Of a stretch of DNA of 37,969 nt, positions 1 to 37,969 are shown one piece after another. This stretch comes from a virus. The stretch spans positions 1 through 37,969 of the IMG/VR virus record IMGVR_UViG_3300034111_001091; one strand, given 5' to 3'. Numbering within the stretch: position 1 is the first letter of the stretch; each line of letters opens with the position of its first letter. The notes under the pieces were generated by a model. The model was not told the DNA's origin and did not search any database. It worked only from the letters and a program-made list of their open reading frames with translations. Position numbers and translations under genes: made by a program.

Positions 1-165
1 GACCGGCGTCGGGGCCGCAAGTTCGCCTGCGTCCTGTGCCGTATCCTCGACTGGATCGACCCCGACCACTGCGAGAAGGCCATTGAGCGCGACGAGGGCA
101 AGCGCCCCGGCCAATACGATGACCCCCGCCGCAAAGCCTACCCGCCCCGGAGCGATTGGAGTTAA
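1..165 (+). CDS. C-terminal fragment of an unknown protein (5' truncated by window edge)
   Basis: Frame 1 is open from the first base to a TAA at 163-165, giving the last 54 residues of a protein. The fragment is very basic and acidic (starts DRRRGRKFACVLCRILDW, ends PPRSDWS) and has a Cys-x-x-Cys-like pair (CVLC). I do not recognise it. It ends 5 bases before the next gene's start codon, and the next gene's ribosome binding site (GGAG, 158-161) lies inside its last codons. It therefore belongs to the same rightward transcription unit as the lysis genes. Confidence 0.6.
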   Translation, partial: DRRRGRKFACVLCRILDWIDPDHCEKAIERDEGKRPGQYDDPRRKAYPPRSDWS

Positions 166-170
166 CCGTC

Positions 171-404
171 ATGCAGTGGGACGCCATCCTGCAAGTCCTC
201 GCGGCCCTCGTCATGGCCCTCGGAGGTTGGTTCATGCGCGAGTTGTGGGGCGCCGTGAAGGAGTTGCGCACGGACCTGGCGACCCTGCGCGCCGACCTGC
301 CCAAGGAGTATGTGTCCAAGGACGACTACCGGCAGGACATCGGGCGGATCCACGAACTGCTCGACAAGATTTACGACAAGCTGGACACGAAGGCCCCCCT
401 GTAA
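171..404 (+). CDS. Small membrane-anchored coiled-coil phage protein
   Basis: A 77-residue protein starting at ATG 171, chosen because GGAG at 158-161 sits 9 bases upstream; a TTG at 156 is the alternative. An N-terminal hydrophobic helix (about residues 4-22, ILQVLAALVMALGGWFM) is followed by a charged helical tail rich in heptad Leu/Ile (KELRTDLATLRADL, then IHELLDKIYDKL). This one-membrane-segment plus coiled-coil layout recalls XhlA-like or holin-accessory proteins and fits its place just ahead of the lysis genes. I cannot assign it to a named family. It could help the holin or be a small virion or membrane protein. Confidence 0.75.
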   Translation: MQWDAILQVLAALVMALGGWFMRELWGAVKELRTDLATLRADLPKEYVSKDDYRQDIGRIHELLDKIYDKLDTKAPL

Positions 405-423
405 CAGCCGCAAGGAGCATTGC

Positions 424-1371
424 GTGCGACTTACCGACGAACAGTTCATCGCCGCGTGGCGAGAAAACCTCTGTGCGCCGTCCGCCGTAGCGAGGGCTAC
501 CGGCATGTCCGAGCGGCACATCTACAACCGCCGCAAGAAGCTGGCGGAGAAGGGCATCGTCCTTGAGACCACCATGGTCAACAAGCAGAACGACACCCGC
601 GTCGCCTACTCGCAGTCTTGGTCCTACCCCCGCGAGCGGACCATCCAAGTTGACAACGGCCACGTCGTCATCTTCTCCGACGCCCACTTCTGGCCCGGCA
701 ACCGCACCGTCGCCAACGAGGCGCTGCTCACCCTGATCAAGCGCCTCAAGCCCGTCCGCGTCGTGGCGAACGGCGACATCTTCGACGGCGCCCGGGTCAG
801 CCGCCACGACCCCCACGGCTGGGGCCAGCCGCCCTCGGTCAAGGAGGAACTGGACGCCTGCCTTGAGCGCCTGCACGAGGTCGCTCTCGCCGCCCCGCGC
901 GGCACGGCGCTCGACTGGAACATCGGCAACCACGACATGCGCTTCGACAAGGCGCTCGCCATCAACGCGCCGCAATACGACGGCGTCCTTGAGCGGCTGG
1001 CCGACAAGTTCCCCGAGTGGGAACTGGCCTGGTCCATGCGCGTCAACAACACGCTGATGATCAAGCATCGTCAGGCCAACGGCATCCACGCCGTCTACAA
1101 CAACACCCTCAAGGGCGGCCTGTCGATGGTGACGGGTCACCTGCACCGCCTCGCCGTGACGCCTTGGGCCGACTACAATGGCCGGCGCTGGGGCGTCGAC
1201 ACCGGCACCCTGTCCGACCCGCTCGGCCCGCAGTTCGAGTATCTGGAGAACAACGCCACGCCGTGGACCTCCGGCTTTGCGGTGCTGACGTTCAAGGACG
1301 GTCGCCTCCTGCCTCCCGAGTTGTGCGAGGTGCTGGACGGCGTGGCCTACTTCCGGGGAGACGCCGTGTGA
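424..1371 (+). CDS. Calcineurin-like metallophosphoesterase with N-terminal helix-turn-helix
   Basis: A 315-residue protein starting at GTG 424 behind AAGGAG (412-417). Residues about 2-45 form a small helix-turn-helix-like region (SAVARATGMSERHIYNRRKKL). From about residue 80 the metallophosphoesterase signature is complete: D86-x-H88 (SDAHFW), G117-D118-x-x-D121 (NGDIFDG), GNHD 168-171 and GHLH 238-241. These residues normally bind two metal ions and cleave phosphodiesters or phosphomonoesters. The substrate is unknown, but the HTH suggests nucleic acid. Its stop overlaps the holin candidate (GTGA), so it is translationally coupled to the lysis cassette. Whether it acts in lysis, DNA metabolism or defence evasion cannot be told from sequence. 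Confidence 0.9.
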   Translation: MRLTDEQFIAAWRENLCAPSAVARATGMSERHIYNRRKKLAEKGIVLETTMVNKQNDTRVAYSQSWSYPRERTIQVDNGHVVIFSDAHFWPGNRTVANEALLTLIKRLKPVRVVANGDIFDGARVSRHDPHGWGQPPSVKEELDACLERLHEVALAAPRGTALDWNIGNHDMRFDKALAINAPQYDGVLERLADKFPEWELAWSMRVNNTLMIKHRQANGIHAVYNNTLKGGLSMVTGHLHRLAVTPWADYNGRRWGVDTGTLSDPLGPQFEYLENNATPWTSGFAVLTFKDGRLLPPELCEVLDGVAYFRGDAV

Positions 1372-1622
1372 CCATCGAGGTCCAGTGGTTCTGGCGCAGG
1401 CTGTTCACCTTCCTGTTTACAGGTGTTCACAGCCTCGCCGTCGCCGCCATCATCTGGAAGCTGGACGACCCGGACGCCCTCAAGTGGATCGGCCTCGGGC
1501 TGATCTTCGCTGACATCATGCTGGCCTTCGTCTACATGGCCGGCGCCACGCTCGTGGACCTGACCCGCCTCAAGACCGAGGCCATCAAGACGGCGGAAGA
1601 GGTCAAGGAGATCATCACATGA
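1368..1622 (+). CDS. Holin candidate, two transmembrane segments
   Basis: An 84-residue protein starting at GTG 1368, overlapping the upstream stop by four bases (GTGA). It has two hydrophobic segments: about residues 9-28 (FTFLFTGVHSLAVAAIIW) and about 38-58 (WIGLGLIFADIMLAFVYMA). A charged C-terminal helix follows (TRLKTEAIKTAEEVKEII). Size, two membrane helices, charged tail and position directly before Rz/Rz1 and the endolysin all fit a class II-type holin, which would permeabilise the inner membrane to release the endolysin. No family is recognised by sequence, so the call rests on topology and context. Confidence 0.7.
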   Translation: MTIEVQWFWRRLFTFLFTGVHSLAVAAIIWKLDDPDALKWIGLGLIFADIMLAFVYMAGATLVDLTRLKTEAIKTAEEVKEIIT

Positions 1623-1963
1623 TGCGACTCAACCGCTACCTGCTCGCCTTCTGCGCCATCCTCGTCGCCTTCGGCCTCATCGTCGCGGGCTACTACAAGG
1701 TGATGTTCGACATCCAGCGCAAGCGCGCCGAGGCCGCTGCCGCCGAGGTCGCCGCCGCCAAGCAGGCGCTCGCAGCCTCCGACGCCTACACTGAAAAAAC
1801 CATCGTCATCAGGGAGAAGGGCAATGCCGCCACCCAGCGTATCTACATGGCGCCGAACGCCGACAGCCCTGTGCCTGACGGCGTGCTGTCTGCTTGGCGC
1901 GACGGGATTGACCGGCTGCGCGACCCCAGCGCCAAGGCAGCCGATCCCGCAAGCGTTCCGTAA
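1619..1963 (+). CDS. Rz: Rz-like inner-membrane spanin
   Basis: A 114-residue protein starting at ATG 1619 (ATGA overlap with the holin candidate); a second ATG follows immediately. A single N-terminal membrane helix (about residues 6-26, YLLAFCAILVAFGLIVAGYY) is followed by an Ala/Lys/Arg-rich periplasmic coiled coil (about 33-60). This is the architecture of i-spanins, which pair with an outer-membrane lipoprotein to fuse the envelope membranes at lysis. The decisive support is a lipoprotein gene embedded out of frame in its 3' half, the classic Rz/Rz1 arrangement. Sequence identity to known Rz proteins is not apparent, as is usual for spanins. Confidence 0.8.
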   Translation: MMRLNRYLLAFCAILVAFGLIVAGYYKVMFDIQRKRAEAAAAEVAAAKQALAASDAYTEKTIVIREKGNAATQRIYMAPNADSPVPDGVLSAWRDGIDRLRDPSAKAADPASVP

Positions 1964-2123
1964 CCCCTGTATCGGTCCTGATACACCCGTCAAGACCATC
2001 GCCGACCTCGCCGCCTTCTCCGTGCAGCAAGAGGTCGCGCTACAGGACTGCGAGGCCAAACGGGCGGGCCTCCTGTCCCTGATCGAGCCGCCCGCGAAAA
2101 AGCCTTGGTGGAGGTTCTGGTGA
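1824..2123 (+). CDS. Rz1: Rz1-like outer-membrane spanin lipoprotein, overlapping Rz
   Basis: A 99-residue protein starting at ATG 1824 (GGAGAAGG upstream), overlapping the last 140 bases of Rz in another frame. It has a signal peptide with a basic WRR, a hydrophobic core (ALCLTACCLLGATG) and a lipobox LTGC, so the predicted mature lipoprotein begins at Cys 32. The mature part starts Pro/Gln-rich (TPAPRQPIPQ), as in many o-spanins, and ends with aromatic residues (KKPWWRFW). It would reach from the outer membrane to the Rz coiled coil. It is larger than lambda Rz1 and extends past the Rz stop. Its own stop overlaps the endolysin start (GTGA). Confidence 0.85.
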   Translation: MPPPSVSTWRRTPTALCLTACCLLGATGLTGCATPAPRQPIPQAFRNPCIGPDTPVKTIADLAAFSVQQEVALQDCEAKRAGLLSLIEPPAKKPWWRFW

Positions 2124-2617
2124 CTGGACCGCTCTGGTATCGCGTAGCCGAGAAGCAGATTGGCGTGAAGGAGATCCCCGGCGCCAAGTCGAACCCGACG
2201 ATCCTGTCGTGGGCCAAGGCCCTCGGCGCGAAACTCGGCATCGCCTACACGAACGACGACACCCCCTGGTGCGGCGTGTTCGTCGGCTACTGCATCCAAG
2301 CCGCGGGCTTCAAGCCCCCGCCCATCGCCGTGCGCGCCAAGGCGTGGGCGACGTGGGGCGAGCCGCTCATCACCCCGACGCTCGGCTGCGTCCTCGTGTT
2401 CGAGCGCCCCGGCGGCGGGCACGTCGGCTTCTACGCCGGCGAGACGACCACCGCCTACCGCGTGCTTGGCGGCAACCAGTCCAACAGCGTCAACTATGCG
2501 TGGCTCGCCAAGGACCGCTGCATCGCCATGCGCTGGCCCGACAACAGCGCCCCCATCGTGCCGATGCGCGTCACGGGGTTCGGCAAACCGACTCAGGTTT
2601 CTACCAACGAAGCCTGA
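2120..2617 (+). CDS. Endolysin, TIGR02594/CHAP-like cysteine peptidase or amidase
   Basis: A 165-residue protein; GTG 2120 is chosen because it overlaps the Rz1 stop, with a GTG at 2105 as the alternative. A papain-like triad is visible: Cys51 in TPWCGVFVGYC, His101 in GGGHVGFYAG and Asn119 in LGGNQ. This arrangement and length match the TIGR02594/CHAP-like family of phage peptidoglycan hydrolases, which cut peptide or amide bonds in the cell wall. No signal peptide or membrane anchor is seen, so export should depend on the holin. No separate wall-binding domain is evident. It closes the lysis cassette and is followed by an intergenic gap with a promoter candidate. Confidence 0.88.
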   Translation: MTGPLWYRVAEKQIGVKEIPGAKSNPTILSWAKALGAKLGIAYTNDDTPWCGVFVGYCIQAAGFKPPPIAVRAKAWATWGEPLITPTLGCVLVFERPGGGHVGFYAGETTTAYRVLGGNQSNSVNYAWLAKDRCIAMRWPDNSAPIVPMRVTGFGKPTQVSTNEA

Positions 2618-2626
2618 CCCATTGCG

Positions 2627-2655
2627 TTGGCGCAACGCGCCATTCGTGCTAGGCT
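2627..2655 (+). promoter_or_regulatory. Candidate sigma70-like promoter for the tail/ejection operon
   Basis: TTGGCG (2627-2632), a 17-bp spacer, then TAGGCT (2650-2655), in the only gap of about 100 bp between 1 and 16594. It resembles the TTGACG-N17-TAGGAT site at 34660-34688. A start site near 2662 would give a leader of about 60 bases before the gene at 2722. The match is by eye only, and the -10 is imperfect. Confidence 0.45.
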
Positions 2656-2721
2656 ATTGAGACGAGGCGGTCGAGGCCCACTACAGGGCTGCGGCGTCAA
2701 GGCTCCCGACAACGGTGCTTC

Positions 2722-3366
2722 ATGGCGACGACGACCACCTTCACGACCCTCAAGGCCGATGTGCAGCGATACCTGGAGCGTGGGTCCACGCTCGGTAACG
2801 ACCCGGTCATCATCGAGCAGCTTCCGCGCCTCATCAACCTTGCCGAGCGGCGCATCGCCCGCGAACTCAAGGTGCAGGGCTTCATCAACGTCGTCACCGG
2901 CGCCCTGACGCCGGGGCTGTCGGTCTACGCCAAGCCCGACCGCTGGCGCGACACGGTGTCGATCAACATCGGCGTGGGCTCGACCCGCAAGCAGGTGTTC
3001 TCCCGCTCCTACGAGTACGTCCGCCAGTACTGGCCGGATGAGGCCGAAACCGGCGAGCCGACCTTCTACAGCGACTACGACTACAACCACTGGCTCATCG
3101 CCCCGACGCCCGACAGCGCCTACCCGTTCGAGATCCTCTATTACGAGTTGCCGCCGCTGCTGGACGAGACGGTGCAGACCAACTGGCTGACCGAATACGC
3201 GCCCCAACTGCTGCTCTACGGCACGCTGCTGGAGGCGACCCCCTTCCTCAAGAACGACGAGCGCATCCAAGTGTGGCAGGGCATGTACGACCGCGCCGCC
3301 GCCATGCTCAACGGCGAGGACCTCGCCAAGGTGCTTGACCGCAACTCTGCCCGCAAGGAGGCATAG
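2722..3366 (+). CDS. Head-tail adaptor-like tail protein
   Basis: A 214-residue protein starting at ATG 2722. It opens with a helical region typical of podoviral adaptor/gp4-like proteins (TFTTLKADVQRYLERGS, then LPRLINLAERRIARELKVQG). A beta-rich middle follows with Tyr/Trp-rich segments (RWRDTVSINIG, FYSDYDYNHWLIAPTPDSAYPF), and a helical C-terminus ends the protein. Such proteins sit under the portal and connect it to the tail. It is first in the tail operon and is followed at once by the fibre gene, whose Shine-Dalgarno AAGGAGG lies in its last codons. The adaptor call is from family resemblance and order; no portal is in the window to confirm it. Confidence 0.7.
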   Translation: MATTTTFTTLKADVQRYLERGSTLGNDPVIIEQLPRLINLAERRIARELKVQGFINVVTGALTPGLSVYAKPDRWRDTVSINIGVGSTRKQVFSRSYEYVRQYWPDEAETGEPTFYSDYDYNHWLIAPTPDSAYPFEILYYELPPLLDETVQTNWLTEYAPQLLLYGTLLEATPFLKNDERIQVWQGMYDRAAAMLNGEDLAKVLDRNSARKEA

Positions 3367-5856
3367 GTGTCCTTCACGCAAGTCTTTGGGGGCACGACCC
3401 TCTACCCGTCGAACGTCTCGTATCTCGCCCTCGCGCTGACGGCGGACACCTCGCTGGAATGGCCGCTGGAGTCCAACACCCTCACGCCGGTGGCCGCTTC
3501 GATCATCGACGTGTCGCCGACCGGCGCATACGCCGTCTCCATGCCCGACGCCACGCTGACCGGCGTGGGCCAGACGGTGCTGTTCAACAACCTCGGCCCC
3601 TCGACCATCACCATCAAGGACGCAGGCGGCGGCACCCTGCTGTCCATCGCGGCGGGCACCCAGTGGGAAGTCTACCTCGTCGACAACACCTCGGCGGCGG
3701 GAACCTGGCGCACGTTCCAGCTTGGCGCCACGACCGCTCAGGCCCAAGCCTCGGCGCTGGCGGGCTTCGGCCTGATCGCCACGGGCTCGACCCTGTCGGT
3801 CGCCGAGAGCGTCACGACCTTCAACAGCAACTTCACGCTGCCCGCCGGCGCGCGGGGTGCGGCCTACGTCTGGAACGGGGCGCTCGGCACCGTGTCGCTG
3901 ATCGCCGCCAGCACGCTGGGCAACAACTGGTTCGCCGACATCCGCAACAGCGGCTCGGGCAACCTGACCATCGACCCGGCCTCCTCGGAACTGATCAACG
4001 GCGCCGCGACGCTCGTGCTGTCGCCCGGTGACAGTTGCCGGGTCGTGACGGACGGGTCGGCTTGGTACACCTTCGGCCTCGGGCGCAGCGCGGTCTTCGC
4101 GTTCGACTACACGTCGATCAGCCTGACCGGCCAGACCTCGCCCTACACCCTGAGCGGCAGCGAACTGAACCGTGTGGCCTACAAGTTCACCGGCGTCCTG
4201 ACGGCCAACATGGAGATCGTGGTCCCGTCCACGACGCAGCAGTACTGGGTCGACAACTCGACCACGGGCGGCTCGTACACCCTCGGCCTTCGCACGGTCT
4301 CGCAGACGCCCGCCATCAACGTGGTGCGCGGCTCGCGTGGCATCTTCTACTGCGACGGCACCAATTTTCTCGACGCCGACACGGGAAGCATCGCCACGCC
4401 CATCGGCATCAGTGACGGCGGCACGGGATCCACGACGGCTGGCGGCGCGCGGGTCAACTTGTCGGCGGCGGCGTCGGGCGCCAACTCCGACATCACCTCG
4501 CTGTCGGGCCTGACGACCGCCCTGGCCCCTGCCTACGGCGGCACCGGCGTCACGACCGTCCCGTCGAACGGGCAAGTGCTGATCGGCAACGGCACCAACT
4601 ACACCGCCGCCACGCTCACGGCGGGCAGCAACATCACCATCACCAACGCCTCGGGGGCCATCACCATCGCGGCCACGGGCGGCGGGGGTGGCGGTGGCGG
4701 CACCGTGACCAGCGTCGCGGCGTCGGGCGGCACGACCGGCATGTCGTTCACCGGCTCGCCCATCACCACCAGCGGCACGCTGACCCTGACCGGCACCCTC
4801 GCCACGGCGAACGGCGGCACGGGCGTCACGGGCACGCCGTCCAACGGCCAACTGCTGATTGGCAACGGCTCGGGCTACACGCTGGCCACCCTGACGGCGG
4901 GCAGCAACGTCACCATCACCAACAGCGCGGGTGGCATCACTATTGCGGCGACCGGCGGTGGCGGGGGCGGCGGCACCGTGACGAGTGTCAGCGGCTCGGG
5001 CGGCTCGACTGGCCTGACCCTGTCGGGCGGCCCGATCACGACCAGCGGCACCTTGACCCTCGGCGGCACGCTCGCCCTGGCCAACGGCGGCACGGGCGCG
5101 ACGACCGCTTCGGGCGCCCGCACCGCGCTGGACGTGCCGTCCACGACCGGCTCCGGGGCCAGCGGCACTTGGGGCATCAGCATCAGCGGCAACGCGGCCA
5201 CGGCCACGTCAGCCACCAGCGCCACCTCGGCGACGACGGCTACGACCGCCAACGCGCTGTCCGCTACCCTAGGCATCGCGGGTGGCGGCACAGGTGCAAT
5301 AACCGCAGGTGCCGCGCGCACCGCGCTGGACGTGCCGTCCACGACCGGCTCCGGGGCCAGCGGCACTTGGGGCATCAGCATCAGCGGCAACGCGGCCACG
5401 GCGACCAGCGCCACGTCGGCCACGACCGCGACGACCGCCACGACGGCCAACGCGCTGAACACCAGCAACAGCTACACGATGGCTGGCCTGACGGTGAACG
5501 GCGCGATCACGGCGACCGGCAACATCACCGCCTACTTCTCCGACGACAGGCTGAAGCAGCGCCTCGGCCCGATCCTCGACCCCATCGCCAAGGTCAAGGC
5601 GCTCAAGGGCTTCTACTACCGGGCCAACGCCACCGCCGAGGCCCTCGGCTACGAGTCCAAGCGCGAGGTCGGCGTGTCGGCTCAGGACGTCGAGGCGGTC
5701 ATGCCCGAAGTCGTGGCGCCCGCGCCCATCGACGACCGCTACCTGACGCTGGACTACTCGCGGCTGGTGCCCCTGCTCATCGAGGCCATCAAGGTGCAGC
5801 AGGAGCAGATCGACGACCTGCACGCCCGGATCATCGACCTGGAGAGCCTGCGGTGA
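3367..5856 (+). CDS. Tail fibre/spike with C-terminal S74 intramolecular chaperone domain
   Basis: An 829-residue protein starting at GTG 3367, just after the adaptor stop and 5 bases from AAGGAGG. It is rich in Gly, Thr, Ser and Ala, with repeated beta-type units (NGQVLIGNGTNYTAATLTAG and variants) and two glycine runs of seven to eight residues that look like hinges. The last about 105 residues match the peptidase S74/intramolecular chaperone domain: a start like YFSDDRLKQRLGPI, then GVSAQDVEAVMPEV, LDYSRLVPLLIEAI and a terminal coiled coil. In known fibres this domain drives trimerisation and then cleaves itself off. It should recognise the host surface. An 86-bp segment inside the gene is exactly duplicated. 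Confidence 0.9.
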   Translation: MSFTQVFGGTTLYPSNVSYLALALTADTSLEWPLESNTLTPVAASIIDVSPTGAYAVSMPDATLTGVGQTVLFNNLGPSTITIKDAGGGTLLSIAAGTQWEVYLVDNTSAAGTWRTFQLGATTAQAQASALAGFGLIATGSTLSVAESVTTFNSNFTLPAGARGAAYVWNGALGTVSLIAASTLGNNWFADIRNSGSGNLTIDPASSELINGAATLVLSPGDSCRVVTDGSAWYTFGLGRSAVFAFDYTSISLTGQTSPYTLSGSELNRVAYKFTGVLTANMEIVVPSTTQQYWVDNSTTGGSYTLGLRTVSQTPAINVVRGSRGIFYCDGTNFLDADTGSIATPIGISDGGTGSTTAGGARVNLSAAASGANSDITSLSGLTTALAPAYGGTGVTTVPSNGQVLIGNGTNYTAATLTAGSNITITNASGAITIAATGGGGGGGGTVTSVAASGGTTGMSFTGSPITTSGTLTLTGTLATANGGTGVTGTPSNGQLLIGNGSGYTLATLTAGSNVTITNSAGGITIAATGGGGGGGTVTSVSGSGGSTGLTLSGGPITTSGTLTLGGTLALANGGTGATTASGARTALDVPSTTGSGASGTWGISISGNAATATSATSATSATTATTANALSATLGIAGGGTGAITAGAARTALDVPSTTGSGASGTWGISISGNAATATSATSATTATTATTANALNTSNSYTMAGLTVNGAITATGNITAYFSDDRLKQRLGPILDPIAKVKALKGFYYRANATAEALGYESKREVGVSAQDVEAVMPEVVAPAPIDDRYLTLDYSRLVPLLIEAIKVQQEQIDDLHARIIDLESLR
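5119..5402 (+). repeat. 86-bp direct repeat inside the tail fibre gene
   Basis: Bases 5119-5204 and 5317-5402 are identical as read and 198 bp apart. They encode RTALDVPSTTGSGASGTWG plus the following ISISGNAATAT twice. The offset is a multiple of three, so the repeat is in frame and looks like a module duplication in the fibre shaft. Confidence 0.85.
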
Positions 5857-6413
5857 CACTGCCGACCAGCGGCGCCCTGAGCCTGAACGACATCAAGGGT
5901 GAGTTCGGCGGCCCGTCGTCGCCGTCCCTTGGCGACTATTATGCGGGCGGCACTTACGTCCCGGCAGGCACGTCGGGCACCAATGGCGCGGTGCCGTCCA
6001 GCGGGGCGATCAGCATCGGCAGCTTCTACGGCACGGGCCTTCCGGTCATCACGATCACCGACCAGAGCCTCAACAACGTAACCTTCTCGCCCACCAACTC
6101 GACGCAGGCGTATCGGCTGGACTCCAACGGCAAGGTCTACGACGTGAAGAACGCATCGCCGTCGTTCATCGAGGACTGGGTCACGCCCACCGGCGCGGCG
6201 TCCAGTTACGAGGCGTTTGTCACCGTCACCTCCGGCACCCTGTCCAGCGGCACCAGCGGCTCGTGGGTCGCCCTGTCGTCCACCCGGGACTGGTCGGTCA
6301 CGCAGACCAGCATCGGCATCAAGACCTGCACGTTCACGGTGGACATCCGCAAGGTCGGCACATCCACGGTGCTTGACAGCGCGACCATCACCATTGAGGC
6401 GGAGGTCGCGTAG
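5853..6413 (+). CDS. Small tail/fibre-associated structural protein
   Basis: A 186-residue protein; GTG 5853 is chosen because it overlaps the fibre stop (GTGA) and gives an N-terminus (MTLPTSGALSLNDIKGEFGG) typical of a widespread family of small phage structural proteins. It then has short Gly-rich turns (YYAGGTYVPAG, ISIGSFYGTG) and a beta-rich C-terminal half that looks Ig-like (FTVDIRKVGTSTVLDSATIT). No catalytic motif is seen. It most likely decorates the tail or fibre. Its TAG stop shares one base with the next gene's GTG, so it is translated within the same tail operon. Confidence 0.75.
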   Translation: MTLPTSGALSLNDIKGEFGGPSSPSLGDYYAGGTYVPAGTSGTNGAVPSSGAISIGSFYGTGLPVITITDQSLNNVTFSPTNSTQAYRLDSNGKVYDVKNASPSFIEDWVTPTGAASSYEAFVTVTSGTLSSGTSGSWVALSSTRDWSVTQTSIGIKTCTFTVDIRKVGTSTVLDSATITIEAEVA

Positions 6414-7945
6414 TGCCCGAGAACATCATCCGCATCCAGTCGCAACCCGGCATCAAGCGCGACGGCACGATGCTGGAGGGTGACGCCTATGTCGACGGGC
6501 AGTGGGTTCGCTTCCAGCGCGGCCTGCCGCGGAAGGTCGGCGGCTACCGCTCCATCAACAAGTACCTGACCGAGGTCAGCCGGGCGCTGAACGCCTACAC
6601 GCAGAACGACCTGACCTACGTCCACTCCGGCTCGGCCAACAAGATCGAGCGGTTCTTCATCGACTCGTCGAACAACACCTCGGTCATCACCGACCGCACC
6701 CCGACGTCGGGCTTCACGGCCAACGCCGCCAACGTCTGGCAGTTCGACATCGACAGCGATAGCACGCAGAACCTGCTGATAGCACAGGTGGCGCCGAACG
6801 GGACGAACATCGCCAACAGCAACGGCGGCCAGCTGTTCTCCGGCCCGATCCTCGGCACGACCGCCCTGACGTCGATCACCCTGCCGGTCGGCGGCAACTG
6901 CACCGGCGGCGTCGTGTCGCTGCACCCCTACACCTTCATCTACGGGACCAACGGCTATGTGGCCTGGTCCGTGGCGGGCGACCCGACCGACTTCACGGGC
7001 ACGGGCAGCGGATCCGCAAACGTCGCGGCGCAGAAGATCGTCAAGGCCATGCCGCTCCGGGGCGGCCCGGGCAACTCGCCGTCGGGCCTGATGTGGTCGC
7101 TGGACGCCGTCGTGCGGGCCACCTTCGTGGGCGGCGCCGAAATCTTCCAGTTCGACACGATCAGCACCGAGTCCTCCATCCTGTCGCCCAACAGCGTCAT
7201 CGAGTACGACGGGGTGTTCTTCTGGCTGGGCGTCGACAGGTTCCTCATGTTCAACGGCGTGGTGCGCGAAGTGCCGAACGCCATGAACATCAACTGGTTC
7301 TTCGACGGCCTGAACGAGTCGCAAGCGCAGAAGGTCTTTGCCTTCAAGGTGCCCCGCTACGGGGAAATCTGGTGGTGCTATCCGCGCGGCGAGGCGACGG
7401 AGTGCAGCCACGCCATCATCTACAACGTGCGCGAGAACACCTGGTACGACTGCGAGTTGCCGAACGGCGGCAGGTCCGCCGGCGCATCGCCCGCCGTGTT
7501 CCGCAAGCCGCTGCTGACCGGCGTGCAGTCCTCGGCCAGCGGCTACAAGCTGTGGGTCCACGAGACCGGCGTCGACGAGGTGGATGGCACGTCCACCCAG
7601 CCGATCTACTCGTTCTTCGAGACGGCGGAAATCTCCCTGCCCATCTCCAGCGAGGGCAAGATCAACAAGCAACTGCACGTCGCCTACATCGAGCCCGACT
7701 TCGTGCAGTCCGGTGAGATGATGGTCTCGATACACGGTCGGTTCAACGCCCGCTCGCCGGAAGTCGAGGGGCCGTTCATGCCGTTCCCGGCGGCGGCGAC
7801 AGGCCAGACGGATCAGGTCGTCTACCTCAAGACGCAGCGGCGCCAGATGCGGTTCCGCTTCGCGTCGAACGTGGTGGGCGGCGACTATCAGATGGGCTTG
7901 ATCCTGGCGCACGTCGAGCCGGGCGACGGGACGATGATCGGATGA
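6413..7945 (+). CDS. P22 gp10-like packaged-DNA stabilisation/tail nozzle protein
   Basis: A 510-residue protein starting at GTG 6413, sharing its first G with the previous stop. The N-terminus (DGTMLEGDAYVDGQWVRFQRGLPRK shortened here to its key part VDGQWVRFQRGLPRK) and the beta-propeller-like repeated strands (SPNSVIEYDGVFFWLGVDR, CSHAIIYNVRENTWYDCELP) are typical of phage stabilisation proteins of the P22 gp10 type. Those form the hexameric collar that plugs the portal after packaging. This supports a short-tailed particle. The exact family could not be searched; a T7 gp12-like nozzle is the alternative. An ATGA overlap couples it to the next small gene. Confidence 0.72.
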   Translation: MPENIIRIQSQPGIKRDGTMLEGDAYVDGQWVRFQRGLPRKVGGYRSINKYLTEVSRALNAYTQNDLTYVHSGSANKIERFFIDSSNNTSVITDRTPTSGFTANAANVWQFDIDSDSTQNLLIAQVAPNGTNIANSNGGQLFSGPILGTTALTSITLPVGGNCTGGVVSLHPYTFIYGTNGYVAWSVAGDPTDFTGTGSGSANVAAQKIVKAMPLRGGPGNSPSGLMWSLDAVVRATFVGGAEIFQFDTISTESSILSPNSVIEYDGVFFWLGVDRFLMFNGVVREVPNAMNINWFFDGLNESQAQKVFAFKVPRYGEIWWCYPRGEATECSHAIIYNVRENTWYDCELPNGGRSAGASPAVFRKPLLTGVQSSASGYKLWVHETGVDEVDGTSTQPIYSFFETAEISLPISSEGKINKQLHVAYIEPDFVQSGEMMVSIHGRFNARSPEVEGPFMPFPAAATGQTDQVVYLKTQRRQMRFRFASNVVGGDYQMGLILAHVEPGDGTMIG

Positions 7946-8172
7946 TCAACCCGCGAAACATGACGCTGACAGACTGGGCGGATAGTGTTATCCTCGCCGT
8001 GAGTGATGCGTGGTCCTTCGGCAAGCTGGAGGACGAAGCGCGTTGGCAAGACTGGGCCATCGGCTTCGTGCGAGCATCACCGTTCTCACAGCAGGCGATC
8101 CCCGACCCCTATCAGTTTGCGGACTGGCGCGACTGGGCCGAGCGCGCTTATCCCATGCTTGAGGTGAACTGA
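7942..8172 (+). CDS. Small hypothetical protein in the tail operon
   Basis: A 76-residue Trp- and Asp-rich protein starting at ATG 7942, which overlaps the previous stop (ATGA). It is largely helical in appearance (WADSVILAVSDAWSFGKLED, then WQDWAIGFVRASPF). No signal peptide, membrane segment or catalytic motif is seen. It lies between the nozzle-like protein and the ejection proteins, so it may be a minor virion protein or a chaperone. I do not recognise the family. Confidence 0.75.
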   Translation: MINPRNMTLTDWADSVILAVSDAWSFGKLEDEARWQDWAIGFVRASPFSQQAIPDPYQFADWRDWAERAYPMLEVN

Positions 8173-8174
8173 CG

Positions 8175-10415
8175 ATGGCAGACGATTTCGCTGTGAGCCC
8201 GGAGGCCGTCCAGCGCGGGCGCTACGGGGTTGCGAGTGCGACGCCCGACGACTCGTCGGAAGCGTCAATGGTCGCCAACATCACCGGCTTGCCGCCGTCG
8301 CTCTTTGAGAAGTACTCCAAGGGTCCGACGGCGACGCTGATGCCCGCCGACCCGACGAAGGGCTACGCCACCCCATACTACGCGGCCTACACCAACGACG
8401 GCGACATCGCGGGCGCCGTGATGGTCGCCCCTGGCCAGAAGGTCCGCCTCGTCGACAAGATGACCGGCGACGTTGTGTTCGAGGGCATCGGCCCGGAAGG
8501 CGCGCAACTCGCCACCAGCGCGGCGAACGCCATCTCGCAGGACCTCGGGCGCACGGCGGCGTGGGCCATCCAGAAGCCGACCGACGAGGGCGGCTGGGTA
8601 TCCATGGCCGAGGAGCGGTGGGACCCGAAGAAGCAGAGCGCCCTAGGCAAACTGGCCGACATCGCGCTGCCGATCATCGGTGCTATCCTCATGCCGGTGA
8701 CAGGGGGCATGTCCGCCTTCCTCGCGGCTGGTCTCGGTTCGGCGGCGGGCTCGGCACTGTCGTCCGTCGCGCAAGGCCGCCCGCTGGACGAGACCATCAA
8801 GCGCGCCGCCATCGCGGGCGTGACCGCGGGCGTCGGGGCGAAGGTCGCGCCGATGCTTGGCAACGCGCTCGCCAACAGCACCAGCCCGGCAGGACAGGCG
8901 CTCTACACCGGCTACCGCGCTGTGATGAACCCGCTGAACGCCGGGGTCAACGCCGTGCGCGGGGCGGCAGGCACGGCGGGCAACGTCATCCAAGGCGGCC
9001 TGAACGCAGCAGGTGAACTCATCGTCACCCCGTCGGTGACGAGTGCATTGACGGGCGGCGCGCTCGGTTCGGTGGGTGGCAGTGCGGCAGCGAACACGCT
9101 GACGGGCTCCAGCGGCCAGAACGTCATGCAGGGCGGCACGGGCGCTGACACGCTTGGGACCGAAGTCTCGCCGGTTGATGTCACCGCCAGCAACGCGGAC
9201 GCCGTGACGGGCGGCGCCATCACCTCGGCGCTCGGCCCGAGCATCAACAGCCCCGTGAAGGTCGGCGACTACACCAAGGTGGGCGACGACTATACGACCG
9301 TCGACGAACTGAAGGTCACGCCGACGACCGACTCGCTCACGGGTGGCGCTATCGGCTCCAGCGTCGCCGATCTTGACCCAACGCAGATCGCTCAAGGCGT
9401 TGACAAGGCGATAGACACGGAGCCGGCGGACAAGGACCGCTCGTTCGTTGACAAGGCGCTGGACTGGGTCAAGGCCAACCCGCTTGACGCCGCCAACCTC
9501 GGCCTGACCCTGGTCGGCGGTATCGGCGGCGCGGCTTCCGGTGGCGGCACGGGCGGAGGCGGCATCCCGCCCGGGTTCGCGGCTGCGGGCACGCCGGGCT
9601 CGCTGTCCGACATCTTCCGCGCCAAGCTGCCGGCGCCCTCCGGGCCGTTCGCCGACCTGTCCGCTCGCAACGTCGCCATGACCCCTGAGCAGTGGAAGAC
9701 CTACGGCCAGCGGTCGGAGCAGTCGTTCTACAACAACGTGCCGCAGCGCCCGTCGGGTATCCTCCCGTCGCCGACCGGCTTTGCTGCCAACGTGACCCCG
9801 ACGCCTGATGTTCAGGTGGCGGGCGGCTACTGGCCTGAGCCGACCCCAGCCAGCGCCATAGACTTGGAGCGGGGGTTTTGGGAAGCTAACGAAAGGCAAC
9901 GCGCCGAGCGGGAGGGCAAGCCATACACTCCCTCAACCGGCGGCAAGTCCCTCGCCGCCAATCCGCTCGGTGTCGCGTCCAGCACGCCGACCGACAACAC
10001 TGGCCCGACCTTCTCTACGCCGATCCCCGACTACATGCGGGATGACGGCTTCGACCAAGCGCCGACCAACTCCGTGCCGTTCGCCGCCATGATTGACGCG
10101 CTGCGGGACCGCCGCCCGCTGCCGATGCCCGCGCCGTCCGCCGAGCCTGAGAAGTTCGCCAAGGGCGGCTTCGCCGTGCGCGGCATGGGCTCTGGCCGCG
10201 ACGACAAGATCCCCGCGCGACTGAGCGACGGCGAATACGTCATGGACGCGGAGACCGTGGCCCTGCTCGGCGACGGCTCGTCGGACTCCGGGGCAAAGCG
10301 CCTCGACGCCTTCCGCGCCAACATCCGCAAACACAAGGGCAAGAAACTCGCACGGGGCGAGTTCAGCGTGAACGCCAAGAAGCCCGAAGCCTACCTCAAA
10401 GGGGGACGTGCCTGA
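8175..10415 (+). CDS. Putative internal/ejection virion protein with hydrophobic glycine-rich segment
   Basis: A 746-residue protein starting at ATG 8175, two bases after the previous stop. Residues about 155-235 form an Ala/Gly-rich hydrophobic stretch (ALPIIGAILMPVTGG, AAGLGSAAGSALSSV) able to enter membranes, as in proteins that build an ejection channel. The middle is low-complexity Gly/Ser/Thr. The C-terminus has a motif common in marine and freshwater podovirus structural proteins: RLSDGEYVMDAETVALLGDG, then KRLDAFRANIRKHKGKKLA. Position after the tail proteins and before three further large internal proteins supports the ejection role, but no named family covers the whole length. Confidence 0.65.
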   Translation: MADDFAVSPEAVQRGRYGVASATPDDSSEASMVANITGLPPSLFEKYSKGPTATLMPADPTKGYATPYYAAYTNDGDIAGAVMVAPGQKVRLVDKMTGDVVFEGIGPEGAQLATSAANAISQDLGRTAAWAIQKPTDEGGWVSMAEERWDPKKQSALGKLADIALPIIGAILMPVTGGMSAFLAAGLGSAAGSALSSVAQGRPLDETIKRAAIAGVTAGVGAKVAPMLGNALANSTSPAGQALYTGYRAVMNPLNAGVNAVRGAAGTAGNVIQGGLNAAGELIVTPSVTSALTGGALGSVGGSAAANTLTGSSGQNVMQGGTGADTLGTEVSPVDVTASNADAVTGGAITSALGPSINSPVKVGDYTKVGDDYTTVDELKVTPTTDSLTGGAIGSSVADLDPTQIAQGVDKAIDTEPADKDRSFVDKALDWVKANPLDAANLGLTLVGGIGGAASGGGTGGGGIPPGFAAAGTPGSLSDIFRAKLPAPSGPFADLSARNVAMTPEQWKTYGQRSEQSFYNNVPQRPSGILPSPTGFAANVTPTPDVQVAGGYWPEPTPASAIDLERGFWEANERQRAEREGKPYTPSTGGKSLAANPLGVASSTPTDNTGPTFSTPIPDYMRDDGFDQAPTNSVPFAAMIDALRDRRPLPMPAPSAEPEKFAKGGFAVRGMGSGRDDKIPARLSDGEYVMDAETVALLGDGSSDSGAKRLDAFRANIRKHKGKKLARGEFSVNAKKPEAYLKGGRA

Positions 10416-10416
10416 C

Positions 10417-11454
10417 ATGGCCGACGAAACCGGACTGACCAGCTTCTTGAACAGCGGCAACGTGAACGTCGTGCCGTCCGCCAGCACGACGCAGACCGTG
10501 CTGCCGGAGTGGTACACGAATTACGGGATGCAGATTCTGGCCAACCAGAACGCGCTGATGGACGCCCCGTACCAGACCTACCAGGGTCCTCGCGTCGCGG
10601 GGTTCACGCCCGACCAGCAGGCCGGATTTGACGCCACCAAGGACGCGGCGTTTTCCTACCAGCCCGGCCTGAACGCGGCTCAGGGCGCCACAGCGGGCCT
10701 GATGAACGCGCCGGGCGGCCTTGAGACCGCACAACCCTACCTGAGCCGCGCCGGCCAGACGTCGGCGTCTCAGGTGCAGCAGTACATGAACCCCTACCAA
10801 GACGCGGTGGTCAACCGCATCGGGGAACTCGGCGCTCGCACCCTGCGTGAGCAAATCCTGCCGGAGATCAGCGACCGCTTCATCAAGTCGGGGCAGTTCG
10901 GCGGGTCGCGTCAGGCCGAGATGATCGGTCGGGGCATCCGCGACACGATGGAGGGCATCACGGCCAAGCAGGCCGAAGCCCTGTCGACCGGCTACACCGG
11001 AGCCCTGAGCGCGGCGAATACCGACCTGTCGCGCATCGGCAACCTCGCCGGGACCGCCGGGTCTCTCGGTGCGGGCGACATCGCCTCTCGCCGCGCCACC
11101 GCCGCGCAGATGGGCGACATGGCGGCTCGCCAGCAGAGCCTCGGGCTCACCGGCGCCGGAGCCCTGTCCAGCATCGGCGACAAGCAGCGCGAGATGGATC
11201 AGGCGAACCTTGACGTCGCCTACCAAGACTTCCTCAAGCAGCAGGGCTACCCGCAGGAGCAGATCGACAAGGCGGTCGCCACGATGCAAGGTGTCAAGGG
11301 CGCCGTGCCGACCGGAACCCTGCAATACGGCTACGGGCCGGAAGGCGCGACGCAGAAGCCGCCTGAGCCGACTGACGCTCAGAAGTTGGCCACGCTGGTC
11401 GGCACCGGGCTCACGGTGGCCGAGGCGTGGAAGAAGATTTTCGGAGGCCCGTGA
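10417..11454 (+). CDS. Putative virion/ejection protein, Gln/Ala-rich
   Basis: A 345-residue protein. ATG 10417 is preferred because the GGGGG at 10401-10405 is well spaced from it and too close to the alternative GTG at 10408, which overlaps the previous stop. It begins with a Pro/Tyr-rich part (YQTYQGPRVAGFTPDQQAGF), then a long helical Ala/Gln/Arg-rich region (ISDRFIKSGQFGGSRQAEMI) and a Gly-Pro-rich tail. No membrane helix or enzyme motif is seen. Its place inside the string of internal proteins suggests a component of the ejected complex. Confidence 0.65.
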   Translation: MADETGLTSFLNSGNVNVVPSASTTQTVLPEWYTNYGMQILANQNALMDAPYQTYQGPRVAGFTPDQQAGFDATKDAAFSYQPGLNAAQGATAGLMNAPGGLETAQPYLSRAGQTSASQVQQYMNPYQDAVVNRIGELGARTLREQILPEISDRFIKSGQFGGSRQAEMIGRGIRDTMEGITAKQAEALSTGYTGALSAANTDLSRIGNLAGTAGSLGAGDIASRRATAAQMGDMAARQQSLGLTGAGALSSIGDKQREMDQANLDVAYQDFLKQQGYPQEQIDKAVATMQGVKGAVPTGTLQYGYGPEGATQKPPEPTDAQKLATLVGTGLTVAEAWKKIFGGP

Positions 11455-12848
11455 TGGAAAACGAAGAACTGGGCGCCCTGTCCGCGGTGGCCGGCAGCGA
11501 GGAGGAACTCACGCCGGAAATGCTCAGGAACCCCCTCGCCGTCATCAACTACGCAGAGGGGCTGAGGAAGAAGCGGTACGACGAGTACGCCGAGCGGCTC
11601 AAGGCGGCGCGCATGGTGCAGCAGGCTCCGGTGCAGTCGAACATGTCGCGACTGGCCAGCGCGCTGATGGCCGCCGGCGCACCGAACGCCGCTCGCTCCA
11701 ACTGGGTCGCCCTGCAACAGGGCGTTGAGAACTGGAACAAGAGCGGCGCGACGCAAGAAGCCGAGGCGCTGAAGCAACGGCAACTTGCCGCTGCTGACGA
11801 AGCCGAACTGGCCAAGGCGCAGTTTGAGATGGGCGGTGAGCGGGAGAAGCTGCTGCTAAAGTACGGTGAGCCGCCGAAGCAGATCGCGGGTTACACCGCG
11901 CAGACGCAGGTCATCAACGGCGACCCCTACGTAATCTACGCGCCCAAAGATCCCGCATCCGGCCTTAAGCCCTTCTCCGTGAAGGCACCCCCCGGCAGCG
12001 CACCTACGCCGCAAGAACCTGGCGCTGCGCCTGCAACCCCGGCGCAGGCCGGCGCGGTGGTCGCGGGTGCTCGTCCGACAGGCAAGCCGATCTCGCAGGC
12101 TGAGTTCTTGGCTCTGCCGCCCGATCAGCGTGCAGGCGTGGAGTTCATGGACGCGACGGGCGCGGTCAAGCGCGGCACGTCCACCGGCGGCACTGTCGAT
12201 GTGGCGCCCGCCGAAGTGCGCCCCGCCACCCGCGAGGAGGCGATGGCGCGCGGCTTCTTCAACGGCACGATGGAGGGCACCAAGTTCGTCCCGGCGGCCA
12301 CCGACGAGACGAACCGCGTGCCGGACATCTCGGCCCTCGACGCCGACGTGAACCGGATCGACGCCAACATCAATGACATGCGCGCTCTGCAAAAGGCGCT
12401 GCGTGACGTTGTTCCGCTGATCAACAGTTCAACCGTTGGCCTCGGAGGCTTTATCGGCGCGTTTGTTCCGGGCACCCCGGCCTATAAACTGGCTAGCACC
12501 CTAAAAGACTACATCGGCGGCAACATCGCTTTCGACGCGCTGCAAAACATGCGCGTGAACAGCCCCACCGGCGGCGCCCTTGGCAACGTAGCCATCGAGG
12601 AACTGCGGGCACTCAAGCAGAGCGCGGGCAACCTCAACCCGAACGCGGGCGAGGAGTCCCTGCGGCGCGGTGTGCTTGACGTGCTTGCCAAGTACGACGC
12701 TTACATCCGCGCCGCCCAGCAGCAGATGGGCATCCGACAGCAACTCAAGAGCGACGTGCTGAAAGCGCGCAACTTGGGCGTGGTGGCGCCATCCGCTCCT
12801 GCGAGTGCGCCCATTAAGTACGACCGGGAAGGCAACAGGATTCGCTAA
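11454..12848 (+). CDS. Putative internal virion protein, Ala-rich
   Basis: A 464-residue protein. ATG 11454 overlaps the previous stop (TGATG) and has GGAGG six bases upstream, so longer versions starting earlier are unlikely. It is helical and Ala/Gln/Glu-rich, with coiled-coil-like stretches (ALKQRQLAAADEAELAKAQF) and a Pro/Ala-rich linker near residues 170-200. The C-terminal about 160 residues are a compact helical domain (DINANINDMRALQKAL-type start) with LGGFIGAFVPGTPAYKLAS. No catalytic residues are seen. Its context between two ejection-type proteins is the main basis for the call. Confidence 0.65.
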   Translation: MENEELGALSAVAGSEEELTPEMLRNPLAVINYAEGLRKKRYDEYAERLKAARMVQQAPVQSNMSRLASALMAAGAPNAARSNWVALQQGVENWNKSGATQEAEALKQRQLAAADEAELAKAQFEMGGEREKLLLKYGEPPKQIAGYTAQTQVINGDPYVIYAPKDPASGLKPFSVKAPPGSAPTPQEPGAAPATPAQAGAVVAGARPTGKPISQAEFLALPPDQRAGVEFMDATGAVKRGTSTGGTVDVAPAEVRPATREEAMARGFFNGTMEGTKFVPAATDETNRVPDISALDADVNRIDANINDMRALQKALRDVVPLINSSTVGLGGFIGAFVPGTPAYKLASTLKDYIGGNIAFDALQNMRVNSPTGGALGNVAIEELRALKQSAGNLNPNAGEESLRRGVLDVLAKYDAYIRAAQQQMGIRQQLKSDVLKARNLGVVAPSAPASAPIKYDREGNRIR

Positions 12849-15800
12849 TGCCTATTCGCGCCCAAGCCGCCGACGGATCCATTCACGAGTTTCCAGACGA
12901 CACGCCGCCCGAGGTCGTCGACCGGGCCATGAAAGCCTATGCGCAGAGCAGCGGTGAGCCTCGCCGGCTCGACCCCGAGGCCGAGCGCAAGCAAGTCCCC
13001 GACTTCCCCAAGACCGATAGCCCGGAGACGGTTCTCGGCGCGGGCGGCGAGCCCGGTGGCGACTACCTGAACTACAGCCTTGACCGTGCGATACAGGACA
13101 TCGGCGGCAGCGTCGCGGCGGGAGACCGCTATCGGCAGGATGTTAGCCGGGCCGTGCGCGAGATGTCGCTGCGCCCGCCGACCACGGAGGAGCGCCTCCA
13201 GCCGGCCAAGTCTACGCCGGTGCAGTTCGAGAAGCCTGGCGCCCTGAAGTCCGCCGCCGTCGGCGCGGGCGAGAACATCGGCGCGGGCGCCGGCGCGCTT
13301 GCTGGCGCGGGTGCCGGAGCGGCCATAGGTACCCCCGCCGGACCCCCCGGCATACTCGCGGGCACTCTGATCGGCGGCCTCGTCGGCGGCGTAGGCGGTC
13401 ACTTCGGCCAACGGAAGCTGGAATCGTCCATGCTGTCGGACGAGGTGCTGAACGCCCTCCAGCTTCAGCGCAAGCAAGCCGCCGAGGAGCACCCGCTGTC
13501 GTACTTCGCAGGCAGCAGCCTGCCGAGCCTTCTCACCGGGCGCCCGACGCTCAAGCCCGGCGCGCTGGTGGCTGGCGCTGGCCTCGGTGGTCTGTTTGAG
13601 GTGGGGGGCCAGACGCTTCGGGGCGAGGGCTATGATCCGGGGAAGATCGGCATCGCCACCCTCACGGGGGGCCTCGGCGCGGAGTCAAACCGCTTCGGGC
13701 AGGCAGTCTTCGGCACGGCGCCCACCGCCTTGCAGCGCCAACTCATGGACTCCGAGCAGCCCCTCGCGGTGTCGCAAGCCGCCGTTGAGGCCGCCCAGCG
13801 AGCCGGCGTTGAGCCCTCGCCCGCCATGATCATTCCCGAGGGCGACCTGGTCCGTAGCGTCGGGGCGACCGGCGTCAACCCGACCGCCGCGACTACGCTG
13901 CGCACTGCGGGCACAAACATCGGCGCTCAGTCAAACCGCATGGCGGGCGAGACCGCCAGTCTGCTCTACCCGGACCAGCCGAACGTCACGGCCCAGGCCA
14001 TCCTCGACGAGGCCGATGCGCTGAAGAAGGAGTTGCGTCAAAAGTACCTCGTGTCCAAGGAAGAGAAGCGCGCCGCTGCCGAGGCCACCCCTGCCCGGGT
14101 TGAAAAAGCGTCCGAAGGCGTGCTTCCTGAAACCCGCGGCGGAGCGCCTGCCGCCTACACCGAACTGCAAGCCCAGCGCGACGCCGCGCAGTCCAACTTC
14201 AGGCGGCTCTACGACGAGGCGGAGGCGGCTGGCGACGTTGCGCTGCCCGACGATTACGCCCCGGCTATCGCCGACGAGTTGGCCGCGACTGCCAAGTCGT
14301 ATGCGGGCACACTTGAGGCCGGCGAGGCCCCGGCCACCGAGCGCATCGTCGCCAAGGTGGCCAAGGCGCTTGAGGAGCGCGGTCGTCTGACTTTTGCGGA
14401 TATCAACAGCCTGCGGCGCCAGCTTCAGCCGGTTACGCGCCAAGGGGACACCGACGCCACCGCCGCCGGCAATGTCATCCGAAAGATCGACGAGATCGAG
14501 GACCGGCTGTTTGACTCCGGCTGGTTCGGCGACTCGGACGTCGTCCAGAAGTGGCGCACCGCCAATCAGGCTCGGCGCGAGTTCGGCCAAAACTGGCAGA
14601 ACAACGTCTTCGAGCGGATCCTCGCGGGCCAGGACCCGCAGGCCATGACCGTGACGATGTTCGGCACCCCCTCCGGGCCTCCGGTGCGTGGCCCGAACCG
14701 CGCTTCGGACATCACCGCCGTCATGGAGCGTCTCACACCCGAGGCGCAGGACGCCGTCCGTCAGGACGCCATGGACCGACTGTTCAGTAAGGATGTAGGC
14801 AAGTCCTCCTTCGGCAAGGCGTTCCGCAAATGGGAGCGCGAGAACCCGGAACTGGCTCGCGTGCTTGTGCCACAAGAGGCACGGGACGCCGTCTTGCGGG
14901 CTCGCGGCGACATCGCCACCGCACAGCGCGACCTTCGGCAGGCCACTCTGGCCGAGCGCAAGGCGCAACGCGAACTCACTGAGGGGTCGCAGCAAGCCGC
15001 ACAGACGGCGGCGCCGGTCGCGCTCGGGCAAGACTTTATGCGCATCAACAACCTGGACTTCGTCCGGGGGCTGGAGGGGCTTGATGGCGCTCAACTGAGC
15101 CGCGCCAAGATTGGCGCCCGGCAGGTCGTCAGGGATGCTATCCGGCGGCCACAGGACTCACAGGCGCTTCTCGCCAACCTGGCGGAGAACGAGACGGCGC
15201 AGGCCAACCTGCGCAGCCTGCTCGGCGACGCCGCCGACGACCTGATCGTCCAAGCCAAGGCGGCCACGCATGTGCTGGACCGCGCCGCCGACCTGCAAGG
15301 ACTGGCCCGAGGCGCACAGCGCCGTGGTCCCGAAGCCAGTGAGGAGGGCGGCAACGTCGTGCCACAAGGCGTGGCGTTTCGTCGAGGGGCGAGCGGGGTG
15401 GACATAACGATCTTCGCCACGGCGATGAACAACCTGAGCCGGATGCTGACCGCCCGTGGCGTCACCCGGGCCGAGGCCATTGAACTGGCAGACGCGCTGC
15501 TTGACCCGAACCGCACGGACGAGGTGGTCAAGCAACTGGAAGCGCAGGTCGGCATGAGCACGGCGCAACTGGCGGCTCGCCGCGCCCGCGCGTTCCACGC
15601 GGATACTGCCCGTCGTGTCGGTGCGCAGACCGGGGTGCAGACGATCCAAGCCCTGCAACCGAACACCGAGACGCCGAGAGTTGAAGGCCGGCTTCCTGAA
15701 GAGGGGCCGGAGTCCGAGCCGCCCCCTGCCGAGGAGGTCGCCACTTTCACCTCGCTCACGGCGCCGACGCGGGAAGCTGCCGTCCAGATGGTCACGAACA

Positions 15801-16594
15801 CTGAACTGCCCGCCGAGCGCGCGGCGGAACTCGCTGTCCCGATCATCGCGCACCAGGAGGTCGAAGGCACCGGCGACAACCCGAGGTCGACGGCGGCGGG
15901 CTACGGTCAGTTCATCGACAGCACCTTCATCGCCGTTTACAAAAAGACTTTCCCGCAAGAGGCTCAGGGGCTGACCGACAAGCAGATTCTCGCCAAGCGC
16001 GGCACCGGCGTTGAGCCGCCCATGATGCTCCGGCACACGCAGGACAACGTGGACCTGCTGGTCAAGAACGGGCTTCGGCTTACGCCGCAAAACATCTACG
16101 CCATGCATCACATGGGCGAAGGCGGTGGCGTTGGGCTTCTGCGCGCCAGACCCGACCAGCCCGCCGAACAGGTGCTGGGTTCAGACACCATAGCGGCCAA
16201 CCCGCAGTTTGCCGGCAAGACCGTCGCGCAGGTCAAGGACTGGCTTGCCGAGCACGCAGCTAAGGGCGTCCCTCTGGCCAAGCGCGAGGGCGGCATCGTG
16301 CGTGACGCGGCAGGGCCGGTGGTTCAAGGCAACATCGACCTGCACAACCGGCCTGTGGTCAAGAACCCCGACGGCTCGATCAGCACCGTGCGCTCTATCA
16401 CCGTGGGCTTCGGGGACAAGACCTATGTCCTGCCGACAGTGGTGGGTGGCAAGGTCGTCGGCGACGAGGAGGCCATCGCTCACTTCAGGAAGACGGGCGA
16501 GCATCTCGGCGCTTTCAAGCGGCTTGAGGACGCCGAGGCTTACTCCCAGCGGCTCCATCAGGAGCAGGCTGCCGAGTACGCTCCGCAGAACTAG
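12848..16594 (+). CDS. Giant ejection protein with lytic transglycosylase-like domain
   Basis: A 1248-residue protein starting at ATG 12848, which shares its A with the previous TAA. An Ala/Gly-rich hydrophobic segment lies at about residues 137-185. Long Ala/Glu/Arg-rich helices fill the middle. At about 990-1110 there is a transglycosylase/lysozyme-like region: an IIAHQEVEGTGDNPRSTAAG start, GQFIDSTF, then IYAMHHMGEGGGVGLLRA. The last about 85 residues are a separate small domain (NPDGSISTVRSITVGFG, then VVGDEEAIAHFRKTGEHLG) often seen at the ends of phage structural proteins. This resembles T7 gp16, which locally opens peptidoglycan during DNA entry. The stop shares CTAG with the stop of the convergent helicase gene. 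Confidence 0.75.
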   Translation: MPIRAQAADGSIHEFPDDTPPEVVDRAMKAYAQSSGEPRRLDPEAERKQVPDFPKTDSPETVLGAGGEPGGDYLNYSLDRAIQDIGGSVAAGDRYRQDVSRAVREMSLRPPTTEERLQPAKSTPVQFEKPGALKSAAVGAGENIGAGAGALAGAGAGAAIGTPAGPPGILAGTLIGGLVGGVGGHFGQRKLESSMLSDEVLNALQLQRKQAAEEHPLSYFAGSSLPSLLTGRPTLKPGALVAGAGLGGLFEVGGQTLRGEGYDPGKIGIATLTGGLGAESNRFGQAVFGTAPTALQRQLMDSEQPLAVSQAAVEAAQRAGVEPSPAMIIPEGDLVRSVGATGVNPTAATTLRTAGTNIGAQSNRMAGETASLLYPDQPNVTAQAILDEADALKKELRQKYLVSKEEKRAAAEATPARVEKASEGVLPETRGGAPAAYTELQAQRDAAQSNFRRLYDEAEAAGDVALPDDYAPAIADELAATAKSYAGTLEAGEAPATERIVAKVAKALEERGRLTFADINSLRRQLQPVTRQGDTDATAAGNVIRKIDEIEDRLFDSGWFGDSDVVQKWRTANQARREFGQNWQNNVFERILAGQDPQAMTVTMFGTPSGPPVRGPNRASDITAVMERLTPEAQDAVRQDAMDRLFSKDVGKSSFGKAFRKWERENPELARVLVPQEARDAVLRARGDIATAQRDLRQATLAERKAQRELTEGSQQAAQTAAPVALGQDFMRINNLDFVRGLEGLDGAQLSRAKIGARQVVRDAIRRPQDSQALLANLAENETAQANLRSLLGDAADDLIVQAKAATHVLDRAADLQGLARGAQRRGPEASEEGGNVVPQGVAFRRGASGVDITIFATAMNNLSRMLTARGVTRAEAIELADALLDPNRTDEVVKQLEAQVGMSTAQLAARRARAFHADTARRVGAQTGVQTIQALQPNTETPRVEGRLPEEGPESEPPPAEEVATFTSLTAPTREAAVQMVTNTELPAERAAELAVPIIAHQEVEGTGDNPRSTAAGYGQFIDSTFIAVYKKTFPQEAQGLTDKQILAKRGTGVEPPMMLRHTQDNVDLLVKNGLRLTPQNIYAMHHMGEGGGVGLLRARPDQPAEQVLGSDTIAANPQFAGKTVAQVKDWLAEHAAKGVPLAKREGGIVRDAAGPVVQGNIDLHNRPVVKNPDGSISTVRSITVGFGDKTYVLPTVVGGKVVGDEEAIAHFRKTGEHLGAFKRLEDAEAYSQRLHQEQAAEYAPQN

Positions 16595-17952
16595 GCCGCC
16601 CGGCGCTTCATAGCCTCAAGCAGCACGTCCTGCACACTGCGCTTGTTGACGAGTCGGTCCAGCACCATCGCGTCCACCGTCCCCCGGGCGAGGATGTAGT
16701 GGATAAAGACAGGCCGGTCGTAGCCCGACTGCTTCTGGCGCTGCGGGCCGATCCGCTCGATGATCTGGTCGTGTTCCTCAAGGTTCCAGTTCAGGCCGAA
16801 GAACGCGAGGATGTTGCCGCCGTCCTGTAGGTTCAGGCCGTGGCCCGCTGACGCCGGATGCGCGACCAGCACCGGGATGCGCCCAGCGTTCCAGTCCACA
16901 ATCGTCTGCGGGTTGTCGTCCAGCGGCTTGGCCCCTGGAACCGCAGCGAGGATCCGCGCCAGATCGCTCTTGAAGTTGTAGGCGACCAGCACGGGCATCC
17001 CGTTGGCCTCCTCCACCACGCTCTTGAGCGCGTCGATCTTCTCGTCATGCACGACGGCCCACGAGCCGTCCTCCTTGTAGACCGCGCCGTTCGACAACTG
17101 GAGGCACTTGCTGGTGCGCACCGCAGCGTTCACGGCCTCCACGCCCTCGCCCTCGATGAGCGCCCACATGTCGCGCTCCATCTCCTCGTAGGTCTTGCGC
17201 GCGTCCTTCGGCAACTCGACCTCGATCACGTTGCGGATCGGCTCGTCGACGTCCAGCCCCTTGACCGTCAGGCACACGTCCTTGAGCCGGTCCTCAATCT
17301 CTGCCTGCGCGAACTCACGAGGCTGGAGGCTGTAACCGTCCCAGCCCTTGGTGAACCAGCGCGCCTCGAACGCCGAGAACGTGCGGCCCAGCCGCTCGCC
17401 GCGGTCGACGAACCAGACCTGGCCCCACAGATCCTTGAGCCCGTTCGGCGCCGGCGTGCCCGTCAGGCCGATGAACCGGCGCGACTTGGTGTGCGCCACC
17501 TTGGCCAGCGCCCGCGCCCGCGAGCCGCCCTGCCGGGTGCGGTACCCCTTGAGTTTCGAGACCTCGTCTGCAATCACCGTCTTGAACGGCCAGCCCTCGC
17601 CGTAGTGCGCGACGAGCCAAGGCACGTTGTCGTAGTTGGTGGCGTAGATGTCAGCAGGAAGGCGCAGGGCGGCCTCCCGCTGCTTGGCGGTGCCCAACAC
17701 CGGCACGACCCTTAGCGCCTGCGTGTGAGCCCATTTGGCGGCTTCCTGTGGCCATGTGCTGCTCACCACCCGCTTGGGGGCCAGCACCAGCGCGGGGAAC
17801 ACCTCCTCGACCGTGTCCAGCGCGCTCAGGGCCGTCAGCACCGTGACCGTCTTGCCCCCGCCCATCGGCATCCACAGGACGCTGCGGCGCAGGTTGTAGA
17901 GGTGGTCAAGGGCCTCGCGCTGGTAGTCGTGCGGCGTGAAGGTGCGGGTCAA
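16591..17952 (-). CDS. SF2/SNF2-type DNA helicase or translocase
   Basis: A 453-residue protein. Walker A is GGGKT (31-35), motif II is ADEVS (about 128-132) in place of DEAH, and motif III is LTGTP (163-167). C-terminal helicase motifs include NLQDGGNILAFFGLNW and HDQIIERIGPQRQ, the latter replacing the usual Q-x-x-G-R-x-x-R. This is the form common in phage SNF2-like helicases located next to family A polymerases. It likely remodels DNA or protein-DNA complexes during replication or recombination. The GTG/ATG-type overlap with the upstream enzyme gene (17949) places it at the end of the leftward operon. Its stop overlaps that of the ejection protein, leaving no room for an ordinary intergenic terminator. 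Confidence 0.9.
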   Translation of the reverse strand: MTRTFTPHDYQREALDHLYNLRRSVLWMPMGGGKTVTVLTALSALDTVEEVFPALVLAPKRVVSSTWPQEAAKWAHTQALRVVPVLGTAKQREAALRLPADIYATNYDNVPWLVAHYGEGWPFKTVIADEVSKLKGYRTRQGGSRARALAKVAHTKSRRFIGLTGTPAPNGLKDLWGQVWFVDRGERLGRTFSAFEARWFTKGWDGYSLQPREFAQAEIEDRLKDVCLTVKGLDVDEPIRNVIEVELPKDARKTYEEMERDMWALIEGEGVEAVNAAVRTSKCLQLSNGAVYKEDGSWAVVHDEKIDALKSVVEEANGMPVLVAYNFKSDLARILAAVPGAKPLDDNPQTIVDWNAGRIPVLVAHPASAGHGLNLQDGGNILAFFGLNWNLEEHDQIIERIGPQRQKQSGYDRPVFIHYILARGTVDAMVLDRLVNKRSVQDVLLEAMKRRAA

Positions 17953-18713
17953 TCGCGGCCCTCTTCGCAGAAAATGCTACAGTCCGGTATGTCAAGGCTC
18001 TTGAGCGGCCTGCCCGTCGCGTCTGCTGGCAGGTCTTTGAGCAAAATGCGCTCACCCTTGTAGCGCACCAGCTTGGCGCCGAACCGCTCAGAGAGGTCAG
18101 CGCGAGCAGCAAACACGTCGGGACGATCCCGGCGCACATGGTTCCAGTAGGTAGGGCTGGACGCCTTTACGCACCCTATGCAGTTCGCGTTCGGGTAGCC
18201 GCGCTTGTAGACGTTAGGCAGTTCTATGCCAGCCTCGCTGATTATCCGTATGCAGTCTTCACGGGTCAACTTCTCGTGGATCAACACCGGGATGACATTG
18301 TCCCGTTCGGTCAGGACAAACCGATCATGTCTGCGTTGCTCCTCCACGGTGAAGCCGAGGACGTGATAGTCAACGGGGTTCTGAGCCTCCCATTGCTGCC
18401 TGGCGTGTTTCTTGAGACGAGTTGTGCATGGGGCGCCGTTCGGGAAGCTGAGGGCCTTGGCGTGCTCCCATACCGTCTGCGCACTGGCGTCCGGGTACTT
18501 TGAGTTTACGGCGCTCTCTATGGGCAGACCTACCCAATCCTGCACATCTAGAAGGAACCTGCGGTTGTCGGGGTCCTCCTCCGCCACAGGATTGTTCACC
18601 ACGCGAACTTTGGCTCCGAACTCCTCGCCGTATACCTTGGCCGTTATGTAGGCGGCCACGGCACTCGGGGCGCCGCAGGAGAACCACACGGCTATGACAG
18701 GGGGGCCTCTCAC
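17949..18713 (-). CDS. PP-loop (PAPS reductase-like) phage enzyme
   Basis: A 254-residue protein starting at GTG 18713, which overlaps the previous stop (GTGA). The N-terminus VIAVWFSCGAPSAVAA carries a P-loop-like S12-C13-G14-A15-P16-S17 in the place of the SGGxDS pyrophosphatase loop of PAPS reductases and related adenylating enzymes. Other family marks are APCTTRLKK, HVLGFTVEE and Cys pairs (CIGC near residue 186 and CSIFC near the end), which could bind metal or a sulphur intermediate. Phage members are usually labelled phosphoadenosine phosphosulfate reductase-like. Their substrate is mostly unknown, and sulphur-based nucleic acid modification is one possibility. The missing Gly-Gly is odd but recurs in such phage proteins as I remember them. 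Confidence 0.78.
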   Translation of the reverse strand: MRGPPVIAVWFSCGAPSAVAAYITAKVYGEEFGAKVRVVNNPVAEEDPDNRRFLLDVQDWVGLPIESAVNSKYPDASAQTVWEHAKALSFPNGAPCTTRLKKHARQQWEAQNPVDYHVLGFTVEEQRRHDRFVLTERDNVIPVLIHEKLTREDCIRIISEAGIELPNVYKRGYPNANCIGCVKASSPTYWNHVRRDRPDVFAARADLSERFGAKLVRYKGERILLKDLPADATGRPLKSLDIPDCSIFCEEGRD

Positions 18714-18991
18714 ACCAAGTCACCGCCGAACAGCTTGTCGGCGTCCACCCGGAAGCCGAAGCCCCGGCGGTTGAGGATCGAGCCCTCGGGCACCTTCTGC
18801 CGGATGCGATGGATCACGACCGACAGGTGGGTGTGCGACTTGCGCCAGACGGACAGGGGCTCGGTGTCGAGGCCGATGGCCGTGGCCAGATGCGCGTTGC
18901 TGACGTAGCCCTCATGCTCAAGCATGTAGGCCAAGGCCAGGGCTTCCTGCGGGCCGAGGTTGAACATGTCGGCCAGTTGCGAGATGGTCAT
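18710..18991 (-). CDS. Stand-alone OmpR/PhoB-type winged-helix DNA-binding protein
   Basis: A 93-residue protein; ATG 18991 is chosen from the ATGA overlap with GcrA and GGAAGG about 9 bases upstream. Nearly the whole protein follows the C-terminal effector domain of response regulators: LGPQEALALAYMLEHEGYVS corresponds to the LT-x-x-E-x-x-L-L helix, SVVIHRIRQKVPEG to the recognition helix region, and ILNRRGFGFRVD to the wing hairpin. There is no receiver domain and hence no phosphorylated Asp, so it should bind DNA constitutively. CtrA, the Caulobacter master regulator, has the same fold class, but specific relationship to CtrA cannot be shown here. Confidence 0.78.
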   Translation of the reverse strand: MTISQLADMFNLGPQEALALAYMLEHEGYVSNAHLATAIGLDTEPLSVWRKSHTHLSVVIHRIRQKVPEGSILNRRGFGFRVDADKLFGGDLV

Positions 18992-19482
18992 GCGATGTGC
19001 CTTCCGTCGGTCTTGAGGCGAGGGGGTTTGGACATGACGAAGGGGGTCTGCTTTGAGTAGACCACCTTCTGGTGCGCAGGGCAGTAGGAGCGGTGCCCCT
19101 CGGTGTCGGCGCAGCAGGAGTAGGTCTCGTCGCCCTTCACGGTGGGGAAGGCGCACTCACCGAACTTGCGCTCGGTCCACGGACGCATAAGCGAATCGTT
19201 CACAGCACGCACCTCCGGGATGGGTCGGACAGGGAACTTGATGATGTTGACGCGCTTCTCAGAAGGGGCCTTGCGCTCGTTGGGCCGGCGCGGGACGCGC
19301 GGCGCCGCAGCCTTCGGCGGCTTGGCGGGGGCGGCTGGCAAGTTACGCTTTACACCCATGCGGTGAACCTTGCCGATCACGGCGTTGCGCGTGATGCCGA
19401 GGGTCTTGCCGATCTCCGAGGCGCTCTTGCCCTCGGTCCAGAGGCGGACGGCGAGGGCGGTGTTTTCAAGGGTCCAGATCAT
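18988..19482 (-). CDS. gcrA: GcrA-family cell-cycle regulator homologue
   Basis: A 164-residue protein starting at ATG 19482 and overlapping the VRR-NUC gene by 17 bases. Residues 2-44 match the GcrA N-terminal DNA-binding helices (WTLENTALAVRLWTEGKSAS, then TRNAVIGKVHRMGV). A basic Pro/Ala linker (45-75) follows. The C-terminal domain keeps the GcrA-type Cys/His pattern: C110 in GECAFP, C123-C124 and YCPAHQKVVY with C134 and H137. GcrA of Caulobacter contacts sigma70 and activates promoters with CcrM-methylated GANTC sites. The phage copy may redirect host RNA polymerase or read methylation state. It is embedded in the replication operon, next to another DNA-binding protein. Confidence 0.92.
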   Translation of the reverse strand: MIWTLENTALAVRLWTEGKSASEIGKTLGITRNAVIGKVHRMGVKRNLPAAPAKPPKAAAPRVPRRPNERKAPSEKRVNIIKFPVRPIPEVRAVNDSLMRPWTERKFGECAFPTVKGDETYSCCADTEGHRSYCPAHQKVVYSKQTPFVMSKPPRLKTDGRHIA

Positions 19483-19792
19483 GTCCGACTGTATCCCCGC
19501 TTGTTAGCTGTCCGTCAAGCGCCAATTCGATGAAGGCGTCCACCTCCTCGCGGGAGGCGACCACCCATACCCGGAAGCCGTCGGCGCGTAGCCGGTCGCC
19601 CTCGACGACCTGGAGCGGGTGCAGTCGGCCACCCGCCCGCTTGACCTCCACGAAATGCAGGTTCGGTCCCGGCCACCAGACCATACGATCAGGGGCGCCG
19701 CGCCTGCCGATCCATTGCAGCTTGCGCTGTCGCCCACCCGTCGCCTTGACGCGGGCGATCAGGTAGGCTTCCACCTTGCCTTCGGGGGTCAT
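19466..19792 (-). CDS. VRR-NUC domain nuclease
   Basis: A 108-residue protein; ATG 19792 overlaps the previous stop (ATGA), so the longer form starting at 19879 is not favoured. It is essentially one VRR-NUC (PD-(D/E)XK-like) domain: GRRGAPDRMVWWPG supplies the catalytic Asp, HFVEVKRAGGRLHPLQ supplies the E-x-K, and the Gln is the conserved downstream residue. Stand-alone phage VRR-NUC proteins are predicted structure-specific nucleases that cut branched DNA. It sits between GcrA and a zinc-finger protein close to the DNA polymerase, which fits replication or recombination intermediates as substrate. Confidence 0.9.
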   Translation of the reverse strand: MTPEGKVEAYLIARVKATGGRQRKLQWIGRRGAPDRMVWWPGPNLHFVEVKRAGGRLHPLQVVEGDRLRADGFRVWVVASREEVDAFIELALDGQLTSGDTVGHDLDP

Positions 19793-20283
19793 TGTCCGAG
19801 TGGCACGGTTTGTGGAACCTCGTTTCGGCTTTTGACGACTATCTGCCGTAGGATCCTGCGATTGATCTTCTGTCTCCAAGCCAGTTGCTTGGGTGTCAGA
19901 TTGCGCTTGCGCAGGGTGTCCGAGAGGAACCTATACTCGTTATCGCCGTACAGGTAGCCCCTGCGGTGTGCGTAGCCTATCACATCGATGTTGGGACTCG
20001 CGGTGTCGTTTGCTGCTATGCGGCGCAGCCCAGAAAACAGATTTCCGGTGTCGATCTGCATGAACCTGCGGATGCACACGTTTCCGACCCACGTCGTGTG
20101 GCCGTTCACCCGATTCTGTATGTAGCAGTGCTCTTTGATGCTTTGCCCGCACGGGCACGAGCCCCAGTCGTCGCTGAGTTCAATGTCTACCAGACGCCAC
20201 TCCCGGCAGGCGCCAGCGAAGTCGTTGGCCACCGATAGCGGGAGTATGTGCGCTGAAAGTTGCTGGCGGTTGTGCGAGGGCAT
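19789..20283 (-). CDS. Conserved phage protein with Cys-rich putative zinc site
   Basis: A 164-residue protein starting at ATG 20283, three bases beyond the polymerase stop. A probable zinc-binding site is made by GSCPCGQSIKEHCYIQN and the later GNVCIRRFM (four Cys near residues 43-70). The C-terminal half is basic and helical, with a conserved look I have seen in many phage and prophage proteins: IGYAHRRGYLYGDNEYRFL, then LRKRNLTPKQLAWRQKINRR. No enzymatic motif is evident. Its location between DNA polymerase and a nuclease suggests a DNA-binding or replication accessory role. The family is uncharacterised as far as I know. Confidence 0.8.
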   Translation of the reverse strand: MPSHNRQQLSAHILPLSVANDFAGACREWRLVDIELSDDWGSCPCGQSIKEHCYIQNRVNGHTTWVGNVCIRRFMQIDTGNLFSGLRRIAANDTASPNIDVIGYAHRRGYLYGDNEYRFLSDTLRKRNLTPKQLAWRQKINRRILRQIVVKSRNEVPQTVPLGQ

Positions 20284-20286
20284 CTC

Positions 20287-22332
20287 CTAGTCCCCCTTCT
20301 GATAGCGATACGTCTCGAACCCCGCTGCGGCGAGGGGTAGGCCGACCGACCACTGTGTGCCCTGCGACATGAGCGCGGCCAGGCCCTCCGCGCTGAACGC
20401 CGGATCGTCGGGCGTCTCGCAGATGATCTCGTCGTGGACGTGCAGCACAGGGCCGTAGCCCGCCGCCTCCGCCGCGAGCAGGCCGGCGGCGAGGACGTCG
20501 CGGGCGGTGGCCTGGCAACTATTTTCAGCCCATTTCCCGGAGTATGTCCCGATTCGCTCCCAGCGTCGGGTGTACTGGTTGATGCCCATGTAGGAGACGC
20601 GACCGTCCTCGTCGACCTCGGGGGAAGGATAGCACAGATACCTGCCCGACGGGAGGCGGACGCGGAGCCACCCGCCAGCGCGGCGGAACGCCAAGCTGTT
20701 GGCCCGATAGACCTCGCCCGGGTTGCTTATGGCGCTCCGGGAAGCGCGCTCGCAGTCGTACCAGAACTTGACCGTGTTGGGGTGCGCCCGGCGCCAGAGG
20801 ATCTTGAGCCCGTCGCACACGATGAAAGCCATGCGGCTCAGGTTGAACGTCGTGTCGCCTTTTGTTACCCGGCGGTCCCACTCCGCCGACGCCAATTCAA
20901 TCACGTCCGCTGGCAGCGTGGGGTAGGCGTTCTGCGCCATCTCCTCGACGTTGAAGCCAAGGTTCAACGCCCCGGTGAGGAACGCGCCGACACCTCCGGC
21001 ATAACCTAGCATCAACTCCATGCCCTTCCCGATCTGACGCTGGTCCTTGGTCACGTCGGCGGGATTGATCACAAAGGCGTTGGCGTATGTGACCTTGTAC
21101 AGGTCATGCCCGACGCCCTTGTCAAACTCGCGGAAGGCGTCGAGTTTCCACTGCTCGCCGGTGAGCCAAGCCAACATCCGCCCTTCAATGTTGGACAGGT
21201 CGGCCACGACGAGTTTCTTGCCGGGAGGCGCGACAATCGTGCCTCGCACCGCACTGGCGCACAACTCCATGACGTCGTCGTAGAACACCGTCTCGACGCC
21301 CGCCTTCATCGCCTCGATTCCGAGGTCGATCTGCGGCTGCTTGAGGGTCGGTCGCGGTAGATTTTGCGGCTGGAACAACCTTCCGCCGAAACGCGCTGTG
21401 CGAGACGCCCCGGCGTACTGCATGGTGCCCCGGAGCCGCCTGTCGGACGAGGTGCCGTTCACCAGCACCCGATACTTGGCCGGGCTGGTCGCCGCCGCTT
21501 GCAGGCGCACCTCCAGCAACTCGCGCACGTCATCCGGCACGTCGGTCTTGAGCAGGGCGCCCAGAGTGCCCTTGCGCAGGTCGTCAATCTCCAAGCCCAT
21601 TGTGTCGCGCAGGTAGTTGATCAGAGCGTCCCGCTGCGTGGCACTGGGCACGGCGCCGTTCGTCATCAGCGCCGACTCCACCGCCAGTCGCTGACCCGCC
21701 TCCTTGGCGGCGCGCAGGGCGGCGTGGGCCAGGTCCATGTCGATCTGGATGCCGCGGTCGTTGATGGCCTGGTCCAGCCGCCACACGGCCTTCTCGGCGT
21801 CGGTCCAATTCACCTTGGGCTGGCGCTTGTAGACCTCGCGCATGGCGACGATGTCCATGCGGGCGTAGTCCTTGAACGCCTCCCACTCCGCCGGGTGCGT
21901 CTCCTTCGTGGCCCGGCGCAGCTTGCGCGTCTTGGCCTGCGGCTTGCAGAACAGTTGGATCAGCTTCTTGCCCGCCTTGTCCTTGGCCTTGTCCAGCGGG
22001 ACGCCGAGGACCTCACACTGCTTGTCAAGGGCGCCGGGCAGGCTGTGCAGCAGGCCCACGGCGAGGGTGTCGTAGATGCGCTCAACAGGCACGCGCACCT
22101 GACTGAACGACAGGACCGTGCGGTCGAAATGGCTGTTATGAATGATGATCTGGTCGGCGGCGTCGATGAGCGACTGCATCAGGCCGGGGGCCGGGAACTC
22201 GACGACCTGGACCTCGTCGTCGTCCCATGCGTAGGCCAGCAGCAGGATCTCCGCGTTCTCCGCATAGGCCCATGTGCCATGCGTAATCGGCGTCTCGCTG
22301 TAGGTTTCGAGGTCGAGATAAAGGGTGCGCAT
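20287..22332 (-). CDS. Family A DNA polymerase with 3'-5' exonuclease
   Basis: A 681-residue protein starting at ATG 22332. The exonuclease domain is intact: Exo I YLDLET (D7, E9), Exo II HNSHFDR (D70) and Exo III YARMD (Y156, D160). The polymerase domain has motif A VADLSNIEGR (D378, E383, R385), motif B RQIGKGMELMLGYAGG (R432, K436, Y444) and motif C HVHDE (633-635). It lacks a 5'-3' exonuclease, so it resembles T7-type replicative enzymes and should copy the phage genome with the primase-helicase encoded upstream. No Shine-Dalgarno precedes it: the leader instead reads ACCTCCTT, the complement of one. A strong hairpin abuts the leader. Confidence 0.96.
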   Translation of the reverse strand: MRTLYLDLETYSETPITHGTWAYAENAEILLLAYAWDDDEVQVVEFPAPGLMQSLIDAADQIIIHNSHFDRTVLSFSQVRVPVERIYDTLAVGLLHSLPGALDKQCEVLGVPLDKAKDKAGKKLIQLFCKPQAKTRKLRRATKETHPAEWEAFKDYARMDIVAMREVYKRQPKVNWTDAEKAVWRLDQAINDRGIQIDMDLAHAALRAAKEAGQRLAVESALMTNGAVPSATQRDALINYLRDTMGLEIDDLRKGTLGALLKTDVPDDVRELLEVRLQAAATSPAKYRVLVNGTSSDRRLRGTMQYAGASRTARFGGRLFQPQNLPRPTLKQPQIDLGIEAMKAGVETVFYDDVMELCASAVRGTIVAPPGKKLVVADLSNIEGRMLAWLTGEQWKLDAFREFDKGVGHDLYKVTYANAFVINPADVTKDQRQIGKGMELMLGYAGGVGAFLTGALNLGFNVEEMAQNAYPTLPADVIELASAEWDRRVTKGDTTFNLSRMAFIVCDGLKILWRRAHPNTVKFWYDCERASRSAISNPGEVYRANSLAFRRAGGWLRVRLPSGRYLCYPSPEVDEDGRVSYMGINQYTRRWERIGTYSGKWAENSCQATARDVLAAGLLAAEAAGYGPVLHVHDEIICETPDDPAFSAEGLAALMSQGTQWSVGLPLAAAGFETYRYQKGD

Positions 22333-22343
22333 GGCAAGGAGGT

Positions 22344-22382
22344 GAGGGGCAGGACGGCAGGAGAAGGACCGCCCTGCCCCTC
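22344..22382 (-). promoter_or_regulatory. Strong hairpin between gapR and the DNA polymerase gene
   Basis: Arms GAGGGGCAGGACGG (22344-22357) and CCGCCCTGCCCCTC (22369-22382) pair over 14 positions with one A-C mismatch around an 11-nt loop. It lies 8 bases after the gapR stop and 11 bases before the polymerase start. There is no T-run on the leftward strand, so attenuation, mRNA processing or translational control is more likely than simple intrinsic termination. Confidence 0.65.
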
Positions 22383-22390
22383 TGGCTTCG

Positions 22391-22648
22391 CTAGATCAGA
22401 TCAGCGCAGCCAAGCGCGTTGGCGTAGAGTTCGAGGATCGCTCGCTCCTCCATCGCCTTGTCGCGGTCCTTCTTGCGAAGAGCCACCAGTTTGCGAAGGG
22501 TCCGGGTGTCAAACCCATTGCCCTTGGCCTCGGCGTACACCTCCTTGATGTCCGCCGCGACCTCGCTCTTGTCCTCCTCCAGACGCTCGATGCGCTCGAT
22601 GATGGACCGCAGTTGGTCGGGCGCCGTGGGGGTGTTGTGGCCGATCAT
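22391..22648 (-). CDS. gapR: GapR-family (DUF2312/UPF0335) nucleoid-associated protein
   Basis: An 85-residue protein starting at ATG 22648, whose A overlaps the previous stop (TGATG). The sequence follows DUF2312 throughout: [20 protein letters not shown], then [20 protein letters not shown] and [19 protein letters not shown]. In Caulobacter, GapR forms a coiled-coil tetramer that clamps overtwisted, AT-rich DNA ahead of replication and transcription machinery and stimulates topoisomerases. The length matches host GapR (about 89). It is placed directly before the DNA polymerase, so it may relieve supercoiling at phage forks or compete with host GapR. Confidence 0.95.
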
Positions 22649-23202
22649 CAGACGAAGTCCTCCTCGTCGTCCGCACCGAACTCGTCAGCCGAAGCCGCCG
22701 ACGAGCCGCCGAAGCGTTCGCCGTCCGCGTAGAACTTCACGCCGCGGAGCACGGCGTTGATGCGCCGGCCCCACTTCGGGCTGTCCTGCATGTAGATGTC
22801 CACGCTGGCGTGGACGTAGCAGCCGCCCTCGATCAGGTGGTCGGCCTCCGTGACCGGCTGGCCCTGGCGGTCCAGCGCGGTCGGGCGCAGCTTCTCGGAG
22901 CGGGTGGACAGGAAGAAGTTGCCGTCGAAGCCGTCGTAGACGTCGCCGTCCTTGCTCTTGTACGGCCCCTCGACCCACGCCGACTTCCTGTCGGCCATCA
23001 GTTGCTTGACGATGCCGTCGGCCTTGGCGCCCCACTTCTCCTTGGCCGCCGCAGCGATGGCATCGCGGATCGCCGCCACGTTGGGGGAGGACGGGTCCAC
23101 GATCAGCTTGGCGCCGTAGGCGGGCTTGTTGTCGCCGAAGGCTTGGGGCTGGAAGATGGCCGGGAAGGCCAGACGCACGTTACGCAGTTGCAGAATAGTC
23201 AT
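22648..23202 (-). CDS. DUF2815 ssDNA-binding-like protein
   Basis: A 184-residue protein starting at ATG 23202 (weak ribosome site). The N-terminus [20 protein letters not shown], the GAKLIVDP strand, [20 protein letters not shown] and [19 protein letters not shown] are typical of DUF2815. The C-terminal tail is acidic ([11 protein letters not shown]), as in ssDNA-binding proteins such as T7 gp2.5 that recruit partners through it. DUF2815 and DUF2800 genes are commonly adjacent next to a phage family A polymerase, as here. It probably coats ssDNA during replication. Confidence 0.88.
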
Positions 23203-23227
23203 GTCTCAGGTCTCTCGTTTCAGGTTG

Positions 23228-24421
23228 CTAGTCGAAGTCCGCCGCCGTGGCCCCGAGGGACAACGCCGGTTTCTTATCCGTGGCCGGGGCCACCGATGGC
23301 TTGCCCGGGGACCGCGTGACCAGAGCGTTGATGCGCTGGAGGCGGGCTGGGCTGTGCTTGAGCAACTTCTCCGCAGTCGTCGGAGAAATCAAGTCATATT
23401 CGTAAATCTCGCTGTTCTTGAAGCGCCAGGACTTCAGCAGCTTGGTGACGTCGTCCGGGCTGGACCACTTGCGGTTGCCCATCCGGCCCTCGACCAGCTT
23501 GTAGCCGGGCACGTCAGCGCCAGCGAACAGGCGCCGCTCGATCTCGCCGCGCACGGCCTTGCACCAGTCCTCGATCAGCCCGACCTTCGCCATGGCGCCG
23601 GCGAGCCACTCGGGGTCCACGTTGGCCAGGGTGCCGACGAACGCCTCGTCCACGTCGTCGAAGTCCTCCGCCGTCGCGCCGGTGATGGTGTCCAGCACCT
23701 CGTCCTTGAGCGCCGGGCACACGAAGCGGGCGTCGCAGAACCGGCACTGCTTCTCACCGGGGTTGTAGGTCTGGTCGCCCGACAGGATGCCTTGCACGGC
23801 CACCTTGGTGCTGTCGGCGAACGCCATGAGGTCGTCATGCGACAGGCTCCACCGGCTGACCGGGTTGTCGTTCTGCGCCCGGGGCTGGTGGATGATCAGA
23901 TCAAACTGCTCGAAGGGTCCGAGGAAGTCGAAACTGTGCATGGCGCCGAGGGCGTAGAGCATGAGTTGCTCGTTGGCCTCGGCGCTCACCAGCACGCCCG
24001 ACCCGTACTTGTAGTCGATCAGGGTCAGTCTGCCCTCGGCCACGACGATGGCGTCCGCTGTGCCGAAGGCGTCGGGCGCACCGATGAACGGCGAGAACTC
24101 CACGCGCTGGTCGGCGAAGGCCCTGCCGTCCTCGCCCATGGCCTCAAGGACCAGGTCGCGGAAGTCAAGACCGCCTTCGATCATCTCGTCGGTGACGGGC
24201 CAGTCGGTGTCGCCCACCCGCACGGTGGTGCCGCGCAGTTCGGCGAACGCCTCGTTGCCGCCCCAGTCCTCCAGCACGATGCGGTTGGCCACGTCATGGG
24301 CGGCGGTGCCCTCGTCGGCGTAGACCGATGTGCGCGGAGGGACAGTCTCGCACAAGGCCAGGGACCCGGGGCAGCGCAGCCAGCGGTGGGCGGCGGAGGG
24401 GGAGAAGCGGGCGTGCTGCAT
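23228..24421 (-). CDS. DUF2800 Cas4/RecB-like exonuclease
   Basis: A 397-residue protein; ATG 24421 overlaps the preceding stop (ATGA) and gives the standard DUF2800 opening MQHARFSPSAAHRWLRCPGS. The PD-(D/E)XK core is visible: GTAAHDVAN early, GTADAIVV (Asp) and LTLIDYKYGSGV (D-x-K). A late Cys cluster, EKQCRFCDARFVCPAL, together with an early Cys could bind an iron-sulphur cluster, as in Cas4 and AddB. It is expected to process DNA ends or intermediates in recombination. A hydrolase of this type next to an ssDNA-binding protein suggests joint action on resected DNA. Confidence 0.92.
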   Translation of the reverse strand: MQHARFSPSAAHRWLRCPGSLALCETVPPRTSVYADEGTAAHDVANRIVLEDWGGNEAFAELRGTTVRVGDTDWPVTDEMIEGGLDFRDLVLEAMGEDGRAFADQRVEFSPFIGAPDAFGTADAIVVAEGRLTLIDYKYGSGVLVSAEANEQLMLYALGAMHSFDFLGPFEQFDLIIHQPRAQNDNPVSRWSLSHDDLMAFADSTKVAVQGILSGDQTYNPGEKQCRFCDARFVCPALKDEVLDTITGATAEDFDDVDEAFVGTLANVDPEWLAGAMAKVGLIEDWCKAVRGEIERRLFAGADVPGYKLVEGRMGNRKWSSPDDVTKLLKSWRFKNSEIYEYDLISPTTAEKLLKHSPARLQRINALVTRSPGKPSVAPATDKKPALSLGATAADFD

Positions 24422-24612
24422 CACTCGTAGCCCTTCTTCGCCATCTCGTAGCCGTGGAGCAGGTCGCTGAAGATGCGGCCCACCATGTCGGTATCGTCCA
24501 ACTCGCCGGAGCGGATCGGACGGGCCATCAGGTTGGCGTGCGACTTGGACAGGCGCGAGATGGCGCGCTCCCTGGCCTCCACGCGCATCTTGTACTCGGT
24601 GTCGGGGGTCAT
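24421..24612 (-). CDS. Small charged hypothetical protein
   Basis: A 63-residue protein starting at ATG 24612, overlapped on both sides by neighbours (ATGA-type). It is helical and charged (VEARERAISRLSKSHANLM) with a Leu/Tyr C-terminal helix. I do not recognise it. Tight coupling to DUF2800 suggests it works with, or is dosed against, the nuclease. Confidence 0.75.
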   Translation of the reverse strand: MTPDTEYKMRVEARERAISRLSKSHANLMARPIRSGELDDTDMVGRIFSDLLHGYEMAKKGYE

Positions 24613-24998
24613 CGTGTGGTCCCCACGCGGCTGGACACAGCGGAAACATAGCCCGGGTCGCGTGACATGGAGCCCAGCGCATCGGCTATGACCTTCGGGT
24701 CGTTGTGTGTCTGCCAGATACTGTGAGCCGTTTGCGCTGCGTCTTTCAGACCCGCCTGCACGCCTCGGAGATAGGCGTCGCCGGCCTCCTTTCTGCGGTA
24801 GGCCTCACAAAGGGTCATAGACCTGTGCCAGTCTGACAAGGGCCGCGCCCAGACGTTGCCATTAGCATCTGAACGATAGACCACAGTTTCCGGGTAGCGG
24901 GCATTCCCCGGATCATTGGCGATGCACATGACCCAGTAGAAAGCGCCGTTTCGGTGTTGCCAGAGGCTTCCTTGCTCGGGGCGGATTTGCTCACTCAC
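24609..24998 (-). CDS. DUF1653-like small phage protein
   Basis: A 129-residue protein; GTG 24998 overlaps the DnaA-like stop, so the longer open frame to 25076 is not needed. The first half resembles the DUF1653-type fold: GSLWQHRNGAFYWVMCIAND, then TVVYRSDANGNVWARPLSDW. The second half is a helical tail (AGDAYLRGVQAGLKDAAQTA). Function of the family is unknown. It is part of the overlapping replication operon. Confidence 0.72.
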   Translation of the reverse strand: MSEQIRPEQGSLWQHRNGAFYWVMCIANDPGNARYPETVVYRSDANGNVWARPLSDWHRSMTLCEAYRRKEAGDAYLRGVQAGLKDAAQTAHSIWQTHNDPKVIADALGSMSRDPGYVSAVSSRVGTTR

Positions 24999-25465
24999 TG
25001 GTCCGCCTCCTGCATCCGGCCCTCGTGCGCCTTGACGGCGTGCACGATGGTGCTGTGGTCGAGCCCGCCCATCCACTTGGCGATCTGCGGGAAGGAGAAG
25101 CGCGGCTTGCCGTGCTCGTCCTTCGCCTGCCTCATGCGCCAGGCCACCTCCTGCCGGGCGTGAGCGATGTGCTTGACCCGGCTGGAGCCCATGATGTCCA
25201 CGATGGACACGCCGCGCAGGACCGCCACGTCGCGGATGACCTGTTGCAGGTAGTCCTTGCCGGTGATCACGGGAGCCTTGGGGCTCAGGACCGACTGGCG
25301 CCCGCGCTCGTAGGCGGCGATCAGGGACTCGGTGACGCGCGAAAAGGGTTCGGTAGGCAGGTCGTCAAGGCCGAGTTGCTTGGCCTTGACCTGAAGACTC
25401 ATGTGGTGCGCGAAGCTCGCCCTCGCCCAAGCGCGCACGGCCTGCGCGGGAACAGGACTGACCAT
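24995..25465 (-). CDS. DnaA domain IV-like DNA-binding protein without ATPase
   Basis: A 156-residue protein starting at ATG 25465 (TGATG overlap). Residues about 75-148 match the C-terminal DnaA-box-binding domain: VSIVDIMGSSRVKHIAHARQ, then FSFPQIAKWMGGLDHSTIVH. DHSTIVHAV (136-144) is the DnaA signature, in which His and Thr/Ser contact the DnaA box. The N-terminal about 70 residues are helical and unrelated to the AAA+ domain. It could mark a phage origin, block host DnaA boxes or regulate transcription. In Caulobacter DnaA is both initiator and transcription factor. The neighbourhood holds primase-helicase, polymerase, GapR and GcrA. Confidence 0.9.
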   Translation of the reverse strand: MVSPVPAQAVRAWARASFAHHMSLQVKAKQLGLDDLPTEPFSRVTESLIAAYERGRQSVLSPKAPVITGKDYLQQVIRDVAVLRGVSIVDIMGSSRVKHIAHARQEVAWRMRQAKDEHGKPRFSFPQIAKWMGGLDHSTIVHAVKAHEGRMQEADQ

Positions 25466-25956
25466 CACATGGCGCTCCGCACGGCGGCGATGATCTGCGG
25501 CCACATGTCGGCGGGCGTGCCGCGGGCGGAGGTCAGGCCGAAGGTGGACAGCACGGCCTTGACGGCGTCAGGCCCCTTCTCCTTGGCCAGGGCCAGCACC
25601 TCGCGGGACATGTCCTCGTAGGTGATGGGCTCAGAGGCAGGCGTCGCAGAACCAGACGCGGGCTCGTCCGACCCAGCTTCCGAGGTAGACGCCTGCGTTT
25701 CCACAGGCGCATCGACGGAAGGGACGTGATCCTCCACGATAGGCGTCGTGACGGTGCTCTCGAACACAGGCTCGGGGGTGGGCTCCTCGGCGACAGGCTC
25801 GGGGGCCGCCTCCTCGACGCTCACCTGCACCGGCGCCGCAGCCTTGGTGCGGGTCGCACGGGGCTTGGGGGCCTCGGCGGGCTCGCCGATGATCTGGCGG
25901 GCTTGGGACACGATCTCGGCCCAGTCAGCGCCTTCAAGCGTGATGATGATAGACAT
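25465..25956 (-). CDS. Hypothetical protein with Pro/Glu/Ala-rich centre
   Basis: A 163-residue protein starting at ATG 25956 behind AGGAG. A short N-terminal helix (ITLEGADWAEIVSQARQIIG) is joined by a long acidic low-complexity linker (about residues 25-108, repeated P-E-P-V) to a helical C-terminal domain (YEDMSREVLALAKEKGPDAV, then SARGTPADMWPQIIAA). C-terminal domains of this look end several phage proteins near ssDNA-binding genes. The flexible acidic linker suggests a tether between two partners. I do not assign a function. Confidence 0.75.
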   Translation of the reverse strand: MSIIITLEGADWAEIVSQARQIIGEPAEAPKPRATRTKAAAPVQVSVEEAAPEPVAEEPTPEPVFESTVTTPIVEDHVPSVDAPVETQASTSEAGSDEPASGSATPASEPITYEDMSREVLALAKEKGPDAVKAVLSTFGLTSARGTPADMWPQIIAAVRSAM

Positions 25957-25959
25957 GGT

Positions 25960-26091
25960 TCAGTTCTCCTCTTGGTAAATCAGGTCTTCAAAGCGGTCGA
26001 CCAACTCCTGCACGAGCGGGTGGTCGAACGCCTCGCGCACGCGCTCGATGAGCGCCTCGTCCTCAAGCCCTTCGGCCTGTGTCCTCGTCAT
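25960..26091 (-). CDS. 43-residue acidic hypothetical protein
   Basis: A short gene starting at ATG 26091, read as MTRTQAEGLEDEALIERVRE, then a helical acidic tail ending IYQEEN, with a TGA at 25960-25962. A strong AAGGAG lies 8 bases upstream, the leader dyad GGGCC-N4-GGCCC lies 13 bases upstream, and a promoter-like pair precedes that. The gene ends three bases before the next start codon. I do not recognise the protein. The complete expression signals make it a likely real gene. Confidence 0.75.
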   Translation of the reverse strand: MTRTQAEGLEDEALIERVREAFDHPLVQELVDRFEDLIYQEEN

Positions 26092-26104
26092 GTCGGTTCT
26101 CCTT

Positions 26105-26118
26105 GGGCCAACCGGCCC
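26105..26118 (-). repeat. Leader dyad (GGGCC-N4-GGCCC) before the 43-residue gene
   Basis: An inverted repeat, GGGCC then AACC then GGCCC on the top strand, immediately 5' of the ribosome site. It is the only copy in the main replication operon of the element found before most small genes of the 30955-34714 region. Confidence 0.65.
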
Positions 26119-26126
26119 GATGCACT

Positions 26127-26155
26127 TATCTAGGACTTAACAAGCAGGTTGTCAC
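26127..26155 (-). promoter_or_regulatory. Candidate promoter; -35 overlaps the primase stop codon
   Basis: On the leftward strand GTGACA (26150-26155), a 17-bp spacer and TAGATA (26127-26132). The TGA of the primase-helicase stop (26152-26154) is inside the -35. It would transcribe the 43-residue gene, the DnaA-like gene and the downstream replication genes. Confidence 0.5.
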
Positions 26156-28158
26156 GCACAAAATTGCACGACGCCATGCTCCAGCATCAGCGGGGCGTCC
26201 TCGCCCTTCTGCAAGCTGCGCACGGCCCGCATCACGCTCTGCCGCCGGATGTCTCGGGCGCCCTCCTCGGGCGCCGGCACCGTGCCCACCACGTAGTCCA
26301 GCAGCTTGTCCAGCGACATGCTGGTGACGCTGGGTTCCAAGAGGCCGATGGCGTCCATCACCACCTGCTCCCACGCCCCGAACCGCCGCTTGGCCGTCGG
26401 CTTCTGCGCCACCGGCACCGTAGCGTCCCGCACCACAAGGCTGCTCATCTCCTCGCCGTCACGGTCGAGGCCGACCACCACAGGCTCCAGGGTGAACCCC
26501 CACGACAGGTCGTCCCTGCCGTCCTTCTGCTTGCTGACCCGCAGGACGCGCACAGGCCCCTCGTCGGGTCGCATGACCTCGAACTCGACGTCCGCGGCAG
26601 CGCGGATCCCGCTCCAGCCCCGCGCACCCCGCGCCGCGTCCTTGCCGCTGTGGTGGACCAGCAGCACCATGGCGCCGGTCGCATCGCGGATGGCGCGGGC
26701 GTGACGCAGGGCCAGGCCCATGTCCTCGCCGCTGTTCTCGTTCGCGCCGGGCGTCACCTGCGCGAAGGTGTCGACCACCACCAGATCGGTCGGACCCGCA
26801 GCGGCCATGGCCTCGACCACAGCGGTGATGTCCTCCTCGATCAGAAAGTTCGGCACGGCGTTCATGATGCCGAGTGGCACGCCGTCGAGGCTCAGGCCCT
26901 TGTCGATGGCATACGCCTTGACGCGGCCCGCCACACCCCCGCCGCCTTCAGCCGCGACGTAGAGCACGGCGCCCTGCTTGACAGGCCGCTCGCGCCAGTC
27001 CGCCCCGCGCGCCACGGCCAGGGCCATGTCCAGCACGGCGAACGACTTGCCGCTGCCGCTGGCGCCGTAGAGCACGCCGAGGTCGGCCCGGGGCAGGACG
27101 CCCTTGATGATCCACTCCGGCGGCTCGCGCATCATGTAGTCGCTGGCGGCGACGAACGGAAAGCGGCCCGGGTAGCCCGGCGGCGTGGCGTAAGAGGCGG
27201 ACGGCTCGGCGACCTGCACCTTCTCCGCCAGCTTCTCCAGCCGCTCGGACGGGTTCTGCGCCTCGCGCGCCTCGCGGGCCATCTTGATGACCGACGCCAT
27301 GGTGACCTGACGGCCCGTGGCCTGCCGGCGGGTGAACGAGTCCCACTGCGCCTGTAGCTGGTCGCTGCCGGGGTATTGCTCGCCGTCGCTGGACCACTCG
27401 TCCCACAGGTCAAACCCGTCGCCCTCGGTCTCGTGGTGCAGGGCCATGCCGACGCGGATCCAGTCGTCCCGGCCCATGCTGGCGTCGAGGTCGGCCAGCA
27501 GCGCCCTGATCTCGTCCTCGCTCAGGCCAAGGGTCGGCTCGTGGCCCACCATGAAGTCGTCGGGGTCGCTCGGGCTTGAGGTTTGCGGGCCGAACCGCGC
27601 ATCACAGAAGGCCCGCAGCTTGGCGCTGACGGGCGCCACCACGTCGCCGGTGTCGAACAGGTCCACGGTGTAGAGCGGGTTGCCCGTGACGGTGACGAAG
27701 CCGCTGGCGGTGAAGGTCTCGACGCCGTAGCGGTCGGCGATGGCGCGGCTCTTGCGGTCGCCCAGCGCCCCGGCCACGAAGGCCCGCACGCCCTTGCCGC
27801 TCGGGCTGTATTCCGCGTAGGTGTCGCAGACCAGCGCCTCCAGTTCGGCGGGCAGGTGGCCGTGGGTGTCGACGCAGGCGTCGAAGTCCAGAGCGGTGAC
27901 GCCCCAGTCGGCGAGCATGGCCAGACCCACGCCGTCCATGCCGCGGGCCTTGGCGCGCTCCAGGGCGCGCTCCAGAGGCACGAGGGAGGCGCGGTCCCGG
28001 GCGTCACCCTGCCGGCCATAGCGCCTGCCGCCGTTGGCGTAATAGGGCACCTTGATGGCCTTGCCGGAGCCCTCGATGCGCTCATACCGCCAGCATAGCC
28101 AGCCGGGCAGGTCGCGCAGGAGCGAGGGGACGGCGAGGCCCGGAGTCGGGCCAGCCAT
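26152..28158 (-). CDS. Primase-helicase (PrimPol N-terminal, PriCT-2, RepA-like ATPase)
   Basis: A 668-residue protein from ATG 28158 (TGATG overlap; GTG 28161 is an alternative). The N-terminal part is an archaeo-eukaryotic primase/PrimPol domain: GWLCWRYERIEG, the catalytic TALDFDACVD near residues 89-97, YSPSGKGVRAFV and TVTGN. A PriCT-2-type region follows at about 212-298 (GMALHHETEGDGFDLWDEWS). The C-terminal half is a RepA/AAA_25-like hexameric helicase: Walker A GASGSGKS (about 365-372), DLVVVDTFAQVT (Walker B) and LLVHHSGKDA. It should both prime and unwind, as the phage replisome core with the family A polymerase. Confidence 0.93.
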   Translation of the reverse strand: MAGPTPGLAVPSLLRDLPGWLCWRYERIEGSGKAIKVPYYANGGRRYGRQGDARDRASLVPLERALERAKARGMDGVGLAMLADWGVTALDFDACVDTHGHLPAELEALVCDTYAEYSPSGKGVRAFVAGALGDRKSRAIADRYGVETFTASGFVTVTGNPLYTVDLFDTGDVVAPVSAKLRAFCDARFGPQTSSPSDPDDFMVGHEPTLGLSEDEIRALLADLDASMGRDDWIRVGMALHHETEGDGFDLWDEWSSDGEQYPGSDQLQAQWDSFTRRQATGRQVTMASVIKMAREAREAQNPSERLEKLAEKVQVAEPSASYATPPGYPGRFPFVAASDYMMREPPEWIIKGVLPRADLGVLYGASGSGKSFAVLDMALAVARGADWRERPVKQGAVLYVAAEGGGGVAGRVKAYAIDKGLSLDGVPLGIMNAVPNFLIEEDITAVVEAMAAAGPTDLVVVDTFAQVTPGANENSGEDMGLALRHARAIRDATGAMVLLVHHSGKDAARGARGWSGIRAAADVEFEVMRPDEGPVRVLRVSKQKDGRDDLSWGFTLEPVVVGLDRDGEEMSSLVVRDATVPVAQKPTAKRRFGAWEQVVMDAIGLLEPSVTSMSLDKLLDYVVGTVPAPEEGARDIRRQSVMRAVRSLQKGEDAPLMLEHGVVQFCA

Positions 28159-28370
28159 CACTCACCCGTCAGCGCGTGGACCATCTTGCGGACGGCGGGG
28201 GACACGAGGGCGATGCCCGGCACGCCGGAGATTTCCGCGATCTGCATGGCGCGCTTCGGCGGGGCATAGCCCTGCGAGGCCCACAGGCAGACGGCTTGGT
28301 GGGTCACGCCGAGGCGGCGGGCCAGGGGGGCCTTGCCGCCCACGGCCTCGATAGCGGTGTCGATGTTCAT
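28158..28370 (-). CDS. YdaS/Cro-like helix-turn-helix protein
   Basis: A 70-residue protein starting at ATG 28370 with GGAG 7 bases upstream. It matches the YdaS/Cro-type antitoxin-repressor fold: AIEAVGGKAPLARRLGVTHQ, then AVCLWASQGYAPPKRAMQIA. It directly precedes the primase-helicase and follows its own promoter candidate, so it is well placed to autoregulate the replication operon. In prophages YdaS-like proteins act as Cro-type regulators. No partner CI repressor is seen in the window. Confidence 0.85.
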   Translation of the reverse strand: MNIDTAIEAVGGKAPLARRLGVTHQAVCLWASQGYAPPKRAMQIAEISGVPGIALVSPAVRKMVHALTGE

Positions 28371-28391
28371 CGTAGTCTCCTTAAGCGGCGA

Positions 28392-28420
28392 AGGTAAACG
28401 CTTGCGTTGCGGGGCGTCAA
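28392..28420 (-). promoter_or_regulatory. Promoter for the replication operon; -35 overlaps the upstream stop
   Basis: On the leftward strand TTGACG (28415-28420), a 17-bp spacer and TTACCT (28392-28397), about 22 bases before the YdaS-like start codon. The TGA stop of the Rap1a-like gene (28417-28419) is part of the -35. The spacer contains CGCAAGCG, half of the dyad found upstream of several small genes. Confidence 0.6.
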
Positions 28421-28743
28421 GCAGCCTTGCACGGCCACTTCCCGGTGACGGCCAGATCCACGGCGAGGAACGCATCATCGCCGCCCCGCTTGGGATGAGC
28501 ACGCGCGTAGGCAATGAACGTGCGCCGGAGTTCATCGGCGGTCGGGTTGGTGGCGGGGCAGTAGTGCGTCCACACGCCGTTGAGCGCGCGGCGCCAGGTG
28601 TTGCCGCGGACAGCGGCGCGCACATAGCCGAGGCAGAAGGACCGCTCGGCGGGCATGGGGGACTCGCAAATCGGCAGGAGCCAACCGGCGGTGTCGGGCT
28701 TGGGCGCCGCGCTGATAGCGGCGGCGAGGGCTAGGGCGATCAT
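28417..28743 (-). CDS. Rap1a/Tai-like secreted protein
   Basis: A 108-residue protein starting at ATG 28743. The first about 13 residues (MIALALAAAISAAP) are a short signal-peptide-like segment. The rest follows the Rap1a/Tai pattern of four Cys in a helical domain: CESPMPAERSFCLGYVRAA, then HYCPATNPTADELRRTFIAY, AHPKRGGDDA and KWPC near the end. Characterised members are periplasmic immunity proteins against T6SS amidase effectors, and many phages carry uncharacterised relatives. Here it could protect an infected host's wall or block a competing lysis factor. It is preceded by an overlapping run of small genes. Confidence 0.78.
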   Translation of the reverse strand: MIALALAAAISAAPKPDTAGWLLPICESPMPAERSFCLGYVRAAVRGNTWRRALNGVWTHYCPATNPTADELRRTFIAYARAHPKRGGDDAFLAVDLAVTGKWPCKAA

Positions 28744-29051
28744 TGAGCGGCCTCCTTCCCGGCTTTGTAGGCGGCGAGGGCGGCGCAAATCGCGACATTG
28801 AGGTCATTCGTCCCGCTTCGCGTTTTTCGTGCTTCCCCTTCAATATCCCGAAACTCCCATTCCCTTGCGACGATCTCCCGCACCGCCAGCAGGTCAGGAT
28901 CAACGGGCGGCGGCGGGGTCCAGCCTTCGCGGGCTAGGCGGGCAGAGCGTTCAAGCGCCCGCTCCATGCCCTTAAAATCATAGGCTTTGGGTGAGCCTTC
29001 CAGCCTCCACGCCTCACGCCCACGCGCTTCGTCCAGTTCTTCGTCGGTCAT
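28740..29051 (-). CDS. Hypothetical acidic/basic helical protein
   Basis: A 103-residue protein starting at ATG 29051 and overlapping both neighbours by four bases. It is charged and mainly helical (MERALERSARLAREGW, a Pro-rich PPPPVDP bend, then DLNVAICAALAAYKAGKEAA). No motif or family is recognised. Confidence 0.75.
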   Translation of the reverse strand: MTDEELDEARGREAWRLEGSPKAYDFKGMERALERSARLAREGWTPPPPVDPDLLAVREIVAREWEFRDIEGEARKTRSGTNDLNVAICAALAAYKAGKEAAQ

Positions 29052-29386
29052 CGTGCCGCCTCCTTGCGGTCATGTCGCTGCTTGCTCTGGATCCGGTCGG
29101 CGTCGTCGGCGCCTTCCCAGCAGTGGTCGTAATAGGCTGAGTGCAGGTCGGCCTCCTGCGCCTCGGCTTCCCAGCACGGGCCGCACCAGGCGTCGGCGTG
29201 GGCGTCGGTCGTCACAAGGTCGCCGTCCTCCCACCAGTCGCCACAGCGCGGGCAGCGCACGGCGTCGATCATCTGGAGTTGAGTGGTGAAGGACTCGACG
29301 TCCTGGTCCGGTGACAGGGCGTCCTGCCACCAGGTGCCGTACGCCTCGACCAAAGCGATGCGGATGTTGTCGGGTGTCAGTCGCAT
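29048..29386 (-). CDS. Small zinc-ribbon-like phage protein
   Basis: A 112-residue protein; ATG 29386 is chosen over longer open sequence because it falls just past the end of the previous gene, with a 10-base overlap. Two Cys pairs, VRCPRCGDWW and AWCGPCWE, form a likely zinc ribbon in the middle. A Tyr/Asp-rich segment and a basic C-terminus (KQRHDRKEAAR) follow. It probably binds nucleic acid or a protein partner. Function unknown. Confidence 0.75.
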   Translation of the reverse strand: MRLTPDNIRIALVEAYGTWWQDALSPDQDVESFTTQLQMIDAVRCPRCGDWWEDGDLVTTDAHADAWCGPCWEAEAQEADLHSAYYDHCWEGADDADRIQSKQRHDRKEAAR

Positions 29387-29559
29387 GGGCCAATACCTTT
29401 GAAGTCGTAGGGGACGAAGCGTCCGTAAATGTCCAGATAGCCCCCGCGCTCGTGAGCCCGTTGCTCTTTCCGCGTGCGGCAGTGGCCGCATTTTCCGTCC
29501 CATGCGGACACCTTGCCCTTGCCGCAGCGACAGGTGACGCGGGTGTCGGGCAGCTTCAT
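29377..29559 (-). CDS. 60-residue Cys-rich protein
   Basis: ATG 29559 overlaps the upstream stop. Four Cys in two pairs (VTCRCGKGK and GKCGHCRTRK) suggest a small zinc finger. The C-terminal half (YLDIYGRFVPYDFKGIGPCD) is aromatic. It lies beside another zinc-ribbon protein. No function assigned. Confidence 0.75.
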   Translation of the reverse strand: MKLPDTRVTCRCGKGKVSAWDGKCGHCRTRKEQRAHERGGYLDIYGRFVPYDFKGIGPCD

Positions 29560-29747
29560 CGCCCCGCCTCCAGCGCGTCGGCCAGGGCCGCGGCCTCGGT
29601 GGCCAGCTTGCGGGCGGCATGGCGCGCGGCGTCAACCGCGGCCTCGGTGGTGAACGATCCGGTGAGCGTGCGCCGGATGACGGACGCCTGAGCCTCGACG
29701 GTGGAGGCCCTGCGGTTCAGGTCGATAGTCACGGTGCGGTAGGTCAT
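29556..29747 (-). CDS. 63-residue Ala-rich helical protein
   Basis: Starts at ATG 29747, overlapping the 26-residue membrane gene (ATGA). A short strand-like start (YRTVTIDLNRRAS) precedes Ala-rich helices (AAVDAARHAARKLATEAAAL). No family recognised. Confidence 0.7.
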   Translation of the reverse strand: MTYRTVTIDLNRRASTVEAQASVIRRTLTGSFTTEAAVDAARHAARKLATEAAALADALEAGR

Positions 29748-29824
29748 GAGCGGTTTCCCAGTGAGACAGCGAGCGAAAGGAGGGTGGCGATGATCCAGAA
29801 GGTGAAGCGAAGGGCGGCGATCAC
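29744..29824 (-). CDS. 26-residue single-pass membrane miniprotein
   Basis: GTG 29824 overlaps the previous stop (GTGA) and the TGA at 29744-29746 overlaps the next ATG (ATGA). The product, MIAALRFTFWIIATLLSLAV followed by SLGNRS, is almost entirely one membrane helix. It fills exactly the gap between two coupled genes, which is strong positional support despite its size. It may be a small membrane regulator or toxin-like peptide. Confidence 0.65.
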   Translation of the reverse strand: MIAALRFTFWIIATLLSLAVSLGNRS

Positions 29825-30021
29825 GGCTGGCCTCGCATGTTGCGGTGGGCCTCCAGCGTTCGGCGGGCGAACGACAGGAGGACGTTGTCAGGCAGGGAGT
29901 CGGCCAGGGTGTAGAGGCTGGCCGACATGCCGCGCCCGATATCTCCGAACTGCTCGGCCTCCTCGATAGCGTGGATCAGGTCGGCGCGGGCGGGTAGCCG
30001 TGGGGGTGGGTGGAGCATCAT
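29821..30021 (-). CDS. 66-residue hypothetical protein
   Basis: Starts at ATG 30021 or 30018 (two adjacent ATGs), overlapping the pentapeptide-repeat stop. A Pro-rich start (LHPPPRLPAR) is followed by helices (LIHAIEEAEQFGDIG, then NVLLSFARRTLEAHRNM). No family recognised. Confidence 0.7.
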   Translation of the reverse strand: MMLHPPPRLPARADLIHAIEEAEQFGDIGRGMSASLYTLADSLPDNVLLSFARRTLEAHRNMRGQP

Positions 30022-30527
30022 GCGTCCGCCCTCCGCTCGAAGAAGTCCAGAATGTCCAGCGTCTCGCGGGCGCTATCGGTGCCGGGGTATTCGGCGGCGA
30101 CGTGCGCGCGGTATTCGGGGATCGTGAACCAACGACAACCGGCCATGACCCTGTGAGAGCCGTCCGTCAGGCGGAACAGGTGGAAGGTGTAGCCGTCCAT
30201 GCGTCCGGCGGCGGCGATACAGGCGGCGAGGGTGTCGTTCCGGTAGTTGGCATCGCGCAAGTCGGCGCCGCGCAGGTCTGCATGGTTAAGGTTGGCGCCG
30301 CGCAAGTCGGCGCCGCGAAGGTCAGCGCCGCGCAGGTCGGCATTGTACAGGCTGGCACCGCGCAAGTCGGCGCCGCGCAAGTCGGCGTCGTACAAGTTAA
30401 CGCCGCTAAGGCTGGCGCCTCGCAGGTCGGCGCCTCGCAGGTCGGCACCTCGCAGGTTGGCGCCGAACAAGGTTCTGCCGCTCGCCCATGAGACAGCGGC
30501 GAGGTAGGCCATGTGCGGGTTGCTCAC
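30018..30527 (-). CDS. Pentapeptide-repeat protein
   Basis: A 169-residue protein; GTG 30527 overlaps the membrane miniprotein stop, and an ATG five codons later is the alternative. Residues about 18-97 are sixteen tandem pentapeptides, mostly ADLRG or ANLRG, forming a right-handed quadrilateral beta-helix. The C-terminal about 70 residues (DGYTFHLFRLTDGSHRVMAG, then CRWFTIPEYRAHVAAEYP) are a separate domain often found after phage pentapeptide repeats. Some pentapeptide proteins mimic DNA and bind gyrase (MfpA, Qnr). That role is possible here, alongside GapR, but the 16-repeat helix is shorter than theirs. Confidence 0.88.
   Translation of the reverse strand: MSNPHMAYLAAVSWASGRTLFGANLRGADLRGADLRGASLSGVNLYDADLRGADLRGASLYNADLRGADLRGADLRGANLNHADLRGADLRDANYRNDTLAACIAAAGRMDGYTFHLFRLTDGSHRVMAGCRWFTIPEYRAHVAAEYPGTDSARETLDILDFFERRADA
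30237..30476 (-). repeat. Sixteen 15-bp tandem repeats encoding pentapeptides
   Basis: The unit is close to GCGCCGCGCAAGTCG on the top strand, repeated without spacers in frame inside the pentapeptide gene. Variation is mostly at codons for the outward-facing positions. It is coding repeat sequence, not a CRISPR array. Confidence 0.9.
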
Positions 30528-30631
30528 AGCACACCCCCAGCCGCCGCCAGGGCGATGATAAGCCAGCACAGGGCGGCGACGGTGGAGGCGGTCAGGACGG
30601 CCTCGGCGGCTAGGCGGATGAGGCGGGTCAT
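30524..30631 (-). CDS. 35-residue single-pass membrane miniprotein
   Basis: ATG 30631 overlaps the upstream stop (ATGA), and the TGA at 30524-30526 overlaps the next GTG. The product starts MTRLIRLAAEAVLTASTVAA and continues with LCWLIIALAAAGGVL. A basic N-terminus is followed by one long membrane helix. Like the 26-residue gene, it is exactly framed by coupled neighbours, so it is likely translated. Function unknown. Confidence 0.7.
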   Translation of the reverse strand: MTRLIRLAAEAVLTASTVAALCWLIIALAAAGGVL

Positions 30632-30954
30632 CCCTCGCCCCCTTCCTGCATCGCGTCGAAGTCAGCTTGCGGGATGGCCTCGGCGGGCCAGCGGTTCGCC
30701 GTGTCGGCGCTACGGACAACGTCGGCCAGGATCTCGGCACGCGCGTCCGCCTCCGCGACGGCCAGCGAATAGTAGCCGTAACCTATCCAGGGGGCTTGCA
30801 GCGTCTTGCGCCACAGGCGGTATCCGACCCCGTCGGGCTCTTCGCGGATCTCATATTGCGCGCTGTCATGGGTCAGGATCTCATGGCCGGCCTCGGCCAG
30901 GGTGAGCCCTTGGGCGATGGGCTCGCCTTGGGCGTCTATGACTGCGTAAAGCAT
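30628..30954 (-). CDS. Hypothetical cassette protein
   Basis: A 108-residue protein; ATG 30954 has GGAGA 6-10 bases upstream and the leader dyad 21 bases upstream, so longer frames are rejected. It is acidic and rich in aromatic residues (HDSAQYEIREEPDGVGYRLW, then APWIGYGYYSLAVAEADARA). Similar short proteins occur on proteobacterial phages and plasmids without known function. It heads the run of overlapping small genes down to 28417. Confidence 0.8.
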   Translation of the reverse strand: MLYAVIDAQGEPIAQGLTLAEAGHEILTHDSAQYEIREEPDGVGYRLWRKTLQAPWIGYGYYSLAVAEADARAEILADVVRSADTANRWPAEAIPQADFDAMQEGGEG

Positions 30955-30975
30955 CGGTGTCTCCTGTGTCTGAGC

Positions 30976-30990
30976 GGGCCAGGCTGGCCC
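30976..30990 (-). repeat. Leader dyad copy A (GGGCC-N5-GGCCC)
   Basis: GGGCCAGGCTGGCCC on the top strand, 21 bases before the start codon at 30954 and followed by an ACAGGAGA ribosome site. Confidence 0.7.
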
Positions 30991-31040
30991 TCCTACTGCC
31001 TCCGGCCCGCTACCGTTTCCGGCGCGGGCCTGCTGTGGCA

Positions 31041-31070
31041 AGTAAAGGCGGAACTTGCGGCGGGTGTCAA
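31041..31070 (-). promoter_or_regulatory. Candidate promoter; TTGACA overlaps the upstream stop codon
   Basis: Leftward TTGACA (31065-31070), an 18-bp spacer and TTTACT (31041-31046). The stop TGA of the gene at 31067 is inside TTGACA. It would drive the 30954-28417 gene run. Confidence 0.55.
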
Positions 31071-31483
31071 TCGCCGAAGTAGAACTGCTGTGCGAAGGTC
31101 AGGACGTCCGCCGCTTCCTCGGCGGTGAGCGGGTGCGGGGTCCAGGGCGTGCCCCAGTCCTGATACTCAAGCCGGGCGGTGCCGGGCTGGCCGTAAGTGT
31201 CAAGCTGGCCGGCGATGCGGGTTGCCGGGCCGCCCGTTGCCAGGAGGATCTGGTATTCGGTCGGCTCTTGCACGTCGGCGGCGCCGGGCTGATACCAACC
31301 CGAACGGACTTCCACCGAAAGGGGCGCTTCATGGATGGCCGTTTGCGCGGCGTCGATATCGTATTGCGTCCCGTCGCGTTCGGAAACGTCATAGGCGGCG
31401 TCCAGGGCGGCGACCATCTCGCGGATGGTGGCGAGCCAGGCGGTCGCGTTGTCGCGGGCGTGGGTGTCAGGGGTGGCGGTCAT
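31067..31483 (-). CDS. Conserved phage/plasmid hypothetical protein
   Basis: A 138-residue protein starting at ATG 31483, with AGGAG upstream and a leader dyad 22 bases away. The C-terminal half is a recognisable conserved block seen in many proteobacterial phages and plasmids: TEYQILLATGGPATRIAGQL, then ARLEYQDWGTPWT and ADVLTFAQQFYFGD. The N-terminal half is helical. No function is known to me. It stands alone as an independent cassette. Confidence 0.82.
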   Translation of the reverse strand: MTATPDTHARDNATAWLATIREMVAALDAAYDVSERDGTQYDIDAAQTAIHEAPLSVEVRSGWYQPGAADVQEPTEYQILLATGGPATRIAGQLDTYGQPGTARLEYQDWGTPWTPHPLTAEEAADVLTFAQQFYFGD

Positions 31484-31505
31484 GGCGCTGTTTCTCCTGT
31501 AGCGC

Positions 31506-31520
31506 GGGCCGGGCTGGCCC
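31506..31520 (-). repeat. Leader dyad copy B (GGGCC-N5-GGCCC)
   Basis: GGGCCGGGCTGGCCC on the top strand, 22 bases before the start codon at 31483, followed by an ACAGGAGA ribosome site. Confidence 0.7.
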
Positions 31521-31530
31521 ATGGGTTAAA

Positions 31531-31559
31531 GCGTTAGCTTGTATCCGGGCGGGTGTCAA
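31531..31559 (-). promoter_or_regulatory. Candidate promoter; TTGACA overlaps the upstream stop codon
   Basis: Leftward TTGACA (31554-31559), a 17-bp spacer and TAACGC (31531-31536). The stop TGA of the gene at 31556 is part of the -35. An AAG-N6-CTT dyad overlaps the -10. Confidence 0.5.
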
Positions 31560-31846
31560 CCGCCGGTGGCGCGAGCGATGGCGGCGCGTGCGCGCTCAAT
31601 CGCCCGGCGCCCGCCTTGCGGGGCCGCGCAATTAGCGAAAACGCCTTCCGCTTCCGCCTTTTGAAGCCAGGGGAGAACGTCCCCCAAGACTTCAAGCAAG
31701 TCGGGCGCCGCGGCGATCAGGCGGGCGTTGGCGCGGTTTTTAGTCGGGGCGATTGTTTCGGCCAATGCGCCCGGCTTAGGCGGGCCGAATACGGTAAAGC
31801 CCGCGTCGCCAATCCTCCAAGGCCCGGGCGTATGTTGCGAAGTCAT
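31556..31846 (-). CDS. HTPGPW/NARLIAAAPDLL phage family protein
   Basis: A 96-residue protein starting at ATG 31846. It belongs to a very common family of short phage proteins with an N-terminal HTPGPWRIGD and a central NRANARLIAAAPDLLEVL block. The family has no established function. A helical Ala/Arg-rich C-terminus completes it. It has its own leader dyad and an upstream covarying hairpin, so it is an independent cassette. Confidence 0.9.
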   Translation of the reverse strand: MTSQHTPGPWRIGDAGFTVFGPPKPGALAETIAPTKNRANARLIAAAPDLLEVLGDVLPWLQKAEAEGVFANCAAPQGGRRAIERARAAIARATGG

Positions 31847-31873
31847 GGCGGGTCAATCTCCTGTAGCTAGGCG

Positions 31874-31886
31874 GGCCAGGGTGGCC
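31874..31886 (-). repeat. Leader dyad copy C (GGCCA-N3-TGGCC)
   Basis: GGCCAGGGTGGCC on the top strand, 27 bases before the start codon at 31846, followed on the leftward strand by CTAGCTACAGGAGA. Confidence 0.65.
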
Positions 31887-31902
31887 AGCCTTCACGCCGG
31901 CG

Positions 31903-31928
31903 GCCTCCGCACGCTAGGCGCCGGAGGC
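31903..31928 (-). terminator. Intercistronic hairpin with the conserved 12-nt loop
   Basis: Arms GCCTCCG (31903-31909) and CGGAGGC (31922-31928) enclose the loop CACGCTAGGCGC. The same loop with a different but equally paired stem occurs at 34220-34245. It lies 27 bases after the stop of the gene at 31956. There is no T-run, so termination is only one possible role. Confidence 0.6.
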
Positions 31929-31955
31929 TTTGGGGCGGGTTGTCCGCGGTGGGTG

Positions 31956-32177
31956 TCAGGCGAAATAATCGCCGAACGCCATATCGGCGAGAACGGCGAC
32001 CTTGGCCGGGGGCATGTCGTCACACTCGGCCAAGGCTTCCAGCGTCCTGCGGAACGCCGACTCCTGGTCGCCGGGTTGAAAGTAGACCTCCCGGCCCTGC
32101 GGGTTGCGCAGGACAAGCCCGACGCGCAAGGGGCAGTATGAGTAGCCGCCGGCGAGGTTGAGGTAAGGGGACGTCAT
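31956..32177 (-). CDS. Small conserved phage/plasmid cassette protein
   Basis: A 73-residue protein; ATG 32177 has AGGAGG 8-13 bases upstream, so the longer frame to 32210 is not used. The sequence SYCPLRVGLVLRNPQGREVY and FQPGDQESAFRRTLEAL resembles a small family found beside other cassette proteins on phages and plasmids. Function unknown. It is first of the leftward cassettes, facing terS across the repeat-rich intergenic region. Confidence 0.8.
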   Translation of the reverse strand: MTSPYLNLAGGYSYCPLRVGLVLRNPQGREVYFQPGDQESAFRRTLEALAECDDMPPAKVAVLADMAFGDYFA

Positions 32178-32198
32178 GGCTAGGGCCTCCTGACGGGG

Positions 32199-32218
32199 GC
32201 GGGCCGCCATTGGCCCGC
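32199..32218 (-). repeat. Leader dyad copy D (GCGGGCC-N6-GGCCCGC)
   Basis: A perfect 7-bp inverted repeat with a 6-nt loop, 21 bases before the start codon at 32177, followed by a CAGGAGG ribosome site. Confidence 0.7.
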
Positions 32219-32236
32219 GCTCCCCGTCTGAATTGA

Positions 32237-32266
32237 TATATAAGGGAAGGCTAAAAAGGGGCGCAA
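32237..32266 (-). promoter_or_regulatory. Candidate leftward promoter for the 32177 gene
   Basis: Leftward TTGCGC (32261-32266), an 18-bp spacer and TATATA (32237-32242). A perfect CGCAAG-N6-CTTGCG dyad (32262-32279) overlaps the -35 and could be an operator. Confidence 0.45.
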
Positions 32267-32334
32267 GCGGAAACTTGCGGGTAGGTTGCGTTTTTATGCG
32301 AGGGGGGTCTGAGGGTTTAGGGGCCTGTTATCCT

Positions 32335-32510
32335 TTGCAACGTGCAACGCGGCGCATCACGATGCATCATGTTGCACGTGTTGCAACGGCCCGGGGTTGC
32401 AACGCGAAGTGCAACGTGAGGGGGGCCCCCTATACGTAGTATAGGGCCCCCCACGTGTTGCACGTTGCAACCGGCGTTGCGCGGTGTTGCGTTGCGCGTT
32501 GCGCTGCAAA
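32335..32510. repeat. GTTGCA-type iterons and large palindrome in the divergent intergenic region
   Basis: At least seven CGTTGCA(A/C) or inverse copies occur: 32335-32342, 32342-32349, 32371-32378, 32380-32388, 32396-32404, 32409-32416 and 32457-32470. Further GTTGCG variants run to 32505. In the centre, GGGGGGCCCCCTATAC, then GTA, then GTATAGGGCCCCCC (32420-32452) forms a near-perfect palindrome, flanked by CAACGTG and CACGTGTTG, so the dyad extends outward. The whole gap 32178-32700 has no supported gene. An origin, a partition-like site or a regulatory node is possible. Confidence 0.75.
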
Positions 32511-32640
32511 GCCTTTAGCCGTCTGTTAATCGGCGCTGAGACAGTGGCCAGGAAGGCGGTTAGCTGGCGGCTGTTAGGTCCGGTTAGCCTTTGTCGGATA
32601 GCGTGTCGCGGCGCCCCTCGCACACATAGGCGGGCGCGCA

Positions 32641-32669
32641 TTGACGCGAGGTCGGTCGGCGGGTATAAC
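32641..32669 (+). promoter_or_regulatory. Strong sigma70-type promoter for terS
   Basis: TTGACG (32641-32646), a 17-bp spacer and TATAAC (32664-32669): the best consensus match in the window. The start site should be near 32676, giving a leader of about 25 bases to the ATG at 32701. Confidence 0.75.
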
Positions 32670-32700
32670 CCTTGGCTGTAGAGACAGGGGACTTCAGCGC

Positions 32701-33153
32701 ATGGCAGTCAACGGGATTGGGCGCCCTAGCACGTACCGCGAGGATATTGCCCGCGAGATTTGCGAGCGCCTTTCGGACGGTGAAAGCCTTAACGCTATGT
32801 GCGGTCCTGACAGGCCGGAAGGCTGGCCGGATCGCCGGACGGTTCGAGCGTGGCGCAATTCCAACCCAGACTTTGAAGCCATGTACGCCCGCGCGAAACA
32901 GGCTCAGGCTGACTACTACGCCGACGCAATCCTGGCGGAGGCATACAGCGCTGACGAGTCGCGGATCCAATCCGCCCGCCTTCGCGTTGACGCGCTCAAG
33001 TGGCAGGCGAGCAAGCTTAACCCGGCGCGTTGGGCCGATAACGTCAGGCTGACGGGTGGCGACGGCTCCGGCGCCGTGCAAGTCGACGTGACGGCTAAGA
33101 GCGCGCTTGTCGACGGGATCCTTGACGCAATGAAAAAGGCGCCCGGCGGTTAG
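32701..33153 (+). CDS. terS: Phage terminase small subunit
   Basis: A 150-residue protein starting at ATG 32701, the first start after the promoter; the longer frame beginning at 32641 starts inside the promoter and is rejected. It has the small-terminase layout: a helix-turn-helix start, GRPSTYREDIAREICERLSD, then PDRRTVRAWRNSNPDFEAMY, a helical oligomerisation part (YARAKQAQADYYADAILAEA) and RIQSARLRVDALKWQASKLN before a flexible tail. It recognises phage DNA for packaging and recruits the large subunit. Oddly, no large terminase follows: the next genes are leftward. Its stop codon lies inside a terminator hairpin. Confidence 0.9.
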   Translation: MAVNGIGRPSTYREDIAREICERLSDGESLNAMCGPDRPEGWPDRRTVRAWRNSNPDFEAMYARAKQAQADYYADAILAEAYSADESRIQSARLRVDALKWQASKLNPARWADNVRLTGGDGSGAVQVDVTAKSALVDGILDAMKKAPGG

Positions 33154-33163
33154 ACCGGGCGCC
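33138..33163 (-). terminator. Intrinsic terminator for the leftward small genes, overlapping the terS stop
   Basis: GGCGCCCGG (33138-33146) and CCGGGCGCC (33155-33163) form a perfect 9-bp stem with an 8-nt loop. On the leftward strand five Ts follow. It ends leftward transcription from 34451-33189 before it opposes terS. The terS TAG sits in the loop. Confidence 0.85.
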
Positions 33164-33188
33164 CCTTGGCGCGAGCTGCTAGGCCAGG

Positions 33189-33389
33189 CTAGGCCCAAAG
33201 GCGCAAAAGCCTTTCAGACTCCCGCCAGTTTCCATATGCCGCTTGCCCGGCATACACGCGACGGGCCGTCGGAGTCCGCTTCAGCCGCTTCAATGCGCGT
33301 TCGTGGCGCGCCGCTTTGGCCGGGTTGTCGTCAAAGACGTTCTGCCTATGCCACCGAACAAGGCGGTTCAGCTTTTCGGATTCAGTCAT
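33189..33389 (-). CDS. Small basic hypothetical protein
   Basis: A 66-residue, Arg/Lys-rich helical protein starting at ATG 33389 behind GGGAGG (LVRWHRQNVFDDNPAKAARH, then ERALKRLKRTPTARRVYAGQ). It may bind nucleic acid. It lies last in the leftward group, 26 bases before the terminator. No family recognised. Confidence 0.7.
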   Translation of the reverse strand: MTESEKLNRLVRWHRQNVFDDNPAKAARHERALKRLKRTPTARRVYAGQAAYGNWRESERLLRLWA

Positions 33390-33403
33390 GGCCTAAGCCT
33401 CCC

Positions 33404-33865
33404 TTAATTGAAATGTTCCGCCACGGCGCTACCGAACAAGGCGCGCACGACGTCGCGGCAGTCCGCCAGATAGACCGGCTCGGGCTCAATCCATACGGCG
33501 CCCTCAGCGTCGCAATCGCACGGCTCGCACGTCTCGGGGTCCATCCAATAACCTTCAGGCTCAGGACCGAAAGAGACGTATTCAGCGTCAAGGTCCACAT
33601 ATGCGGCTGATACATTCGCCTCGATCCAAGCCTGAAAGTGATCGGCTAGCGGCCCGAACGTCTCAGCGACGGAATATCCCTCGCCTTCAAGGTCGGCATA
33701 TTCCGTCGCGTAATCGTCAAGGGTGAAGCCTTCGAAGCCTTGCGGCCCGAGGCGAGCGAAAGACGGCCCGTTATACAGGTCATAGCGCAAAGCGGCCGCC
33801 GCGGCTTCTACGTGCTCAGGGAGGCGGATAGCGTCCCGGATAAGAGCGTCAATCTTGTCGCGCAT
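33404..33865 (-). CDS. Acidic hypothetical protein with Cys cluster
   Basis: A 153-residue protein; ATG 33865 is chosen for its GGAG 9 bases upstream, although TTG 33880 is in frame. It is strongly acidic with many Glu/Asp/Tyr (DDYATEYADLEGEGYSVAET) and a CEPCDCD cluster that might bind a metal. The acidic charge could indicate a DNA-mimic or anti-restriction role, but no family is recognised, and this is only a possibility. Confidence 0.75.
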   Translation of the reverse strand: MRDKIDALIRDAIRLPEHVEAAAAALRYDLYNGPSFARLGPQGFEGFTLDDYATEYADLEGEGYSVAETFGPLADHFQAWIEANVSAAYVDLDAEYVSFGPEPEGYWMDPETCEPCDCDAEGAVWIEPEPVYLADCRDVVRALFGSAVAEHFN

Positions 33866-33904
33866 AGCCTCATTCTCCAATTGGCTAGTTGATCCTAGCC
33901 CAAA

Positions 33905-33932
33905 GGGACCGCACGCGCGTGGCGCCGGTCCC
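33905..33932 (-). terminator. Intercistronic hairpin, GGGACCG/CGGTCCC, variant loop
   Basis: A 7-bp stem (33905-33911 and 33926-33932) with a 14-nt loop, followed on the leftward strand by TTT. The flanks (about 60 bp, including GATAGGCGGTTTG and CCGCTATGTG) repeat at 34212-34270. Confidence 0.6.
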
Positions 33933-33964
33933 GATAGGCGGTTTGCCCGCTATGTGAGGGGCGG

Positions 33965-34168
33965 TTAGCGGCGCGCGATATAGTCGAGCACGTCAGACAG
34001 ACTGTCAGACGCCATAAGCGCGTCAGCGTCGTCATACAGCGTCAGTAGGTCATCCGCCGCAGGGTCAATCGCTAGGTCAAACCTGCCGCATGGCGACCGC
34101 ATGAACCGGCAGACGTGCGGATAGATAGGGTCCGTCTGCCATCCGGCGAAAAGGTGAAGGCTGATCAT
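33965..34168 (-). CDS. 67-residue hypothetical protein
   Basis: Starts at ATG 34168, with CGGAGC 11 bases upstream and a leader dyad 22 bases upstream. It begins MISLHLFAGWQTDPIYPHVC, then has an acidic helical end (DDADALMASDSLSDVLDYIA). Cys-x-x-x-x-x-x-Cys spacing is present but no known finger. Function unknown. An independent cassette. Confidence 0.7.
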   Translation of the reverse strand: MISLHLFAGWQTDPIYPHVCRFMRSPCGRFDLAIDPAADDLLTLYDDADALMASDSLSDVLDYIARR

Positions 34169-34190
34169 TATCGCTTGCTCCGATTAGCTA

Positions 34191-34203
34191 GGCCACGGCG
34201 GCC
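34191..34203 (-). repeat. Leader dyad copy G (GGCC-N5-GGCC)
   Basis: GGCCACGGCGGCC on the top strand, 22 bases before the start at 34168. CTAGCTAATCGGAGC follows on the leftward strand, nearly the same as at the 34451 gene. Confidence 0.65.
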
Positions 34204-34219
34204 CGGCTTCTAGCCCAAA

Positions 34220-34245
34220 GGGACCGCACGCTAGGCGCCGGTCCC
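34220..34245 (-). terminator. Intercistronic hairpin with the conserved 12-nt loop, second copy
   Basis: GGGACCG (34220-34226) and CGGTCCC (34239-34245) enclose CACGCTAGGCGC, the loop also seen at 31910-31921 with the stem bases GCCT/AGGC exchanged for GGGA/TCCC. TTT follows on the leftward strand. Confidence 0.65.
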
Positions 34246-34277
34246 GATAGGCGGTTTGTCCGCTATGTGTGGCGCTG

Positions 34278-34451
34278 CTAGTCAGGCAGGCGCGTCAGGT
34301 ATTCGCCGCAGGCTTCCAGCAGGCTTGTAACGTGCGACAGCGCGTCTTGCGCGGGATGGTCATAGCCTAGCCTTTCCATAAGGCGGTCGACGTCCTGCGC
34401 CACGGTTTCCAGCGCCGCTGCAATCCGTTCCGCTTCGCTTTGCTTGTCCAT
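34278..34451 (-). CDS. 57-residue helical hypothetical protein
   Basis: ATG 34451 is chosen for GGAGCG 7 bases upstream; TTG 34466 is the in-frame alternative. It is one or two amphipathic helices (AERIAAALETVAQDVDRLME, then ALSHVTSLLEACGEYLTRL). Likely an oligomer or a small binding partner. No family recognised. Confidence 0.7.
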   Translation of the reverse strand: MDKQSEAERIAAALETVAQDVDRLMERLGYDHPAQDALSHVTSLLEACGEYLTRLPD

Positions 34452-34474
34452 TGTCTTTCGCTCCAATGCAGCTA

Positions 34475-34487
34475 GGCCACCATGGCC
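34475..34487 (-). repeat. Leader dyad copy H (GGCC-N5-GGCC)
   Basis: GGCCACCATGGCC on the top strand, 23 bases before the start at 34451. A CAAGTAACCGCTTG element lies about 40 bases further upstream (34525-34542). Confidence 0.65.
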
Positions 34488-34659
34488 CGGCGTCTCGATC
34501 CTTAGACACTATCCCGGCGGCCGACGCAAGCGGTTACTTGTATCCCGTCTAGTGTGGCGAGGTGGCGCGCCCTGGCCTAACTAGGCGGACTCCTTATAGA
34601 TGCACGCGAGGCGCGAGCATGGCGCATGGCGTGCGACAATCCGCCGCGGCTCTTAAGGC

Positions 34660-34688
34660 TTGACGCCATGGGCCGGCTGGCCTAGGAT
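34660..34688 (+). promoter_or_regulatory. Candidate promoter for the rightward early genes
   Basis: TTGACG (34660-34665), a 17-bp spacer and TAGGAT (34683-34688). The stretch 34467-34816 holds no supported gene. It contains the dyad at 34475, the CAAG dyad at 34525, a GACTC (34588-34592) next to TTATAGAT, this promoter and a leader of about 120 bases before AAGGAG and the ATG at 34817. Confidence 0.6.
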
Positions 34689-34701
34689 CCTCTGGCGTAC
34701 A

Positions 34702-34714
34702 GGGCCGATGGCCC
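34702..34714 (+). repeat. Leader-type dyad (GGGCC-N3-GGCCC) in the rightward leader
   Basis: GGGCCGATGGCCC just after the expected start site of the 34660 promoter. It is the only copy associated with a rightward gene and is much farther (about 100 bases) from the start codon. Confidence 0.55.
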
Positions 34715-34816
34715 GGACCCCTATACCCCACTTGGGAATGGCGGACGGGTGCTTGTAGGGCCGCCCGCAATTTTTGCAACAGCCCACCCTCAAAGGGCTA
34801 ACAAGGAGACAACAAC

Positions 34817-35023
34817 ATGTCTAACTACCGACTCGGTAACCACGAGCACGTCGTCCCGCTGAGCCTTTGGATTTCAGAGGACAACAAGACGCTGACCGTC
34901 CGCAAGGGCGCCGGCTTCGACGCCTGGCTGGCCAACACCTACCCGCACACCCAAGAGGACCAGGACGGCGATTCGGCCAACCTGCTCAGGCACGTCAGTG
35001 ATTGGCTGAAGGAGACGCCGTGA
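34817..35023 (+). CDS. Small hypothetical protein, first rightward early gene
   Basis: A 68-residue protein starting at ATG 34817 behind AAGGAG. It is acidic with a short beta-rich front (VPLSLWISEDNKTLTVRKGA) and a helical end (SANLLRHVSDWLKETP). No family recognised. TGATG overlap with the next gene. Confidence 0.75.
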   Translation: MSNYRLGNHEHVVPLSLWISEDNKTLTVRKGAGFDAWLANTYPHTQEDQDGDSANLLRHVSDWLKETP

Positions 35024-35460
35024 TGCCCGACGTCCCCGACGACTACTGGCTCCGTCGCGCCGGCGTGTTCGATGACGACTGGATCGAACACACCGGCGAC
35101 ACCTGCCCCGTCCCGCCCGACACCAAGGTTCGGGTCCGTTTCAGAAATGGCACGGTGTCCCGCCAGCCCTATGAGGCTGGCGGATGGAACTGGGGAGTGG
35201 GTACGGGTGACTACCACCTCGACGCCTACCAGATCGTCGAGCAGCCCGACGCACCGACCGACCACTACCGTCAGGGCGACATCGAGTGTATCGACGCGAT
35301 CCGCGCGGCCCTGACCGACGAGGAGTGGCGCGGCTATTGCAAGGGCAACGTGCTGAAATACACATGGCGCGAGAAGCACAAGGGCGGCGACGGCAGCCTG
35401 CTCAAGGCGCAGGACTACCTGCGCTGGGCTCTGGCGGGGAAGGCGGAGGACAAGCGGTGA
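35023..35460 (+). CDS. WIEHT-domain plus DUF3310 protein
   Basis: A 145-residue protein starting at ATG 35023 (overlap with the previous stop). Residues about 17-75 are a small beta domain, DDWIEHTGDTCPVPPDTKVR, then VRFRNG and ending YQIVEQP, shared with two neighbouring genes. The C-terminal part is DUF3310: YRQGDIECIDAIRAALTDEE, then YCKGNVLKYTWREKHK and KAQDYLRWAL. DUF3310 occurs widely in phages, sometimes labelled nucleotide kinase-like, without proven activity. The fusion suggests the first domain is a mobile binding module. Confidence 0.85.
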   Translation: MPDVPDDYWLRRAGVFDDDWIEHTGDTCPVPPDTKVRVRFRNGTVSRQPYEAGGWNWGVGTGDYHLDAYQIVEQPDAPTDHYRQGDIECIDAIRAALTDEEWRGYCKGNVLKYTWREKHKGGDGSLLKAQDYLRWALAGKAEDKR

Positions 35461-35849
35461 CCGACTGGATCGAACACACAACCGACACCTGCCCGGTAGA
35501 CCCGGAGACGGTGGTGGAGGTGCGGATCAAGCACGGCGCAAGCATAATCGACTGGTCGCCCCCAAGGCCTGCCCGCCGCTTTCGCTGGTCGGACCCCTGC
35601 ATCACCCACTACCGCATCATCACCCCCGCCAAGCCCCCGGAGCCCGAGGAGCCGTTTGCGCCGTGGGATAGCTGGCCGAAAAGGTCGAGCGAGGCGCTGC
35701 CGTCTGAACCCGACCTCATCAACCTCCGTCTGGAGTGCCTGAAGCTGGCGGTGACCCCGGAGCTGAACCCTTACGGGCTGACAGATGTCGAGCAGGTCGC
35801 GGACCGTTTCCTCCACTACGTCCTCAACGGATCGGTGGACAAGGCGTGA
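35457..35849 (+). CDS. WIEHT-domain protein with helical C-terminus
   Basis: A 130-residue protein from GTG 35457 (GTGA overlap). The first about 60 residues repeat the module of the previous gene: MTDWIEHTTDTCPVDPETVV, then VRIKHGASI and HYRIITPAKPP. A Pro/Glu-rich linker leads to a helical end (DLINLRLECLKLAVTPELNP, then VADRFLHYVLNGSVDKA) that differs from DUF3310. Function unknown. Tandem copies imply duplication and shuffling. Confidence 0.8.
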   Translation: MTDWIEHTTDTCPVDPETVVEVRIKHGASIIDWSPPRPARRFRWSDPCITHYRIITPAKPPEPEEPFAPWDSWPKRSSEALPSEPDLINLRLECLKLAVTPELNPYGLTDVEQVADRFLHYVLNGSVDKA

Positions 35850-36106
35850 GCAAGCCAGACCTCAAGATAGTCGGGGAGATCAAGCCGCCCGCCTACAAGG
35901 ACCCAGCCACGATGCTGCGGAACATAGCCAACGACATTGAGGCGGGTGTCTATGGCGAGGTGTCCACGATTGCTGTGGCTTTGGCCGCCGAGGAGGGTGT
36001 CGAGCTGTTTTGTGGTGGCGGGCAGTCCTCTCTTGAGCACTGCGCCTTTTTGTTCGGGACAGCTGCCGCGCGGTGTCATGCTCGTAGACCCAGTCGAAAA
36101 AGGTGA
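35846..36106 (+). CDS. Conserved small phage protein (DIEAG-Y-GEVSTIAVAL family)
   Basis: An 86-residue protein from GTG 35846 (GTGA overlap). The centre, MLRNIANDIEAGVYGEVSTI and AVALAAEEGVELFCGGGQ, is a block I have seen in many short phage proteins without known function. The C-terminus is unusually basic (RCHARRPSRKR), and its stop is immediately before the tRNA-like sequence. In another frame the same DNA reads MLVDPVEKGEVEAEG, so a frameshift or a junction close to the att-like site is possible. Confidence 0.75.
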   Translation: MSKPDLKIVGEIKPPAYKDPATMLRNIANDIEAGVYGEVSTIAVALAAEEGVELFCGGGQSSLEHCAFLFGTAAARCHARRPSRKR

Positions 36107-36108
36107 AG

Positions 36109-36133
36109 TGGAGGCGGAGGGAATCGAACCCTC
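36109..36133 (-). other. tRNA/tmRNA 3'-end-like sequence, possible attachment core
   Basis: On the leftward strand GAGGG, TTCGATT, CCCTC is a perfect T-arm (36117-36133). It is followed by CGCCTCC (36110-36116), the shape of a 3' acceptor strand, and an A discriminator (36109). CTT replaces CCA, and no matching 5' acceptor or anticodon arm is found at tRNA distance. It looks like the 3' end of tRNA-Ser or of an alphaproteobacterial ssrA, as left at phage attP sites. No integrase is in the window. Confidence 0.5.
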
Positions 36134-36347
36134 GGGGATCATCGGTTCGCTGCCGCGACCCCGGGTAGACAAGGCGTGAGGCTTGGGGCATAGTCCCGTT
36201 CTCAGGCTTCGGCCTGAGTGGCGTCCTCGACAACCCACCCCAATGAACTGGCCTCCTCTTTCTTTGCGTTGATCGACTTGAGGCGATAAGGCGGTCTGAT
36301 TCACCACCTTCGCATATCCACCCTCACGGCTTCGGGCGTGAGTCGCA

Positions 36348-36378
36348 GGGCCGGGGGCAACCTCGGCCCTTGCTTTTT
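36348..36378 (+). terminator. GCAA-tetraloop hairpin terminator, copy 1
   Basis: GGGCCGGGG (36348-36356), GCAA, CCTCGGCCC (36361-36369) form a 9-bp stem with one G-T pair, then TTGCTTTTT. It is a convincing rightward intrinsic terminator. The non-coding stretch 36107-36991 also holds a CTCAGGC-TTCG-GCCTGAG hairpin (36201-36218) and no supported gene. Confidence 0.75.
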
Positions 36379-36518
36379 GTGGTGGGGCGGCTCATAACAG
36401 GCAGGCTCAAGCGGATGCAAAAGAGCAACCCGCCCGAAAGGGTCCTGCGGCGCGCGGGGGTAACGGGATTTCCGGCACACGCCACCGACACGCAGAAGGT
36501 CGGGGCGTTACAACTTAG

Positions 36519-36540
36519 GGGCCGGGAGCAATCCCGGCCC
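36519..36540 (+). terminator. GCAA-tetraloop hairpin, copy 2
   Basis: GGGCCGGGA, GCAA, TCCCGGCCC: a perfect 9-bp stem with a base change on both arms relative to copy 1. It is followed by TTGCCATTTGCG, which recurs after a partial right arm at 36592-36610. Weak T-run. Confidence 0.65.
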
Positions 36541-36874
36541 TTGCCATTTGCGACATGGGAAATCCCATAGCGGAACAAAAGCAAGCACTTAGCGGCCCTT
36601 GCCATTTGCGCTATTTAGCTTGCCCACACGCTCAGGTGTGCGGCCATGCGATAGCTACGACGTATAACCCCCAGCTTATGCGCCAGGCCTGCGGATATAA
36701 CAGCCACCCTTGACACCTGCGTGGATCTGGCGCCACATGCCGTCACGCCCCACCCGGGACTCCTTTCGAGACCACGGGCGACGGGACTTCGAGGCCAGGG
36801 CAGCGCCGCAAGGCGTCAACGCGGGCCGGGAGCGGGGTTGTCATATTACCCGTAATGCCTTGGAAGTCGCCGCG

Positions 36875-36896
36875 GGGCCGGGAGCAACCTCGGCCC
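36875..36896 (+). terminator. GCAA-tetraloop hairpin, copy 3
   Basis: GGGCCGGGA, GCAA, CCTCGGCCC with a loop-closing mismatch, followed by TTGCTTTATG. It ends the non-coding stretch about 95 bases before the next gene. Confidence 0.65.
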
Positions 36897-36991
36897 TTGC
36901 TTTATGCGCCAGGCTCGTCTACCGTCCCTGCGACTGGCCAATGGTGGCCGGTTACGACCCTTGAGGCCGACAAGTGGCCTGGAGAGACAAC

Positions 36992-37159
36992 ATGACTAAC
37001 TGGACCTCACATCAGTGGGAAGACGGCGAGTTTCCCGAACCCGACCCCAAGCCTTCTCCAGAGAGGCAGCGGAAACTTGACGAGATTTCCAATGCCATCT
37101 GGGGATCAGGCACCGTTGTGAGCCTGGACGCGCTGTTCAAGGTGAAGCGCGGTGGCTGA
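36992..37159 (+). CDS. 55-residue hypothetical protein
   Basis: ATG 36992 lies 5 bases after GGAGAG, the best start; the longer frame from 36974 lacks a site. It is acidic and Pro-rich (QWEDGEFPEPDPKPSPERQR), then helical (KLDEISNAIWGSGTVVSLDA). No family recognised. It overlaps the next gene by 8 bases. Confidence 0.7.
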   Translation: MTNWTSHQWEDGEFPEPDPKPSPERQRKLDEISNAIWGSGTVVSLDALFKVKRGG

Positions 37160-37583
37160 CTGGATTGAACACACGGGCGGACCCCAGCCGGTCGCGGATG
37201 ACGTGTGGGTAAGGGCGGAGCACGACCGCGAAAGCCTCGGCTCACGCGGCCATCCCGCAGGAGCATTTCTCTGGTATACCGTCCTCCGCTATCACGTCCT
37301 CAACCAGCACCTGATCGACGCCGCCCGGCTAGAGGGCATCCGGCTAGGGCTGGAGGCTGCTGCGAAGGAGGCTGACAAGGGTTCGGATCGCCTAGACGGT
37401 GAGTGGCGGGAAGGGTGCAAGACGGACAACCACCTAGAGGGCCGGAGCGACGGCATGGATGAAGCCGCCGAACTGATCCGCGCCCTCGACCCCGCCACCA
37501 TCGCCCGCGAGGCCGTCCTAGATAAGCTGGCGAGCGAGGCGCAGGAGCAGGGGATGGGCTATGAGAAGGAGGCTGACCAGTGA
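37152..37583 (+). CDS. WIEHT-domain protein with duplicated Arg/Ala-rich helix
   Basis: A 143-residue protein from GTG 37152. It starts with the third WIEHT copy (MADWIEHTGGPQPVADDVWV), here degenerate and without the Cys. A helical segment, NQHLIDAARLEGIRLGLEAA, encoded by a 76-bp stretch that is repeated in the next gene, and acidic helices complete it. No enzymatic motif. It is probably a shuffled early protein that binds a host factor, but that is inference. Confidence 0.75.
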   Translation: MADWIEHTGGPQPVADDVWVRAEHDRESLGSRGHPAGAFLWYTVLRYHVLNQHLIDAARLEGIRLGLEAAAKEADKGSDRLDGEWREGCKTDNHLEGRSDGMDEAAELIRALDPATIAREAVLDKLASEAQEQGMGYEKEADQ

Positions 37584-37733
37584 GTGAAGATGAACGCATC
37601 AAGGCGCTGGAGGATGCTTTGCGGAAGCAAATCGCGCTGCACAACAGCCCCATCATCAACCAACACCTGATCGACGCCGCCCGGCTAGAGGGCATCCGGC
37701 TAGGGCTGGAGGCTGCTGCGCGGGAGGCTGACA
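37302..37733 (+). repeat. 76-bp direct repeat shared by two adjacent genes
   Basis: Bases 37302-37377 and 37658-37733 are identical apart from three substitutions. Both are in the same reading frame and encode NQHLIDAARLEGIRLGLEAA. They suggest a recent intragenic duplication. Confidence 0.85.
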
Positions 37734-37834
37734 TTGACTGGCACGACCCCCAAAGCCGCAGTCAGGCTAGGCTGACCGTCGCCCACATCCGCGACCTAGA
37801 CCCCGAGACCATCGCAAAGGAGGCTGACCAGTGA
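37580..37834 (+). CDS. 84-residue helical protein carrying the duplicated segment
   Basis: Starts at GTG 37580 (GTGA overlap). An N-terminal helix (RIKALEDALRKQIALHNS) is followed by the repeated NQHLIDAARLEGIRLGLEAA unit and an acidic end (LDPETIAKEADQ) that also echoes the previous gene's LDPATIAREA. It looks like a shortened paralogue of its neighbour. Function unknown. Confidence 0.72.
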   Translation: MSEDERIKALEDALRKQIALHNSPIINQHLIDAARLEGIRLGLEAAAREADIDWHDPQSRSQARLTVAHIRDLDPETIAKEADQ

Positions 37835-37969
37835 ACCCTAGCTGGCTCATCCTCCACATCATCGACGCCCTGCGCGTCCCCTCGCCCCCGCCGCATCCCG
37901 CTGACGGCTACTGCTCCGATGCTCTGGCTACCGGGCTTGGCGTGGCGGCTGTCGTTGCGTTCCTAGCCA
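37831..37969 (+). CDS. Hydrophobic protein, 3' truncated by window edge
   Basis: GTG 37831 overlaps the previous stop (GTGA) and the frame is open to the end of the window, giving 46 residues. A short amphipathic start (MNPSWLILHIIDALRV), a Pro-rich loop and the beginning of a membrane segment (ALATGLGVAAVVAFLA) are visible. It is probably a small membrane protein. Confidence 0.65.
   Translation, partial: MNPSWLILHIIDALRVPSPPPHPADGYCSDALATGLGVAAVVAFLA

Follow-up and report, generated by a model that had tools for sequence, protein, structure and literature searches.

Among known systems, the elements described here come closest to the inverted repeats that are associated with gene starts in actinobacteriophage clusters K and EG. 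In the cluster EG Microbacterium phages Hyperion and OneinaGillian, an 18-bp inverted repeat, GATCAACCNNGGTTGATC, is located in intergenic gaps, 14–22 bp before the starts of small genes near one genome end, and it is kept although the surrounding region differs among phages (PMC7302621). Copies of this repeat were observed in both EG genomes, in which its consensus was also read. The cluster K start-associated sequence (SAS) is an asymmetric 13-mer at the Shine-Dalgarno sequence (SD), and approximately half of the start-associated elements have an upstream inverted repeat, the arms of the ESAS being 17 bp long (PMC3203893, PMC11373665). The variation of the ESAS arms did not support RNA pairing, and the authors argued against it (PMC3203893, PMC11373665). 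Phage start-associated repeats have been on record since 2011, and there is no consensus on what they do.

The window analyzed here, i.e. the whole stretch of 37,969 nt of IMG/VR record IMGVR_UViG_3300034111_001091, comes from an uncultured phage. It was compared with the relatives G1, G3, M13, M14a, and G15 (78–87% nucleotide identity) and with a more distant genome, that of Caulobacter phage RW. As in the EG phages, short inverted repeats are found in gaps at a fixed short distance before start codons. However, the EG element is one essentially fixed sequence in actinobacteriophages, with no replacement by unrelated stems described, whereas here varied stems occupy the same place, also before orthologues, and the leader arms do not match the EG consensus. 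The resemblance to cluster K, which the original prediction had drawn while noting that the sequences differ, is apt in kind: in both cases, start-associated elements are repeated ahead of different gene families in the non-structural genome region. Unlike in the cluster K ESAS, the arms are 4–11 bp long, the loops comprise 3–9 nt, and replacements preserve pairing. The leaders contain neither the 13-bp cluster K motif GGGATAGGAGCCC at the SD, with its flanking GGG/CCC, nor the imperfect inverted repeats of 17 bp that precede the SAS.

Gene starts were obtained with a home-made gene finder, and genes account for 89% of the window DNA. The hairpin test ignored arm sequence and scored a predicted RNA stem-loop ending 0–11 nt before the SD. 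Such a stem-loop was present for 10 of the 12 gap-preceded genes of the window (2.6 expected, p = 8e-7), compared with 1 of 21 window genes without a gap and 1 of 12 control segments located 40 nt further upstream of the gap genes; the two gap genes that have an SD but no hairpin are 171 and 28158. Gap genes with a hairpin were also found in G1 (9/13), G3 (13/18), M13 (9/16), M14a (4/4), and G15 (8/15), and the pattern does not hold in Caulobacter phage RW. Among 51 distinct leaders, 31 contained the hairpin (11.1 expected, p = 9e-11), as did 11 of the 30 distinct leaders without GGCC arms (5.5 expected, p = 0.009). The arms are of GGCC type, GGCTAG, AGCCC, or long GC stems, and the SDs read (A/C)AGGAG or ATTGGAG. 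The distance from the hairpin to the downstream SD is narrow (median 7 nt, IQR 4–10), and that to the upstream gene has a median of 76 (IQR 34–328), so the spacing is tied to the SD and not to the upstream gene. What generalizes better than the GGCC sequence is the presence of a hairpin at this position relative to the SD: the predicted start-associated element is real, but its unit is wider than a GGGCC-N5-GGCCC dyad.

The six dyads proposed to precede leftward genes are all located at the predicted places on the minus strand. Each occupies the gap that separates the start codon from the preceding gene, with CTAGCT or ACAGGAG-type sequence after it. Leader A (GGGCCA-GCC-TGGCCC, 30976–30990), conserved in G1, G3, and M13, lies 10 nt before the AGGAG of gene 30628–30954. 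Leader B (GGGCC-AGCCC-GGCCC, 31506–31520) precedes gene 31067–31483, and leader C (GGCCA-CCC-TGGCC, 31874–31886) precedes gene 31556–31846 (phrog_1273). Leader D is a composite stem, GACGGGG..GCGGGCC-AATGGC-GGCCCGC.CCCCGTC (32192–32228, with the dyad core within 32199–32218; fold z −2.5), before gene 31956–32177, which is the first leftward gene of its stretch. Hairpins GGGCC-GCCGT-GGCCT (34190–34204) and GGGCCA-TGG-TGGCCT (34474–34488) precede genes 33965–34168 and 34278–34451, respectively. However, the exact form of the consensus occurs just twice, the 31874 dyad has arms of GGCC only, and the 32199 dyad has an N6 loop within a longer composite stem. Two further predicted copies deviate more. 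The one before the 43-residue gene 25960–26091 (GGGCC-GGTT-GGCCC, 26105–26118, minus strand) is present, but has an N4 loop and lies 1 nt before AGGAG, 13 nt and not ~22 nt from the start. The rightward one (GGGCC-GAT-GGCCC, 34702–34714, plus strand) has an N3 loop and lies ~100 nt before the start, so it is not start-associated.

Several elements were absent from the earlier list. On the minus strand, GGCTAG-GATCAA-CTAGCC (33883–33900) is positioned 4 nt before the GGAG of gene 33404–33865. On the plus strand, AGCCC-N9-GGGCT (34781–34799), conserved in G1, G3, and M13, is positioned 4 nt before the AGGAG of gene 34817–35023, and gene 36992–37159 is preceded by a tandem pair, composed of GGCC-AATGGT-GGCC (36936–36949) and AGGCCG-ACAAG-TGGCCT (36964–36980), the latter abutting the SD GGAG. 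A second hairpin type (h2) was found on the minus strand as GGGACCG-GCGCCTAGCGTG-CGGTCCC (34219–34246) upstream of the start hairpin of gene 33965–34168, as GGGACCG-GCGCCACGCGCGTG-CGGTCCC (33904–33933) upstream of gene 33404–33865, and as GCCTCCG-GCGCCTAGCGTG-CGGAGGC (31902–31929) upstream of gene 31556–31846. A search of the window with Rfam 15 returned 0 matches above the gathering score, and a tRNA search found none.

GGCC-N3-7-GGCC dyads are non-random in their placement and not in their genome-wide number. Nine of 25 lie in non-coding bases up to 60 nt upstream of starts, which make up 3.2% of the window (binomial p = 4.5e-8), and just 13 of 25 lie inside genes, but the loose pattern shows no excess over the whole window (79 matches vs 87 in shuffles). 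Per base, the motif is far rarer in genes than before starts, and the relatives keep the dyads and their spacing, often more faithfully than the genes; both observations uphold the original prediction.

Comparison of orthologues indicates what is conserved. For gene 31067–31483, four orthologues have four different stems at the same position. The GGCTAG/CTAGCC stem of gene 33404–33865 corresponds to GGGCC-GTGGT-GGCCT in the G1 orthologue (84% amino acid identity), the A-U pair at 36964/36980 is G-C in G1, with both sides changed (GGGCCG-ATAAG-CGGCCC), and in an additional G15 leader, the same ATGGT loop is enclosed by GGCGCC arms. Structure thus appears to be kept rather than sequence, and the presence and place of the stem-loop appear to be selected more than the stem sequence. 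The GGCC-type hairpins, taken by themselves, share a nearly invariant core, and their covariation is weak and not significant (95.6% paired vs 93.7% shuffled, with 53 of 500 shuffles as high), so a DNA site or recent shared origin would also fit this set. Support from outer-pair covariation in an earlier mixed set was set aside, as some of its sites are probably intragenic. Whole-leader fold z-scores gave a mixed picture, with +0.7 for the rightward leader and otherwise −0.9 to −2.5, and the claim therefore rests on position and not on exceptional stability.

Genes also appear to be exchanged behind the leaders. Across five phages, leader B is found in front of four unrelated gene families; for leader D, each of five phages has a different gene behind it, and these five genes are unrelated to one another. 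Identity drops at the start codon from 97–100% to 40% (M13 vs M14a). The leader was kept and the gene replaced at 46 of 129 hairpin starts vs 68 of 912 other starts, i.e. ~5 times more commonly, in pair counts that are not independent. Together with the sharp drop in identity, this lends support to the suggestion that the dyads are recombination joints for gene cassettes. The boundary sequences of phage mosaicism (PMC3029335) are similar in being short conserved sequences at junctions of interchangeable genes, usable by homologous recombination, whereas here a structured leader is tied to the start codon and repeated at several loci per genome. A tighter pattern scan of the viral collection matched only known relatives (a loose one was dropped because of too many chance matches), and BLAST of the region gave one unrelated 5% match among isolated phages and none among plasmids.

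With a probability of roughly one half, we interpret these elements as structured RNA leaders that would give each small gene its own start and double as exchange joints. The leader of most gap-preceded genes would form a compact stem-loop with a stem of 4–11 bp, commonly with GGCC arms, and its 3′ side would end ~7 nt before the (AC)AGGAG SD. It probably acts at the mRNA level: as a barrier where the ribosome-binding region begins on its 5′ side, it may protect the downstream message from decay and/or mark an independent module for ribosome entry (standby), and each small gene would then be expressed regardless of upstream context. Because near-identical copies precede interchangeable small genes, the leaders could also serve as homology for swaps at the leader/start-codon junction; the pattern is observed, and recombination is its presumed route. 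The plain exposure of the ribosome-binding site (RBS), i.e. an insulator model, is not supported, since partition-function folding predicted the same RBS accessibility after hairpin shuffling (0.507 vs 0.504, p = 0.41). The mRNA-stabilizing 5′ stem-loops of the ompA and papA type (as cited in PMC3997798) and standby-site hairpins (PMC3936740) likewise lie in a leader, a few nucleotides ahead of the SD. As presented there, these are leaders of single genes with tested functions, whereas the hairpins here are repeated phage-wide and we infer their function. More tentatively, the hairpin leader could be a sequence-agnostic plug-in expression module: every gap-preceded small gene would need a stem-loop before its SD, leader and gene would be exchanged independently, by recombination at the start codon, and the common structure would both guarantee expression of a new gene and provide the joint for its acquisition. 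That unrelated stems can stand in for one another ahead of one gene suggests that RNA structure is what is conserved, a question that thereby becomes testable with simple reporters, and the leader/start-codon boundary offers a concrete junction for the exchange of small phage genes.

The stem-loop could instead be an RNA operator: a phage or host protein would bind it and thereby switch the translation of all these small genes together. Its position adjoining the SD, the near-invariant GGCC core of most copies, the tendency of GGCC-type leaders to cluster in front of small non-structural genes, and the precedent of T4 gp43, which is autoregulated via a hairpin operator upstream of its gene (PMC3014915), are in line with this reading, but loops vary freely, several leaders have unrelated arms, and no candidate RNA-binding regulator was identified, which makes it unlikely. 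We also regard as improbable a DNA operator or promoter part, with a phage regulator recognizing the palindrome in duplex DNA. Such a role was proposed for the cluster K ESAS, in whose motifs putative promoters are present (PMC11373665). As DNA, the GGCC arms are self-complementary, many copies show almost no variation in them, and promoter-like sequences are located just upstream of leader D (TTGCGC-N17-TTATAT, 32238–32266, minus strand, conserved in the alignment) and at 34660–34688, the latter ~14 nt before the 34702 dyad. However, only leader D and this dyad lie just downstream of such sequences, with no clear promoter before the internal leaders; orthologous genes carry unrelated stems at the same site; and 5 of 19 aligned copies have G-U as the outer pair, compatible with RNA pairing but not with a DNA palindrome. 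The idea that each leader has its own sigma-70-type promoter was rejected, as the TTGACA-like strings at leaders A and B overlap the preceding stop codon and lack a consistent −10.

It is very unlikely that the elements play no part in expression and are chiefly spreading repeats or recombination joints, selected only as shared homology. This would account for the replacement of genes behind kept leaders and for the sharp junctions, but homology needs sequence and not structure, and both the different hairpins before orthologues and the tight SD spacing would be left unexplained. We give even less credence to intrinsic terminators or attenuators of the upstream gene: the hairpins do sit between genes and an upstream h2 hairpin accompanies some leaders, but the start hairpins lack U-runs, their stems are often just 5–6 bp, their distance is fixed to the downstream SD and not to the upstream stop, and none was among the terminator-like sites scanned in 26000–37969. 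The hairpin in the leader of G1 gene 15611, which matches a hairpin followed by T-rich sequence in RW, could represent a weakened terminator and was left out of the key evidence. Among orthologues, the loop of the 15611 leader hairpin is TTCG, CTCG, or GCAA.

The window, 37,969 bases in length, is the entire IMG/VR record of a tailed phage and encodes tail, DNA-ejection, DNA polymerase, primase/helicase and small terminase proteins. Among isolated phages, the nearest DNA polymerases are those of Caulobacter phage RW and its kin (58%), followed by Bordetella phage BPP-1 (56%). Over shared stretches, the uncultured relatives G1 (IMGVR 3300042392_000853), G2 (3300028430_000244), G3 (3300044643_000612; 3300034018_000646, G4, has the same region) and M13, a contig of 62.9 kb from a MAG carrying the label Aestuariivirga, are 86–87% identical to the window. 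Contigs M14a and M14b, in a MAG labelled Acidobacteriaceae, reach 83–92%, and the more distant G15 (3300016476_000533, L293) and RW reach 78% and 70%, respectively. The MAG labels are a weak clue to the host, as binning of phage contigs is a poor guide. The primase/helicase (26152–28158, minus strand) is 97–99% identical to those of G1, G2 and G3, whereas identity of the DNA polymerase is only 81–84%, a sign of recent exchange. The gene for a pentapeptide-repeat protein (30018–30527, minus strand) contains direct DNA repeats (GCGCCGCGCAAGTCGGC), and the protein differs in length among relatives (169, 233 and 137 aa).

All six GGCC dyads of the original prediction are present before leftward genes, with the exact form GGGCC-N5-GGCCC in two and variants in the remainder. 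The proposed seventh copy (26105) exists but lies 13 nt from the start, nearer than the others, and the eighth (34702) is not associated with a start. Window-wide, the loose dyad pattern shows no enrichment (79 matches versus 87 in shuffles). The form GGCC-N3-7-GGCC occurs 25 times, and nine copies fall in non-coding DNA at most 60 nt upstream of a start, a zone comprising 3.2% of the window (p = 4.5e-8).

Hairpins were then scored regardless of sequence at genes called by a hexamer/Shine-Dalgarno (SD) gene finder, provided that they had an SD and followed a gap of 40 nt or more. The criterion was a perfect stem (GC-weighted score of 4.3 or more, loop 3–9, at most one G-U) ending at most 13 nt upstream of the SD; the same 40 bases, dinucleotide-shuffled 100 times, served as the null. 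Such hairpins precede 10 of the 12 gap genes in the window (2.6 expected, p = 8e-7), compared with 1/12 in control segments 40 nt further upstream and 1/21 at genes lacking a gap. Two have arms quite unlike the dyad: GGCTAG-GATCAA-CTAGCC before gene 33404–33865 and AGCCC-N9-GGGCT before gene 34817–35023. Gap genes of the relatives also carry them (G1, 9/13; G3, 13/18; M13, 9/16; M14a, 4/4; G15, 8/15). The count in RW (7/36, 5.2 expected) is not significant, nor is the excess in eight distant relatives except for a marginal one in G10 (4/12 versus 1.4, p = 0.03). Across 74 gap genes of five phages, the two 6-nt bins adjoining the SD hold 52 hairpin counts, and bins farther upstream hold 4–11 each.

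Gene 31067–31483 has orthologues in M13 (76%), G3 (62%) and G15 (62%), and all four are preceded, shortly 5′ of the SD, by a stem-loop with a different stem: GGGCC/GGCCC, CCGGCGGC/GCCGCCGG, GGCCCGGCGGC/GTCGCCGGGCC and TGGGGCC/GGCCCTA. Likewise, the GGCTAG/CTAGCC stem of gene 33404–33865 is GGGCC/GGCCT in G1. In hairpin 36964–36980, the outer A-U pair is replaced by G-C in G1 and M13, as is the inner G-U in G1. A G15 leader, located via an adjacent second hairpin type (h2), has GGCGCC arms around an ATGGT loop that occurs elsewhere with GGCC arms. Covariation inside the GGCC family is weak; support for reading the hairpin as RNA therefore comes from replaced stems and from position, not from covariation in the classical sense.

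Leaders and the genes behind them are swapped independently of one another. The leader with hairpin 31506–31520 (minus strand) is 82–94% identical among five phages, yet four unrelated gene families follow it, and the leader with the composite hairpin 32192–32228 (minus strand) is 74–99% identical before five mutually unrelated genes. At the latter, M13 and M14a are 97–100% identical in the 75 bases leading up to the start codon, and identity beyond it is 40%. In ordered pairs of the window, G1, G3 and M13, the leader matched and the gene did not at 46/129 hairpin starts, 11/189 gap starts lacking a hairpin and 57/723 starts lacking a gap (p = 2.5e-16, indicative only, as pairs are not independent).

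The start hairpins hold a set position, can form a structure, are conserved within the clade and lie where exchange occurs, at the start codon; they probably act in RNA and may protect or insulate the start of each gene. The hairpin keeps its distance to the downstream SD rather than to the stop codon upstream, which speaks against a terminator of the preceding gene. Hairpin, short single-stranded stretch and SD follow each other as in a ribosome standby module (PMC3936740). Direct calculation of ribosome-binding site accessibility gave no gain from the hairpin, so simple exposure of the site is not supported as its role; protection of the mRNA or binding of a factor is the likelier explanation. 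Start-associated repeats (SAS/ESAS) are known from cluster K mycobacteriophages (PMC3203893), where ESAS contain putative promoters (PMC11373665) and RNA hairpins for ESAS gained little support from the authors' analysis (PMC3203893). They also occur in Microbacterium clusters EC, EF and especially EG (PMC7302621); the EG repeat GATCAACCNNGGTTGATC, also read directly here, lies 14–22 bp before starts (PMC7302621). The open-licence papers searched contained no description of the present element, which is not proof of absence.

The h2 hairpins (window 34219–34246, 33904–33933 and 31902–31929, minus strand) share a similar loop, GCGCC..GCGTG, on stems that vary in complementary fashion (GGGACCG/CGGTCCC, GGGTCCG/CGGACCC, GCCTCCG/CGGAGGC). 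Thirteen intergenic copies occur in the phages compared, several directly upstream of start hairpins. At ∼17241–18300 of G15, three tandem rightward cassettes, spaced ∼350–390 bases, each comprise h2, start hairpin, SD and a small gene (products of 77, 89 and 79 aa). In the gene-free stretch 32330–32480, adjoining the small terminase gene, GTTGCA/TGCAAC-type words recur and there is a large palindrome, GGGGGGCCCCCTATACGTAGTATAGGGCCCCCC; the stretch may be an origin of replication or a packaging site. Repeated terminator-like GC hairpins, GGGGCCGGGAGCAACCTCGGCCCTTGCTTT (36347–36370, 36526–36540 and 36874–36897, plus strand), sit in a gap of 1.1 kb in which no gene was called, and G1 keeps similar sequence. 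A promoter-like TTGACG-N17-TAGGAT for the rightward genes (34660–34688, plus strand) holds within its spacer a dyad, GGCCGGCTGGCC (34671–34682), that is also found in G3.
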